Assembly: GCA_021234155.1 (NCBI GenBank) | Contig: JAJEKV010000035.1 | Span: 11,100,407 to 11,164,406, forward strand | Source: Isoetes taiwanensis | Taxonomy: Eukaryota > Streptophyta > Lycopodiopsida > Isoetales > Isoetaceae | Direction of reading: 5' to 3' | Length of the DNA stretch: 64,000 nt | Shown here: positions 1 to 64,000 of the stretch, in pieces | How the letters are laid out: every line of letters begins with the position of its first letter | How positions within the stretch are numbered: the first letter of the stretch is position 1 | Program-made: the position numbers and the translations under genes | The notes under the pieces: model-generated | Seen by the model: only the letters and a program-made list of their open reading frames with translations | What the model was told of the DNA's origin: nothing | The model's database searches: none

Positions 1-23
1 ATCATGCATTGATAGATTATTAG

Positions 24-619
24 AAGAAGGTGATCAACTTGTTGGATGAGGTAGACACATCCTCAGAAGAGCTGAAAGAAGGGTGGTTCCCTAAAAGTAA
101 GTGGAAAACATTAGCTGGTGCCGAATTTAAGATGATGGTACCATTAGTAGCATTGTGAAGGCATATGCTCCTCCTCAATCTGATAAACACTATGTTGGTC
201 CTAAGAAGGATAGGCCAAAATATCTAGGCATGGATTGTTATGAACCTTCTACTGACGTGGAGTGCCACCAATTTGTAGTAGTAAAACCAGCAGATCTAGA
301 GACCTATCCAGTATGGTTGGGATGGACTATCTCGGATATTTGCAAAGAAGAAGGTGATGTTAACTTCAATAAGGTGCGCGTGGAATGGTGGTGTCCAGTA
401 CATCAGTTGAGTAATATCACCGATAAAGAAAGATATTCAGATTGTTGGACAAAGAGGTGGAGGAGAAATCCTAGTGATCCTGATCTTTGGCTAGACATTG
501 AAACTGTATTGTACTCGTGGACTCCAAAAACTATTCCTAGTAAAACAACGAGAGTTACAATACCTCAGGATGTAAGGAATAAGGTTCTCATATCCTTGGG
601 GATATTGGTGGAAAAATGA
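24..619 (+). pseudogene. Unknown protein fragment, C-terminal part, with one frameshift
   Basis: I do not recognise the family. One frame is open from position 24 and stops at 156-158. The next frame takes over at about 155 and runs about 150 codons to a TGA at 617-619. The two halves read naturally into each other, with a hydrophobic stretch ending in PLVAL followed by KAYAPPQSD. A single base change in length near 155 therefore probably broke one reading frame. The second half is rich in Trp and Asp and contains VRVEWWCPV, LDIETVLYSW and a final VTIPQDVRNKVL. Such a compact beta-rich tail is often seen at the C-terminus of plant and animal transposon proteins, but that is only a guess. There is no ATG at a sensible place for the second half. 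The 5' part lies outside the window. Confidence 0.4.
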
Positions 620-1130
620 TAAACAGTTACTATGTATCAATCACTTTTAATAAAAGTTGTGTACTACTTGAGTTTCATGATATATGATTTTGTAATTTGA
701 AGTTAAGGTGTGAATTTATATTCCCGTGTGTGATTATATGTTAACGTCTATTCTAGTCTAAGGGCAACAAAGATACTAAAAAGTGAATTTAACAAAGTTA
801 CTAAAAAAGTGCAATATAAAATTTATCCCAAAATTAAGACATAATCCCAATTTAATTGAATGATGGTTTTATGCTTTACCAAATGCTTGGGGGTGATCTG
901 GCCACTACATCAGCTAAGAATGGAATGCCCATCCCTGATCCGACACTATTCAAAGTTATCTGCAAGAAAGCATGGATTAGCTTGCAGATGTTAAAAGTGC
1001 ATCTTTCCTAATTCTCTAATCCGTAAACGAGTTCACTTTCTATTGTAAGCAGAGTTTCATTAAAGTTGGAAATTTCGTGATTTCAATTTCTCGTGAAATC
1101 AGTTTCTTCCCTATTTTATCACACATTTAT
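620..1130. other. AT-rich intergenic sequence without a gene
   Basis: About 500 bases of AT-rich DNA with stops in all frames. A plausible polyadenylation-type stretch (aataaaag at about 649) lies just after the preceding fragment. I see no other feature. Confidence 0.5.
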
Positions 1131-1369
1131 GGCTACATATGGCACTATTTACTTAAAAAGAAACCAGTTATCATGCAAAAACCGCTACATTTAATATAAA
1201 ACAGCGCGGTTTTAGTTGTCAGGAAGAGAAGTATGGCGCCATTTACTTGGAAAGTATGAGGAAAAGCCGCCCGACAACCACAAAAGCAGATATTAAATTG
1301 CCAAAAAGCGCCCAGCAAGCAAACAAAATGGCGCGGCCGCTCCTTTAGCTTAGAAATAACCACAAAGCA

Positions 1370-1570
1370 AATAGCGCAAACGCGCTATTTGCTTTGACGT
1401 GAAAGGAAGCAAATGGTGCAGGCGCGCTATTTGCTTGAACGTGAAAGCAAGCAAATAGTGCGGGCGCGCTATTTACTTCAACGTGTAGAGCGAGCAAATA
1501 GTGCAGGCGCGCTATTTGACTGAACGTGAAGACCAAGCAAATAGTGCTCTCGCGCCATTTTGCAATAGAT
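1370..1570. repeat. Short repeats around GCGCTATTTGCTT
   Basis: At least four imperfect copies of a unit of about 50 bases. Each contains GCGCGCTATTTG(C/A) and AACGTGAA(A/G), then a run such as AGCAAATAGTGC. The flank GCAAATAG...CTATTTGC makes each unit partly palindromic. The same theme of a G/C-rich palindromic core flanked by AAATGG/CCATTT returns at 4110-4205, 5850-6190 and 7530-7670, so these are probably diverged members of one repeat family. Confidence 0.7.
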
Positions 1571-1653
1571 AACATATTTTCAGAAGACCATGTAGATATA
1601 TATTAATAGAAATATTACGTAAGATACAATTTTTCAAAACAAATAGAATTTTT

Positions 1654-2448
1654 TTAATAGTCTTTGTCGAAGTGGTCATCAGAGACTTTCTCATAATCAT
1701 CCAGGTTAATTTTACTGCGGTCAATTTGATCCTGCTCTGCTCCAGCTTGGCCCGACGTCTCACCTTTCTCTGTATGAGAAGCTTCTTCGTCTGCCCCCTT
1801 CTGAGATTCAACATCTTGCAAAGTCAAGACTTCCCGTTGGCGTTGGTCAATGGCCTTTGGGTCAAGCCAGGGGTACATGACGTTCTCGATCCTACCCAGA
1901 ATGCCCGATACGCATTTCATCTTTCCTAAGTCATGCTCGTATGTCACACAGATTCTTCCAACATGAAGGGATGCCCTAGAGAAGGCTCCACCAGAGAAGA
2001 AATCTAGTACGATGTTACCTTGAGGGCAGAGCTTATCAACAAGGTAGAATGCAGTTGCAGGACCAATCTGTTTATGCACCAGATATTCTCCCTCCATACC
2101 CTGCCAACTCCACTTAAACCTGTCTTGCATGAGTTTTTTAGCCATAACATCGCCCTCACTTCCGATAGCTTCCTTAGGAACAGGAGGAATTTGCGGGAGC
2201 TTTCCAGGATGGTCGCCATATAGCCTGAGGTCCAGGTCTTCGTCAGGCTCTCCCGTCTGTGCTGAAATCCTCGTAGTAAATAGAAGAGCTTGTGGCTCTT
2301 TGATACCTGAACCACCAGTAGCTCCAGTCTCCTCTTCATAGATTCCTACAAACACTCTTGACCTGGATTCTAGTCTTTCAAGCGCACTGGCAAACAGTAA
2401 GTTATGCTCCGGCCTGACGAAACATAGAATCGGTATGTCTCTATCGCC
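1654..2448 (-). pseudogene. Methyltransferase-like C-terminal block of the 1654-5765 remnant
   Basis: This is the longest undamaged stretch of the remnant. It contains the run DIPILCFVRPEHNLL, then a Pro-rich loop, then NIVLDFFSGGAFSRASLHVG (about 1985-2025 on the minus strand). That run has the beta-strand plus glycine-loop look of an AdoMet-binding motif I. It is followed about 12 residues later by an acidic position (TYEHD) where AdoMet enzymes place the residue that binds the ribose. No clear (D/N/S)PP(Y/F) catalytic motif is visible, which would be expected in a working N4/N6 methylase. The tail (about the last 60 residues) is highly charged. Confidence 0.4.
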
Positions 2449-3120
2449 ATCCGTGAGACTTTATCGAAGAACGGTTCTGATCTCACTATTCCAAAAGGAG
2501 TAAGCTGCCTTGCATCTAAACATATCATGCTGGCAGGTATAACTGCATGTTCGTGCGGAATCCCCCCGGCAGTGACATGCTTCACAATCCATCTTGGCGA
2601 GGCGGTGCATTACTTTTCGGTGAAGGATTTTTCGAATGGATCTGGCCAAGGAGAATGGCATGTGACCATGAACTCCCTCTTTGAGTATTCCTTCCTGCAC
2701 CCACTTATGGTGGCATACTCCCCAAGCCAGAAGTGCATTATCTGAGAAGTGGTCTGTGGCTTTCCGTAGGTCCTCGAATTTCTTGTACTTAGTGCCAATT
2801 TGATCTGCAATGAAGTGTAGTATCTCCTTCTTCATGTAAGCAAGTACTCTTAAGTTCTGCGCCCTCGTCTTGAAGAAATTATCGCCTTTGTAATCTGAGG
2901 TGACTTTGACGTATATATCCCCGCTTAATGCTTCTTCGAGGACCTTTCTACAATCATCATAGTCCAAGCCCCTCATGCATCTAAGGTAGTTGTCACTGAA
3001 GTAATCTTTGTCTTTGGCAAAATTGATTAGTATAGCCATTAGAGGTAATTTGAGATCTCCTTTTGTCCCCATAAGAATCCTCCAATAGAATGAGTACTCT
3101 ACATCAAACTGCAATTAATG

Positions 3121-3446
3121 CAGGGTGAAAGCATGCTACGGTGTACCACTTTTGGAACCCTCAAAAGTACCTTCACTGGGTACTTTTAAAACTGGTACTT
3201 TCTGTTTTTTCTTCCCATTAAAATCGATTTAAAACTTTTGAATTGAAGGTCAATAACATGTCAATCTATAGTATTAGAGGATAACAATACTATTAAAGAC
3301 TAAAATTAATGAATCAACTTTCAAACTTATTGTTTATTGAGACATTTATGCAAGTTTCCAGTACCCAGTGCTAGGTACTTTTTTGGGTAGTTTTGCACTC
3401 CCTAAAAAGAACTTTAGATGGTACACCCTAGCATGCTTTCACCCTG
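3121..3446. mobile_element. MITE inside the intron of the minus-strand remnant
   Basis: A 326-bp non-coding element bounded by inverted repeats. Both ends read CAGGGTGAAAGCATGCTA inwards with one mismatch (CTACGG on the left, CTAGGG on the right) and continue with a GGTGTACCA match. The interior is AT-rich with GGTACTTTT-type repeats near both ends. The CAGGG terminus is typical of hAT-type MITEs. A clean 8-bp target duplication is not visible because the right side abuts another element. Confidence 0.75.
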
Positions 3447-3452
3447 CAGCAT

Positions 3453-3788
3453 TAACAACTTCATTGCTGTCATTTTTTCCCTATAACTTTTGATCTACTC
3501 ATGAAAATGCTGCGGCGTTTGTTGCATTAGATGCAGAATGAAAAGATCTTTCAAGTGATATATGGTTATGATATATTTCAATACAAGCCATATGTGTTAA
3601 CCTTAAAAAATATGGTTTTTTGCTCTTTTCTTATATATTTACATCCCAAAAGATATAACAATGGTTGTCATTAGAAAGATCTTGAGGAGACGAATCCATT
3701 GCCACAAATAGTTTTCGAATCGGAGTTTTTGATCAAAAGTTATAGTAGAAAAATGACACTGCAAAAGTTAGTTAGAACTGCATTAATT
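3453..3788. mobile_element. Second MITE next to the first, with GCATTAA flanks
   Basis: About 335 bp whose ends are imperfect inverted repeats. On the left, GTCATTTTTTCCCTATAACT and TTTGATC; on the right, GATCAAAAGTTATAGTAG and AAAAATGAC. Direct repeats of GCATTAA flank it (about 3446-3452 and 3779-3785), consistent with a 7- or 8-bp hAT-type target duplication. It lies in the same intron as the 3121-3446 element. Confidence 0.6.
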
Positions 3789-4109
3789 ACTGCTGCCACA
3801 TAATACTGGAATAAAATACACTGGAGCTCTTCTCTTATTGGACAGTTTAAAAAGCTGATGTGGCTTTTTAAGCATCCCTTAATGGGACAAAATGAGATCT
3901 CAAATTACCTCATGACCCCTATTGTCCTTAAGTTCTCCCTTCCTCCATTTGTTCCACATCTGGCGGAAGAGTGCATAGACATCATCTGGCATGAAGACAA
4001 ACCGATTGACATCCTTCGTGTGTTTGCCCCTCAGAATCTTGTCTGCCATTTCAAGGTAGTGCTGCAAGAGAACTGGCGATTTTAGAATTTCAAATGTTGC
4101 TATTTACAT

Positions 4110-4205
4110 CAAATGGCGCAGCTGCGCCATTTCAACTCAAATGGCGCAGCTGCGACATTTCAACTCAAATGGCGCAGCTGAAATGTCGCAGCTGCGCCAT
4201 TTCGA
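4110..4205. repeat. Cluster of GGCGCAGCTGCGCC palindromes in an intron
   Basis: Several copies of AAATGGCGCAGCTGCGCCATTT-like units, some with one base changed (GCTGCGACATTT), lying between a splice donor at about 4238 and an acceptor at about 4068 of the minus-strand remnant. Each perfect unit is a self-complementary 22-mer. Confidence 0.85.
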
Positions 4206-5849
4206 TAAATGTATGGCTAAGGAGACGTAAACGTACCTTGTACTCGTCACTTCTTGACTGTCCTTTACCGGCCGACGCTGGTCTTCGCCGCATTCACGGT
4301 GCGCTTGCGAAGATGGTGGATCCCGATCCACATATGGTTCCTTGAAGGCGGGTCTTTGCTACTATATCATTCACATCCACACTGAGATGAAGAAGCTCCA
4401 GGTCACTGATCTCTCCAGAAAGAACTCTGCATATTCTATAGACATAGATCTTGCTGAGCTCAGCTCTAGCATCCTCTGTCCCCAACTTACTGCACACGAG
4501 CTGAGCAGCAGCGACCGAATGATTACCATTGATAATATAAAATCTTTTCCGAATCAGGTCGGTTCTTGTGACCCGGCTCGGTAACTCCTTTTGTATCCGG
4601 ATCAAAGGGCACCACATCTAGCTTTGGAGTGAATCTTTGGGTGTGGATCCTCGACAAATGATTTGCGAGAGCTCCTAACATGCTCGGGATTAATAACCCC
4701 GGCGGGTCATATTAGGTGGGGCCTCTTCTAGATCCCCCGATAGATATTCTTACGGTGTATGTGACTCCAAGGGGGAACATGTGGCCGTGCTTTTATATTT
4801 TCTTTAGTGTTTCCTCTGCCATTTCTTCTTCGGCGTCACGGTCCATCTTTAGTCCCTCGGGCACTTGAAGATCTGCAATCTTTTGTAATTTTCTGGCCCT
4901 TATCTGTGCTTTGGTTTCTGGCTTTCTCTTTGCTGGAGTGCTATCTGATGTGGATGCTACATTTCTTATGTGCTTTGTAGCCTCCTTATTGTCACTAATA
5001 GTGCGGTCACTATCAGCAGGCTTCCCATCAGCAGGGTTCTCAGTGGACTTCACGGGAGAATCATGTTTGTGAGCATCAGCCTCATCCATCTTCTCATCCT
5101 TATGCTCGTCCACTTTCTGAACGTCTCGTCCTCCTTCTTGTTCTGTTTCACCTCCACCTGTTTTTGCTTCATCACCTCCACCTGTTTTTGCTCCTTTGCC
5201 AACTTTGGTGGCTGGTTTATTTTTTACACATTTTCTTTGCATCTCTCCCAAAGACCATCCCTATCCATTCCATTCTTTGGCATGTTGCTGAGAGAGCTTC
5301 GCTCTTACAATGTAGGACACGGAGTTTTTGGACATGTCCATTGCCGCTCGCAGAATACCGAATCCTTTGAGGATCTCTACTGTGCCTTTGATATCTGCTT
5401 GCTCTCTGGACTCATAAGATGGCAGCGGCCTGCTTGGTCCTTTATCTTTGGACTCCATCATTCTTTGGCTCGTAGCGCCAATCCATGCGATGAGATCAAT
5501 CTTTGCGCGATGGCCGGATCTTCCACTTTGTGCAACCAAAGAAAGTCAAGTCTTCCTTGTTTCTTGACTTCCCTCATGTTGACAATGATGCCCATCCGGG
5601 GCCACGGTGAGGCTCCTTCTTCACATGCACTGATTTGACAAGGAGGCAAAGTTCTCGCCTCTTGTCTCCCTTGGTTGGGTCTACGCCTTCAGTCAAGGGT
5701 ATGGCTCTAACGATCTCCATACACCAAGACCTTCCAGTGAGGACTATGCTCCTCGAAGTTACCACGTTCCATTTCTTCGGCGCACTAGCCGCTGCGAGGT
5801 AAGCATGGTGAGAGAAATGGCATGTGCTAGAAAGTTAAAACAGCAAATG

Positions 5850-6190
5850 ACATTTAGACTAAATGGCGCAGCTGCGCCATTTGCTTTTTGAAGGGACCCA
5901 TACTAGAGCAAATGGCGCAGGTGCGCCATTTGCTCTATTATGGGTCCCTTCGAAAAGCAAATTGCGCAGGTGCGCCATTTAGACTAAATGGCGCAGCTGC
6001 GCCATTTAGACTAAATGGCACACCTGCGCCATTTGCTCTATTATGGGTCCCTTCGAAAAGCAAATGGCGCAGCTGCGCCATTTAGACTAAATGGCGCAGC
6101 TGCGCCATTTGCTCTTCTATGGGTCCGCTTCTACAAGAATTTAACAGACATTATGGAAATGGCGCACCTGCGCCATTTCATAAACTATAG
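5850..6190. repeat. Tandem array of GGCGCAGCTGCGCC palindromes with a TATGGGTCCCTTC spacer
   Basis: About nine palindromic cores (GGCGCAGCTGCGCC, GGCGCAGGTGCGCC or GGCGCACCTGCGCC), each flanked by AAAT/ATTT. They alternate with two kinds of spacer: a short TAGACTAAATGG link and a longer link holding CTATTATGGGTCCCTTCGAA. The longer spacer occurs at least three times, once inverted (GGGACCCATA at about 5893), so larger inverted units exist as well. Confidence 0.9.
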
Positions 6191-6439
6191 GAGGAAAGGC
6201 TGCTACAAGCCCACCCTCTCCTAATGAAATGGCGCCCGCCACCATTTCGATTCCGAGACACTACAAATCGATAAGAATAGAAACAACAGATACTAACCTG
6301 AGCCTGGCTCCTGGATTTTGATCGAAGATTGCGCCATTGTATAAAAGTATAAAAGTACAGGACCGTATAAATCCTACTCCACTTTTTTTTCGAGCGCTCC
6401 CAGATCAACAGGCGCTAGAGAGAGAAAATGGTTGAATAG

Positions 6440-6850
6440 GAGAGAGAATGTGCAAGGCGCTAGGCGCTGGCGGAAGGCGGAAGGCGGAGGCGGGAGAAAA
6501 GAACAATGAAATTGAAAATGAAAATTGGACGGAAAGAAAAGAAAAGAAAAGTCGGGGGAAAGAAAAGAAAAGAAAAGTCGGGGGAAAGAAAAGAAAACAA
6601 ATTTTACCCGCCCGTCCGTCTCGAAATTTTGAAAATTTTGATTTTTCCTTCCCTTGATCCGTCTCTACAAATTTTAAAATTTTGAATTTTCCCCACGTCC
6701 GTTTCTCCCTTGCGTTCGCCATTATAAATTTGAAGTAGTTTGAGTCATTCCGCCCAAGACCCTGTCCCCGCCCCCGCCCACCAAATTTGAAATTTGAATT
6801 TGCCCGCCCGTATTTTGAACTTTGAATTTGCCCGCCCGTGCACTTCATAA
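6440..6850. repeat. Low-complexity AG-rich and AAATTTGAATTTGCCCGCCCG repeats
   Basis: The left part is purine-rich, with AGAAAAGAAAAGTCGGGGGA units in direct repeat. The right part alternates AT-rich palindromes (AAATTTTGAAAATTTT) with CCCGCCCGTC or CCCACGTCCG boxes at roughly 60-bp spacing. There is no credible gene on either strand. Confidence 0.7.
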
Positions 6851-7084
6851 TAGGCGCCTTTCGCTGTCTGCTGTCAGGAGGCAGACATGGTCATTAGAAG
6901 GCGCTATACTCGACTCCAACGATTGCGATTTTATGCTCCTCGTCCTCGTTTCAATATTCGTAGGTATTTGCGCCTGAGATCACTTGGTCGACAAAGCAGG
7001 GCGCTTCTCCGACGTCTTTTCCGTCTTAGACGTTGGTTCTTTAGTCGATAGCAGCAGTTGCCGGCTTGGCCGCTTGTCTTTCTT

Positions 7085-7290
7085 TTGCAGCCGCTTAGCC
7101 CTTGTCTTCATTCTTCAGGCGCGCGGCTTCGTTCTTAGGCGCTCGGCTTCATTCTTCAGGCGCTTGGCTTCATTCTAGTGGCGCTCCTCTTCATTTTTCA
7201 GGCGCTTGTCCAGATTCTCCAGGCGCTTGTCCAGACTTGTCCAGATTATTCAGGCGCTTGTCCAAATTCTTCAGGCGCATTCTCTGATAT
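7085..7290. repeat. Tandem repeat of about 24 bp, TTCTTCAGGCGCTTGGCTTCA
   Basis: About eight degenerate copies of (A)TTCTTCAGGCGC(T)(C/T)GG/CC. Open frames across it are simple Ser/Leu/Ala repeats and are not convincing genes. Confidence 0.8.
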
Positions 7291-7529
7291 GGTAGATCCG
7301 GAATCGTCAATGACCTCCAGGTTAGAGGCTATTCAGTTCTAGTATGTTAAATGTTTTAGTATGTTTAATGTAGGATGTTAAATGTTTTAATATGTTTAAG
7401 GGTAGATCTTCTCTATCTTGTTCAGTAGATAAGTTCTCAACAATTGATGTCTTGCTGAATCTTGTAGTAATAGGAATCCATAACTCTAGCTATTAGATAT
7501 AGCATTTAGATTAAAGATGCAATTTACCT

Positions 7530-7670
7530 GTCCTTGAAATGGAGCAGCTGCGCCATTTCCCTTGAAATGGAGCAGCTGCGCCATTTAAAGGGAAATGCCT
7601 TACTTGCCCATTTAAAGGTAAATGGCCTGATCGCCATTTAAGTAAATGGAGCGAACCGCGCCATTTGTCT
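7530..7670. repeat. Third cluster of GCAGCTGCGCCATTT palindromes
   Basis: Two near-identical units (GAAATGGAGCAGCTGCGCCA followed by TTTCCC or TTTAAA), followed by decayed copies (AAATGGCCTGATCGCCATTT and GCGAACCGCGCCATTT). Same family as 5850-6190. Confidence 0.85.
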
Positions 7671-7901
7671 CATGTCGTATAATTTCTTTCACATTTTCGC
7701 GCTATTTTTACTAAGTATATGTCATCGAGGGTTGCATGTCTTTAACAAGTATATATATATGTGTATTGATTCTCACAGGAAAAGGCCCCTGCGTAACCTT
7801 GTCGATGGGGATGTGGTAGTTGCCGAGGGGACATGAATTGCATAGAGGCCATCATGGCGGAACATTCCATGGCGTAATGTGGTGCGTGGAGGTCCATTGA
7901 A

Positions 7902-8497
7902 GCCATAGTGCCCACCCATGTGCTTCCCATTCCATGTGAGGGAGCGATAACATTGCCGGGTGGGGACATTTATCGAATGGCCTCGAAATCAAGTGAAGTA
8001 ATTGTGAAGGAGCCCCAACTATGTCATCGGGGACGCGTCGTCTTTGAAACCCCCAACTTGCCTAGGAGTCCCCCACAACATCATCGGGACTTCGGTGTCG
8101 ATATAAAAGGCCCTTCAAAAAAAGCAAAGACAGAGAATATGGTGAACCTTGTCAGTAATAATACTGTGGTTGGTAAGGGTGTCTTGGTGAATAGAACTTG
8201 CATCCATGGGAAGAATGTTGACCACTCAACGTAGCAGTGCAAGTTACCGAGGCTGTGGTGCCTACCCACATCCTTCCGATTCCATGTGATGGCGCTGACA
8301 ACATTGAAGAGGCTGTGGGCACGTTTATCGAATGGCCTCGGCAGGATATAAGATATCATGCCATTGATTTAGCTACTCCATCACTGACCTCGAATGTAGA
8401 ATCTGTAGAGGCAGTGTCAGATGCAGATGAAGAAATTGATCCTACAGTGGATCTAGGTACACGTTTTCCTCGCAGGATAGCATCAGATGATGACTAG
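7902..8497 (+). pseudogene. Tandemly duplicated ORF remnant truncated by a Helitron-like element
   Basis: Two adjoining reading stretches share the same start: (E)A(I/V)VPTH(V/I)LPIPC(E/D)GA. In the second copy this continues as DNIEEAVGTFIEWPRQDI and runs to SDDD, with the stop TAG at 8495-8497. In the first copy the matching DNA (acatttatcgaatggcct) is read in another frame, so it carries an indel. A short tail with a WP(R/K) motif is reminiscent of the ends of plant CACTA or Ulp1-type transposon ORFs, but I cannot confirm the family. The stop codon lies inside the terminal CTAG of the adjacent Helitron-like element, so the true C-terminus has been lost. Confidence 0.45.
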
Positions 8498-11429
8498 TAA
8501 CGGTGCCCAGCGTTGCTGGGCTTAATTTGAAAACCTATAAATGTTAGGAATTTGTGCATTTGTTAGGCTTAATTTGAAAACCTGTAAACATTAGAAATTT
8601 GTGCATTTGCATACAGGCCATTGGAATTGTGCATTTGCATGCATTAATTGGTATATCACAGTTTGCATCTTGCTTGCAAGGCTTAATTTAATATTCATTA
8701 TTTCTGTTCCATGGCTTTTAACATATTGAAAGTTTATGTTTGGTATGTAATAGTTTTGCATCTCCATGTAGAGTACTTGCAAGGCTTAATATTCACACTA
8801 TTTTGATTTTTTTTACTACGATTTTGGGTCTCATCTCTATCAAACAACAACTATGAATTCATTTTGTTTCATTATTTAGATGATCTTACAACAAAGGTAA
8901 TTTTCATTTTCATTTCTACTTCCGGCACCGTGTTCATGAGGTTGAGAGATACCCATGCATTTTGTTAGAAAACCTTTATTTACAAATGAAGATTTAGTTA
9001 TGTTGGTTTTTGACAAAAAGGACTACCTGCAATAGCTGGACAATCTTTTAAGAGGTCGAGTTGGAGAACAAAATGAAAATGCAATTGGTTTGATCAATAT
9101 TCTATATTGGAAGATGGAATGCAACCTGATCACACATTGTTGGCCTATCATAATCTGGATGAACAAAAACTGCACGATAAGGAAACATTTTGTATAATAT
9201 AACCTGCAATATATGACCCAGACAAAGTTAAATAATACAAAGTCTCATTTTCCAAGCAATGACGGATTTGGGCTATGCCTAGCAAATGAAAGAGATTTTA
9301 GCAAACAATGTGCTTAGTCCCACTACTCAAACAACATTAATTCTACCATATTGGAATTACAATACTTATATGTCTAGGCATTAAATAGACATATCTGAGC
9401 AAAACCAGACAAACAAAGAAAACCTTTTGCCTGCTCGTCTGCATAAAAAACATCGTCATTCCTTGCTTGGCAAATGGCATTCCGACGACCTGCATGAACA
9501 GGCAATGTTAAAGTATAAGGGTACAAAATTTCCGCTATGCCAAAAAAGACACATTGAGCAAGGTTTTGCAAGCAAGTTCTAGATTTATTTTTAAATCATC
9601 ATGAGCTGCAAACTTAGCTTCTCAAAGCCATATACTGACATTTTCTGTTGCAGCAATGAAAATGCTAACGTAATGCTTGAACCTTCATAGGAGGGAATAT
9701 GCATGATCAATGCCTCCAAAATATTTCTCAAGAAGCCGCTCAGTAAGCATGCCAACATATACAAATGCCAACAAAACCATTTGCACCTATGTAGCCAGCG
9801 GCTGAATGAAGACCTGCAGATCCAACCTCTTAATGCTTTGTATCAAAACTTAATCACGACTTTTGTAATTACTACAGATCACTACATCAAACACAAAAAT
9901 ATCGTTATTCTTGCCCTTCTTCTACAATTTTTAGACACAAAATTCTATTACTTCGGCCCTTAGGCAGATCTTTTAAGGTAATATTTTTCATAACCAACAG
10001 AGTATGACAATGGCTCAGATGCAAGAGGGAAAAAAAACACTTGCTCCAATACACAACGAACATACTGTTGGCATTTCCTTTCAACAACAGCAAGCAATTG
10101 TAGAAAAAAGAATACAAACCTGAAGATACACAATTGTATCATAGTGGCCTCCAGTCCCTTGCATACATTGTGTTTGCAATCATTTTTGTAGCGACCAAGG
10201 TGAGTGCACAAACGAAAAGCCACATAGGGCTTCTACTTGAGAAAGGTCGTCCGTGCAAAAAGACAGATATACAATTCCAAACTTTGTACAGATCTTACTG
10301 TATAAAATGTTTAACATCTTCTCTCACCCTTTGTGCTTAAACAACGCAGCCGCAAGAACATGGCAGTTGCCTGTAAATGACTGCAGGGAATTAAACCCTG
10401 CTACTTCAATAAGAATGCAGGAGGGTTAAAGAGCCCAGCTTTCTCTGGTATAAGTTACAGACCTGCAAATGATATGTAAAAACGACATGAGCCTTTAAGG
10501 CCGTTCTCCTCAGGCATAAACGAAAGCGTGAATCTGCTTTGATTTACAGTCTGGTGCTCTGTACCAAGGGACAAACCAAAACAATTGTTGAGATTATTTA
10601 TTCTACATGTAGAAAAGTTTGAAAGTATGCTTATAGGAACAACGGCTTCTTTACCTGCTATAATCTGTAGAGGCATAAGAAACAGAGGTCGAGGCATGAG
10701 AAGCAGAGACCAAGTCTATCTAGGACCGTTCCTATGCGTTCCGTTTGACTCAACTTGGGTCGAAGCTCCTATTCCGGAATATTCAAGAGCAAACCTCAAA
10801 GTGCAGAAAGATTGGATCGCATAAAACCCTGCATATTTTCTTCTGAAATTGCGAGCAGATATTTTCAGCTTTCTGCCAGGAATTTCGATACACACTTGCA
10901 ACTGCTAAGAAGAAAAAAATCCCTAAAGGGTTTAGGATACTGCATGCATGATAGATGTCTTTGCTGGCAAGAAAGAGAACGTAGCCGGCCTCCTTAAAAT
11001 ATTGGTCTACAATCTGCAAAGAATATAGATGCCCAGAAAAACAGAAGTAAAAACATTAGAATTGTAGGTTTACAGGCCGCCGAAGAACAGAAACCCAATG
11101 CATCTACCTCCGCCCAAAGCAAAGAGTGAAAGCAAGAAGTCGTTACAAACTTAAATGCAAATCCGCACAAAAAAGCTCCCAGAAAATAATAGGCCTAGCC
11201 GGAATGAGCTGACATTGCCGAAGCTGCTTGGAAGATTTGGAATGAGCCGACGTTGAGCGAAGGGCCATAGGAAGAAGAAAAACAGAGACAAAATTGGTCC
11301 GTTGGATCTAACCCTGAAGAATCTTGGCCCTCTGATCTAGGTCCGTTGGATCTAACCCTGAAGAATCTCGGCCCTCCGATCTAGGGCTCGATGCACTACG
11401 CACTTACGGTATAACATTATAATATAAGA
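8494..11429 (-). mobile_element. Non-autonomous Helitron-like element
   Basis: Read on the minus strand, the element would start with TCTTATATTATAATG at 11429 and end in CTAG at 8497-8494. It has a perfect 3' subterminal hairpin GCCCAGC-GTT-GCTGGGC-type stem (8505-8521) seven bases before CTAG. The flanking bases are A on the 5' side and T on the 3' side, as expected for Helitron insertion into AT. Direct repeats GTTGGATCTAACCCTGAAGA (11299 and 11342) lie near the 5' end. No Rep or helicase coding sequence is present, and the interior shows no convincing gene on either strand. The 3' end is much stronger evidence than the 5' end. Confidence 0.6.
8505..8521 (-). repeat. Helitron 3' hairpin
   Basis: GCCCAGCGTTGCTGGGC forms a 7-bp stem with a 3-base loop, then seven bases, then CTAG. 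Near-identical hairpins stand at 54373-54389 and 55657-55677, each also next to CTAG. Confidence 0.75.
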
Positions 11430-11463
11430 TGAACCACCACCTAGTTTCTCAAGAACTGATCTC

Positions 11464-12141
11464 TTGGATAAGCATTGCCACATTCTTCATGCATGTGACC
11501 GAAGTAAATATGCAGAGGCCATAATTGTCTTCAGTGATCCCCAGGATGCTATTGACGATGAATTTTTAGGAGACTCAAAGGTGGGGCTCTGTGTGGGAAA
11601 GATCCTTCCTGCACTAATTACAGAGGATCTCAAATGTCATGCTTGTGCAGAAAGGCCAGCAGAAAATGCACTTGTACAATGGGAAAATAGCGATGTGATG
11701 CTGCAGGATGGAAGGACTGTCTCACAACATCTGCAAGCTCGAGAAGCTAAAGAAAATGAGGATATGGAAATAGAATCATTTGAGGACAACATTCAGGCTC
11801 AATTCAAACGAAAAAGGAAGTATACTTACACACATAGGATTCCAAGACAACCCAAGGGAAAGAGCAAAGAGGAAAGGCTATGCTCCACAACTTCAATCAA
11901 TAAGTTCATGAAGACAAGCTGCTGCAAAAATACTTGCAACAAGAAACTTACCAAGCATCAAGTATGTGAATTAAGAAAAGAATTTTTATCTCAACCATAC
12001 AATGCAAGGCTTACGTATTTTTTTGACGTGCTGAGTGTGACTTACACAGGAGAAGGAGAGGACAGGATAGTGCTCAAGGGGATGGAATTCTGTCTGGTTG
12101 GGTGGCGCATGGCTTTAGGTATCAGTCAGTCAACATCATAA
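11464..12141 (+). pseudogene. N-terminal fragment of a DDE-type transposase-like protein
   Basis: An open stretch of about 225 codons without a clear ATG. The acidic first half ends in a basic stretch (KRKRKYTYTHRIPRQPKGK). The last part reads TSCCKNTCNKKLTKHQV and then a pattern RKEFLSQPYNARLTYFFDVL, with VLKGMEFCLVGWRMALGIS at the end. This CC-x3-C...R-x2-(F)-x5-A-R pattern is recalled as an N-terminal zinc-cluster of a transposase family found in animals and plants. The same pattern is readable at 47590-47760. No catalytic domain follows downstream, and the reading ends at 12139-12141, so it is a fragment. Confidence 0.5.
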
Positions 12142-13185
12142 ACAGAGACGTAAGCATGTTTGTCTTGAAAACCTTACCCTAAAAGATTATGACCATAAAT
12201 GTGGGGAAGATTATGGATTGAACGGGAAGGAACCACGGGTAGTTGCACACGTATGATTGACTATTTCTACCTAATTCTGATTGGCATACAAAGAAATGAT
12301 AGCAAGATTGCTACTATGGGCATATCCTCCGTTCACATATGCCTATGGGTCATTATTTAATTTACCACTACATCATTATGATAGTTTCATAATTGAATCT
12401 GAACATATATCACTATTAGAAAGCATAAGAAACACATGAAATACTCGCACGTACTTACGAGACAATGTTCTTCTACTATGGTTCTTCTCAAAATTTATTT
12501 TGTTTTAATAATTTGGCCTAGATATCTTCACTGTTTTTTTAAATTCCCAGAAATTTTCTTCGAGAGTGATAGAACGCACTGTTTTGAGACCAAAAGGCAG
12601 CAATGGATATCTTGTGATAATCAAAGGTCGTCATATAGCTTCTCTTCCTGAGAGTCGCCGCATGAGTAAAAGACTAAAAACGACATCCTACATTTTTCAT
12701 ATGAACCCAATGGACCGGGAAATCCATGTCGAGGAGCTTCTTGCCTTGCGATGCGTTGTCTGTCGTCGACTCCGTCAAATAGACATGTCTGTGAAGATGC
12801 GGAATTCTCTAATGTAAATTCCCTAATATTCCCTTATGATTCTGTCAACGTAGACGCGAAAAGTTCCTTAGAAGTTATATAACGAATCTGATGAAACCTT
12901 TTCATAATTAGTTTTATTGCACCTTGGCTCTAAATGAAATATCCTCTCACCCTAATAACTAGGTTTGTTCTTAGGCCTCCGATGTGAAATGTAGGTTTAA
13001 TAGATGAGAAATTGAAGCACATCCTAATTACATCTATTTGGGACACACTCACCCCGGTTTTTGGTCCACTGTTGATAGGTCTACATGTCCTGTTTTCAAA
13101 GAATCCTACATGTGGATTTGTGGAGGTATGGTTTTGTTCGATAATGGTGTTCTTTTTTCAGTGGACTAAAACATCCACTGTTGTT
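12142..13185. other. Intergenic, with one short ORF of unknown meaning
   Basis: An open frame at 12566-12817 (about 83 codons, basic, containing RHIASLPESRRMSKR) could be a further exon of a decayed transposon gene, but I see no supporting motif. The rest is AT-rich without features. Confidence 0.3.
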
Positions 13186-13189
13186 TTGT

Positions 13190-13640
13190 AGTTTCTTCTA
13201 TTGTGACATGTCATTTTATAATACAATCCACTGTAGGAAAGAATACTTGAATTTCTACATGTCTAATAATTCTATTGTCACATGTCTTTATAGATGTAGG
13301 AAAGAATATTTGATTCTCTACATGTCCTATACTTCTGTTCACATGTCTTTATAGAAGTAGGAAAGAATACTTGATTCTCTACATGTCCTATGCTTCCATG
13401 TCACGTCTTTATAGTAGTAGGACATAGTACTTTATTTGCTAAGGCATTGTAGGAAAGAATACATGAATTACGACATGTATAATACTTCTATTGTCACATG
13501 TCTTTATAGAAGTAGGAAAGAATACTTGATTCTCTACATGTCCTATCCTCCCATATCACGGGTCTTTATAGTGGTAGGACAGAGTACTTGATTTGCTACA
13601 TGTGATGCACGTGCACGATCACATGTCCTTATACTAGTAT
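13190..13640. repeat. Degenerate tandem repeat of about 80 bp
   Basis: About five imperfect copies of a unit containing CACATGTCTTTATAGAAGTA, GGAAAGAATACTTGATTCTC and TACATGTCCTAT. The ACATGT motif is itself palindromic. No coding potential. Confidence 0.8.
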
Positions 13641-13844
13641 TCCATGTAAGACAAGTTACTTCAACTAGCTCAATTACTTAACACCTATTTTTGCATAACA
13701 AAACCATCAAGAATTTGATTTGTATTCCTTGAGGGGGTGCATGACCGCTGCAACAAATCCCTAAGCATTAATGTCATAGGACCACGCAAAATCCTAACAA
13801 TATCCTAACATTTTGGATATTATTAGAGAAACACCATTAAACCA

Positions 13845-16320
13845 CGCTCCAACATGCCAAGTTGGCTCCAACATGCCAATGTGGGTCAGGCATGGCACCT
13901 AGGCTTAAGCATGCCATCTAGGCACTCCGAGTGGGGATATGGCACTTGAGCAAGCCCACGTTTTGCCTGGGCCAAACATGAAAAGATGTCCATCTTTGGT
14001 GTTTTCATCGGGTGATGTGTGGCCAATTTTGGGTGATATGGCTAGATGATGGTGACGTGTACATGATGACTAGGCCTTCATGCAAGAAATATGATATCCT
14101 TTCGAATTTTTGGTAGAGGAGTTCAGCAAGGGATAAAATAGAGGGATCTTGAAGAATTTAAAGTGCTGACCCCCTTCCCCAAATCGAACCAGGCAAGGAC
14201 TTTATGCAGCTTCCTCAACAGACAAAAGAGGCCAGATCCAGGAGACGGACCAAAGAAAGGTTACCAAGGCAGCCTTCAATTTTCTGCCAGCGCTCCTACG
14301 GGAGAGAAAACCCCGGAGCCCAATTTCCCTATCCGATCGTTGAATTCTCCATTCAAGTAACTTGCTTCGAGCAGGTTCAAAAAAATTCAAGATCTGTCCG
14401 GGAGAACATATCAAACCGCAAAGTGTTTTGCAGTCGACCATGTAGAAAGCCACGTGCTTTGTCGCTCGGGCAGTACAAAGGCTCCGGAATGGAGATTTGA
14501 CTTCGCCATGTCGTCCAAAACAACGAAATTACCCTAGGGACCAAGTTACACGGTCATTTTTTGCAGCAAAAGAAACACGAACCCCCTACATGGCAGTATT
14601 CTGCACCCTCCTCTAAGGCCAATTCACTACGAACGTGTTGGACATGGGCTACTTTGGCGCTTCCTGGAGCAGGGGTGGTCTTTTGCCCACGAAACTTGGT
14701 CCCTAGGGTAATGTCGATGTTTCAAGTCCGTTGGCAGAGTCAGATCACAGTTCCGGGGTGGGAGTGTTGCCCGTCCGTGGCCAGGGACCTTCTTGAGAGG
14801 ACCTTTGGGTCGAACTACTTCTGGAAGGTTTTAGGGCTCCGTCTTCTGGCTTCAACGCCCTCCCACTACCTCATGACATTGTGCAAGATCCTGGTCTAAT
14901 CTGACTAGGGTATGGCCTCCAAAACGTAAACCATGTGCCTTGCCAGGTTATTGTAGGGTTTACGTTATGGAGGCCAAAACGTGGTCAGTTGCACTTGGGA
15001 CCTGGTGTACCTTTTTCGAACATGCATGCGGAGCCATGGCAACTGAAATAACATAGTTTGGATCTATTGGCGATCCCGAATCATTCCAAAAAAAATTGCT
15101 ACTACAAAATGTGTTCTTGACTTCTAATTGCGACACTGGGAGGAGGATAAATCCAAACCCCATTTCGTCAGTTTCTATTGCTTCTTGTTTTCAACTGCAG
15201 CTTCTCGACCATGTCTCAAGTGCAACTGAATAAAACTCGACCTCCATAACGTAAACCCTACAATAACCTAGCAACGCACATGGTTTACATTTTGGAGGCC
15301 AAAACGTGGTCGACTTCTTTGATAACTAGGTGAACCATTTCTAAACATGCGTGGGGGGCCATGAGAACTGAAATAACAGAGTTTCGATCTATTGGCCAAC
15401 CAGAGTGACCCCAAACAATTTTGCTACTGCATAAGGCGCTCTACACTTTTAATTGCAAAACTAGGAGGAGAATAAATCCAAACCCCATTCTTGCAGTATC
15501 TACTGCCTCGTGTTTTCAAAAGCAGCTGCTCGACCATGTCCCAAGTGCAACGGACCAAAGCCCGACCTCCATAACGTAAACCCTACAATAACCTGGCAAG
15601 GCACAGGGTTTACGTTTTGGAGGCCATACCCTAGTCAGATTGGACCAGGATCTTGCACAATGTCATGAGGTAGTGGGAGGGCGTTGACGCCAGAAGACGG
15701 AGCTCTAAAACCTTCCAGAAGCAGTTCGACCCAAAGGTCCTCTCTGGAAGGTCCCTGGCCACGGGGGCAACTCTCCCACCCCGGAACTGTGATCTGACTC
15801 TGCCAACGGACTCGAAATATTGACATTACCCTGGAGACCAAGTTTCATGGGCAGAAGGCCACCCCTGCTCAACGAAGCGCCAAAGTAGCTCATGTCCAAC
15901 ACGTTCGTAGTGAATTGGCCTTAGCGGAGGGTGCAGAATATTGCCATGTAGAGGGTTTGTCTTTCTTTTGCTGCAAAAAATGACCGTGTAACTTGGTCCC
16001 TAGGGTAATTTCGTTGTTTTGGACGACATGGCGAAGTCAAATCTCCATTCCGGAGCCTTTGTACTGCCCGAACGACAAAGCACGTGGCTTTCTACATGGT
16101 CGACTGCAAAACACTTTGCGGTTTGATATGTTCTCCCGGACAGATCTTGAATTTTTTTGAACCTGCTTGAAGCAGGTTACTTAAAGAGTGGATTCAACGG
16201 TCGGATGGGAAACCGGGCTCCGCGAAGGGAAGCATTGTCATTTGCCCTCACGGAGGAGCACTTGTAGGAAAGCCTGCCTCGGTAACCTTTGTGATGTCCG
16301 TCTCCTGGGGTCTGGCCTCT
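13845..16320. mobile_element. Foldback unit A: large palindrome without coding capacity
   Basis: The left arm (about 14160-14970) is repeated inverted in the right arm (about 15560-16240). For example, AAGATCTGTCCGGGAGAACA at about 14389 returns as TGTTCTCCCGGACAGATCTT near 16130. The central part holds copies of a smaller palindrome made of CTCCATAACGTAAACCCTAC and its complement (about 14910-14972, 15240-15305 and 15568-15628). The same unit is present again in direct orientation at 18060-20400. Open frames in the arms are mirrored and look like chance. This is a foldback-type structure, and no transposase is visible. Confidence 0.75.
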
Positions 16321-16321
16321 C

Positions 16322-18062
16322 TAACATGCCATGTGAGCTCCAACATGCCACATAGGCTCCAACATGCCACGTACGCTCCAACATGCCACGTAGGCTCCAA
16401 CATGCCACATGGGCTCCAACATGCCTCGTGAGCTCTAGCATGCCACCTAGGCTCCAACGTGCCACCTAGGCTCCAACATGCCAAGGTGGCTCCAACATGC
16501 CACCTAGGCTCAAGCGTGCCAAGGTGGCTCAAATATGCCACCATCAGCTCCAACATGCCACGTAGGCTCCAACATGCCACGTAGGCTCCAACATGCCACG
16601 TGGGCTCCAACGTGCCACCTAGGCTCAAGCATGCCAAGGTGGCTCAAATATGCCACCCAGGCTCCAACATGCCACCAAGGCTTCAACATGCCACGTAGGC
16701 TCCAACATGCCAACTAGGCTCCAACATGCCACCTAGGCTCCAACATGCCACGTGGCTCCCATGCCACCTAGGCTCCAACATGCCAGCTACACTCCAACAT
16801 GCCACGTGTGCTCCAACATGCCACCTAGCATGCCACCTAGGCTCCAACATGCCACCTAGGCTCCAACATGCCACCTGGGCTCCAATATGCCACGTGAGCT
16901 CCCACATGCCACCCACGCCCAACATGCCACCTGCGCCCAACATGCCACGTGGCTCCAACATGCGACCTAGCATGCCACCGGCTCCAACATGCCACGTGAG
17001 CTCTAACATGCCACCTAGGCTCCAACATGTCAAGGTGGCTCCAACATGCCACCCCACGCTCCGGCGATGCCACGGGCTCCAACATGCCACGTGAGCTCTA
17101 ACATGCCACCTAGGCTCCAACATGTCAAGGTGGCTCCAACATGCCACCTACGCTCCAACATGCCACGTGGGCTCCAACATGCCACCTAGCATGCCACCTA
17201 GGCTCCAACATGCCACGTGAGCTCCAACATGCCACATAGGCTCCAACATGCCAAGTTGGCTCCAACGTGCCACCTAGGCTCAAGCATGCCAAGGTGGCTC
17301 AAATATGCCACCTAGGCTTTAACATGCCACCAAGGCTTCAACATGCCACGTAGGCTCCAACATGCCACGTAGGCTCTAACATGCCACCTAGGCTCCAACA
17401 TGTCAAGGTGGCTCCAACATGCCACCTAGGCTCCAACATGCCAAGGTGGCTCCAACATGCTCACCTAGGCTCAACATGCCACCTCACGGCTCAAAGATGC
17501 CACGTGGGCTCCAACATGCCACCTAGCATGCCACCTGGGCTCCAACATGCCACAGGCTCCAACATGCCACGTGAGCTCCAACATGCCACATAGGCTCCAA
17601 CATGCCAAGTTGGCTCCAACGTGCCACCTAGGCTCAAGCATGCCAAGGTGGCTCAAATATGCCACCTAGGCTCCAACATGCCACGTAGGCTCCAACATGC
17701 CACCTAGGCTCCAACATTCCTAGGTGGCTCAAACATGCCACCTAGGCTCAAACATGCCATGCAGGCTCACTTAGGCTCCAACATGCCACCTAGGCTCCAA
17801 CATGCCACCTAGGCCCAAACATGCCAAGGTGGCTCAAACATGCCACCTAGGCTCCAACATGCCACCTAGGCTCAAACATGCCAAGGTGGCTCAAACATGC
17901 CACGTGGACTCCATAATGCCGCGTGGGCTCCAACGTGCCAAGGTGGCTCAAACATGCCACCTAGGCTCAAACATGCCAAGGTGGCTCCAACATGCCACGC
18001 AGGCCCCAACATGCCATCTAGGCTCCAACATGCCAAGGTGGCTCAAGCATGCCACCTAGGCA
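16322..18062. repeat. Minisatellite, about 20-bp unit GGCTCCAACATGCCACCTA, forward orientation
   Basis: About 85 units of (G)GCTC(C/A)AACATGCCA(C/A)(C/G)(T/G)(A/T)(G). The dominant alternations are CACCTAGG, CACGTAGG and AAGGTGG. Higher-order repeats are visible: a block containing ACCTAGCATGCCACC recurs at about 16820, 16960, 17185 and 17520. Open frames through it are artefacts of a repeat that lacks stops. Confidence 0.95.
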
Positions 18063-20400
18063 CCCCAGTGGTGACATGGCAGGCCAAAAATGAAAAGATG
18101 TCCATCTTTGGTCTTTTCATTGGGTGATGTTGGCAAATTTTAGGTGACATGGCTAGATGATGGTGACATGGATATGATGACTAGGAATTTATGCAAGAAA
18201 TATGATAACCTTTGAAATTTTCGTAGAGGAGTTTGGCAAGGGATAGAATAGAGGGATCTTGGAGAACATAAAGCGCTGACACCCTTCCTCAAATTGAACC
18301 ACGCCAGGATTTTGCGCAGCTTTCTCACCAGAGGGGAGAGGCCACACCCCAGGAGATGGACCTCAGAAAGGCGGCGAGGCAGCCTTTCCTATCAGGCAAG
18401 CCTGCAGGAGGGCAAATGCCAATACCCCCCTCACGGGAGCTCAATTTTCCTATCCGACCGTTGAATTCGTCATTCAAGTAACCTGCTTCGAGTAGGCTCA
18501 AAAGAATCCAAGATCCGTCCAGGAGAACTTATCAAACCACGAAGCGTTCTGCGGGTTGACCGCGTAGAAAACCAAGTGTTTTGTCGTTCGGGCAGTACAC
18601 AAGCTCTGGAATGGAGATTCGACTTCGCCATGTCGTCCGGAATGGCGAAATTACCCCAAGGACCAAGTCACATGGTCATTTTTGGCAACGAAAGAAACAC
18701 GAACCCTCCACATAGCGGTATTCCGCAGCTACCTCCTAGGCCAATTGACTACGAACGTGTTGGACATGAGCTACTTTGGTGCTTCTTGGAGAAGGGGTGG
18801 TCTTCTGCCCACGAAACTTGGTCCCCAGGGTAAAGTCGACATTTTGAGTCCATTGGCAGAGTCAGTTTACACTTTTGGAGTGGGAGAGTTGCCCGTCCGT
18901 GGCCATGGGCCTTCGGGAGAGGACCTTTGGGGCGAACTGCTTCCGGAAGGTTTTAAGGGTCCGTCTGCTGGCATATACATGATGACATTGTGCAAGATCC
19001 TGGTCGAAACTGACTAGGATACGACCTCCAAAATATAAACCCTGTGTGTTGCTAGGTTATTGAAAGGTTTGCGCTATGGAGGTCGAGTTTTAGTCGGTTG
19101 CACTTGGGACATGGTCGAGAAGTTGCAGTTGAAAATGTGAAGCAATAGGAACTGAGGGAATGGGATTTGGATTTATCTTCCTCCCAGTGTGGCAATTCGA
19201 AGTCAAGAGCACCTTTTGCAGTAGCAAAATTTGTTTGGGATCATTCGGGATGGCCAATAGATCCAAATTCTGTTATTTCAGTTGCCATGGCCCCGCATGT
19301 GTGTTTAGAAAAGGTGCACCTAGTTATTCAAGAAAACGATCACGTTTGGCCTCTGAAACGTAAACCCTACAATAACCTAGCAATGCAAAGGGTTTACGTT
19401 TCGGAGGCCAAAACGTGGTCGTTTTCTTGGATAACTAGGTGCATCTTTTCTAAACATGCATGCGGAGCCATGGCAACTGAAATAATAGGATTTGGATCTA
19501 TTGGCCATCCCGAATGATCCCAAACAATTTTGCTTCTGCAAAAGCCACTCTTGACTTCTAATTGCCACACTGAGAGGAGGGCAAATCCAAATCCCATTCC
19601 GTCAGTTCCTATTGCTTCGCAATTTCAACTGCAACTTCTCAACCATGTTCTAAGTGCAACCGACTAAAACTTAACCTCCATAACATAAACCCTTCAATAA
19701 CCTAGCAACACATAGGGTTTATGTTTTTGAGGGCATATTCTTGTCAAATTCAAGCAGAATCTTGCACAATGTCATCATGTAGAAGGAGGGTATTTACGCC
19801 AGAAGATGGACCCTTAAAACCTTTCGGAAGTAGTTCGCCCCAAAGGTCCTCTCCCGAAGAATCCTGGCCACGGACGAGAAACTATCCCACTCCGGAACTG
19901 TGAACTGACTCTGGCAATGGACTCAAAACATCGACATTACCATGGGGACCAAGTTTCGTAGGCAGAAAGCTACCCCTTCTCCAAGAAGCGCCAAACTAGC
20001 ACATGTCCAACACGTTCGTAGTCAATTGGCCTAAGAGGTCGCTGCGGAATACTGCCATGTGGAGGGTTCATGTTTCTTTTGTTGCAAAAAATGACCGTGT
20101 AACTTGAACCCTAAGGCAATTTTGCCATTCCTGACGACATGGTGAAGTCGAATCTCCATTCCGGAGCTTTTGTACTGCCCGAACGACAAAACACTTGGGT
20201 TTCTACACAATGAATCGCAGGACACTTTGCGGTTTGGTAAGTTCTCCCGGACAAATCTTGGATTTTTTTGAACTTGCTCGGCATGTTATTTGAATGGCAA
20301 TTGCAATGGTGAGAGAGGGAAACTGAGCTCCGGGACTGGCATTTGCCCTCCTAGAGGAGTGCTAGCAGGAAAGGCTGTCTCGACAACCTTTCTGAGTTCC
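18062..20400. mobile_element. Foldback unit B: second copy of the large palindrome
   Basis: Diverged direct copy of unit A. AAGAAATATGATAACCTTTG at about 18196 matches the 14085 region, and the palindromic arms are about 18200-19080 and 19670-20340, centred near 19380. The three internal CGTAAACCCTAC-type palindromes recur at about 19024-19085, 19350-19412 and 19674-19735. Unit B is bounded by the forward minisatellite on its left and the reverse-oriented minisatellite on its right. Together they form one complete inverted-repeat structure of about 4.9 kb (16322-21210). Confidence 0.75.
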
Positions 20401-20404
20401 GTCT

Positions 20405-21210
20405 AGATGGCATGTTGGAGCCCAGATGGCATGTTTGCGCCACCTTCACGTGTTGGAGCCCGCGTGGCATGAATGAGTCACCTTGGCATGCTTGAGCCTA
20501 GGTGGCATGTTGGAGCCCACGTGGCATGTTTGAGCCACCTTAGCATATTTTAGCTTAGGTAGCGTGTTGGAGCCCACGTGGCATGTTGGAGCCTAGTTGT
20601 CACGTTGGAGCTACCTTGGCATGTTAAAGCCAAAGTGGCATGCTTGAGCCACTTTGGCATGTTGGAGCCTAGGTGGAATGTTGGAGCCACCTTGGCATGT
20701 TGGAGCCGTAGGTGGTATGTTTGAGCCACCTTGGCATGTTGGAGCCTAGGTGGTGTGTTTGAGTCACCTTGGCACGTTGGAGCCCACATGGCATGGTTGA
20801 GCCACCTTGGCATGTTGGATTGAGCCTCCTTGGCATGTTGGAGCCTAAGTGGCATGTTGGAGCCCACGTGGCATATTTGAGCCATCTTGGCACCTAGGTG
20901 GCATGTTTGAGCCACCTTGGCATGTTGGAGCCTAGGTGGCGTGTTTGAGCCACCTTGGCACATTGGAGCCCACGTGGCATGGTTGAGCCACCTTGGCATG
21001 TTGGAGCCCAGCTGGCGTATTGGAGCCTAGGTGGCATGTTTGAGCCACCTTGGCATGTTGGATCCTAAATGGCATGTTTGAGCCATATTGGCATGTTGGA
21101 TGCCACGTGGCATGGTTGAGCCACCTTGGCGTGTTAGAGCCAAGGTGGCATATTTGAGCCTAGGTGGCATGTTTGGGCCACCTTGGCATGTTGGAGCCTA
21201 AGTGCCATGT
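20405..21210. repeat. Minisatellite, same unit in reverse orientation
   Basis: About 40 units of TGGCATGTTGGAGCC(T/C)A(G/C)G, the reverse complement of the 16322-18062 array. The switch in orientation across unit B makes the two arrays the outer arms of a foldback. The block ends in a sequence (21205-21260) that is an inverted copy of the 18080-18150 junction. Confidence 0.93.
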
Positions 21211-21259
21211 CACCCAAATTTGCCAACGTCACCCCACGAAAAACCAAAGATGTACATCG

Positions 21260-22581
21260 TTTCATTAGTGGCCTAGTCAAAACTTGACCTTGCTTACTTA
21301 GCATGCCATGTCACCAATTGGAGGGTCACATCATCTTTTCCATGCTCTTTGCTTGTATTGCAAGTGTAACGACATCAAGATCCCATTATACCTCTAGCAT
21401 TTATTTCCTATGGGTTTGTAGGCCTGACTTTATAAACAATGTTTCAAGGGTTATCCGGAGAATCGTTTTAGAAGTACAAAGGACCAAGGATTTATCATAT
21501 CATGGCCCACAAGTTTACCTTGTATTATATATGGCGCCCGTATTATTGGACATGCATATAACCTTCTCATATTCATTTCCTTTCCTCTTAGTTTGTTCGA
21601 AGTGTTACAGAGTTAGAAGCTCTCAATTTGGACTCACGAGATTCAACAACTCAAGAAATTTAACAACTCCCTTCACGAGTCTTCCATGTGAATCAAAACA
21701 GGGGAAATGGAATTTCGTTCCATTACATGACTTAAGAAACTCGAAGTCCTAAGGGATAGGGCAATTGGGGGATTCTTAACTCCTTGTGGATGGAATTCAA
21801 CTATTGAAAATGGGTGAAAATAATCGTACCCTAGTTTTGATGATTCTTTCACATGGTATTCCTTCCAGCGGTATCACCAATTAAGAAATTCTGTCCGATG
21901 GAATCATTTGCCCAAACTATCAAGAAACCACGCAATTCACGCATTTTGAGGGAAATTTCTTACCCTCTGAATGAATCCATAGGCACTCGAGCAGGTTTTT
22001 GGTTTGCATGGATGACCTCCTCTAATCCATCTTATTCCGACCCTCATACAAGTCATCCGAACCAATCTGGAGCTCAATCGACCGAGATATTCATGCTCAA
22101 AGATTTGAGCAAAAAAACACTAAAAGGAATACCCGCCTGATGTAATCACCAAAACCGGGGCGGATTATTTTCATCCCTTGAGAGTGTAAGCATGGGAATG
22201 CCCATGACGACATGGCCATTCTGTGCAGAGCAACATTTGAATTGCAAGTACATTATAGCTAAATGGAGAGTTGGAGTTAGAATGTCTAGGAAAAAAATAA
22301 AATAAAAATACTAATAGGGGGGCTATATTTTCCTTAGGATGAAAAACAACTCCCGTATTTTTATACATGCATAGTAATTTGTCATTTATTCAACGGTGCA
22401 AGGATCTTGATCCACATCCTATGATTTTATTGGCTCTGATAATTAATGGTCGAGATTAAAGGCAACCGAGATCAACGTCACAGATCTTGATCCCTCTCCT
22501 TTAATCTTATTGGCTTAGAGTAAAGGCACATTTAACCCTTGTAATTTTCCCGCCTAAGTTTTGTGCTTTTGTGCCCCTTTT
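21260..22581. other. Intergenic sequence
   Basis: There are open stretches at 21303-21752 and 21853-22140, but neither shows a recognisable motif or splice support. A short direct repeat GATCTTGATCC occurs at about 22392 and 22483, followed each time by a CCTTTAATCTTATTGGCT-like string. Confidence 0.4.
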
Positions 22582-22585
22582 ACCT

Positions 22586-22612
22586 GGGTGTTATTTTAAT
22601 TGAGGTGTACAA
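22586..22612 (+). repeat. Left terminal inverted repeat of the 7.1 kb transposon
   Basis: Starts GGGTGTTATTTT directly after ACCT. It matches the reverse complement of 29641-29667 at 25 of 27 positions. Confidence 0.9.
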
Positions 22613-22929
22613 AAACGCGAAATTTCAGCACGTCATCAGCACCTATATTTTGGTGCTGGTTCGCTTACGAGACGGGCGTGTTGAAGTTTTGAAGTGTGAC
22701 AGATTCGGGCGAAAGTTTTGTTGCGCGGTCACGAAGTGTCGTACGGTTCGTGTGGCTGTAGCGTGAGAGCTTCGATTCTGCAACGAAATGATCGAACATG
22801 CAGATAATCATTCGAACTGGTCGTAAACTTTTAATTCCCTTATATTTTGAATTCCAAACCGCCTCCTTGCTTGCTCGAAGCCGATTCCTTGCTTGATCGA
22901 TTCCTTGCTTGCTTGCTTGCTCGAAGCCG

Positions 22930-24969
22930 ATGGATTCCGGAGGTCGTAAGGTGAGCTGCGGCCTGCAAGTTTGGTTTTTTTTTTCGTTCTATTTCGTTAT
23001 CCTTTTCTAATTCATGTGATCTTTGTTGTAGGTATTTGCCAGAACAGAATTTGAATTCGAAAAATTCCAGGGTTTACCCTCTTCTGGCAGAAAGCCGAAG
23101 CAGATCAAGGCAGAAGAAGTCCCTGAATCCGACTTCTTATCCGTATGGAAAGTTCCGCTTCATAACGGAAAGATCAATGTGAAGGAGATTAAACACAGCT
23201 TTAAGCAGGAATTATTGGATCTTGTGGCGAAAGTTTATCAAAAGAAGTTGCCGAATAATGAGGTGCGAACTCAATTTGCTCGGGCATTTGCTTGGCAGCA
23301 TACAGCAGCTGCATTGGCTCGGAAGAAGGCCTCCTTTGCTGCCGATGCCTACCAGGACTCCTTGAAGAAGAAGGCCAAAAGGACACCTCTGAATACTTTC
23401 GACATGAACATACAGAGTGTTCTTGCACAGGTTAAGAAGTTGGAGGAAATGAAGTTTGAAGCAGAAGGGAAGCTTTGCAATTTGGAAAATGATGCTCTTA
23501 GGTTAGAGGGCAGCATGGCTACAGCCAAGGCATCTTGCGACAGTTTGGTTGATGCCATAGAAGAAAAAAGGAAGACTAGAATGGACATGACATTAACATT
23601 TGCTGATGATCCAGAAATGCAAAGGACTGCAGCTGTTATGAAGTGTGAGGAAGATGTGCTGGTAGGCTTACTGGACAAGACACTCTCTTCTATGGGAAAG
23701 GACAGATTCAAGAACATAAAAGAATAGATCAAGATGACAAAGAATGATGTAAAATCATATGAGCAAGCCATGGAATTGTGGCATGCAAGAGCAGCCCAGA
23801 TTTCTTCACTGCAGAACAAGAAGGTAAACCCCATTAACATCACAATGGGTATTTATAATTTTTCTTTTAGCTCTGCTAGCACTTGTGAGATATGTGGTTT
23901 TTCCTTCAGTGATGAATATGCTATGCATATTGAACTGAAGTGCACACATAAATTCCATGTTTTTTGTTTTTCTCACGTTTTGAGTCCATGCATTGTATCG
24001 TTTACGGTTGTGGTGAATCATGCCACATTCACTACAGTCGAGCTCGGCCATGTGAGTGAAACAGAAGAATATTATTGATGTTGAAGAAGAGGTCATGAAA
24101 GAAAATGTTTGAAGAATCTGTTGAAGAAGAGCTCTGTTGAAGAATCGAGGAATTCAACATAATGAAAAGGAAGAAGAATGTTGAGCAATCTTCTCGCGAA
24201 TCAATCTGAAGCGAAATTACCCGCAAGAAAAAATGAGAAAGAGGATGACAAGGAGTGCTCAAGAAGGCTAAGGACATTGACCGTAAGTGCTTTCAAGGTC
24301 TTTGTTTCTATGTTTTTTTTTTTACTTTTATCGATGTCTTGTCTGGCTGTTTTGCATTGCGATTCAGGAGAATTATAAGTCATGTCAAAAGTCCCAACAT
24401 TACAAAATTGCCCAAGTTTAGCATGTGTCGAGAAATGCAAAGTTCTTACGTGATGAACTCCTCGGGCTTGAATAATTTTGAAGGTATGTTATCTAATTGG
24501 AATGATTAAATTGTATTTGAACTATTCCACATTTTGCTGATTATTTGTTCTTTTATGGCAGAAGATGGCAGTCCATTGCATAGTACTTCAAAAGGTAAGG
24601 ATGTCTTATTAGATCTATGGTATTTGCATGCTGAATTTATCTGAACATGAATTCCTTTCTTGGCAGGTGCTACCCCCCCTTCCAGGAAAAAACTTGATGT
24701 CAACCTAGTAGATAAATCAGCAGCATGTAAGTTTTGCAATTTCAATTAAGGAATTCATTTCAATTGCATTAATAATGTCCTTAATTTCAGTGTTGCAGGA
24801 AGCACTGGATAGTGTTCAATTGCCTAAGGTTGTGCTTGACAGTCCATCCATTGCTGCTACAGTTCATGCTAGTGAGGTGTCCAATGAGTCAGATGACATA
24901 GGTGAAGAAGAAGAAGGAAATGCAGTGGAGAGGTACTTGGCCAGGAGAGTCAAGAAAGAAAAGAAATGA
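22930..24969 (+). CDS. Coiled-coil accessory protein of the 7.1 kb transposon (exon structure partly resolved)
   Basis: Exon 1 is ATG plus six codons (22930-22950, MDSGGRK) with donor GTGAGC. Exon 2 starts at 23032 after TTGTTGTAG and stays open in phase. It encodes an acidic and basic N-terminal region (VFARTEFEFEKF), then a long Lys/Glu-rich helix with heptad character (about residues 125-200) and the segment LTFADDPEMQRTAAVM. An in-frame TAG occurs at 23725-23727, yet coding-like sequence continues in the same frame to a donor AAG|GTAAAC near 23822. Further small exons with good borders lie at about 24562-24595, 24667-24726 and 24791-24969; the last ends with an acidic stretch and RRVKKEKK. 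I cannot name a family. The protein could be a DNA-binding or dimerising partner of the transposase. Either the TAG is the real end or this copy is damaged. Confidence 0.55.
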
Positions 24970-25069
24970 TCTGAGCAGATTTTGAACTTAGAAATTTTGA
25001 ACTGTTTATGAATGTTTATGAACTTAGAACTCTTGAAATGTTTATGAATGCTGTATTCGATAATATATT

Positions 25070-25345
25070 AAACTTGCAATTTTGAGTAAACTTGCAAACT
25101 TGCAATTTGAGTATTGAATTGAAATTTTGAGCAAATTTTGAGTAAACTTGCAATTTGAGTAAATTTTGAGTAAACTTGCAATTTTGAGCAAATTTTGAGT
25201 ACACTTGCAATTTGAGTAAATTTTGAGTAAACTTGCAAACTTGAGTATTGAATTGCAAATTTGAGTATTGAATTGCAATTTGAGTATTGAATTGCAATTG
25301 CAATTTGAGTTTCTAATTTCAATTGTTGTAATTTAGAAGTTTCTA
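25070..25345. repeat. AT-rich tandem repeat between the convergent transposon genes
   Basis: Many copies of TTGAGTAAACTTGCAATT or TTGAGTATTGAATTGCAA. Position and composition suggest a shared 3' region between the two convergent genes, where both may terminate. Confidence 0.85.
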
Positions 25346-26182
25346 CTTTGAATTGTTGCAATAAGATAATAAGTTCACAATCATTCATATTTCCTGTTCA
25401 CTGTCAAGTTTATAATCAAAATTGCATTGCTGTTTTCATGCTTTTAAATTTACATGCTTTCAAGTTTCATTCACTTGAAGTTTAAGTTCTATGAGTGATT
25501 GAATTGTGAGTCAATGTGAATGAATGAATAGTTTTTCTTGCTGTTATTTACAGGTTTTTCTTGCAGGTTTTTTTTCTCCAATGTCACCTTGTTTTCTTCC
25601 TGTTTTCTGCTTGGTCAATGAGCTGCTTGCCTCCTGCTTTTTTTCACACCCTGACTTTTTTGGTCCTTGCTTCTTTGGTCTTTTCTTGTTCACTAACTTC
25701 ACTGACTTCAGTGAACCTTGCTTCTTTAGTGCCGGCTTCTTCTTGCTTGCCTCCTCTTTTTACGCCTCGACTTGCTAACTAACCTGTTGCTTGCTCTTTG
25801 GTTACGGCTTCTTGTTGCTTGCAACATCACATTGAGCAAGGACGATGGGTGTGTTTGTAGACTTTCAAGAATGTGTTCATGCACATGGGTTTCCAACTCA
25901 AAAATGTTGCCACCTAAGTCTTTCATGTCAAAATTACATGCCACTACTAAATGGTCACACACTACAATCTGGTTCAAACCTAAGAAGTTCATACCTGCTC
26001 TGTTCTATATATTTATAAAACTTACCAGTCACAACCACCTCCCTCCTTCCAAACTTTTGGCCCCAAGGATCTTTGTAAGCCTTCTCAATTACATGTTTAA
26101 CTTCTGTACATCTCAAGATATAGAATTCCACTTTCTCCTTGTTATCTCTTTGGAGCAACCACCGCAAAGTTCTCTCCAACAT

Positions 26183-29100
26183 CTATGATATCGATTTCCA
26201 TTCTGCATCCCCTTCATACACTGGCCCATCTACAGGTTCCTCTTGATCAACACCTGGCCTTAATTCTGAAAAAATCCAAGTGCCTATCCTGTCTTTGTTC
26301 ATGCATTTACTGTACTTACCCAGCCAGCAGTAGTGGCAAAAGCATGAATAATTCATATGTGCAACCTGGGTGGGATCCTTGCAATTCACTGGTCTGATGC
26401 TATGGAACTTACTTGACCCTGTAAGTGTTGCACAATCAAACATCTCATCTCTGCAAACTTCATATTTTCCAATTTCCCAAAAATATCTGTCAAAATAGAA
26501 AACAAGAAGCTATTTTAGAAAGAACAGCACTAAATCAGCACCAAGTCAGCACCATTACACAGTTTCAGTACCTGCATTTCTCAGAATCTTTGAAGTGTTC
26601 TCTACAGAACATAACAACATCATGAGTGTCTCTTAATGGTTTAGAATTTCTTTTTAACATCTCATGAGTGAGTGCTCTCTTTAGAACAGCACCAGCACCA
26701 TCATGCTCACCTACATAATAAACATGCCCAATAAGTTGGTGCTGTTCAAACAAGAATATCTAATATTAAAGAAAGCTGGTATGTACCTTTTCCATGGTAA
26801 GAACCAAAATAGTTCCAATGGATAGGAATCCCCATATTTTTATAAAATCTGCCAAGAAAGAAAAAAGTTCTTGCACCTTTGAATTGATGTGCACATCCAT
26901 CAGACCACATAACATGATTGTTATATTTAAAACCTTTGCTGGCTAGTAGATCAGCATGCTTCTTAAGGCAATGTTGCACAAACAAAGTGTCATGCTCTCT
27001 ATCATCTGAAATATAAAAATGTGTCTCTTTGATAATATGTCTTTCAGTGCTACAATCAAATTTCTCGTCCTCAGCCACAACCTCTTCTGGAGTAGCATGC
27101 CTGTATGATATGTGCACCAATATGGTGCATTGGTCATTTCTCCAATGTAAACTTTGAATCTCCTGCTGTATCTTGAATGTGTAGTTCTCAGCAAAGTCAA
27201 TAACTGACACTATGGTGTCTCTGGGAAAAGTGGCTAAGCACTGCCTAAACTGTGTAGCCTGCCACCTAGCCTCATAGTTATGGGGGATGAACTCTTTCAA
27301 GACTTGCTTGGCATTTGTTAAAACATCTGCTGTTGAAGTTGACTTGTACACAAGCTTCACAACAGGTTTTGGTGTCACTATGAAACCACCTTTGCCATCA
27401 GGTTCATTTAATGATTCATAAACCTGCAAAAGAAAAATAGGTAAGCAATTAACATTTCAAACATAAAAAAGGCATAAAAGACACTCACTGTATCAAAAGT
27501 CTTCCAGTCAATCATGTGCCTTAAACCCCTGCTTAGTTCTTTTGGACACACGGGTAAATTTGATGGGCCACAATTCTGACATGACAATAGCAGGCATTTA
27601 TGGTCATGCCACTCATCTGCAATATCTTTAGTACAAACCAATGACCTCCACATGTCGCTTGTAGATTTATATGTCATATCACGTGCTTGACATGTTGGTC
27701 CAGGACCACATACAACACATGTACAAGTGCATTCGGACCATGGATTTTTGCATTTAACCTTATCTTGTTGATTTTGTCTAACCAAGTCTAGTCTCATGTG
27801 GTACACACAACAACATGTTTCCCTGTCCTTCACTTTCCTCACAAATGGAGGCTTCAATGCATGGAAAGCTGAGAATGAGATCTCGAATTTTGGATTTTCC
27901 CTTCTAAACCTTTCATAGAATGCACACTTATGTAAAAAAAAAAAAAAATGCAATCAATACCTTTTTAAGCAATAACAAAGCAACTAGAAAATCAAATCAC
28001 ACCTCAGTTTCTTCCAAAAAATGTAGAGGATGCAGGTACTTTTTACCTGGGGCTTCCCAAATCTTTATCACATGCTTCTTGCATGGTGAAACTCGAGAGT
28101 GAATTGTCCAAAAATCTGTAACTACTGCTTGTTCCTTCCTACTAAGCTTATCAAACCTGCTTTTCCTCTTGAACATTGACCCGGGGTCCATCTCCAATTT
28201 CATCAAATGCTACTCTCCTACGTACTGCTTTGTTGCCACATACCTTCTATTTAAGTTCAAACATTTGGAAGTTCCCAAGCAGTTTGTCCCACTGTCAACA
28301 GCAAGCACTATGGCAGAGTTCCTTGCTCTAAGCACATCTGTGGATCTGTCAAGCTTATGTTTGGACAAGGAATTCCTCAAATTATCTACTATCTGAGTCA
28401 TTGTTGCTACTTCCTTTAATTTTAAAACTTCCCACTCTGGTAACAGCTTAGCAGCACCCTGAAGCACCTCTTTCCTATCTTTTTCTGAGTTCCTATTACA
28501 TACCTCATTAGCATAGTTAGCAATCTTATTAGACAATTGTTGTTTTCTTCTTTTAGTCAATCCATTATGGTTCGTCATTTCTGACAATGGTTTGTGATAC
28601 TTGATACTCTCAGATTCTGCATCAGCTTCCCTTGCCCTCTTTCGTGCTCTTTGCTGTTTTCGTTTAAGTGCAATGATATTCCTATAACACCATATAGCAT
28701 GACGGTCAAGAAAAAGCCAAGTAACCTGTTTCAAGAGTGCTTTGCACCTGCTCATGTTGGACTTGAAGCTCACATTCTGCACAATGGCAAAGCAAAAAGT
28801 AAAAAGAAAATTATGAAGTCTATTCTTCTTCAATATGAATTCAAGCAAACAATAGAAAAAAACTCCATACCAGTAACGGATTGAGTGTTTGTATTTTCTT
28901 TTGAAGCACCTACATTATATACATAATCAGCACCAAAATAATGAAGATCATCTTCTGCCCAATTAAAATCATAAGGTTCATTTCCTTTGAACTGTATTTC
29001 TGTGGGATCCACTGTCCTATGAACCTCAAAAGCATCTGAAAAGTAAGAATAAAGCAAGCACATTAGAAAAAATAGTATAAGACATTAATGAATTGGGCAT

Positions 29101-29335
29101 GCAAACCTTGCATGCCATGGAGATGAATGTTTCCTTCATATTCTCCAACAATTTCTTCCGAATGCGCATCAGCAGTAGGCCTGTCAAAATGAATTGTTCT
29201 TGCTATGCGAGAACATAACTGCAGAAACTGCTGAGATTGTTCTTGAAGATAGTGCAAACTGGATAGCAGATCTTTAGGATCAAAGCTAGAACCAAGCTTT
29301 GAAATGGAAGAAACAAAAGCGCCTTCCCAATCCAT
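26183..29335 (-). CDS. Transposase of the 7.1 kb transposon, 848 aa, 8 exons
   Basis: Splice sites and phases fit throughout. Exons are 29335-29107, 29035-28923, 28776-28244, 28156-28003, 27926-27489, 27423-26787, 26710-26572 and 26486-26183, summing to 2547 bases. The start is ATG (MDWEGAF); further upstream is a hydrophobic stretch that looks like intron. Order of parts: a basic Arg/Lys helix region (exon 3), a segment with FWTIHSRVSP and HFLEETE, a Cys-rich zinc-binding region (CCCVYH...CTCTCVVCGPG...CQNC), then the likely RNase-H-fold catalytic core. The core has Asp in SVIDFAENYTF, Asp in HVMWSDGCAHQFKG, and YHGKG spliced to EHDGAGAVLKRALTHE, which supplies a third acidic residue. A second Cys cluster (YSCFCHYCWLGKYSKC) is near the C-terminus. 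These motifs match, from memory, an animal transposase family with SDGAAAQYKN and SHGKG motifs. The first ATG and the third catalytic residue are less certain than the exons. Confidence 0.85.
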
Positions 29336-29640
29336 CCGAGTTTGAAAACATCTGAAAAGAATCAGAAAGCAATTCGAAACAAGAAAAAGGAAAATAAGGC
29401 CGCCAATTCCAAATTCGAAAAAGGAATCAAGCACCAGCATAATCGGGATTGATGACATGGCTAGCAAATCGACCGCACCTCAGCAAGAAATTGATGATCA
29501 ACCGTTCCGGAAGCTCGGATCCATGGCGGGTGAAAATTTGGCGGGTGAGGGAAATTGGGTGAAGGGCACGTGAAGGGCAGTAGAAGGGTAATCAGCACCC
29601 GATCAGCACCCCATGTCGCGACATCATGTGACGTGCTCAA

Positions 29641-29667
29641 TTGTACACCTCGATTAAAAAAACACCC
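29641..29667 (-). repeat. Right terminal inverted repeat of the 7.1 kb transposon
   Basis: Ends ...AAAACACCC directly before ACCT. The differences from the left copy are at repeat positions 8 and 16. Confidence 0.9.
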
Positions 29668-29671
29668 ACCT

Positions 29672-30700
29672 AGTTTTTGCCTCTACGACTACAATTTTGA
29701 AGAAACACAGATCGGCCTTCGCATGGCTATGGCGATGGCGCTTCAGCTGGACTTCGCATGGCTATGGCTTCGCATGGCTATGGCGATGGCGCTTCCAGCA
29801 ATCATAGTGGCGCTGGCGCTGGACTTTTCTCCAGCTATGGCCTTAGCATCTGGTAGGGCTCTTCCTCAGATTCTACCTTTCTTGTTGCTTTTGATTTTTT
29901 TGTTTCAAATCAATCACAAGATCTTGCTATTTATTTGAAACAGGGATTGTGATAGTCGTTTTGGCGCCTGAACAGCCGCCCTAAAAACAGCCGCCCTAAA
30001 AGAGCCAAGACAGATCGGATCCTGGTTTGCAAGATCTTTCTATGACCAGGTTTGGCCGAAAAACTCATCTAACAACAATCTGATACAAAAATAATTGTTC
30101 TAACTTGGCATGGCCGAATTTTTCTTGGCAGATGGTCGATTTGTTCTATTGTGACGAATGGCAGTGACTTCAAATATGGCCTGTGGCTTTAGTTATCAAA
30201 CATATAAACTTTCTGGATCTGCATATGGAAGCCGAAAATCTGCATACATTCTGTGCTATGGCAATAAAAACCCTCTCCGGATGTGCAGTTGGGATAATAT
30301 TTTGAAACTAGGTTTCAAGGCAATGATAGAAGCTTCGATGAAGCAAACACATTTCAGATAAGATTTCAGATAAGGTAGTAGCGTGATTTAAAAATATGAT
30401 GATGGTATGTGCCCAATCAATCATGTTGTTGTAGCAGATGGATCTCTATTATAGCAGATGGATCTCTATTATGAAGCTTGTTAAATCTGGAAGCAAGGGT
30501 TTCCTTGTGGCAAAATTATATAGGTAAAGGGTCTTCAAGAGCCCAAACAAGTCGCTACGCCATTCTATTATTAAATATTCTTGTTTATCTTTGATGAATC
30601 ATTTGTAGCCATTTGTTTATCTTTGATGAATCAATAACATGGATCGAGTTGTTCTAAAATGAGCCTTCATGATTTCTGTGGTTTTAGTGGCCCATTCTTG
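29672..30700. other. Intergenic, with a short local duplication
   Basis: At 29718-29800 the string TTCGCATGGCTATGG is repeated three times around GATGGCGCTTC, giving a short open frame that I do not believe is a gene. The rest is AT-rich and featureless. Confidence 0.4.
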
Positions 30701-30779
30701 CAACCTGCAATAACCAATGTTTAATAAACCGCGCTTTTGCAATAACCAATGTTTAATAAATGGAGCCTTTGCAAGCACA

Positions 30780-31240
30780 TTTATTTCTTGTTAAACAATG
30801 TATGCCACGTGTTAATATATCATTAGCTAGGATAGCTAGGATAGGAGATATATTAGAAATGTGTTTTTTCTATGCGTTGTAATGGTGCATTTTTAATTTT
30901 AAAAGTATGCCACGTGTTAATATTCTATTTGCTAAAATGCATATTAGCTTTTAAATCATAATATATTAACTTTTAAATTGTGGTCTATAATATTTTTTTT
31001 TTTTAATGTTGCCATGTGTCAACATTTGATTTGTTAGAAGATATATTATAAACAATACTTTGTTTTTCCTACGTGTAGTAATAATGCTTTATTATTTAAA
31101 AAGTATGCCATGTGTCCATATTTGATTAGCTAGAATAATGTTTTATTATTTAAAAAGTATGCCACGTGTCAATATCTCATTAGTTAAATAACCACATTAG
31201 AAATTTACATTTTTTCTACATGTTATAATATTACTTTTTA
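30780..31240. repeat. Degenerate repeats of about 100 bp with TATGCCACGTGT
   Basis: Four to five copies of a unit holding AAAGTATGCCA(C/T)GTGT(T/C), then (A)ATAT followed by GATTAGCTAGAA or CATTAGTTAAAT, with a TTTATTATTTAAAA link. AT-rich and non-coding. Confidence 0.7.
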
Positions 31241-31259
31241 CATGTCCTTATTTTAGGAA

Positions 31260-32280
31260 AACAATAGCTAAATTTCAATAACATATGTAGTGTTTCATAA
31301 ATTAAAAAAAAGGCCATGCGTGATTTTTTTAATTTTGCAAAAACAACACTTGAAACGACAAACAATTAGAAAATACTACAAACAAATACTACAAACAATT
31401 AGAAAATATATTAAAATAAGATAAGGAGTTAAGAACAATTGTTTAGAATGAGTATGTCTTAAAAGGTTTTCATAATGCTAAGTTCACAATATAACACACA
31501 ATTATTTTTGGACAAATTAGCAATCTCGTAGCACAATATGCCATCACTTGGCATGTCTTTGTAATAGAGCAACTTGAAATGCCTTAGATATACATACATC
31601 TAAGTCAGTTTCAAATGAATAAAGCAATATGATAACAATTCAAGAAATCAAAACTTACATCTTATATAGTGGAGTGCATAGTGCAGCTCTATCCAACCTT
31701 TTGCTTCCCTTTCATCTCTACAAGATAAATGAAATAGTTAACAAATGAATGTACTTAACCAAACATGTTAAATACATACTAGTTAATGTGGTGCCATTCA
31801 CAAACTTATCAAGCTGGAACCTATCATTTACATCCAACTTATATTATTTGTGCTTGGATCATATGTCAAAGATACAAGTGCGATGATGGATTCAAGTTCT
31901 ATAATTTGATTATCAGTCAAGTCATAAGTGAACCATGTGCATCCCACCTTCAAATTTTCATGTTGAGCATACCAAGCAAGGTTAAAATGTACATTATATA
32001 TTGGTCTGTTGCTCAAATCAATAGGTTCTCTACTCTCTCTCTCCATGTATTACCCACCTTTCTTCTCATGCTCAACACTCTCCCTATGTACCAACACTTC
32101 TGTAGACTCTTGCTTGCGCATGGTTGCGTTCCCTTTCTAACTGAATGTTTTCCTTTCTTCTTACTCACATCTTTCTTCAGGATCATTTATTTCCTCTACA
32201 TCGTCTCCATCTCTTTCATCCTTGACCTCTATTATGTCTGATTTTCTGCTCTCTGGCTGGTGTAAAACAGGAGGCTCATC
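31260..32280. other. AT-rich intergenic sequence
   Basis: No gene I can support. A plus-strand open stretch at 31786-32241 has low-complexity hydrophobic composition and no motif. Confidence 0.4.
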
Positions 32281-32285
32281 TATTG

Positions 32286-32546
32286 TTAACTTAACTTTTT
32301 CTCCATCTGATAATCCACGAATTTAACATGTACTTCATCCACATCGAAAATGAACTTCTGTTCTTGCTTTGGCGATAACTGCAATCCTCTATCGCCAAGG
32401 AAAACCCAACTACGATCTTGAAGCAGCTGCAACTCATCAATTTCAATTTCTTGCCGCAACTCAGCATATGTTGCTCCTTCATATATCTTCACAAACCCAA
32501 CTTCCACGCTGTTCCCTCCACTTATAAATAAGCATCTTCTTGTCAT
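32286..32546 (-). CDS. Short ORF of unknown family, possible beta-grasp (ubiquitin-like) domain exon
   Basis: ATG at 32544-32546 and TAA at 32286-32288, 86 codons. The translation alternates strands and a helix in a beta-grasp-like order: CLFISGGNSVEVGFVKIY, then ATYAELRQEIEID, then SWVFLGDRGLQLSPKQE, then FIFDVDEVHVKFV. The pattern of a hydrophobic first strand, an acidic helix and a final VHVKF strand is what a ubiquitin-like domain shows. The family is not identified. It may be a last exon, or a fragment of a larger protein whose other exons I cannot find. Confidence 0.4.
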   Translation of the reverse strand: MTRRCLFISGGNSVEVGFVKIYEGATYAELRQEIEIDELQLLQDRSWVFLGDRGLQLSPKQEQKFIFDVDEVHVKFVDYQMEKKLS

Positions 32547-33079
32547 GCACGCCCTAGTTATATGAGTTTAAAATTAATAGGTCACAAGTTTATGTAATCG
32601 AAGTAGTATAGACAAAGGTCAGGTCATACCTCTTTACTCCGGATGGTGCTCATGTCATCTATAGACAACTGGCTTTGATTCAAAAGAGCGAGGTGCCTGC
32701 ATGCATTGCATAATCATTGATAAGCATTTTCAGCTAGAAGCATGAAGGTTATGTTATTCTAAAATACAGCATAATCCAATGTAACCTATAATCCACTGTA
32801 ACATATAATCCTCAGCCCATAATCTTCTTTACACATACAAGTTTCAGCCTTGAAATAACTACATTATATCAAACTCACGTCAGCCTATCTTTTTTATGTA
32901 CCACCATAGGCAGCACATATCATTTGAATAGCAGACTAGTCCCGTAAAAAGCAACCATGGATGCAATACACACATAACAACTCCCAATTCATAGTTGTCT
33001 AGGCCGAATTGGAAATATAAGTTTTTTGAGTTGTGAGCGTTTGAAGAAGAGGTTGAAGACTGTTTTGCACCAGACTGTT

Positions 33080-33215
33080 TTGCAGCAGTAGCTTTTGAAG
33101 GCATTAGTCCTTCCAAGGCAATCTCTGAAGAGAAGCTAAAGTTGAAGGCATTAGTCCTTCCAAGGCAAACTCTGAAGGCATTAGTCCTTCCAAGGCAATC
33201 TCTGAAGACAAGCTA
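33080..33215. repeat. Three direct copies of GAAGGCATTAGTCCTTCCAAGGCAA
   Basis: The 25-base core occurs three times (about 33097, 33146 and 33174), followed by (A/T)CTCTGAAG. It overlaps the 5' end of a minus-strand open frame (32880-33116, with a hydrophobic C-terminal half) that I consider unconvincing. Confidence 0.85.
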
Positions 33216-33219
33216 AACT

Positions 33220-34040
33220 TGTCAATCAATAATAACAATAAAACTGCCTCGCAGTAGCAGAGGAGAAATGTTAATGTTCTAAACTAGAAGAGCAGAGGAA
33301 AAGGAGAATGTTGCGGCAACATTGTTTAGCTTATCAATTCTAGAAGAAAATAAATAGAATATTGGTGCTTCAGATGCCATACCTCTTCTTGTGTAGTTAC
33401 TCCACTTTATTTGTGTAGTTTAGGAAGGTTTATTTGCAATAGTAAGTGCTGCAACCTCACAAAAAATATATCTACATGGCCGACATTTGTTGTTGATATA
33501 GTACTTCACTAACTAATGCTGAACTAACTTAACTAATTAACAATCTAACTAATGCTGAACCGGTATGTGTAGTTCAGCTTGATTCAGTTAGGGTACGTGC
33601 AGTCACTAGGACATAACAGGACATGATCATGCTCCACTAGGCTCATAAATGCTTCTCTTATCTCAGCCAAAGGCCGCTTATCACAATCTGAAGCTCATGA
33701 TCTAAAAGATGCTGCAACTGCTTTATTCAATATTTTTTACTACCGGAGAACAAATTAAGGATTGTTCGAGGTGGAGTTATAAAGCACCAACTGCCAGCAA
33801 CTAGGCCCTATAATCATGACCCAACTTAAGTTATTATATAGCTGCAGCAGCCCATCACTACTAACGACATACATCTGCAATGCAGTGGTTGAAAGCAATT
33901 GCTTGATTTTGAGGTGAAGTTGCAATGCAGGTGGATCTATAGAAGGGCGCCATGAAGTCTACATGAAGACCACGTCCTAGCCAGCTTGGTACTTCCACAT
34001 GAAATCAGGCTCTTGTTGCATCAACAGTTCTGTCTGTCAA
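33220..34040. other. Sequence upstream of the MYB remnant, no gene seen
   Basis: AT-rich, with short TAACTAATGCTGAAC duplications (about 33510-33560). No recognisable coding or promoter element. Confidence 0.4.
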
Positions 34041-34041
34041 G

Positions 34042-34675
34042 ATGAAGAGGTCCCTCTGGTCTCCCTAGGAGGATGAGAAGCTTTTGGCATATGTCCACAA
34101 ATTTGGAGCTAAGAAATGGAACGATGCCCCCCTTCTATCTGGTAATTGCATTGTCATTTTAAAAAGATTTGTACTAACAAAATTTTCAGTCTCTCTTTAA
34201 AAAAACAATTTTCAAAGCATCAATGAACTTCTGCCCCTTTCCTGCAGGATTGGAACTTTGTGGCAAAAGTTGTAGGCTAAGATGGTTCAACTACTTAAGA
34301 TCTGACCTCAAAAGAGGAGAATTCTCAGCACTGGAAATAAAGCTTATTTTTGAGCTCCAGTCACTTTATGGTAACAGGTAATTGACAATAAGCTGGACAT
34401 AACACACATAAAACATTGCAGCTATATGAAGAGATAATGACATCAAGAATTTTTGGAACAATGCTATTCACAGGGGTGCAAATAGGAAGAAGAGAAAGTT
34501 TTATTTGAATTTGGATCAAGTTACTACTTACAGGCTAGCAGTGCCCTTTAAAATTGATTTTAATTTGCCAAATCTGGAAGATGTAGATCAAGTGCAGCAG
34601 GAAAACCTTACAGAAGAGTGCAGTGCTAACTCCAGCCCTTCTTTGGAGAGCACTGCACTTTTCAATCCACTATGA
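34042..34675 (+). pseudogene. R2R3-MYB transcription factor pseudogene
   Basis: Three exon-like blocks at 34042-34141, 34248-34377 and 34422-34675 use the two intron positions typical of plant R2R3-MYB genes. Exon 1 reads KRSLWSP, a stop (TAG at 34065-34067), then EDEKLLAYVHKFGAKKW, the first half of repeat R2. Exon 2 reads [17 protein letters not shown] and [19 protein letters not shown], ending R2 and opening R3. Exon 3 keeps DNDIKNFWNN from the last R3 helix and a C-terminal tail ending at TGA 34673-34675. The segment that should hold the third conserved Trp and the PGRT stretch of R3 is missing between exons 2 and 3. With the stop in R2, the missing R3 segment and a frame change, it cannot encode a working factor unless sequencing errors are responsible. 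Intron positions argue against a processed copy. Confidence 0.8.
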
Positions 34676-34763
34676 AAAGTTTGTTCTCCAAGTCGAATCC
34701 TAGAAAAGACAATGCACAGCAAACTCATGAAAATGCCATTTCGTTACAAAAATATTAATCAAA

Positions 34764-35003
34764 TCAATTGCTCGGAAATGGACTTACCTGATTCGGTGTA
34801 TCAAATTTTAGAGAAGAAGAAAGAAACTGCAAGGATATATTGCTTCCATTCGCACGGGTGCACATCGCCTCCGTATTGAGATAGGACGTTGGGCTCGGGA
34901 AGCACGAGAGCAAAGGCTTTGCCAGTGTTGCCACCATACTAGTTGATCCTATCCATGCTGTCAATGATGAAAGGTTAAGAGAGGATAATATTGGTGTGGC
35001 CAT
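34764..35003 (-). CDS. Short ORF, possibly a first exon of an unknown gene
   Basis: ATG at 35001-35003 (MATPILSSLNLSS). The sequence to about position 34832 reads well and ends ISLQ in front of a pyrimidine-rich stretch. No motif is recognised. The plus strand over the same bases is also open for a stretch, so either or neither could be real. Confidence 0.2.
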   Translation of the reverse strand: MATPILSSLNLSSLTAWIGSTSMVATLAKPLLSCFPSPTSYLNTEAMCTRANGSNISLQFLSSSLKFDTPNQVSPFPSN

Positions 35004-35090
35004 ATTAAGCTTAGAAGAAAAATGGAAGGAAAAAGGGTCAAATCACCAGGATTGCACTGCTTAAGTTAAACAATTGGAAGTTCATACATC

Positions 35091-35287
35091 ATGCCATGGC
35101 CTATAGCCTGCATTGAGTTTATAGGAGATTTCCTTTTACCAGAGTTAGAGGTTGTGGATGACACGAATTTTCTTAATGCACCTCCAATGGCTGCCAGGAC
35201 CACAAATTCGGAAAAGAGGGCACACTCAATGGTGAAACATTATCCTAGCAAGAGGTCCAAGTCAAGTAGTGATTATTCACGTGAAGC
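35091..35287 (+). pseudogene. ORF fragment interrupted by the 12 kb hAT-like element
   Basis: ATG at 35091, then about 65 codons including FLLPELEVVDDTNFL and a basic Ser-rich end (HYPSKRSKSSSDYSREA). The reading reaches the target-site duplication CGTGAAGC at 35280-35287. On the far side of the element (47456 onward) the same frame continues for about nine codons before a stop. The family is unknown. The hAT-like element appears to have landed near the end of this frame. Confidence 0.3.
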
Positions 35288-35339
35288 CAGGGATAGGTTC
35301 TGTACGTATGAAACTATTTTTTCAGACGTATAAAGTGCA

Positions 35340-35640
35340 AAAATACGTATTTTTATTGTATTTAATACTTTCGCCGGAAAAAAAAGTTTCCGTGTTTAAA
35401 CCTTCCGTTTTAAACTACGCGAACTTTCTTTCCGCGTAGCCGAAGTCTAAGTTTTAAACTACGCCGAAACCCCTCGCCCGGCTTTAGCGTGGCGAAAGCT
35501 TTAATGTTAAACACACGAAACTCTTTTTTTCGGCGTAAGCGAAGTATAAGGGTTAAACTACGCGAAACTTTTTGTTCACGTGGCGTTCTTTGCGTTTAAA
35601 CTTACGCGCTGATTCAAATTTTAAACAGTTTTAAACTTTT
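35340..35640. promoter_or_regulatory. Left subterminal motif array of the hAT-like element
   Basis: Repeated, mixed-orientation motifs: TTTAAACTACGCGAA, CCGCGTAG, GTTTAAACC and GGCGTAAGCGAAG. The opposite end of the element has the same vocabulary. In hAT elements such subterminal repeats are transposase binding sites; that role here is inference. Confidence 0.6.
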
Positions 35641-35648
35641 GAAGTTTT

Positions 35649-35660
35649 CTATATATATTT
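35649..35660 (+). promoter_or_regulatory. TATA box for the cargo transcription unit
   Basis: CTATATATATTT stands about 35 bases before a short leader that ends in AACAAAG|GTAAAC (donor at about 35696). A matching acceptor TTTTTTTTTTTCAG ends at 36686. A non-coding first exon and a 1 kb leader intron before the ATG at 36763 are therefore plausible. Confidence 0.45.
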
Positions 35661-35695
35661 CGAGGCGTTTTAGTTATTTCTGCCTAGAGAACAAA

Positions 35696-36686
35696 GGTAA
35701 ACCACCGCCTGCTCCACAACACATGCCTCTTTGCCTTTTTTTTTTCATTTTCCCCTAGTTTTTAGCCAAACCTAGGTAGTTTTCTGTTGTTTTTTTAATT
35801 GTAGGTCTAGGGTTCCTCCATAGTGAGGCCCTTGCCTGTTGCCCCCGTCGATTGAGGGGCGTGACGATGGCGAGCGTCTCGACCTATGGTTGTTGAATCC
35901 AGACTGAATTTTTTTTAAGAAAAAAAAAAAAAAATAAAATGAAATGCAATAGAAATAAAGGAACAAAAAAATAATGAAATAGAAATAAAAAGAAGAAAAA
36001 AAATTTTGGTTGCCTACCCTTTCATCGACAACAGTAGTAGTTAGGGTAGAGAGTGATCCTTGGCTAGGTTAGAAGTTCGGAGTGATCCTTGGCTGAGGCA
36101 GTGACCCTCGCCTGGCGTGCCACATTTAATTGTGCCATGCCGATGGTGGGTGTCATTGCTGATGTTGAGGATTGCTAGGGTCAACCTCCCATTTAGATGT
36201 ATAGCCCTCCTCCCGCCGCTTGTTGGCCCGGTCCGGTCACGGTGCTAAAGGGTGGGTGTTGTACTCTTATGGAAGGTCGGTCGAAGAATATTTAATGAGA
36301 TATACCCTATTTTCTCGACGGTGTTGTTGACGAAAGTCCAACACTAATATAGGGAGGGCGATATTTCATTAAATATTCGTGACTTCGATAGGTGGTCTTA
36401 TGCAATATGTTGAGTTGAGTGCTTTGCCAACCTCTATGAGGGAGTTTCTCGATTCTCGAGTTGGATCAGATCATAAGTTAAACTTGTGGAAGAGAATGAG
36501 AAAATGCATTGCATATAACCGTAAATCAATCTCGATTAGATAGACTATAGAGTGCCTATAACCCTCAACTTGGAACTGAGTAGAGTGCCTAAAACTGTCA
36601 AGCTTGAAACGTAGTAGTTTACTAGAATCTTAATGAACCATTTCACGGCTTATTAACATTCACTAAAGTCGGTTTTTTTTTTTCAG
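35696..36686 (+). other. Probable leader intron, no gene inside
   Basis: Bounded by GTAAAC and TTTCAG. It contains an A-rich run (35918-36003) and GC-rich unique sequence without coding signal. Some small open frames here are chance. Confidence 0.35.
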
Positions 36687-36762
36687 ACTCTTAGGTGTTG
36701 ATGCTTTGCTTTTGCTTTCTTTGGCATATCGCTATCTATACACAGTTTCTTCTAAAGTTGCT

Positions 36763-38470
36763 ATGAATCCACAAGAGTCAGACGGGCTTAGACTAGAAGT
36801 ACAAGTAGCAGAGCCTCCCATGAGCCCTAGAGAAGGACCTAGGGTAGTAGCAGAGCCCCACATGAATGTAGAGACCGAGCACTCTACTAAGATGCAAAGG
36901 AAAAGATCAAGACCCCAACAACCATGGTCCAACCTAAGACACCTTTTAATGAATTGGCTTTGTGAGCTTAAATGCAGGTACGCCACCCCATCTGAGTTAG
37001 AGTTGATTACCACAACAGAAGAAGGATGGCTAGACTTCCACTCAGGTCTCATGCGAGATGCTGAAAGAGCTTTTGGGCCTCGAATGATAGACCTAGAACC
37101 TGAAAAGATTGATTCTGAAAGGTATGCTTGGATAGATGGCAATGTATCCCGTACAACTGGAAACATGATACATGCAGTAGCAAATCTAACTAGTCCGCGC
37201 TTGAGAGAGTCTTTGAAAGATAAGGCTGTGGAATGGAACACAGCTTGGACAAATCGAAAGCTCAGAAAGGAAACCCATCAACCCCCCCACCTAGTTAAGA
37301 AAGTGTTGGCACAGACTATTAGAGCCAAGCGTCCTGGTGAAACTGATAAAGAGTGGGAAGCAAGAAAAAGGGCAGATGCCAAGACTATATGGTTTGCAAT
37401 GGTGGATTGCTCTCAAATAATCAACAAGACCAGAATTGGTTCAGGAACATATGGAACGGTATTCAAATGCAATATCCTGGGTTCTAGTTTTCTTAAAGAC
37501 GAACCCTATTGTGTTAAATTTCAGAATGATGACGTGCGGTTAGGTACGGCCAGGCCTGATGTGATAGTAAAGGCCATGATGAAAAACATGAGGGAATCAC
37601 AAATGCAGGTTAGACATGGGTCTATCATACGCATTGGCCGCATAAACCGGGTTGGTAAGAACGGGGTTGATATTTCCCTCTTGGAATGGGGGTTCTTGTG
37701 CATCTCTTTTTGTGAATCATGGAGATAATGAGTTTGCCAAGCATGCATTTAAGAGACTAGGGTATAAACCTCTTTGTCGAGGTCGACGATCTGAAGCTTG
37801 AGCAACGAAAAAGCAAGAGTTATATGTTGCTCAAAGAGTGGGTGATCTAACTATGTCGCTTTTTAAGCGGCTTGCTTAAGCTTCATAAAGAGCACCATTT
37901 ACACATGGACTTGCACCCTGGCAATGTCTTGCTTCATTTTGAATTTGGGAAAGAGAGAGGTCGCACCGGACCCCGTGCTGTTTATATTGGTATATGTGAC
38001 CGGGGAGAAGAACGGTTAATAGGCGAGCCCTGTGGAAGTGAAGCGGTGGGCATACAAAAACATGGATGCTTGCCAAAAGGCAATTGAGAATGAAAGGCTT
38101 GCCTATCCTTACATGCACGATGATTTGTATTGGGGTCCAAACAGAGATGGAACGAAGATGGAATGCAAAGGTAGACTTTGACCTCTTAGGGGCAGCCTAC
38201 TTTATTTATTACCTTGCTGATTTTGCACGCAAGCATTCTTTCTTGGAGACCATAGGTACCAATGAACAAACCCGTGAGGTTTCAAACATGTGCGATTATT
38301 TGAAGCAATCGCGGGGAATCCCCAATACGAACAAGGCACGCAAGTTTGATCTGAACCAACTCTCGAACACCATCGCGGAGCACTTGGAATTGCTCTCCAA
38401 CACATTGCACAAGACCCCAAACGGAATCAGATTGGATTCCTCAAGTTGGGTCAGGCGCAGACGATGCTGA
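36763..38470 (+). pseudogene. Protein-kinase-like cargo gene with frameshifts
   Basis: ATG at 36763 opens about 320 codons. There is an N-terminal extension of roughly 220 residues of unknown type. Then comes a kinase N-lobe: glycine loop RIGSGTYGTVFKC (residues about 222-234), and YCVKF whose Lys is at the VAIK position. After a frame change near 37690 the frame shifts again several times. The next blocks read LYVAQRVGDLTMSLFKRL (hinge-like), then HLHMDLHPGNVLLHFE (HxDLxxxN catalytic loop, about 37900), then ICDRGE in place of DFG. After a further shift DFDLLGAAYFIYYLADFA follows (helix F-like Asp). The order is right for one kinase domain but at least three frame changes break it. The DRG in place of DFG and the unusual insert suggest an atypical kinase. 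Alternatively the shifts hide introns or assembly errors, though I find no convincing splice sites. Confidence 0.65.
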
Positions 38471-38713
38471 CCAAGCTGGACCAAGTCACGCTTAGCGTGC
38501 CATTTATGAGCTCTCTTGTACGCAACGAAAAAAAATATTGATTGAGCAATTGCTTGAAATACTTTAATAAAACATCTTTGGCATTGCTATGCTTATTTTT
38601 TGTTGCACTTTTTTATTTTTATAATTTATAAGTCATATTGAGTTGTTGTTTATTTCACGCAGTTAACGTAAAGCCTATTTGCTGGAATACTATTGCACAA
38701 CTTGTCTAGTGCC

Positions 38714-40159
38714 ATGCCAAAAAGAATGTCTGAACAACCAACGAGTTCGTCTCAGCGGCCGAGAGAAGGTGTTGGTGAAACAGCACATGAGGGCGACTTC
38801 GAGATGCCGTCCATTTTGAGAACTCCAGGAGAAGGAGATCAGTTTGTATTCCCTTCCCTACCTACAGTGTCAGAGGTTAGGGCACAACAGTTACAGAAAG
38901 CAGAGGAACATGCTAGGATGAATGAGTTGCGTGCGAAAGAGTTGTTGAGGTTGAGGGCAATGGCAGAAGTGGCTAAGAAACCAGGTGTCACAATTACAGA
39001 GGTGCATGGAGTTGCATGTGACATGGGGCCAGGCTGTTGCCCGCATGGAGCCGATTTTGAGGATATCGAGGCCAATTTAGACGCCAAACAGTTTGACAAC
39101 GACTGGCCAAGCAGGAGAGTAGGTAAGTATAAGGCATATGACTGCAAGATCCCTGAAGTCCGAGCTAGAGCTTTGGAGAGGTGGGTGCAAGTGAAAGGAA
39201 CAATGATAAAAAACCATGAATTCAGCAAGACATTTGCCAAGCAAGTGTACTATGAGATTGTGAGAGGGGAGGTTGTAAATTATGCCAGTAGAAAGTGGAA
39301 ACAAGGAAGCGGCAGTGGTAGCAGCAAGAGAGTGAAGCTTGCGGAGGATTCCGAAAGCGCTCTTGGTGATGAGCCCGTGACTATAACTTATTTGCTTCAA
39401 GATGCCATAAAACTTTTAGACGTAGCGTCGGTTGCAGCAGCAGGTGCAGTGACAGATGAGGTAGATGTGAAGGCTCAGTTAGAGAATGAAAGAAGTCGAA
39501 ACCTCACTTTGTCAGAGGAAAACGTGCGCTTAAAAGATCGTGCAAATGCTCATGATGTGATGGCTGCAGAATTACTAGACACAAAGAATCAGCTTGCAGC
39601 TTTGGGTAGGGAAAATACGGTGTTGAGAATAGACAATGACCATATGCGCACAATATCAAGAGTTTTAGATTCTGATCCCCTTAGAGTCTCCAAGGAGCAG
39701 GGTATTTCATACCTCCCTCCCGAATACCTATATGACAGTCAGTGGGATGATGTAAAGAACGGAGACTTTAGATATTGTCAAGTATGTGCGGATAATCTGA
39801 CCCAAGTTGGTTGGTATGCCTTAGGGTGTGGACATCGTCTGCATTTGAGATGTTTGTTGGATTGGATGATGGGCAGTAGGTTCTGTCCATCAAATGATGG
39901 ATATATTATACCAGAGCGCCAGTATGCAATGCTCAACATGCAATCACGCATGCCTCCCTTGCCAGCTATGGTTGCTCGCAGGAGGGATGGAATGCTTCAT
40001 CAGTTCCAAACACAACGTGAAATGGACCTTTGGATGGGGGTAGAAGAACCGCGTGAAGGTGAAGAGGTACCAGACATTAATCAGTACCTGCCCCCCGCTC
40101 CTGGGCCAGCAGGTGATAGTAGTGCGAATGTGGATGCAGACGATTACATTAACCCATGA
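38714..40159 (+). CDS. RING-like coiled-coil protein, hAT cargo
   Basis: An uninterrupted 481-codon frame from ATG 38714 to TGA 40157-40159. Segments in order: a Ser/Pro/Glu-rich N-terminus (MPKRMSEQPTSSSQRPREG), a Glu/Arg-rich helix (about 55-90), a Cys/His patch (ACDMGPGCCPHG, about 102-112), a basic Gly/Ser linker with KRVK, a coiled coil (about 255-318), then a RING-like finger CQVC...LGCGHRLHLRCLLDW...FCP (about 355-392), and an acidic Pro-rich tail. CGHxxHxxC is the core of a RING-H2 finger. The last zinc pair is incomplete, since FCPSND lacks the second Cys, so E3 activity is uncertain. The protein follows the kinase-like gene in the same direction about 240 bp downstream. Being the only long undamaged ORF in the element suggests it was kept by selection or is recent. 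Confidence 0.7.
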   Translation: MPKRMSEQPTSSSQRPREGVGETAHEGDFEMPSILRTPGEGDQFVFPSLPTVSEVRAQQLQKAEEHARMNELRAKELLRLRAMAEVAKKPGVTITEVHGVACDMGPGCCPHGADFEDIEANLDAKQFDNDWPSRRVGKYKAYDCKIPEVRARALERWVQVKGTMIKNHEFSKTFAKQVYYEIVRGEVVNYASRKWKQGSGSGSSKRVKLAEDSESALGDEPVTITYLLQDAIKLLDVASVAAAGAVTDEVDVKAQLENERSRNLTLSEENVRLKDRANAHDVMAAELLDTKNQLAALGRENTVLRIDNDHMRTISRVLDSDPLRVSKEQGISYLPPEYLYDSQWDDVKNGDFRYCQVCADNLTQVGWYALGCGHRLHLRCLLDWMMGSRFCPSNDGYIIPERQYAMLNMQSRMPPLPAMVARRRDGMLHQFQTQREMDLWMGVEEPREGEEVPDINQYLPPAPGPAGDSSANVDADDYINP

Positions 40160-40388
40160 GCTACTCTACATTATTTTTTTTGATATTTTTCCCTGAGTTC
40201 TCAGATGCACATGAATGAACTAACGTTGACGAGGATTCTTTTGTCTAAATAACATTTAGGGGGTTGGGTTGCCGCATTGAGTTGTTTGTTTGTGTTGTAG
40301 TTAAGTATAGTAAGTATGTTAGTGAGTCAAAACATCCTAATTAAGGATTAGTGGACTTCCTAACTCGAGACTTCCAACTCGCTCACCC
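40160..40388. other. 3' flank of the RING-like gene
   Basis: T-rich sequence without coding signal. No canonical AATAAA polyadenylation signal is evident here; a run of Ts is at 40173-40180. Confidence 0.3.
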
Positions 40389-40508
40389 TGGCTTGGTCTC
40401 CTTCGTTTTCTGTTTATCGTATCTAATTTGCCCCCTAGGATGACATCGCTCACTCAGGTGGCGAATTAGATACGTTGAGCAGGAAACTCGAAAAGGGAGT
40501 AAGCCTTG
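40389..40508. repeat. Hairpin 1 (family A)
   Basis: Arm 40389-40434 (GGCTTGGTCTCC...CGTATCTAATTTGCCCC) pairs with 40457-40508 (GGTGGCGAATTAGATACG...GGGAGTAAGCC) with bulges. The loop is about 20 bases. Confidence 0.85.
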
Positions 40509-40575
40509 GATGGTTGGATGGTCAGTGAGTCAAAACATCTGCACACGCAACCTATTTGACATCTGGACCTCATGT

Positions 40576-40702
40576 CAGGCTTAGTCGCTTTTGTTTGTCC
40601 TGTTTGATGTATCTAAATTGCCCCCTAGGATGAGGTCGCTCACTCATTTTAGGTGGCGATTTAGATACATCAAGCAAGAAACTCGAAAAGGGAGTAAGCC
40701 TG
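40576..40702. repeat. Hairpin 2 (family A)
   Basis: Arms (CAGGCTTAGTCGC...GATGTATCTAAATTGCCCC and GGTGGCGATTTAGATACATC...GGGAGTAAGCCTG) are copies of hairpin 1 with correlated changes. CGTATC pairing with GATACG in hairpin 1 becomes TGTATC pairing with GATACA here. Confidence 0.87.
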
Positions 40703-40735
40703 AATTAGATCGCGACCCTCTTGAATGGTTGTCAA

Positions 40736-40995
40736 GTCACTAGGCCTTATATTCTCCATGGCAAACAATATAGACTTCTCGAAATTCTTGTTACCTCCTT
40801 TATAAGGAGCGAGCTTTGCTCTGACTCTCTTCTGCGTGTCTCAGTGTCAATATATCTTAGATACTTTGCTAGGTTATATTACACAAAGACGCGCAAAATG
40901 GGGGTCGGAGCAGAAATCGTTCATTCTAAAGGAGGTTACAAGGTTTTTGAGTACTCTATTTTTATTGTGGCCACGGAGGATATAAGGCCTAGTGG
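40736..40995. repeat. Hairpin 3 (family B), about 260 bp
   Basis: The outer arms CACTAGGCCTTATATTCTCC and GGAGGATATAAGGCCTAGTG pair over about 20 bases. The inner arms around CTTGTTACCTCCTTTATAAG and TTCTAAAGGAGGTTACAAGG also pair, down to a loop around 40860. Confidence 0.88.
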
Positions 40996-41042
40996 TTGCT
41001 TGCGATTCTGTGGGTTCATTAGATGTTAGTGATTGATGAGTT

Positions 41043-41164
41043 CAAGCATCGAGACTTCCCCGTTTTTCTTTCCCCCCGGCTCTTTGGGCAATGTAGCTTA
41101 GTTTACATGTCCATTGTCCAAAGAGCCGGGGGAAAGCAAAGATTGGGACGTCTCGATGCCTGGA
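41043..41164. repeat. Hairpin 4 (family C)
   Basis: CAAGCATCGAGACTTCCCCG...CCCCGGCTCTTTGGGCAATG pairs with CATTGTCCAAAGAGCCGGGG...GTCTCGATGCCTGG, with a loop of about 20 bases. This is the best-paired member of the array, with about 50 bp of stem. Confidence 0.92.
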
Positions 41165-41206
41165 CCCAGGTCTTCGGGTTAATTGGATGTTAGTGACTGA
41201 TGAGTT

Positions 41207-41327
41207 CAGGCATCGAGACTTCCCAATCTTTCTTTCCCCTCCTCTTTGGGCAATGCACTTAGTTTACATACTAAGTTCCATTGTTCAAAGAGGGGTGAAA
41301 GCAAGGTTTAGGAAGTCTCGATGCTTG
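41207..41327. repeat. Hairpin 5 (family C)
   Basis: GGCATCGAGACTTCCCAATC...CCTCTTTGGGCAATG pairs with CATTGTTCAAAGAGG...GGAAGTCTCGATGCTTG. Same family as hairpins 4 and 10 but with independent paired changes. Confidence 0.9.
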
Positions 41328-41385
41328 TATTCAGGTCTCTTTCATCCTGGCCTGGAGCGTGACTTTCTTGAATGGTTGTCAACTC

Positions 41386-41838
41386 ACCAGGCTTTATATT
41401 GTTCGCTGCAAACAATATAGACTTCTCGAAATTCTTGTTACCTCCTCTAGAAAGAGCGAGTTTTGCTCTGACTCTCTTGTGTAGTCTCTCTGTGTCAATG
41501 TAGCTTAGTCACTTTGCTAGGTTATATTACACAAAGAGGCTCACAATGGGGGTCGGAGCAAAAATCGTTCGTTCTAGAGGTTGAACTTGCTATGACGTCA
41601 GAGGTGAGAGCGCACTCTAATTTCAAGTCAAAGTGGTGCCTGGGTGTTGTCCATCTATATAGCGGTTGTTAGGCACCAAATCATGGAACATCCTAACTCC
41701 CACTATTGATGGAGAACCTTGAGCATCACTATGACTTCAAATTAGAGTACGCGTCCCCTTTGGCAACGTGGTGGATTGTAGGTAACAAGGTTTTTGAGTA
41801 CTCTATTTTTATTGTGGCAGCGGATGATATCAGCCTAG
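41386..41838. repeat. Hairpin 6 (family B), split by hairpin 7
   Basis: The inner stem (CCTCCTCTAGAAAGAGCGAG near 41441 with TCTAGAGG near 41573) is continuous. The outer 5' arm CACCAGGCTTTATATTGTTC finds its partner only at 41781-41838 (GGTAACAAGG...CAGCCTAGTGG). The 3' arm is therefore interrupted by 41583-41780, which is hairpin 7. Confidence 0.8.
41583..41780. repeat. Hairpin 7 (family D), inserted in hairpin 6
   Basis: GCGCACTCTAATTTCAAGTC and AAAGTGGTG pair with CATCACTATGACTTCAAATT and AGAGTACGCG. It stands exactly in the gap of the hairpin 6 3' arm, so it arrived later. Confidence 0.82.
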
Positions 41839-41870
41839 TGGTTGCTTGCGATTCTGTGGTTGCACGCCGA

Positions 41871-42042
41871 TGGCATGCCAAATCGCCATTTGGATGCCAT
41901 CTGGACCTATAATTTGTACCTCCATTCCTTTGGGTGGCACATGCCATGCAAACCCATTTGGGTATTCAGAGCATGTGCCACCCAGAGGAATAGAGTACAG
42001 ATTATAGGTCCAGATAGCATTCAAAGCCCAATTTGGCATACC
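41871..42042. repeat. Hairpin 8 (family E)
   Basis: GGCATGCCAAATCGCCATTT, GGACCTATAATTTGTAC and TGGGTGGCACATGC pair with GCATGTGCCACCCAGAGGA, ATTATAGGTCC and CCCAATTTGGCATACC. The stem is about 70 bp. Confidence 0.9.
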
Positions 42043-42076
42043 GAAGTTATTCCCTTATTCCCGACTTGGGTACCGA

Positions 42077-42248
42077 AGTACCTTGTGAACCTTCGGATGG
42101 ATCAGATTCGTCCGGGCTGGTCCGAGGCTGTTTGGCCCCTTCGCATGCGTAGATTACTTCTCATTAGCAAGATTCTGGCGCATGCGAAGAGGCAGGCAAC
42201 AACGGAGGTCGAGACGGGTCTGATCCAACGAAGGTTTTCAGGGCACTG
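42077..42248. repeat. Hairpin 9 (family F)
   Basis: AACCTTCGGATGGATCAGAT, TTGGCCCCTTCGCATGCG and matching bases pair with CGCATGCGAAGAGGCAGGCA and CTGATCCAACGAAGGTT. The loop is about 30 bases near 42160. Confidence 0.9.
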
Positions 42249-42350
42249 CGGTTACACATGAAAGAAACATAGAAAGAACTATCATACATGAACCCAGGTC
42301 TTTGGGGGTAAGTTCGACATAAAATAAGATAGCTCAGTGATTGACGAGTT

Positions 42351-42474
42351 CAAGCAACGACACTTCCCACTCTTTCTTTCCCCACCTCTTTGGGCAATGT
42401 AGCTTAGCTTGAATGCTAAGTTCCATTGTCCACAGAGGCGGGGTGAGCAAGATTGGGAAATTCTCGATGCTTTG
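42351..42474. repeat. Hairpin 10 (family C)
   Basis: CAAGCAACGACACTTCCCAC...CCACCTCTTTGGGCAATG pairs with CATTGTCCACAGAGGCGGGG...AATTCTCGATGCTTTG. A third copy of family C, about 1 kb from the other two. Confidence 0.88.
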
Positions 42475-42739
42475 ACTTTGATATCCGGTCGACTGATGTT
42501 ACAAATGAATGAAACATGGACGGAAGTTACATGAACCATCATACAATACATGAAAGAAACATCATACATGAAAGGAAAATTCCACAAGGTAACGAAATAT
42601 ATGGAAGACAAAAAACTTGTAACAAAAAACTTTACTTTTAATTCATAGTGCCAGGATGGTTACAATAGTTTTTGAACATCCTCATACACGATTACAATAG
42701 ACAGACTGAGGGTAGTCATCACCTCCTCTCTCTAGACAT

Positions 42740-43089
42740 CACCGTCTTCATCAATTTCATCATCTGCACTTCCGTCTTCTTCTGCCAGCTGGCCTAGGCT
42801 CAACCTCCTCTGGCCCTTTCCCTTACTGGAACGTCCTCGAGATGTGTTCTTCGACTTCGTTGCCCTGCTTGTGCGGGTCATTGGCATTGAGAGTTAAGCT
42901 AGCTTCGCGTACCATTAAGTCCTCAGGCTGATCTCTTGTATTACTTGGACCTGGCCTTTCTGTATCTGACTCCTCTTCTGTATCTTCGCTGTCGTCTGAG
43001 TTGTCCGAGAACATGTTCTTGTCTAAATCATCTTCGGCATCGACAAAATGGGTACGTTGAATGTCCTCGTCCAACATGGTTAGCGGCAT
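42740..43089 (-). pseudogene. Acidic tail region, probably end of the hAT transposase gene
   Basis: From ATG 43089 the frame reads MPLTMLDEDIQRTHF and is then strongly acidic (DNSDDSEDTEEESDTERP). It stops near 42823. A second frame continues with SLGQLAEEDGSADDEIDEDG to a stop near 42740. Acidic tails after the dimerisation domain are usual in plant hAT transposases. Position and strand agree, with the nested element 43180-44431 lying between the two parts. Confidence 0.45.
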
Positions 43090-43179
43090 TTACAAAAGCA
43101 GCTCGTCCTCACCGTCTTCAAGTTGTCCTCTTCCACTTTAGAATGCGATCCATGAAAGGGAACTAGCCGGTGCTTGATC

Positions 43180-44431
43180 GGCTCCTCGAAATTGAGTTCA
43201 GAGGAGCGGTCGGGTTACCGCTGCGAACCCAGAAAATTCGCCCAGGCGAACCCCTGGGATTCGCCCAGGCGAACCCGCCATGTTGACGTGGCGCTACGTG
43301 GCACTACCTACCGGGTTCGCCCAAGCGAACCCGAACCGCGGTTAACCAAACGTGCAAACTGGTGCGTTTATTAGCTAGGGGCATTTATTACCCCTGCTGG
43401 GTTCGCCCAAGCGAACCCACACGTGTGCCCCTATTTCGTTTGGGGGGCATTTATTACCCTATTTCGTGGGGGCTCCGACCCGCAAAGAAGGGGAACGCAC
43501 GAGATTTGAAGCGGGCCGCCAGGATTGAAGCAGGATTGAAGCAGCCCGATGGAGTTGTAGAGCCGGCAGGTTCAAGGGGGGAAGCTGGGGAAACTAAGAA
43601 CGAAACAGAGAGCAAAGCAAGGTGCCTTTCTTGCCTTAAAGCAGACTGCGGCACCTACTTATGCCTTCCTTTGATTTCTTTTTTTTGGATACAAGCATGG
43701 TTGTTGAGCCAGGGTCGGATCTGCCCAGACAAACCCTGTGACTGTAAAAAGAGGAATAGCAACAAGAATCAACTCACGAATTGACAGAATCTGAAACAGG
43801 CTCCAAGGCAACCAGGTATGGGCGCTATTATGGGTCGGCCGACCAATCGGCTATGCAATCAAGCGAAGCTGCACATGAGAAATCAGATATCACAAACAGA
43901 AAACCAGACACAGATCAGTCCCGCAGAGCCAGACAACTAACTTACGACCAAAAAATCCTGCCAGGAGGATCCCGCCCAACATAGCCAGGCTAAGCAGGCC
44001 GGGTCCAAACATACAGGGGAGGGAACTGAACCGGCCAAGCAGCTAAAGCATCCGGCCAGGATCCGGCCAGCAGGATCCATAAATGATGTTTTTTTTATGA
44101 CAAATACGATCCACTTACGATCCTCTCCACTTACGATCCTCTCCATAGCAACCCCGACCCTGCGCCCGCCAGGCCGTCGACCGGGACCAAGGGGAACGAA
44201 CCCTCGTGGGTTCTGGGTACGTCGTCACCGGCGCCCACTAGCGCATCGATCCGCCCGCCGACGCTTTGACAAGCACCGGGGTTTGGGTTCGCCCAAAGCG
44301 AACCCGGCAAAGAATGCCACGGCATTCGACATTAAACCGATCCCCGATGCTCTCTCCCGGGTTCGCTTGGGCAAATTTTTGGGGTTCGCCTGGGCGAACC
44401 CGCTTGGCACTTTGACTCAATTTCGGGAGCC
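43180..44431. mobile_element. Nested 1.25 kb element with GGGTTCGCC(C/T)(A/G)(A/G)GCGAACCC palindromes
   Basis: The ends are GGCTCCTCGAAATTGAGT on the left and ACTCAATTTCGGGAGCC on the right, which are inverted repeats. Further inside, the near-palindrome TTCGCCCAGGCGAACCC occurs in several copies near the left end (43215-43400) and again near the right end (44280-44402). The interior is GC-rich, has no convincing gene and includes repeats of CCGGCCAGGATCC. I see no clear target duplication. It lies between the dimerisation-domain part and the acidic tail of the hAT transposase remnant. Confidence 0.7.
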
Positions 44432-44439
44432 AATAAAGT

Positions 44440-46610
44440 GGGCGGGGAACTGCAGCTTATCAACTACGGCTGCACCACTGTTGCGATTCAAGAGACGCCA
44501 GTTTGAGAAGTTATATACAAGTTTGTCACCCTTCTTATGCGAGGGCGCATTTCGCGGTCACACTATGTATATATTTATAAGCACTCCGCTCTCACTTGCA
44601 CTATTGGAGGATACCAAGGAGAGGATAGTCATTGCAAGGGCCTGTAACGTGTCGAAGAACTTTGTCCATGGGCTTGCCACCATGCATAAGATTCCATATT
44701 TGGTTCCTTCTTGTGACTCTCCGATTACATCGTGAAGCTCTTCATCCGCCCACCTTCCACTCAAGTTCTCAGTATTCAGTTAACTTCGGCAATGAAAACT
44801 TTGTAGTCCGAAATGTTGGGGTAAAACATTTTTGCAACCTTCTTCAATGAACCCATCACTTCTTTATCTGTATGCTGGTCCATATCATGGTTGTGTGGGT
44901 CTAAGGCATGTGCGGCGCCATGTAGATCATTGTAGGACTTCTTCCATCGTTCATTGAAGTCTCTAAGCGATCTTTGCTTAGCATTGTCAAAGGTGCATTA
45001 GGGCCATCGCGTTCTAGAAAGGATTGAATGGAGTGCCAGCACCTCCACCACGGTGCTTGCCTTCAAGAATCAAGGGTTTTGATGGCATAACAAACAGGTT
45101 GCATGCACTTGACAACATTCTTAACGCCTCTCCAAAATGTCTCCCGACCAAGCATTTCTCGAAGAGCGGCAGCTTGCTGCCGGTGTTTTGAAGCATTTTT
45201 TCCCTTCTGCCTCCTCTCCCATTCAAAGAACTCTGTATGGTTGAAGGTCGAGATAATCGAGTCGCGACACCTGAGCACTCTTTCAAGACAAATGTAATTG
45301 GAACCAAACCGGGTCTGCCCAGGATTCATGAGTGCAAGGGCCTTCTCGACGCAATGAATTGTATATGGCGAAATTGCCTAGCTTCTTTGTGATGAATTTC
45401 ACGACGACGGGCCTTTTGAATGGGATCTTTGAACCAAGCGTGCTGTGAAAACCAGTCCTTCAGCAATAAGTTTAGGCAATGGCATTGGCAGCTGGTCGCG
45501 TGCAATCCTGGAAATTCGGACTCCAACATTTCACCCGCTAACTTACAATTAGATGCATTGTCCATTACGACCTGAAATATTCTCTTCGGTCCAAAACTCT
45601 CTATCACAACCTTTGTCTTTTGAAAAATCCAATCTCCTCGTGACTTGGTCGAGTTTTGGTTTCTACGGTTTTTAAGAATACTTACCCCCCTATATCGATC
45701 ATGAAATTTATAAGATGGTCCTTGTTTACATTGCTCCAACCATCGGTGACTAGAGAGGCTGGCCCGGGCTTCAAAGAACACGACTTAACTTCGGTTCCAC
45801 CCTCTCGACCATTCTTCCATGAATTTCATCCACCATTTTGTTATTCGCATGTTTGTATGAAGGCAATCTAAAAGCTGGGCCTGCTTTGGCAACTTCCTGG
45901 AAGGCTTCTTTGATTGCTTTGTGCTCCAAAATATGTGGAGACAACCCGCGTGATAGAAAGGCCTCTACAACCTTCAATTCGCGCTTCTTGATTGCTCTGA
46001 AGTTAAGCACCGTCAACCCTCTCCGTTGCTTAGTCCGTCTTTCCACTATCCGAATTGTCTCTGCCATTCTTTTTTAGCCCAGTGCTTAACCCACCTATCG
46101 ACCCTAGTCCACCCTCTCGGGTTGGTACGTTGGCTACCGGAGGGGTGGTGTAATTGATCTCTTCTTCTTGGCATGTGAAGGTTCTTGGCTATCCCTTGGT
46201 CGTGTTCTTACGCTTCTATTCTTTTTCGACCCAACACTTCAAGTGCATCTTGTCGTATGTCGTGATGTGCCGTACATGTTTGCACCCCCAATTCTAGGAT
46301 CCCGTAAAAGATGAGCTCGCATTCTTGTCGCGGATCCATTTATTGACGGTACCCACAAAATACACATTGCCACTCATTCTCGACCAAATTCCTTCACAAA
46401 TCCCCACTTTCGGACCTCTTTTCGACCACCGTGATTTTCGACATATAATTCTTCCACGTCTTGTTCCAACTCCCCGGGTCTCCTCGCCATGATCACAAGA
46501 ATGGTCGCGCACCCCCTAGACGATGATGCATGACCGCCGGCGGCGCCGGATGTGGATGCATGGCCGCGAGCGGCACCTGATGTAGATGCATGACCAGCTG
46601 GCATCCCTGC
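44440..46610 (-). pseudogene. hAT-family transposase, multiply frameshifted
   Basis: Read downwards from about 46604: a repetitive Gly/His/Ala/Ser leader (GHASTSGAA), then a BED-type finger whose parts lie in different frames (EWQCVFCG; RMRAHLLRDPRIGG, about 46380-46290). A block at about 46067-45771 resembles the region before DUF659. DUF659 proper follows with RIFQVVMDNASNCKLAGEML and HATSCQCHCLNLLLKDW (about 45610-45450). Next comes TRFGSNYICLERVLRCRDSI (about 45320) and a catalytic-end block with FWRGVKNVVKCMQPVCYAI. The dimerisation region has LQALAMTILSLVSSNSASES (about 44650-44580) and KLVYNFSNWRLLNRNSGAA. Stops and at least five frame changes separate the blocks, so the gene is dead. 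The family call rests on the DUF659 and dimerisation motifs, which are distinctive. Confidence 0.8.
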
Positions 46611-46929
46611 TGCTAATATGCTATCTAAAATTATTGTCCCTGTTTTAGTATGCTAAAGGGTAAAGACTCCTTAATCGTCCAAACTAAAGGCCGAGGTCTA
46701 TATACGCGAAGGAGCAAGCTCATCACGATATAGTTACATCGACGTCCGGTTCGAACGTAAGGAGTGAAGGACAGGAACCTATAGGTCTCTAAGGAACAGG
46801 GTAGGAACCCAAGGTCGGAAAACTCTGTGAAGGAGGAATCTCACTTCACAATTCCGGCGTCAGGCCCCGGACGCAAAAACCCACACCTCAAAGGCTGACC
46901 GTTTCCCAAGGAGTATGTGGACTCAACCT

Positions 46930-47440
46930 GGTGGTCAACGTTCGAGGCGAATTCTATAGCTAAACAAGTTTTCCTTAAATATAATATTTCACCTGCACAA
47001 AATAGACCCAACAGTGGCGCAAAAAGTTTTTTTCCCTTAGCAAAAAGGCCCAAGATGCTTTGCAAAGTTTTGAAGCGAAAACAAATCGCTTTCGCTTTAA
47101 ACTGAAATTCGGTTCGAAGTAAAACATTTTTTCGCTTTACGCGAACCGTAAAATAGTTTCGCGTGGTTTAACTTGTCCGTTTAAACTACGCGAAGATGTT
47201 TTCGCGTAAAGCGAAACAGTTCATTTCGCCTGGCCAAACTATTTCTGGTTCGCAGAAGCCGCGAAAAATCTTTTTTTAAACTACGCTGAACCAAACTTCG
47301 CGTAAGCGAAACAGTTGTTTTCGCTTACGCGAAATTTTTCGACGCCGGAAATTTTTTTAGCTGTATTTTTGACGTATTAAACGTCAATTTTGAGCCGTAT
47401 CAAACGAAAAATACGTATTGCGTATAAAACGTATACAGTA
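46930..47440. promoter_or_regulatory. Right subterminal motif array of the hAT-like element
   Basis: Repeated TTTCGC, GCGAAA, TTTAAACTACGCGAA and TTCGCGTAAAGCGAAAC palindromes, then ATACGTATT(G/T)-type repeats just inside the terminal repeat. Mirrors 35340-35640. Confidence 0.6.
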
Positions 47441-47589
47441 TTGAACCTATCCCTGCGTGAAGCTATGGCTAAAGTAAGGAATAGAATAGAATAGAATAGT
47501 TTTTTTAACGTCCACGGAGACCAATAGGTCATGGGACCCATACAATGGGCTAGTACAATCATTACTACTAGGATTAAGGGGAATGGAAT

Positions 47590-48078
47590 GTTGTTGGGCT
47601 AATTGTGTTCAAAAGTTTGAAATTGATGAATTGGTGGAAGCAAGAGCCACCTTCCAAGAGTATACTTGTGATGCAAGGAGGACTTACATGTACTTCATTC
47701 ATGAGCTTGCACTTCAAGATGAAAAATATCCAAAGAAAAAAGATACCCACTGCTAGGGACATGGATATGTAAAGGTGTGTGGATACATATTCATGGCATT
47801 CCAATTTCATCTTGGTAAAATTGGCAAACAATTCATGCAAAGGGGAGCAAAATTGTATTACATGGAAATAATGACATGTTGAGGCCAACTTCTAGGATCC
47901 TGGCTGCTAGGGAGGTTTTTGATAAATATGTTGAATTCAATGCTGAGAATGTGCCATATAAAAGTAGGAAAAATCAACAGGAAAAAACAGTTGTCGAGAA
48001 GAGATTGCCATCCCATTGTACACAGAAGAATATATTGGAGAAAGTGAATGCTTTGCTTCGAGAACTAATGGTACCTGC
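47590..48078 (+). pseudogene. Transposase-like fragment with zinc-cluster pattern
   Basis: The plus strand reads CVQKFEIDELVEARATFQEY and TCDARRTYMYFIHELALQD, with a stop near 47757, then YIFMAFQFHLGKIGKQF. In another frame follow ILAAREVFDKYVEFNAENVP and a basic, Leu-rich end at MVPAMP (48083). The C...R-x2-F-x4-CDAR-x-TY layout resembles 11464-12141 (C-x3-C...R-x2-F-x5-NAR-x-TY). I take both as remnants of transposases related to the one at 26183-29335, although the catalytic part is absent. It ends where the first 155-bp repeat begins. Confidence 0.45.
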
Positions 48079-48233
48079 AATGCCACGGTTCTATTGCGAC
48101 AGCAATAGAACCGACATTCCTTGGATGGGGACGTCCCTTTGTCACTCCTCCTATTTATTCAGCCTCTCTTCATTGTTCTATCATCGGCGTTCTCTTGAGC
48201 TAGATTTCTTCTTCTTCTCTATCCTATCAGTTT
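48079..48233. repeat. 155-bp direct repeat, copy 1
   Basis: Identical to 53365-53519 as far as I can read. It begins AATGCCACGGTTCTATTGCG and forms a hairpin at once (GGTTCTATTGC with GCAATAGAACC). The inner part TGCC...ATCA would fit the TG...CA rule of LTRs, but neither a primer-binding site nor a polypurine tract is recognisable. Confidence 0.92.
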
Positions 48234-51200
48234 TATCAATCATCTACCTGTTAGTTTGTACTGATGATCTACCACTAGGACTTAGATTTTCATGTTGGCA
48301 TCACCTCTTTGGAAGCGCAGCTGCATCTAGCAACAGGATGGGTGGCAGGATCCAGGGACGGTCCTGTTTAGATTCAAGCGGATATAGATTGTCACGGGCG
48401 TGGTTTGCAGCGGCACAAGGAGGATAACAGCATCTTTGTTCCAGAACCTTCTTTTCGGCAAGCTGCATGATTCAAACACACAGGTCCGTGGTTTCTTGTT
48501 TGCTCATAGATTTTATTTTAGTGGCATCTTGGTTTTCGTCCAAATTCGTGCAATAGATGAATCTTTATAGGATCTGGCTTGTGGTTTCGTGCTTTTCGTT
48601 GTTGAATTGTTTGGGTTTTTTATTTGTTCGAATTTGGGATCTGTATATGATCTGGCTGCGAGTTCCTTAGTCTCGAATTTTGGGGCTAGTTCTTCGCCTC
48701 TGTCATTTCTTGCTTTGTTTGGCTACTATGGCTGCTTCACCGCCTTTGTCATCTCCTGCTTGGACATCCTTCAATACATCGACTTGTGCAGACCTGAGCT
48801 GTTTAGGGCCCTTTTTTGGTTAGCTTCTAACCGGCAGAGGCCAAGGATTCTTTCGCCGCTTTGCCTTTTGCCGACTTTGTGGCATTTTCATTCGAGTTTT
48901 TGGGGTTAATCGGTTGAGAGATTCAACCAATAAGTTAGTACTCTCGATGATCTTCGCTGCATTCGAAGGAGATCTGCTGAATGAAAATACATAAATAAAT
49001 AGATGTATTTCTGTGAACAGAGCCATTTGCGAAGTCTTTGTGATAGCTGATTGATTGCAAGATCAGACAATACTGTCAGATCCATGCTTTTTTCTATTAC
49101 TTTCTCAGATTGTTACTGATTCTTTTGTTTTCTAAGCTTCTGGATCCGTTTATTGTTTTAGAATAATTAGGATGTAGACTTGCAAATCATATATTGTCTA
49201 AATAGCTTCATAAAAGAGATCGATGGAGTTTGGTGGATCGATTCCACTGTTTCTAGCCTCTCCTTCTGCAGTCCATCGCTGGCCCCTTTTTATCTTCTGC
49301 ATTCTATCGCTGCCCCTTTTTATCTTCTGTTTCAACCTAGCCAACAGGTTATTCCTTTCTAATCTAAGCTGCAAAACCGAAACCGCCTCCGCCTCTGTAG
49401 CATAACTCGCAGGTTTTTTTGGGAGAGGGTTACCCGGTTTTGGTTTCCCTTGCCCCCCGGGCTGGGGAATACCGGTCCCCGCTTTCCCCCAATTTTATTT
49501 TTGCTAATTCTAATGGTTGATCTCTTTTTGTTACGTCATCTAGCTTGCTCTAGTAGACATCAATTTTTTGGGCTCCGGATCGTCTGATTTGCGCTAAGGA
49601 GGGCATGTTTTTCTCGCCACCTTTGCCCGTATCTCCACCAGTCGGTGAGTGCATTGTTGAATAGTTGTTGTGAGGAGTTTTCACATTTAAGCAAGACCAG
49701 AGTTCCAGGGTAGCTTCACAAGGTGTGGCCCTACGGTGTTTTCACATTTCCCTTTTATTCATACTCATGCTACATATATTTCTACGTGTGTTGAGACCAT
49801 GCTCCTGTTGTTTTCATAAGAGCTCACTAACGCCATGTTGTTTGAGGAATTTTTTGTATTTGCCATTGGCCCCATTGGCGAAGTTGTTGGTTTTTCTAGC
49901 TTGGTGGTGCAGGTACTGAAGGGTTAAGTCCAAGTCCGGATTCTTAGCCTCGGCCCTCCACGCTTCTGGCTTCTATTTCGATGGTTGTTGCGGATCCTCG
50001 TTGGCTAATCTGGAATTCTAACAGAGGCTTGCACTCGTCCCTCCAGTCTCCAAGATGCTTTACGGTTTGTTTTGCTTACACATTGTTTTCTCTATGACAA
50101 CTTCAATGTTTGATTTCGATAATTTGAATGCGATCTTTGCTTTTGTCTCTATAATAAGATCAGTTTCTCACGAGTGTAGGAGTATTTTTTGCTTGGAAAA
50201 TTTGACTTTTTTGGAACATTCCTTGGGGCTTGCATGTTATTTGTTGGTTTAGACTTGCATGTTTCCAACTTGTTTGTGAGCAGTTCCATTAGGAATTGTA
50301 TCGAGCATAGAGATTATGCTTTAGTTTAGCATGTGTATGACGTCGGCATGTTTATTTCGTTTGATAGAGATATTATTGTCATTATTTGCGAACTACGAAT
50401 TAACATTTATTGTTTTTTGGAGCTATGTGATTCGATTTCGTTAGATAATTTTCATGACGAGTGTTTCTTTCTATTCTATTCTATAATCTTCATGATGGGT
50501 GATTCATTCTCTATAATTTTCATGACGGGTGATTCATTCTATCTATTCTCGCGTGCGTATATTTTTGCAGTCCATCTGTCTCATGACTTCCATTTTCTTC
50601 TCTTTTGGTGTCTTGCCTTTTTTCTCCTATTTGCCCCATGATACCATGATACTTCGTCTAGGCTTCTTGTACCATTGTCAGATTATCCTCTTTGGTCATA
50701 TTATTTTCTCAGTTTCGATTATTAATCATTTGTGGTAGATTGTACTTCGGGTTACCCCATGGCACCAGGATCCTGGACTTCTTGTGCTTTTTGTCAGACT
50801 ATCCCATTCGGTCATAGTATTTTCCCCATCCTAATTATTGGTTTCCTTTGTGTTGTGGTAAACCTTATTCTTGCCGTCAGGAGTGCGTTACGCGTTACAA
50901 GTTTTATTGCTCTTTCTTTCGTGGTATTGTGGTAGATTCTTAGTCTTGCCTTCGGAAGTTCGTTAGATATTGCAGGTTATGATCTATTGTAGTGGTTTTA
51001 TTTGCTTCTCGTGGACGTTAAGATACCATCTCTTCATTTGTCGAGTTTATGGTGCTTTTGTTTTTAACCTTTATCCCTCTGAATTTATTTGTTCCAGTTC
51101 ATCTTGTTTCATTTGAGCTTCTTTGTTTCATTGGCTAATATTGTGTTTGTTCTATTTGGCCTAGCCTATTCCATTTGCTCCCTCAAGGTTGCTTTGTCCA

Positions 51201-53332
51201 AGGTTGTCATTGACTCCATTATTCTTGATTGCGATATGGTCCATTTGCTCCCTCGTTTTTAGCTTGTCAGTTTCTTTTTTTGCACCATTCGTTTCATTTG
51301 GCCTGAATTTACTCTCGTTGTTCGTCGTTCCCTGATGCTTTTGTTGATATATGTTGTGTCTTGAACACCATTATCTCCTACATGCTCCTCTTGCTGAGTT
51401 ACTCTTTGATCCCTTTAGCTCGATTACCACTTTTATTATGCCTTTGTTTAGGTTGTTCCTTTAGCCTCCTTTTTAGCCTCGTTAGCCATGCTTGGTATTG
51501 CATTTATCCTTTTGCTTGAAGTCAGAGGTTCGGGAGCTTGTACCTTTGTGATTTTTCTATATGTAGGCTCTACATAGTATTGTTACTTTTCACGTTTAGG
51601 TGCGTGGTTACTAGTGATTTGGCTCCAATGATACATTTAGTCCTTTGATTCAGTTTGGCTTTTGCTTCAAATAGATGTTACCCCTTTGTGCCATTTTCCC
51701 GTTTTTGGTCCCTCTATTTTCTTTTGTGCCTTTGTCCCAGTGGTTTCACTCGGTATCTTTTGCACCCCTTCGATATGCTTCGTTCATTTATCACAGTTGT
51801 CGTTTTATTCTAGGTTATTCAGGTTTGTTGCTTGATGTCATTATTCCAGTTACTTGTTTTCCTATGGACTTGTTTGGTTAGGTGATCCATCCACTCGCCA
51901 TTGCTTCATTATTTCAATTTATTTTTTAGCATCATTTGCTCATTTATTTCCATTTAATCAGTTTTTTAAGTACTTTACACCTTTAAGTTTTCTAGTACTT
52001 TATGCCTTTATTCTTTCTAGGAGTGTGACATTTGTCACTTGGGTATTTGTTGCTCCCTTTAACTGTTTCTCTATTTTTTGCTTTGATTTTTTGTTATCTT
52101 CGTTTTTAGATTCGTTGTGCTTTTTCCATCAGCCTCATCTGTGCATTCTCTTTCATTTTAGTCCAGTGACCCTTGTAGATTCGTTTCTTATTTTCTTTGA
52201 AGCATATTTCCAATTGTTTTCTTAACTCTGCAGTACACATGACATTCTTATTTCGCTTATGGTAGCTTTTAGAGGCTAATCCATCCATTTGCCATTGCTT
52301 CATTATCTAAATGTGCTTTGTTTCCTCCTTTGCTCATCTTTGTTCCATATTTTCCCTTTTTCCAAGTACTTGGTGCCTTTATCTCCATTTGTTCCAGTCT
52401 ATCAGTCGATTTGTTTGTTTCTAGGTGTTTTATATTGGGTCACTTGGGTTTTTGTTTCTATGTCTTTCGCATTGATCCTTTGTTGTTTCTGTTTGTGAAT
52501 TCACTCCACTTGTTCCATGTGGCCCATCAGCTCATTTTGTGCATTCTATTTTGTTGCAGTGACCTTTGTAGACTCGTTCCTCCCCTTTTCTTTTTTATTC
52601 CACATTTTTCAATCGTTTTATTAGATTCTACATGCCTCATTATGGGTTTGGTGCGCTCCTTTTGCTATACACTCCTCATTATATCATTTCTCTATTTTGG
52701 TTGGGTTTGCATTGTTTCCTTAATTTATTTTCTTTAGCTTATTGTTTTCATTTAGCTCTAGTAATATTATTACTATATTAGTCACATTGGTTCCTTCTTT
52801 GGTTTCTTTGTCTTCTTGCTCCTTTTTTCTATTGCTGGTTAGGATCGTTTGCTTTTATAGTATCTTTGTTAGTGTAGTATTTATTGGACATTAGTCATTT
52901 GAGATCGTTACTCTGATGATGACATCATGTTCGTGGCTCTGTCTGTTGTTGTCCCATAAGTTCCTTCCCTCATCTCTTACTGCACTATTCCATTGTCTTC
53001 TTCATTCTTATGTTCCCGTTTCTATCTCTGATAACATTCCTCCATCGTGTTCTCCTTCATTTTTATTCATTCCATTGTTTGCATTCCGGCATTACTTGCT
53101 CTTTCTGCTTCTTCATTGTTCCTTTGTCTCTGTCTTCTCTTTATCCCCTTTTTTCTCTGTTTTTCTTAGTTTCCTCTTCCTTCGTTTTACTCTGATTGCC
53201 GTCATCCTTATCTATGCATTCTTTTCCAGTGACCTTGTAGACTCGTTTCTCCCTTTCCTTATACTATATTTCTCTCCCTTTCTTTCAGTTTCCATGCTGA
53301 GTAGTTTTTGAGTTTGTTCCTCTTCTATCGGC
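48234..53332. other. Pyrimidine-skewed region of about 5 kb without convincing genes
   Basis: The plus strand becomes more and more T/C-rich, especially 50-53.3 kb, with many TTTGTT, CATTTG and TTCTT words. Open frames here are low-complexity Phe/Leu/Ser and match no family. The skew is one-sided over kilobases, as in long transcribed non-coding DNA or the interior of a degenerate retroelement. I see no reverse transcriptase, integrase or gag motif. Confidence 0.5.
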
Positions 53333-53367
53333 CAGTATATGCCTATCATAGGACCCATCCTAGGAAT
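53333..53367. repeat. 35-bp direct repeat, copy 1
   Basis: CAGTATATGCCTATCATAGG followed by ACCCATCCTAGGAAT is identical to 54302-54336. It overlaps the start of the second 155-bp repeat by three bases. Confidence 0.92.
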
Positions 53368-53519
53368 GCCACGGTTCTATTGCGACAGCAATAGAACCGA
53401 CATTCCTTGGATGGGGACGTCCCTTTGTCACTCCTCCTATTTATTCAGCCTCTCTTCATTGTTCTATCATCGGCGTTCTCTTGAGCTAGATTTCTTCTTC
53501 TTCTCTATCCTATCAGTTT
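53365..53519. repeat. 155-bp direct repeat, copy 2
   Basis: Perfect copy of 48079-48233 in the same orientation, 5.3 kb away. The identity suggests a recent event, either an insertion or a segmental duplication. Confidence 0.92.
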
Positions 53520-53606
53520 CCCTCACCCTCCCTCCCTTGATGGTTTTTTCATTTGATCGTGTTCGTTATTTCTTTTCTATGTCCTTTAATTTTGCATTCT
53601 TTATTT

Positions 53607-53935
53607 CCTCAGCGTGGCTTTGTAGCCTCTGAGGCATACTTATTGGTCTACTCTTTCTTGGCATGGCACTGGTATTTTTATTTATTCATTCATGTTTTCT
53701 CTCGGTGTGGCTTTGTAGCCTTTGGGTCAATATTTATTATTCATATTTTCTCTCGGCGTGGCGTTGTTGCCTCCGAGATCATATTTATTGTTTTTTCTCG
53801 GCGTGGCGCTGTAGCCTCCGAGGCAGCACTAATCGGTTGTTTTTTCCCGCGATGGTCATTCCGCGGACGGTTCCCGATTGGTCGGCTGTTGTTTCTTTCT
53901 CGGCGTGGCCCTGGAGCCTCCGAGTCTTCTTGCCT
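53607..53935. repeat. Imperfect tandem repeat with TCTCGGCGTGGC...GCCTCCGAG palindromes
   Basis: Five copies, of which the second and third have decayed. Each unit has TCTCGG(C/T)GTGG(C/A) and, about ten bases on, GTAGCCTCCGAG, so every unit can fold on itself. The spacing is about 50-110 bp. Confidence 0.8.
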
Positions 53936-54019
53936 ATGGCATCTAACTCATTGACGGGTTATTTTTCTTTCAGCCTTGATTCTGCAGGATTGTTTAAGGC
54001 TTTGTGGTTGCCATAGTGC

Positions 54020-54360
54020 GTGGGGTCGTGCTTCAACTATTTGCTTGGGTTTCCTCAAAAACATAAGAAGGCGTGGCTTTTCTTCCCGATGAGAAGCAGT
54101 CACCGGGTCTTCTCAACTTTGCATCGACCAAGTAGCGGGTTAAACCATCTTTTATGTTGTATTCTTCAGTTTCATCATGCTCTCGATGATTGTCTAGTTT
54201 CGGAGCATTTGAAGTTCATATTTCCAAATTTATCTATCCCTAGTGAGGGATCCATTTGTAGTCAATGTTTTACAAAGCTCAATGAGAACACCACTTCACT
54301 TCAGTATATGCCTATCATAGGACCCATCCTAGGAATATCTCAACCCAGCTTCAGTAGACT
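54020..54360 (+). other. Coding-like fragment of unknown family
   Basis: An open frame whose middle reads LLCCILQFHHALDDCLVSEH, then SICSQCFTKLNENTTSLQYM and PIIGPILGISQPSF. The MPIIGPILG part corresponds to the 35-bp repeat. Amino-acid composition is protein-like but I recognise no family. It is cut by the Helitron-type terminus at 54362. Confidence 0.25.
54302..54336. repeat. 35-bp direct repeat, copy 2
   Basis: Identical to 53333-53367. The two copies bracket the second 155-bp repeat plus about 780 bases. Confidence 0.92.
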
Positions 54361-54361
54361 A

Positions 54362-55686
54362 CTAGAAAAAGTGCACAGCGTTGCTGGGCTTTTGGTCGAG
54401 AAAAGTTTGGACAATGTTAACAAACCAAGGCGATTCCAAGACACTTCAAATTGCTCAAATGCCATGAGAAATAGAATTTGCAACAAGGAAGCTTGTGGAG
54501 TGCCTTGTGCCCTTGAAGCAACATATCAATTTCACACTTGTATATGCGCATCTACATCAATTCGTCTATTGAGTTTGTAAACTTATATTAGTTCCTTTAT
54601 GTGCCAAGAAAAATTGAAAGCTTATGCGTTATTATTTCATAGGGCATGCAACCATGGGATATTATTTTGTTCCTTGGTTTGTATTGGTGTATATGGGGAC
54701 GTTTGTGACTTCAAATAAATTTGCAAGTAAATACCATTGTGCAAAAAACTATCTTTCTAATGAAAAAGAACGTCCTAGTTTGAATCTCAATTTGTATACC
54801 TCCATGGATCTATGGACACTTATTTTCCCAACCCTTTATTTGGACAAATATTAGTTTAGAAACCTTATATTTCAATGATTTATTTTTCCAAGTAAATTAT
54901 CTTTTTACTACGAACACTAATTAAGGATTATATCATTTACATCTATGCATCTACTGGAATAGTTACAAGAAACATCAAAATATCTTGACTTTAATATGTG
55001 TTGTTTCATATACCCTATAATGTATAAGACAACCATTGTAAAGCCCAAGAATGAGCTGAAACCTTAAAACAAAAACTCAAAATTAGCTCCATAAGTGATA
55101 CACAATAAGAGCACATCAAACGCAGTAAAGATGTATGTAACACACAATAAGCAAGAGCACTCTGCAGAAGAAAAGAGATGCAAAATAAGAGCTAAGAAGC
55201 TAGATAATACAAATCAGTTTCTTTACCTATTTCAAACTTAAACCGAGCCTGGAGCCCAACGTAAATGGAGTACACTTTGATCTTAGAGACCCAACGATTT
55301 TCCTTTGTATAAGCATTAAGAGAAATATTGTCAAACAGAAAAGAACCTATTTTTTCCAACACCTTTCAAAATCCCCTTTAGAATTACGTAATGGAATTCT
55401 TAAAAGGTTTATGCGATGTTCAAGATGTGACTATAATTGTAGCATGTCACATAATCAAAGGTCATAGGGTCAATATCTCATGTTAATGTCATGTCCTAAT
55501 GGATCTTCATTTGTCCCTTTCAAAACACATGAGGAATTTCCAAAGTGTGGAAATATGTATCGTAGGGTATTTGTCTACATCAAAGGTTTCAGAAATACGA
55601 ATACTTACTTATGGGTGTGAATATTGTAGCAGAAAACATTTACAAGTTTCCAACATATGCCCAGCAACGTTGGGCATCGTAACTAG
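54362..55686. mobile_element. Sequence bounded by two Helitron-type 3' termini in opposite orientation
   Basis: At the left, CTAG (54362-54365) is followed by a hairpin GCACAGC-GTT-GCTGGGC (54373-54389), a minus-strand Helitron 3' end. At the right, the hairpin TGCCCAGCAACGTTGGGCA (55658-55676) stands six bases before CTAG (55683-55686), a plus-strand 3' end. Both match the 3' end at 8494. Two outward-facing 3' ends are not what a single Helitron shows, so this is either two truncated copies joined or an unusual inverted pair. The interior has no helicase. Confidence 0.5.
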
Positions 55687-56445
55687 TATTGTTAGAATGT
55701 TTTATTGGAACCAGCTAAATAGTTCCCGTACCAACTAAATAGTTCCCATACATTATGTTCTATATTCATGCATGCACATACACATATGGTATTGCCAATT
55801 ACTCATCTATATCGACAATCATTCGATGGAAAACCAATAGCACCCACCCCTATACATATGCCAGAAATTGCCTAAAATACTAGCCATAGCGAGGATCTCT
55901 ATTCACGAAATTCTTTACATGTATCACTTGGTACGGCCACAACTCTATATATATTGGAATCCCATATAGACACACATACATGCCAGGCATCACATGAGTT
56001 GCATTAAAATAACATATAAACATGATGCTTGCATACAAGAACACACTGTAGTGTGTTTACATTTTTCTAGAATTGCAGATGTGTAATGTTTGCATAATGT
56101 GGAAACGGGCAATTTTCTAATACATTTCAATCATAATCATATTGATTACCTATTAAATTTATACACTCCATTACAATCTACCCATTTCATGCGCCCACAA
56201 CTAATGGCTGGCATCATCGGGCACACGTTTCTAGTTATTGTTTATTGCTTCCCATGTAGTTGTGTCAAACGCATTTACAGAGATCACTGTGTGTTTCCAT
56301 GTCCATACTCAATATATAGAACAAATTTTTGAGGCAAGTCAAGAGCAAAATGTATTTTGTTTTGAAGCACAACCCGAAACAATAAAACAACAAACATGCA
56401 AATACACTCTTGGGTCATTGGAGACAACCCTCTATGCGCATCACT
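55687..56445. other. 3' flank of the polyketide synthase gene
   Basis: AT-rich, no gene. A TTTATT on the plus strand at 56449-56454 gives AATAAA on the minus strand about 60 bases after the stop and could be the polyadenylation signal of the gene. Confidence 0.4.
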
Positions 56446-56512
56446 TATTTTATTATAACAATCAAGAAAACCCATATAGTATTTTTTATTTTAGGTGGCT
56501 TGTTGAATCGAA

Positions 56513-57845
56513 TTATTCGCATGGATTAATGGGACAACTCTTGAGGACAACAGTCTCGACAGTGATTCCAGGTCCAAAACCTATGAACATACCCCACTCG
56601 CATCCTTCTCCAGTGGTGGCCATCTTCTTCTCCCTTGATTTGTTCATTATACCCTCCAACACAAAGAGCACTGATGGACTCGCCATGTTCCCATACTCCT
56701 TGAGCATCTTGCTTGACATCGCCAACTTGTCTTCCATAAGCTTGAATCCCTTTTCTAACTTGTCTAGAATTAATGGCCCCCCAGCATGTACTGCCCAGAA
56801 ACAATCATTGTAATTGGGTGATCCAACATTTTGCAATGCCTTAGAAACAATAGCCACAATGTTATCCTCGATGAAATATGGGATCTCTTTATTTATGGAT
56901 CCCAACAACCCTGCTTCAGTTAGAGTGGCTTGAAGCACAGATTCACTATGAGGGATGACTGTCTCACCAGCCCAATGGATTTGAAAGAGTGCATTTTCCT
57001 CGTCAGTTGGATCTGAACCCAGGATTGCCGCTGCGGCACCATCACCGAATAATGCTGCAACAAGGAGGCTGGTGGGATCGGTTTCTTCAGGAGGCTGAAC
57101 CCATAGAGTAGTGCATTCGCTGCAGGCGACTAAAACACGTGCATGCTTGTTGTTCTCAGCAATATCCTTGGCAACCCTCATCACGGTTCCACCCCCAAAG
57201 CAACCTTGTTGGTAGAGCATCACCCTCTTCACATTGGGATCCAAGCCCAACAACTTCACAAGCCGATAATCGGCACCAGGCATGTCCACACCACTTACAG
57301 TGGTGAACACAACATGCGTGATTGCAGACCTTGCTTGTCCCCATTGCTTCAATGCTTTCTCTGCCGCTTCCTTGGCTAGCGCAGGTACATCTTTCACCAC
57401 ATAATCCAACCTTTCCCTCAGAGATTGCGCTCGGTAGGTTCGCATTGCAGTGCTTGATTCCCAACCCTCTTTGTTCAGGCAAAAGTGACGTTTTCTTATT
57501 GTAGACGCAGAACCTGAAACATGATAGTTAGCCTAGTTTTAACTTTAGTATCTATTAATTCATTGTCATTTATGTAATTTAACAGCACGAGAAAATTAAT
57601 TCAAACAAAAACAAACACGCATAGCGCATAACTTAATGAAGGAAAATAAACATGAGCAAACAATGCTGGAATCAGGTTAGGTAAATACAAATGCGTTTGT
57701 ACTTGTTAAGCAATTCGGGTTTGTTGATGCATTGGGTGGCGCTGAAAAAATAGTCAGGATGAAGGTTTTGATCAATTGAAAAATCTGGGACTGCAGTGCC
57801 AATGCCAAGAATAGTAGCAGGGCCATCAGGCTTTTGAAATGCCAT
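56513..57845 (-). CDS. Type III polyketide synthase (chalcone synthase superfamily), 385 aa, probably not a chalcone synthase
   Basis: Two exons, 57845-57689 and 57513-56513, with a 175-bp intron (GTATTT...TTTCAG) that splits a Cys codon after its first base. This is the conserved intron of plant CHS-family genes. Length is typical (about 390). The N-terminus reads MAFQKPDGPATILGIGTAVP. The catalytic triad is intact: Cys157 in YQQGCFGGG, His295 in WAVHAGGP and Asn328 in EYGNMAS. The GFGPG loop near the C-terminus is present, and so is Phe208 (CHS Phe215). The pocket lining differs from alfalfa CHS2: T132 is Val, V196 is Leu, T197 is Trp, G256 is Ala, F265 is Gly and S338 is Ala. Such changes normally alter starter choice and chain length. 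It therefore probably condenses malonyl-CoA with a non-standard starter; the product cannot be told. The start is chosen because the upstream in-frame reading begins near the expected cap site. Confidence 0.93.
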
Positions 57846-57930
57846 AAGAGCAGATGGCCTAGAATGGAATTTCAAATGAAAGTAGAATGCAAATGATTTG
57901 AATGATGGAAATTGATCAGCAAACACTCGA

Positions 57931-57940
57931 ATTTATAGTC
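57931..57940 (-). promoter_or_regulatory. TATA box of the polyketide synthase gene
   Basis: The minus strand reads CTATAAATTC 86-95 bases before the ATG at 57845. The spacing puts a transcription start near 57900, leaving a leader of about 55 bases. This supports the ATG at 57845 over an earlier in-frame start. Confidence 0.7.
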
Positions 57941-57949
57941 TAAACAACT

Positions 57950-59320
57950 ATGCCTCGAAACCTAGATTTTTCTAACTTACATGGCATAAGAGAAGGATCT
58001 TACATAGAAAATTACCCAGAAATTTCATACTCATCTGCTATTTTCTGTTCAATGTAACAACTCATCGCAATGACCTATGCTTGCTTGCTCGTTCAGCCAC
58101 CATTTTTTGGTCGATTTGCATGCACGATATTTTGCAAATTCTATTCGAGAAAGTTTGACAACTTTCACGGGACCACAAACTTTGGTCATCGGGCAAATCT
58201 CAAGCCAATGAGAATGCCATGTTAAACAATAAATGTTTAGGTCTAGAAGGTGTGGCCATGCATGTCGAGAACGAATTTGAAAGCATATCAAACGAATTAA
58301 AGAATTTTTTTGGCATGTCCAGTACACAAACCGGAGGCTAGTTGTCGCTATCTAAAGGTCAGGGTGTGGCTATTGCAAGTCATATTGATTATATCACATG
58401 TATATCTATGACATGTTTATAGCCACATGTATATTTATCGTCAGATATAATACCGATGTGCCGTGTCAACAGACTACTGGGTCCGGATAGAGTTCTCGTC
58501 AATAGTTGCTTTGTAGACAGAAAAACTAAGCACAAACGAAAAAATACCGAACAAAAAGTAAGTTAGCACGGCTGGGAAATCCATTCAAACTCTTCAAAAA
58601 AATATCTGTTCAAAGGCTTGCCTTAAATTAAGACATTCACAAGCACAAACTAGCATTGAAATCATTGGCCAGGGAAGCTGCATCCGGACCCCGAAATATG
58701 CACATGGCATATTTCAGCATGGGTGTTGAAGTTTTGCTTCTTGCATAAGTAGTTTTCTTGACTGGGAAATCCGTTCAAAAAGAACAAGTCCAAAGGCTTG
58801 GCTTAACTTAAATTTAAATTAAGGCATTCTTCTTGCCATCTTTTTCCACTGAGATTTGGCTTGATTCTTTGGGCTTTAATTTTGGCCTGCTCTCACTTTC
58901 TGTTTCTGCGCTCACTTTCTATTTCACTTTTATTCTCGTATGTCATCAATTGGGCATTGCTATCCTTGTTTTTTCTTTCAAGTGCAGTCCTAGTTTGGAC
59001 GGAAGAAGAGACTCGCATTATACCTTCAGCCTTGATGTTTTTGCACAATCCCAACAGTCGCGTCGAATTGAATTGTGTGTCTGTCAACTAGAGGTATTAG
59101 CTGAGAATTGAATTGTTCAGACTTTTATAAATTTATCTTGGGTTCAATTAAGGCATTCCGTTTCTACTAGGACAGTTCACCTATTGCAGACCGAGATTTT
59201 CAAATGTTATGTTTCGTCCCAAGATGTCACTCTATAAGGCTATCGTGGTAACCTTTTAAATGATAAAGCTCGCTAACATTGATATCTGTAAATGATTAAT
59301 TAAGCCGCAATGTAGCTTGT
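57950..59320. other. Intergenic DNA upstream of the polyketide synthase gene
   Basis: No convincing gene. A sentence-like duplication GACTGGGAAATCCGTTCAAA or CGGCTGGGAAATCCATTCAA occurs at about 58570 and 58757, each followed by CAAAGGCTTG(C/G)CTTAA. It looks like a short old repeat. Confidence 0.45.
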
Positions 59321-59325
59321 ATTAT

Positions 59326-59460
59326 ATTGGGAGTTACAATGATCTTTGATTTAAACAAACAAACAATGATCTTTGATTTAAACAAACTAATATAATATTG
59401 GGAGTTACAATGATCAATGGGTTCATATAATATTGGGAGTTACAATGATCAATGGGGTTT
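59326..59460. repeat. Short direct repeats ATTGGGAGTTACAATGATC
   Basis: The string TATTGGGAGTTACAATGATC occurs three times (about 59326, 59397 and 59430). The linker ATGATCTTTGATTTAAACAA occurs twice. Confidence 0.9.
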
Positions 59461-59639
59461 ATAGTTGTTTTAGCATGATGGTTTTGATCTTCTATTATTG
59501 TCCTTATATTTGGACTTAGTTTCTAACCAAAATGCCATATCTTGTTGAACTTGGAAAAAGTCGTATTTAATTAAAGTGGGACAAATCTTGAATTTTGGGA
59601 CTCGGCCTGAAAATGGGACTCAGAAATTTCAGAAAGTTG

Positions 59640-59970
59640 AGCGAGGTGAGATCGAAAGGGGAGGGGCAAGGGGGAAGGGAAGGGGAAGGAGAAGAAGGGG
59701 CAAGGGAGAAGAAGGGGCAAAGAGGCAAGGGGCAAGGGCAACCAAAGGGGAGGGGCAAGGGGAAGGGAAGGGGAAGGAGAAGGGGCAAGGGAGAAGAAGG
59801 CAAAGAGGCAAGGGGCAAGGGGAACGGGAAGGGGGAAGGAGAAGAAGGACAAGGGGCAAGGGAGAAGGGGGCAAGGGGCAAGGGGCAAGGGGAGAAGGGG
59901 CAAGGGGCAAGAGGGAAGGTGGCAAGGGGCAAGGGAGAAGAGGGGGCAAGGGGCAAGGGGAAGGGGGGCA
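59640..59970. repeat. Purine tract of GGGGCAAGGGGAAGG units
   Basis: About 330 bases almost without T on the plus strand, with dozens of GGGGCAAGGG and GGGAGAAG words. The runs of four G are suited to G-quadruplex or triplex formation. Long open frames on both strands here are artefacts of composition. Confidence 0.93.
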
Positions 59971-59971
59971 T

Positions 59972-60070
59972 AATTTAATTAATTAATTAAATAAATAACT
60001 AATAAAAAAATAAATAATTTAATTAATTTAATTAATTTAATTAAATAAATAACTAATAAAAAAATATAAA
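59972..60070. repeat. AATT/AAAT simple repeat
   Basis: TTAATTAATTAAATAAATAA-type sequence, duplicated with a 60-bp step (AAATAACTAATAAAAAAATA twice). Confidence 0.9.
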
Positions 60071-60402
60071 TCATTCTCCTCTTCTCGACTAGTGAGTCGA
60101 GAATTGGAAAACACCATTTTGATGGAGCTTCCAATTTTGATGGAGCGTACAGTTGATGCTTATAACCTAAGGGAACTGATACTATGCCGTGGATATAGAT
60201 AATCACATAACATACTCATTGCTTCCACTTGCAGAAAACGAAAGGGCATCGCTCCATATACATCACGTGCGTTCTTCTCTGCACCGTTAGCCAATAGAGA
60301 TTTGAAGCTTCGGCTTCAAATAGAGATTCCTAATTTAATCGCACAAACGCAGGATAATACCCAAAGCAATCCTCCGGAGTCGCGATGGCGCCGATCCCTC
60401 GC

Positions 60403-60676
60403 CTACATAGCCACCACCAGTTCCTGAAACGAAAGATTCACATTGAAATGCGCGTCCACTCTCACTTTTGGCTGCACATAAAACTCCACGCCGATGCTTT
60501 GTAGTTTTTCCATGCCCAGTTGAGGAATCTCAATCTTGATCTGCACTGGATCGGCCCATCCCCTCTATTTGGAATGCTTTGTAACATGTACTCCATTACG
60601 GTGCATGAGTAGCTCTGGCGGTATGCTCCACGCGGTTCATATTCCGCCTCTTCGGGAGCTGCAATGTTAGCATATA
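60403..60676 (-). pseudogene. Coding-like fragment of unknown family
   Basis: The minus strand reads PEEAEYEPRGAYRQSYSCTV and MEYMLQSIPN, and after a frame change VQIKIEIPQLGMEKLQSIGV, EFYVQPKVRVDAHFNVNLSF, to a TAG at 60403-60405. The last block alternates strands as a compact beta domain would. The family is not recognised, and a frameshift near 60590 suggests decay. Confidence 0.3.
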
Positions 60677-60679
60677 GAA

Positions 60680-61890
60680 ATTTTGAAGCTTCGCTATGGA
60701 GGCGTGGAGGAGATGCAACTCAAGCTCCTGGTTCCAAAGAGCGGGCGCCTCGGCATAGTTCCAAATCAAGAACCGGCTGGATTAGCACATCTGAGCCTTG
60801 CAGATTCTTTTACCCGGCTTGCAATTTGTAGGTTCTTCAAGACCCCGCCAGTGCAGAAGCTCCAATCCAAGATCTCGCCAGTGCAGAAGCTCCAATATGA
60901 GCCATATATGAAGACCTGGAAGTCGACTCTTCCTCCGCCAAGCCGATTCCTGTTCTTGTTCTTGTTTTGCGCCCCATTGCAAAGGTACGAAGAATGCAGC
61001 CACAGAGTTTGTAACTTGCAGAATTTGGGTTCCGGCGCCGAGGCTTGAAGCACTTAAATCCGGGCTTGGGTTCTCCGGATTTCATGGTTATGGCACGATT
61101 TGCTTCAGATCATCCACATCAAGCATCAAATCACAGTAAAAAGAAAAAAGAGCTCTTTACAAACAGGGCCCTTCCTGTTTCTTGTTCTGCTTCTGCCGAT
61201 TCCAGGGCGGCCCAAATCTGCATGGCGTTCACAGGGCGGCCCAAATCTGCCATATCCAAGTCCGGCCTTCGGTCTGGCGGGGTTTGAGATCCATTTGAGG
61301 CGTTCCGCAGGGCGGCCTTCAGATCCGCTGGGGCTTCACATCTTCCAGGTGTTCTTCCCTTCTCTTGCAGCTTCTACAACCGGGTTTTGGCGGATCTGCC
61401 TCCTTCTTTCTCTCCGCCCTGCTGGATTCTTTGCATCTCCATTCTTTCATCTTTGATCTGACGGATCCTTTGATCTGCATTCTTTCATCTGCCTCCTTCT
61501 TTCTCTCCTTTGCTCTGCCGGATCGAGGGAGTTTGAATGCTAGACCATGGCTTCGGCTTAAAAAACAAAGGGAAAATAAAAAACTTAGAGGCCTATGTCG
61601 GCTCTCCATAGCTGTGAAGCTTTTCTCGTTGGGGGTCAATTCCGGTGGGAGCTATGGCTATGGGAGCTTCTTCCCTGAAAAAAGAGTCCAACTGGTACAA
61701 AGGATTTTTCGTCTCAAAGGTGTGTACCAAATTTTGAATTTCAACCATGGGCGGAAAAAAAAGGCGGGCTATTAGAAAAAAGGGGTAAAAAATACGTTTG
61801 AAATTTTTTTTGAATTTCCAAAGATGGGCGTAAAAAGGGTGGGGTATTAGAATAAAGCGGGGTAAAAAATACGTTTGAAAAAAAAAAAAT
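60680..61890. other. GC-richer region with repeated short words, no supported gene
   Basis: CCAGTGCAGAAGCTCCAAT occurs twice (about 60848 and 60881), and CAGGGCGGCCCAAATCTG twice (about 61202 and 61232). Open frames on both strands lack motifs. It might be a decayed leader or exon of a retrotransposed gene, but I cannot support that. Confidence 0.35.
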
Positions 61891-61894
61891 ACGT

Positions 61895-62060
61895 TTTAAA
61901 CATTATGTTGCCATAGGGGATGGTCTATTTTTTTTAGTAGGAGATGGTCTATTATGTTGCCATAGGGGATGGTCTATTTTTTTTCGTAGGGGATGGTCTA
62001 TTTTTTTTCAGGGGATGGTCTATTATGTTGCCATAGGGGTTGGTCTATTAGAAAATATAT
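61895..62060. repeat. Tandem repeat ATAGGGGATGGTCTATTTTTTTT
   Basis: Five to six imperfect copies of GTTGCCATAGGGGATGGTCTATT and shortened versions. Non-coding. Confidence 0.88.
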
Positions 62061-62339
62061 AGCATAGGATATTGTATTTATTAGAAAACATTGACATACT
62101 AAAAGGGGAAGGGGAGGAGGGGGGGGGGGGGGTTTCTATTTTTTGGTCTATGTATACATAGAAAATGCATAGGTATGTGCGCGCACTTAGAAAATACATA
62201 GGATATGGTGCAACTAATAATGATTTGCACTCTATGATATTGGAGGTAGAAAACTATGTTTGTAGGCAAGTAGGTTGGCCACATTTGTTGTATGTTTGAT
62301 TACATTTGAACAAAGGTATAGTATTATGATATGATGTTT

Positions 62340-62910
62340 GAAAGTTAATCATTTTTTACCGCCTCGGACCTGTTGTGTTTTTCACTCTAAATGGCCTTAG
62401 ACTTGTGTTTTTCATCTTGAGAGCTTTAGATCTGCGTTTTTTATTTTGGAGGGCCTTAGAACTGCATTTTTCACTCTGAGCTGCCTTCCTCGACTGGCAA
62501 ACCTGCGTTTTTCGCTTTAAGCTGCCTTTCTCGACTCCTGACCCCTAAAACCTGCGTTTTTCATTTTGAGCTGCCTTTCTCGACTTCGAAGTCGAAAAGG
62601 CCTTCCGGGACCTAAACCTGCGTTTTTAAGCCTTGAGTTGCCTTTCTCGACTCGCGAGTCGAGAAAGACCTTCTGACCCCTAAAACCTGCGTTTTTCGCC
62701 TTGAGCTGCCTTTCGACTTCGCGAAATGAAAGGCCTTCTCGACTTCAGCGAGTCGAAAAGGCCTTCTCCGACCCCTAAAACCGGCGTTTTTAAGCCTTGG
62801 TACGCCTTTCTCGACTTCGCGCGAGTCGAAAAGTCCTTCCGACTGTGTTTTTCCCTCGACGAGTGCCTTTCTCGACCGCGAAGTCGAAAAGGCTCCTCGT
62901 GCCCGCATTT
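62340..62910. repeat. Tandem repeat of about 60-90 bp with TTCTCGACTCGCGAGTCGAGAAAG-type palindromes
   Basis: About seven copies of CCTAAAACCTGCGTTTTTC, then GCCTTGAGCTGCCTTTCTCG and an ACT(C/T)CGCGAGTCGAAAAGG part. Units near 62640-62660 and 62800-62835 are close to perfect palindromes. Copies at the left end (62360-62500) lack the palindromic part, and those at the right end keep it. Confidence 0.9.
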
Positions 62911-62919
62911 TTCAAAAAT

Positions 62920-63960
62920 GGCCCTAAGAACTGTTTTTATTTTATTTGAGTTGCCTGTAGCATCACTTGACTAACTTGATTTTGTCTTTTTGCGGTCCTT
63001 ATCTCGACCCGGATAGTACATGCTTGGGAGCAATGAAAAGACCAATTCATTGAAGAAAGATGCCGAGAAGAGGGTGGTGACATCGGGTTGGACATACAAG
63101 CACGGACCCATGAAGGAACTTCTCATACAAATTTCTATCGTCCTCGTAAGTTGCTCTATGACTTGGAGAGCTCCACGCCCTTTGCACTAGGAGGTTCATG
63201 TGTGAAGAGGGTGTAATCATTATGCCCATACGACCACTATGGTCTCTTCACCCACTGTAATATATATTGTAATGAGCCCATTTATAAATATAAGGTATCT
63301 CAAAACTAGTATTTTTTGGTGATTAAGTAAACAATTTGTTTAATTTTCGTTGGAATTTGTGATCTCTTGTCTACCCACCTAAGAAAATAGAGCCAAAATG
63401 TTCAACTAAGAATCTTTTCCAACTAGAGCTTTGGTTTCAATCTATAATGAAATTCCTATGTTTGAGTTGCATTGTTCTTGTTCTCGACTCAATTTATTAA
63501 TAAAAATTAATTTTCCATTAGAACCTTTGGTAATGAAATTCTTATGTTTACGTTGCATTGTCTTCATCTCGCCATGCTATCTAGGAAAACTGGAAGAAAA
63601 TCTTGGATGCACACTAATAGACAGAAATTGCAATTATGGCCAATTTTCGGGTCGAGGTGCTTCTTTTTGTGTAAATTAACAGAGTTCCGCAAAAAAGTGG
63701 GAATGGAATGAGTCCCACTTTAATTAAATACGACTTGAAAACTTGCATAGATGTATGCTTCCATGTTTAATAGTTTATGGATTTCGCAGGAAGACACCAG
63801 TTTCCAAAATTCTAAGGTACACAAATATGCATTCATTTTTATAAAAGAACAACTAAGAACATCACCACTCCCAAAGTTAGGAGCATGATTCCATGGCCAA
63901 GAGGGTGTTGTATAGCAATTCAGCATGCCAACTCTTTGAAACAGCTGCATCTAGAAACTG
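62920..63960. other. AT-rich DNA, no gene seen
   Basis: A short motif pair at about 63437-63480 and 63525-63560 (ATGAAATTC(C/T)TATGTTT(G/A) and (G/C)TTGCATTGT) is a local duplication. No coding, RNA or splice signal that I trust. Confidence 0.4.
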
Positions 63961-63973
63961 AGTTCAAAGGCAA

Positions 63974-63995
63974 TTTTTTTTTTTTTTTTTTTTTT
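63974..63995. repeat. Poly-T run at the window end
   Basis: A run of more than 20 T. It could be the reversed poly-A tail of a retroposed sequence that continues outside the window. Confidence 0.6.
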
Positions 63996-64000
63996 GACAA

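Follow-up and report, generated by a model that had tools for sequence, protein, structure and literature searches.

Plant miRNAs and siRNAs that derive from MITEs or other transposable elements usually originate from element ends or from solo MITEs. To our knowledge, only a few transposon-encoded small RNAs serve the transposon itself, an example being the single hairpin of miR820. In Drosophila, the TART-A/nxf2 system reportedly operates through piRNAs and a captured gene fragment, with no hairpins. The closest precedent for the locus described here is rice miR820, which the available part of its report presents as a miRNA stem-loop in CACTA transposons that targets and represses the host methyltransferase OsDRM2, with one stem-loop, five copies in Nipponbare and a possible derivation from the target gene itself (PMC3459959).

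Here we describe an array of ten long imperfect hairpins (40391–42482) situated inside a hAT element in a 64,000-nucleotide stretch of DNA from the lycophyte Isoetes taiwanensis, which is hereafter called the window. The array resembles miR820, as far as the latter is covered by the part of the report available, in consisting of miRNA-type stem-loops in a class II transposon that were multiplied with it (PMC3459959). It differs in having 6 to 12 stem-loops and six families per uncut array, with 284 copies of the tip of hairpin D, and in residing in a hAT rather than a CACTA element and in a lycophyte rather than a grass. As in TART-A/nxf2, where transposon sequence is thought to direct small RNAs at a host silencing factor (available part of PMC7785250), the array may direct small RNAs. 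The putative small RNAs of the window would, like those of other MITE- and transposon-derived loci, come from the inverted repeats of a DNA transposon, whereas the hairpins are here internal, diversified and ordered, and belong to a gene-carrying element. Transposon-borne miRNA hairpins are already known; judged by titles and the beginnings of abstracts, the open-access papers retrieved on transposon-borne hairpin arrays and anti-silencing hairpins included no ordered, diversified and exchanged array of about ten.

Autonomous plant hAT elements of the Ac/Tam3 type are characterized by an 8-bp target duplication, short terminal inverted repeats (TIRs) beginning with CAGGG, and a transposase with a hAT dimerisation domain. 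The original prediction placed the hairpins in a hAT-like transposon, an assignment that can be sharpened to hAT. The copy in the window sequence is complete at both ends (35288–47455, 12.2 kb), with the 13-bp TIR CAGGGATAGGTTC at each end and the 8-bp target-site duplication CGTGAAGC, and the better-kept copy L013 encodes the C-terminal hAT dimerisation domain (PF05699, E 3e-9) together with DUF659 (PF04937). The features of the element, apart from the array, are as follows.

35280–35287, unstranded: left target-site duplication, CGTGAAGC, read from the sequence
35288–35300, plus strand: left TIR, CAGGGATAGGTTC, with an identical end in copies L009 and L014
36667–38500, plus strand: cargo gene 1, kinase-like, frame broken into 36667–37728 and 38042–38470
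38714–40159, plus strand: cargo gene 2, RING finger protein, frame open in the window
43026–46650, minus strand: remnant of the hAT transposase gene, approximate limits transferred from copy L013, with DUF659 at 45326–45784
43165–44444, unstranded: insertion within the transposase end of the window copy, about 1.28 kb long
47443–47455, minus strand: right TIR, CAGGGATAGGTTC inverted, 13 bp
47456–47463, unstranded: right target-site duplication, CGTGAAGC, 8 bp

The element thus has the 8-bp duplication, short TIRs and hAT-dimerisation transposase of the Ac/Tam3 type, and additionally holds the hairpin array as well as two plus-strand cargo genes that are subject to purifying selection, kinase and RING; the transposase lies on the minus strand. 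The transposase frame is broken in the window, where DUF659 was the sole domain found, and the kinase gene retains in copy L014 an open frame of 621 codons with PF00069. Copy L009/L010 is flanked by a different 8-bp target duplication, ACTTCTTG. The 1.28-kb insertion is missing from all 14 copies in which its two flanks could be aligned, and near each of its ends it has a palindromic motif resembling GGGTTCGCCCAAGCGAACCC.

Copies of the element fall into two clades, between which the RING and kinase genes show pS values of 0.76–0.81 and pN values of 0.20–0.25 (four comparisons), and the RING gene has a dN/dS of 0.23–0.37 within clades (three comparisons). The saturation of synonymous sites between clades, together with the low dN/dS, indicates that the cargo genes are old and under purifying selection. 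None of 7995 candidates scored was a homolog of the RING protein at E ≤ 0.001, and four homologs of the kinase were found at the same threshold, the best being 43 % identical and the others 25–27 %.

All ten inverted repeats of the original prediction were found in their place by an inverted-repeat search and folding, and its family assignment (A, hairpins 1 and 2; B, 3 and 6; C, 4, 5 and 10; D, E and F, single) agrees with ours.

40391–40506, plus strand: hairpin 1 (A1), from inverted-repeat search, folding and shuffles
40575–40703, plus strand: hairpin 2 (A2), from inverted-repeat search, folding and shuffles
40735–40998, plus strand: hairpin 3 (B1), from inverted-repeat search and folding
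41037–41170, plus strand: hairpin 4 (C1), from inverted-repeat search, folding and shuffles
41201–41335, plus strand: hairpin 5 (C2), from inverted-repeat search, folding and shuffles
41380–41580, plus strand: hairpin 6 (B2), 5′ arm and tip, with the outer 3′ arm beyond D
about 41590–41771, plus strand: hairpin 7 (D), within the 3′ side of the B2 stem
41780–41863, plus strand: hairpin 6 (B2), outer 3′ arm, separated from the 5′ arm and tip by D
41871–42047, plus strand: hairpin 8 (E), containing two 21-bp helices without interruption
42081–42236, plus strand: hairpin 9 (F), from folding
42340–42482, plus strand: hairpin 10 (C3), from folding and shuffles

The description of the hairpins as standing side by side applies to the array in general and fails for D, which is lodged in the 3′ arm of B2; an uninterrupted B2 is present in five other copies (L013, L014, L018, L019 and L020). 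Likewise, the six families are valid as classes but not as unrelated groups, because the alignment of B with C shows homology (z of 4.8–8.5 against 150 shuffles); there are thus at most five unrelated families, and the families are not fully independent in the tests below. Folding of A1, A2, C1, C2 and C3 gave z values of –8.2, –12.4, –11.9, –12.5 and –10.2, respectively, with none of 200 shuffles as good, and three neighboring control stretches gave –0.01, –1.72 and +1.29. Folded without shuffles, B1, D, E and F reached –147, –85, –111 and –92 kcal/mol. The single hairpins span 116–264 nt, B2 being longer when D is included, and with z values of –8 to –12.5 in the five that were shuffled they have the shape of miRNA precursors, which are mostly shorter than 300 nt and have few large bulges. 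This resemblance is of shape only: at E ≤ 1, Rfam returned 24 matches, 23 of miRNA type, and none reached its gathering score. Conservation profiles in bins of 10 columns displayed no single peak, of 21 nt or otherwise, and the tips of B and C were as conserved as the arms. Captured gene fragments were rejected as well: Pfam gave no match at E ≤ 1 for four open frames that lie in the array or extend into it, nor for one that occupies the nested insertion and continues past it.

The array was then compared with those of 24 other copies, which were retrieved with an array probe, such that its presence in them reflects how they were chosen and is not evidence. In the window and these copies the array occupies the same place, with the same families in nearly the same order: the family map is AABCCB(D)EFC in the window, with variants such as ABCCAB(D)EFF and AABCCBF. 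Uncut arrays have 6 to 12 units, those of L015 and L027 being cut short and that of L009 internally deleted, and a general inverted-repeat search recovered families A to F plus four further repeats, two in L015 and one each in L022 and L025. The fixed place and near-fixed order suggest that the array belongs to the element and is not a pile-up of foldback elements. The original prediction had offered as its alternative that the region attracts foldback insertions, which would leave scattered solo hairpins with target duplications of their own; a hot spot of adjacent MITE insertions with no joint function would account for D interrupting B2 in some copies and missing from others. This alternative was searched for D alone: the three D copies examined, of 40 listed, were all inside such arrays, and no clean target duplication is visible at the D junctions. 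These results, with the shared place and order and the homology of B and C, make a foldback hot spot very unlikely. In L022 and L026, D follows directly after C, and recombination or template switching seems to have added and removed units. Allowing up to two mismatches, the genome contains 284 occurrences of a 27-base segment from the D tip, against none for the reversed control. Same-strand pairs of this tip lie 1.17–1.18 kb apart in G000 (C755:45530/46702, C931:2361987/2363154 and C956:131892/133076), suggesting tandem duplication of an array segment.

With modest confidence, we consider the array to be a resident non-coding cluster of a multi-gene hAT element. Transcription would run along the plus strand, in the orientation of the kinase and RING genes that precede the array, and would yield one or more RNAs that form successive long imperfect hairpins; host Dicer-like enzymes would then cut these into miRNA- or siRNA-like RNAs of 21–24 nt, acting in trans on host genes or rival elements. 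Its structure and evolution, as read from the DNA, support the first part of the original prediction, a putative hairpin-RNA locus carried by a transposon. The second part, a small RNA that steers silencing, would follow from steps that we infer, namely transcription, Dicer processing, action in trans and a benefit to the element. A more far-reaching version, which we hold only tentatively, is that of a transposon-borne arsenal: a miRNA-like cluster diversified by duplication and selected as RNA, passed on as a cassette among transposon lineages that diverged long ago and aimed at the host silencing machinery or at competing elements. The array immediately follows the RING gene, shares its strand and is flanked by convergent genes, a location that would also suit hairpins selected as RNA structure and not for small RNAs, either as a 3′ untranslated or terminator structure that stabilizes, retains or ends the RING transcript, or as a Dicer decoy. 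The variation in unit number (6 to 12 per uncut array) is of a kind that a structural role might allow, but ten diverse stems conserved in both sequence and pairing are probably more than a terminator needs, and we regard this explanation as rather unlikely.

The claim that paralogous stems differ by changes that keep pairing held above chance for A, B, E and F, weakly for C, and did not hold for D. Measured against a base-matched permutation null, in which base changes remain the same in number and kind, 19 of the 22 directed comparisons among 16 representative hairpins showed retained pairing at P < 0.05. These comparisons overlap and are not independent; above-chance pairing was absent in C2 to C3 and in both D comparisons. 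Changes on both sides of a pair retained pairing in 7 of 7 instances from B1 to B2, in 4 of 4 from A1 to A3 and likewise from E1 to E2, and in 5 of 5 from F1 to F2; in the six C comparisons pooled, 4 of 7 did so. In the alignment of the 35 A hairpins, with a structure derived from the very sequences tested, both members had changed at 11 pairs, giving 50 cells (1–13 cells with a slid partner), a number of cells reached by none of 500 shuffles; the pair count itself is not unusual, being matched by 67 of 500. The signal is weaker in the 37 C hairpins, whose structure was derived in the same way, with 7 pairs (120 of 500 shuffles as high) and 25 cells (2–10 when slid). The number of pair types is not unusual in either family (433 of 500 shuffles for A and 315 of 500 for C). 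Counting both sides of a pair, compensated stem columns amounted to 34 of 163 for variants present in at least two copies versus 13 of 238 for singletons, which presumably arose mostly after insertion. Changes that keep a G-U pair were no commoner in shared variants (38 of 163) than in singletons (62 of 238).

Pairing could also be maintained without function at the DNA level, if the two arms of a palindrome are corrected against each other through template switching or conversion, with the same instability spreading the arrays between elements. The duplication and disappearance of units and the shifts of their junctions are in line with this, as is the partial location of the both-side changes of A at adjacent pairs. 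Causes of this type are strand-symmetric and can thus be set against the behavior of the two strands. Columns with G.T pairs exceeded those with A.C pairs by 155 to 105 when counting any occurrence and by 46 to 23 for common states, the latter bias being absent in D (6:6) and E (4:5); in the flanking DNA, transitions seen as singletons showed no significant bias (53:49, 41:44, 47:42 and 6:10). In Watson-Crick stems, the plus-type changes outnumbered the minus-type ones among singletons (71:48), with no excess among shared variants (47:42), a pattern that does not fit a simple picture; the lack of an excess among shared variants speaks for the DNA-level explanation. As for stability, the plus strand folds better in five of the six families, A, B, C, D and F, by 14, 36, 11, 11 and 8 kcal/mol, respectively. 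It is the more stable strand in 33 of 35 copies of A, in all copies of B (22), C (37), D (11) and F (11), and in 2 of 13 copies of E, in which the minus strand folds better in 11, although copies within each family are related and these counts are therefore not independent. Upon removal of G-U pairs, the mean plus-strand advantage drops to between –0.9 and 3.9 kcal/mol, with A still favoring the plus strand in 34 of 35 copies. Simulated neutral decay of perfect hairpins (120 runs each) reached the observed mean in 1.7 % of runs for A, 0 % for B, 7.5 % for C, 13 % for D, 76 % for E and 22 % for F, indicating that the strand signal at the RNA level is strong in A and B, the two families in which it is individually significant, and no more than supportive in the other four. 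Strand-symmetric correction predicts neither the common G.T excess nor the greater stability of the plus-strand RNA, and a G-U intermediate is seen at pair 40-105 of family A, all of which makes maintenance at the DNA level improbable.

Stem conservation was examined against the window in 15 of the 24 copies, using collinear matches. Stems were more identical than spacers in 14 of these copies, a comparison that relies on the alignment of short spacers and whose sole exception, L014, is aligned over just 482 stem positions. They were also more identical than unpaired sites in all 15, the unpaired class being set by the folds of the window itself, which somewhat lowers its identity. Where aligned, stems exceeded the 3′ region in 11 of 11 copies and the 5′ stretch in 8 of 10, falling below the latter in 2. 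Divergence from L013 is 0.060 in stems, 0.181 in spacers, and 0.163 and 0.052 at synonymous and nonsynonymous sites of the RING gene, so that stems resemble protein-changing sites in their divergence and spacers resemble silent sites. In a set of six closely related copies, the stems diverge as fast as the spacers (0.058 and 0.067, pooled), as expected if copies are dead and decay after insertion, and there is no sign of recent constraint. Taken together, pairing retention, stem conservation and the plus-strand excess of G-U pairs suggest, at the level of sequence comparison, selection on RNA pairing.

Comparison between clades in 250-base windows, which uses the best match per position and may therefore substitute a paralogous hairpin, gave 80–98 % identity in 29 of 34 array windows, the lowest being 68 % (five copies), together with 55–78 % in the cargo genes (four clade-2 copies) and 80–90 % in the transposase core. 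In collinear matches of six clade-2 copies to the window, stems were 93–97 % identical and spacers 74–96 %. Such identity of the array beside saturated synonymous sites implies either that arrays passed between clades or that they are under extreme constraint, and the fact that spacers can be aligned favors exchange. We infer that recombination transfers arrays from one lineage of the element to another.

Exchange among copies is also invoked by the view that the array is a liability, its hairpins feeding host RNA-directed DNA methylation of the element and its conservation being due solely to that exchange. Inverted repeats are indeed known sources of silencing RNAs, as in the case of Mu killer in maize. 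The small RNAs of I. sinensis, moreover, have a clear 24-nt peak, according to the available part of PMC5569507. Pairing and stem sequence nevertheless look selected, and the array has no complementarity to the genes of the element within the window, for which reasons we give this explanation only a slight chance. In a search for complementarity between the array and the rest of the window, only matches of 16 and 15 nt just beside the array exceeded chance, and self-targeting was rejected on this basis.

If the preferred reading of a small-RNA cluster is correct, transposons would be able to build and share multi-part RNA programs, and a lycophyte system would be at hand for testing whether transposons use RNA against host silencing; the novelty would potentially be greater if targets in silencing genes were shown. 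Its main claim is directly testable with the public small-RNA data for the sister species I. sinensis, GSE198197, named in the available part of PMC10541799.

Two minor observations concern other copies and the surroundings of the element. In copy L017, the array is followed by a fragment of a Copia-type retrotransposon (6381–8931; integrase and reverse transcriptase), and an adjacent short inverted element, about 0.75 kb long, carries the same hAT termini and may be a MITE of the hAT family of the window. Outside the element, the plus strand of the window has more T than A at 48001–54000, with an AT skew of –0.28 to –0.52 in three 2-kb bins.
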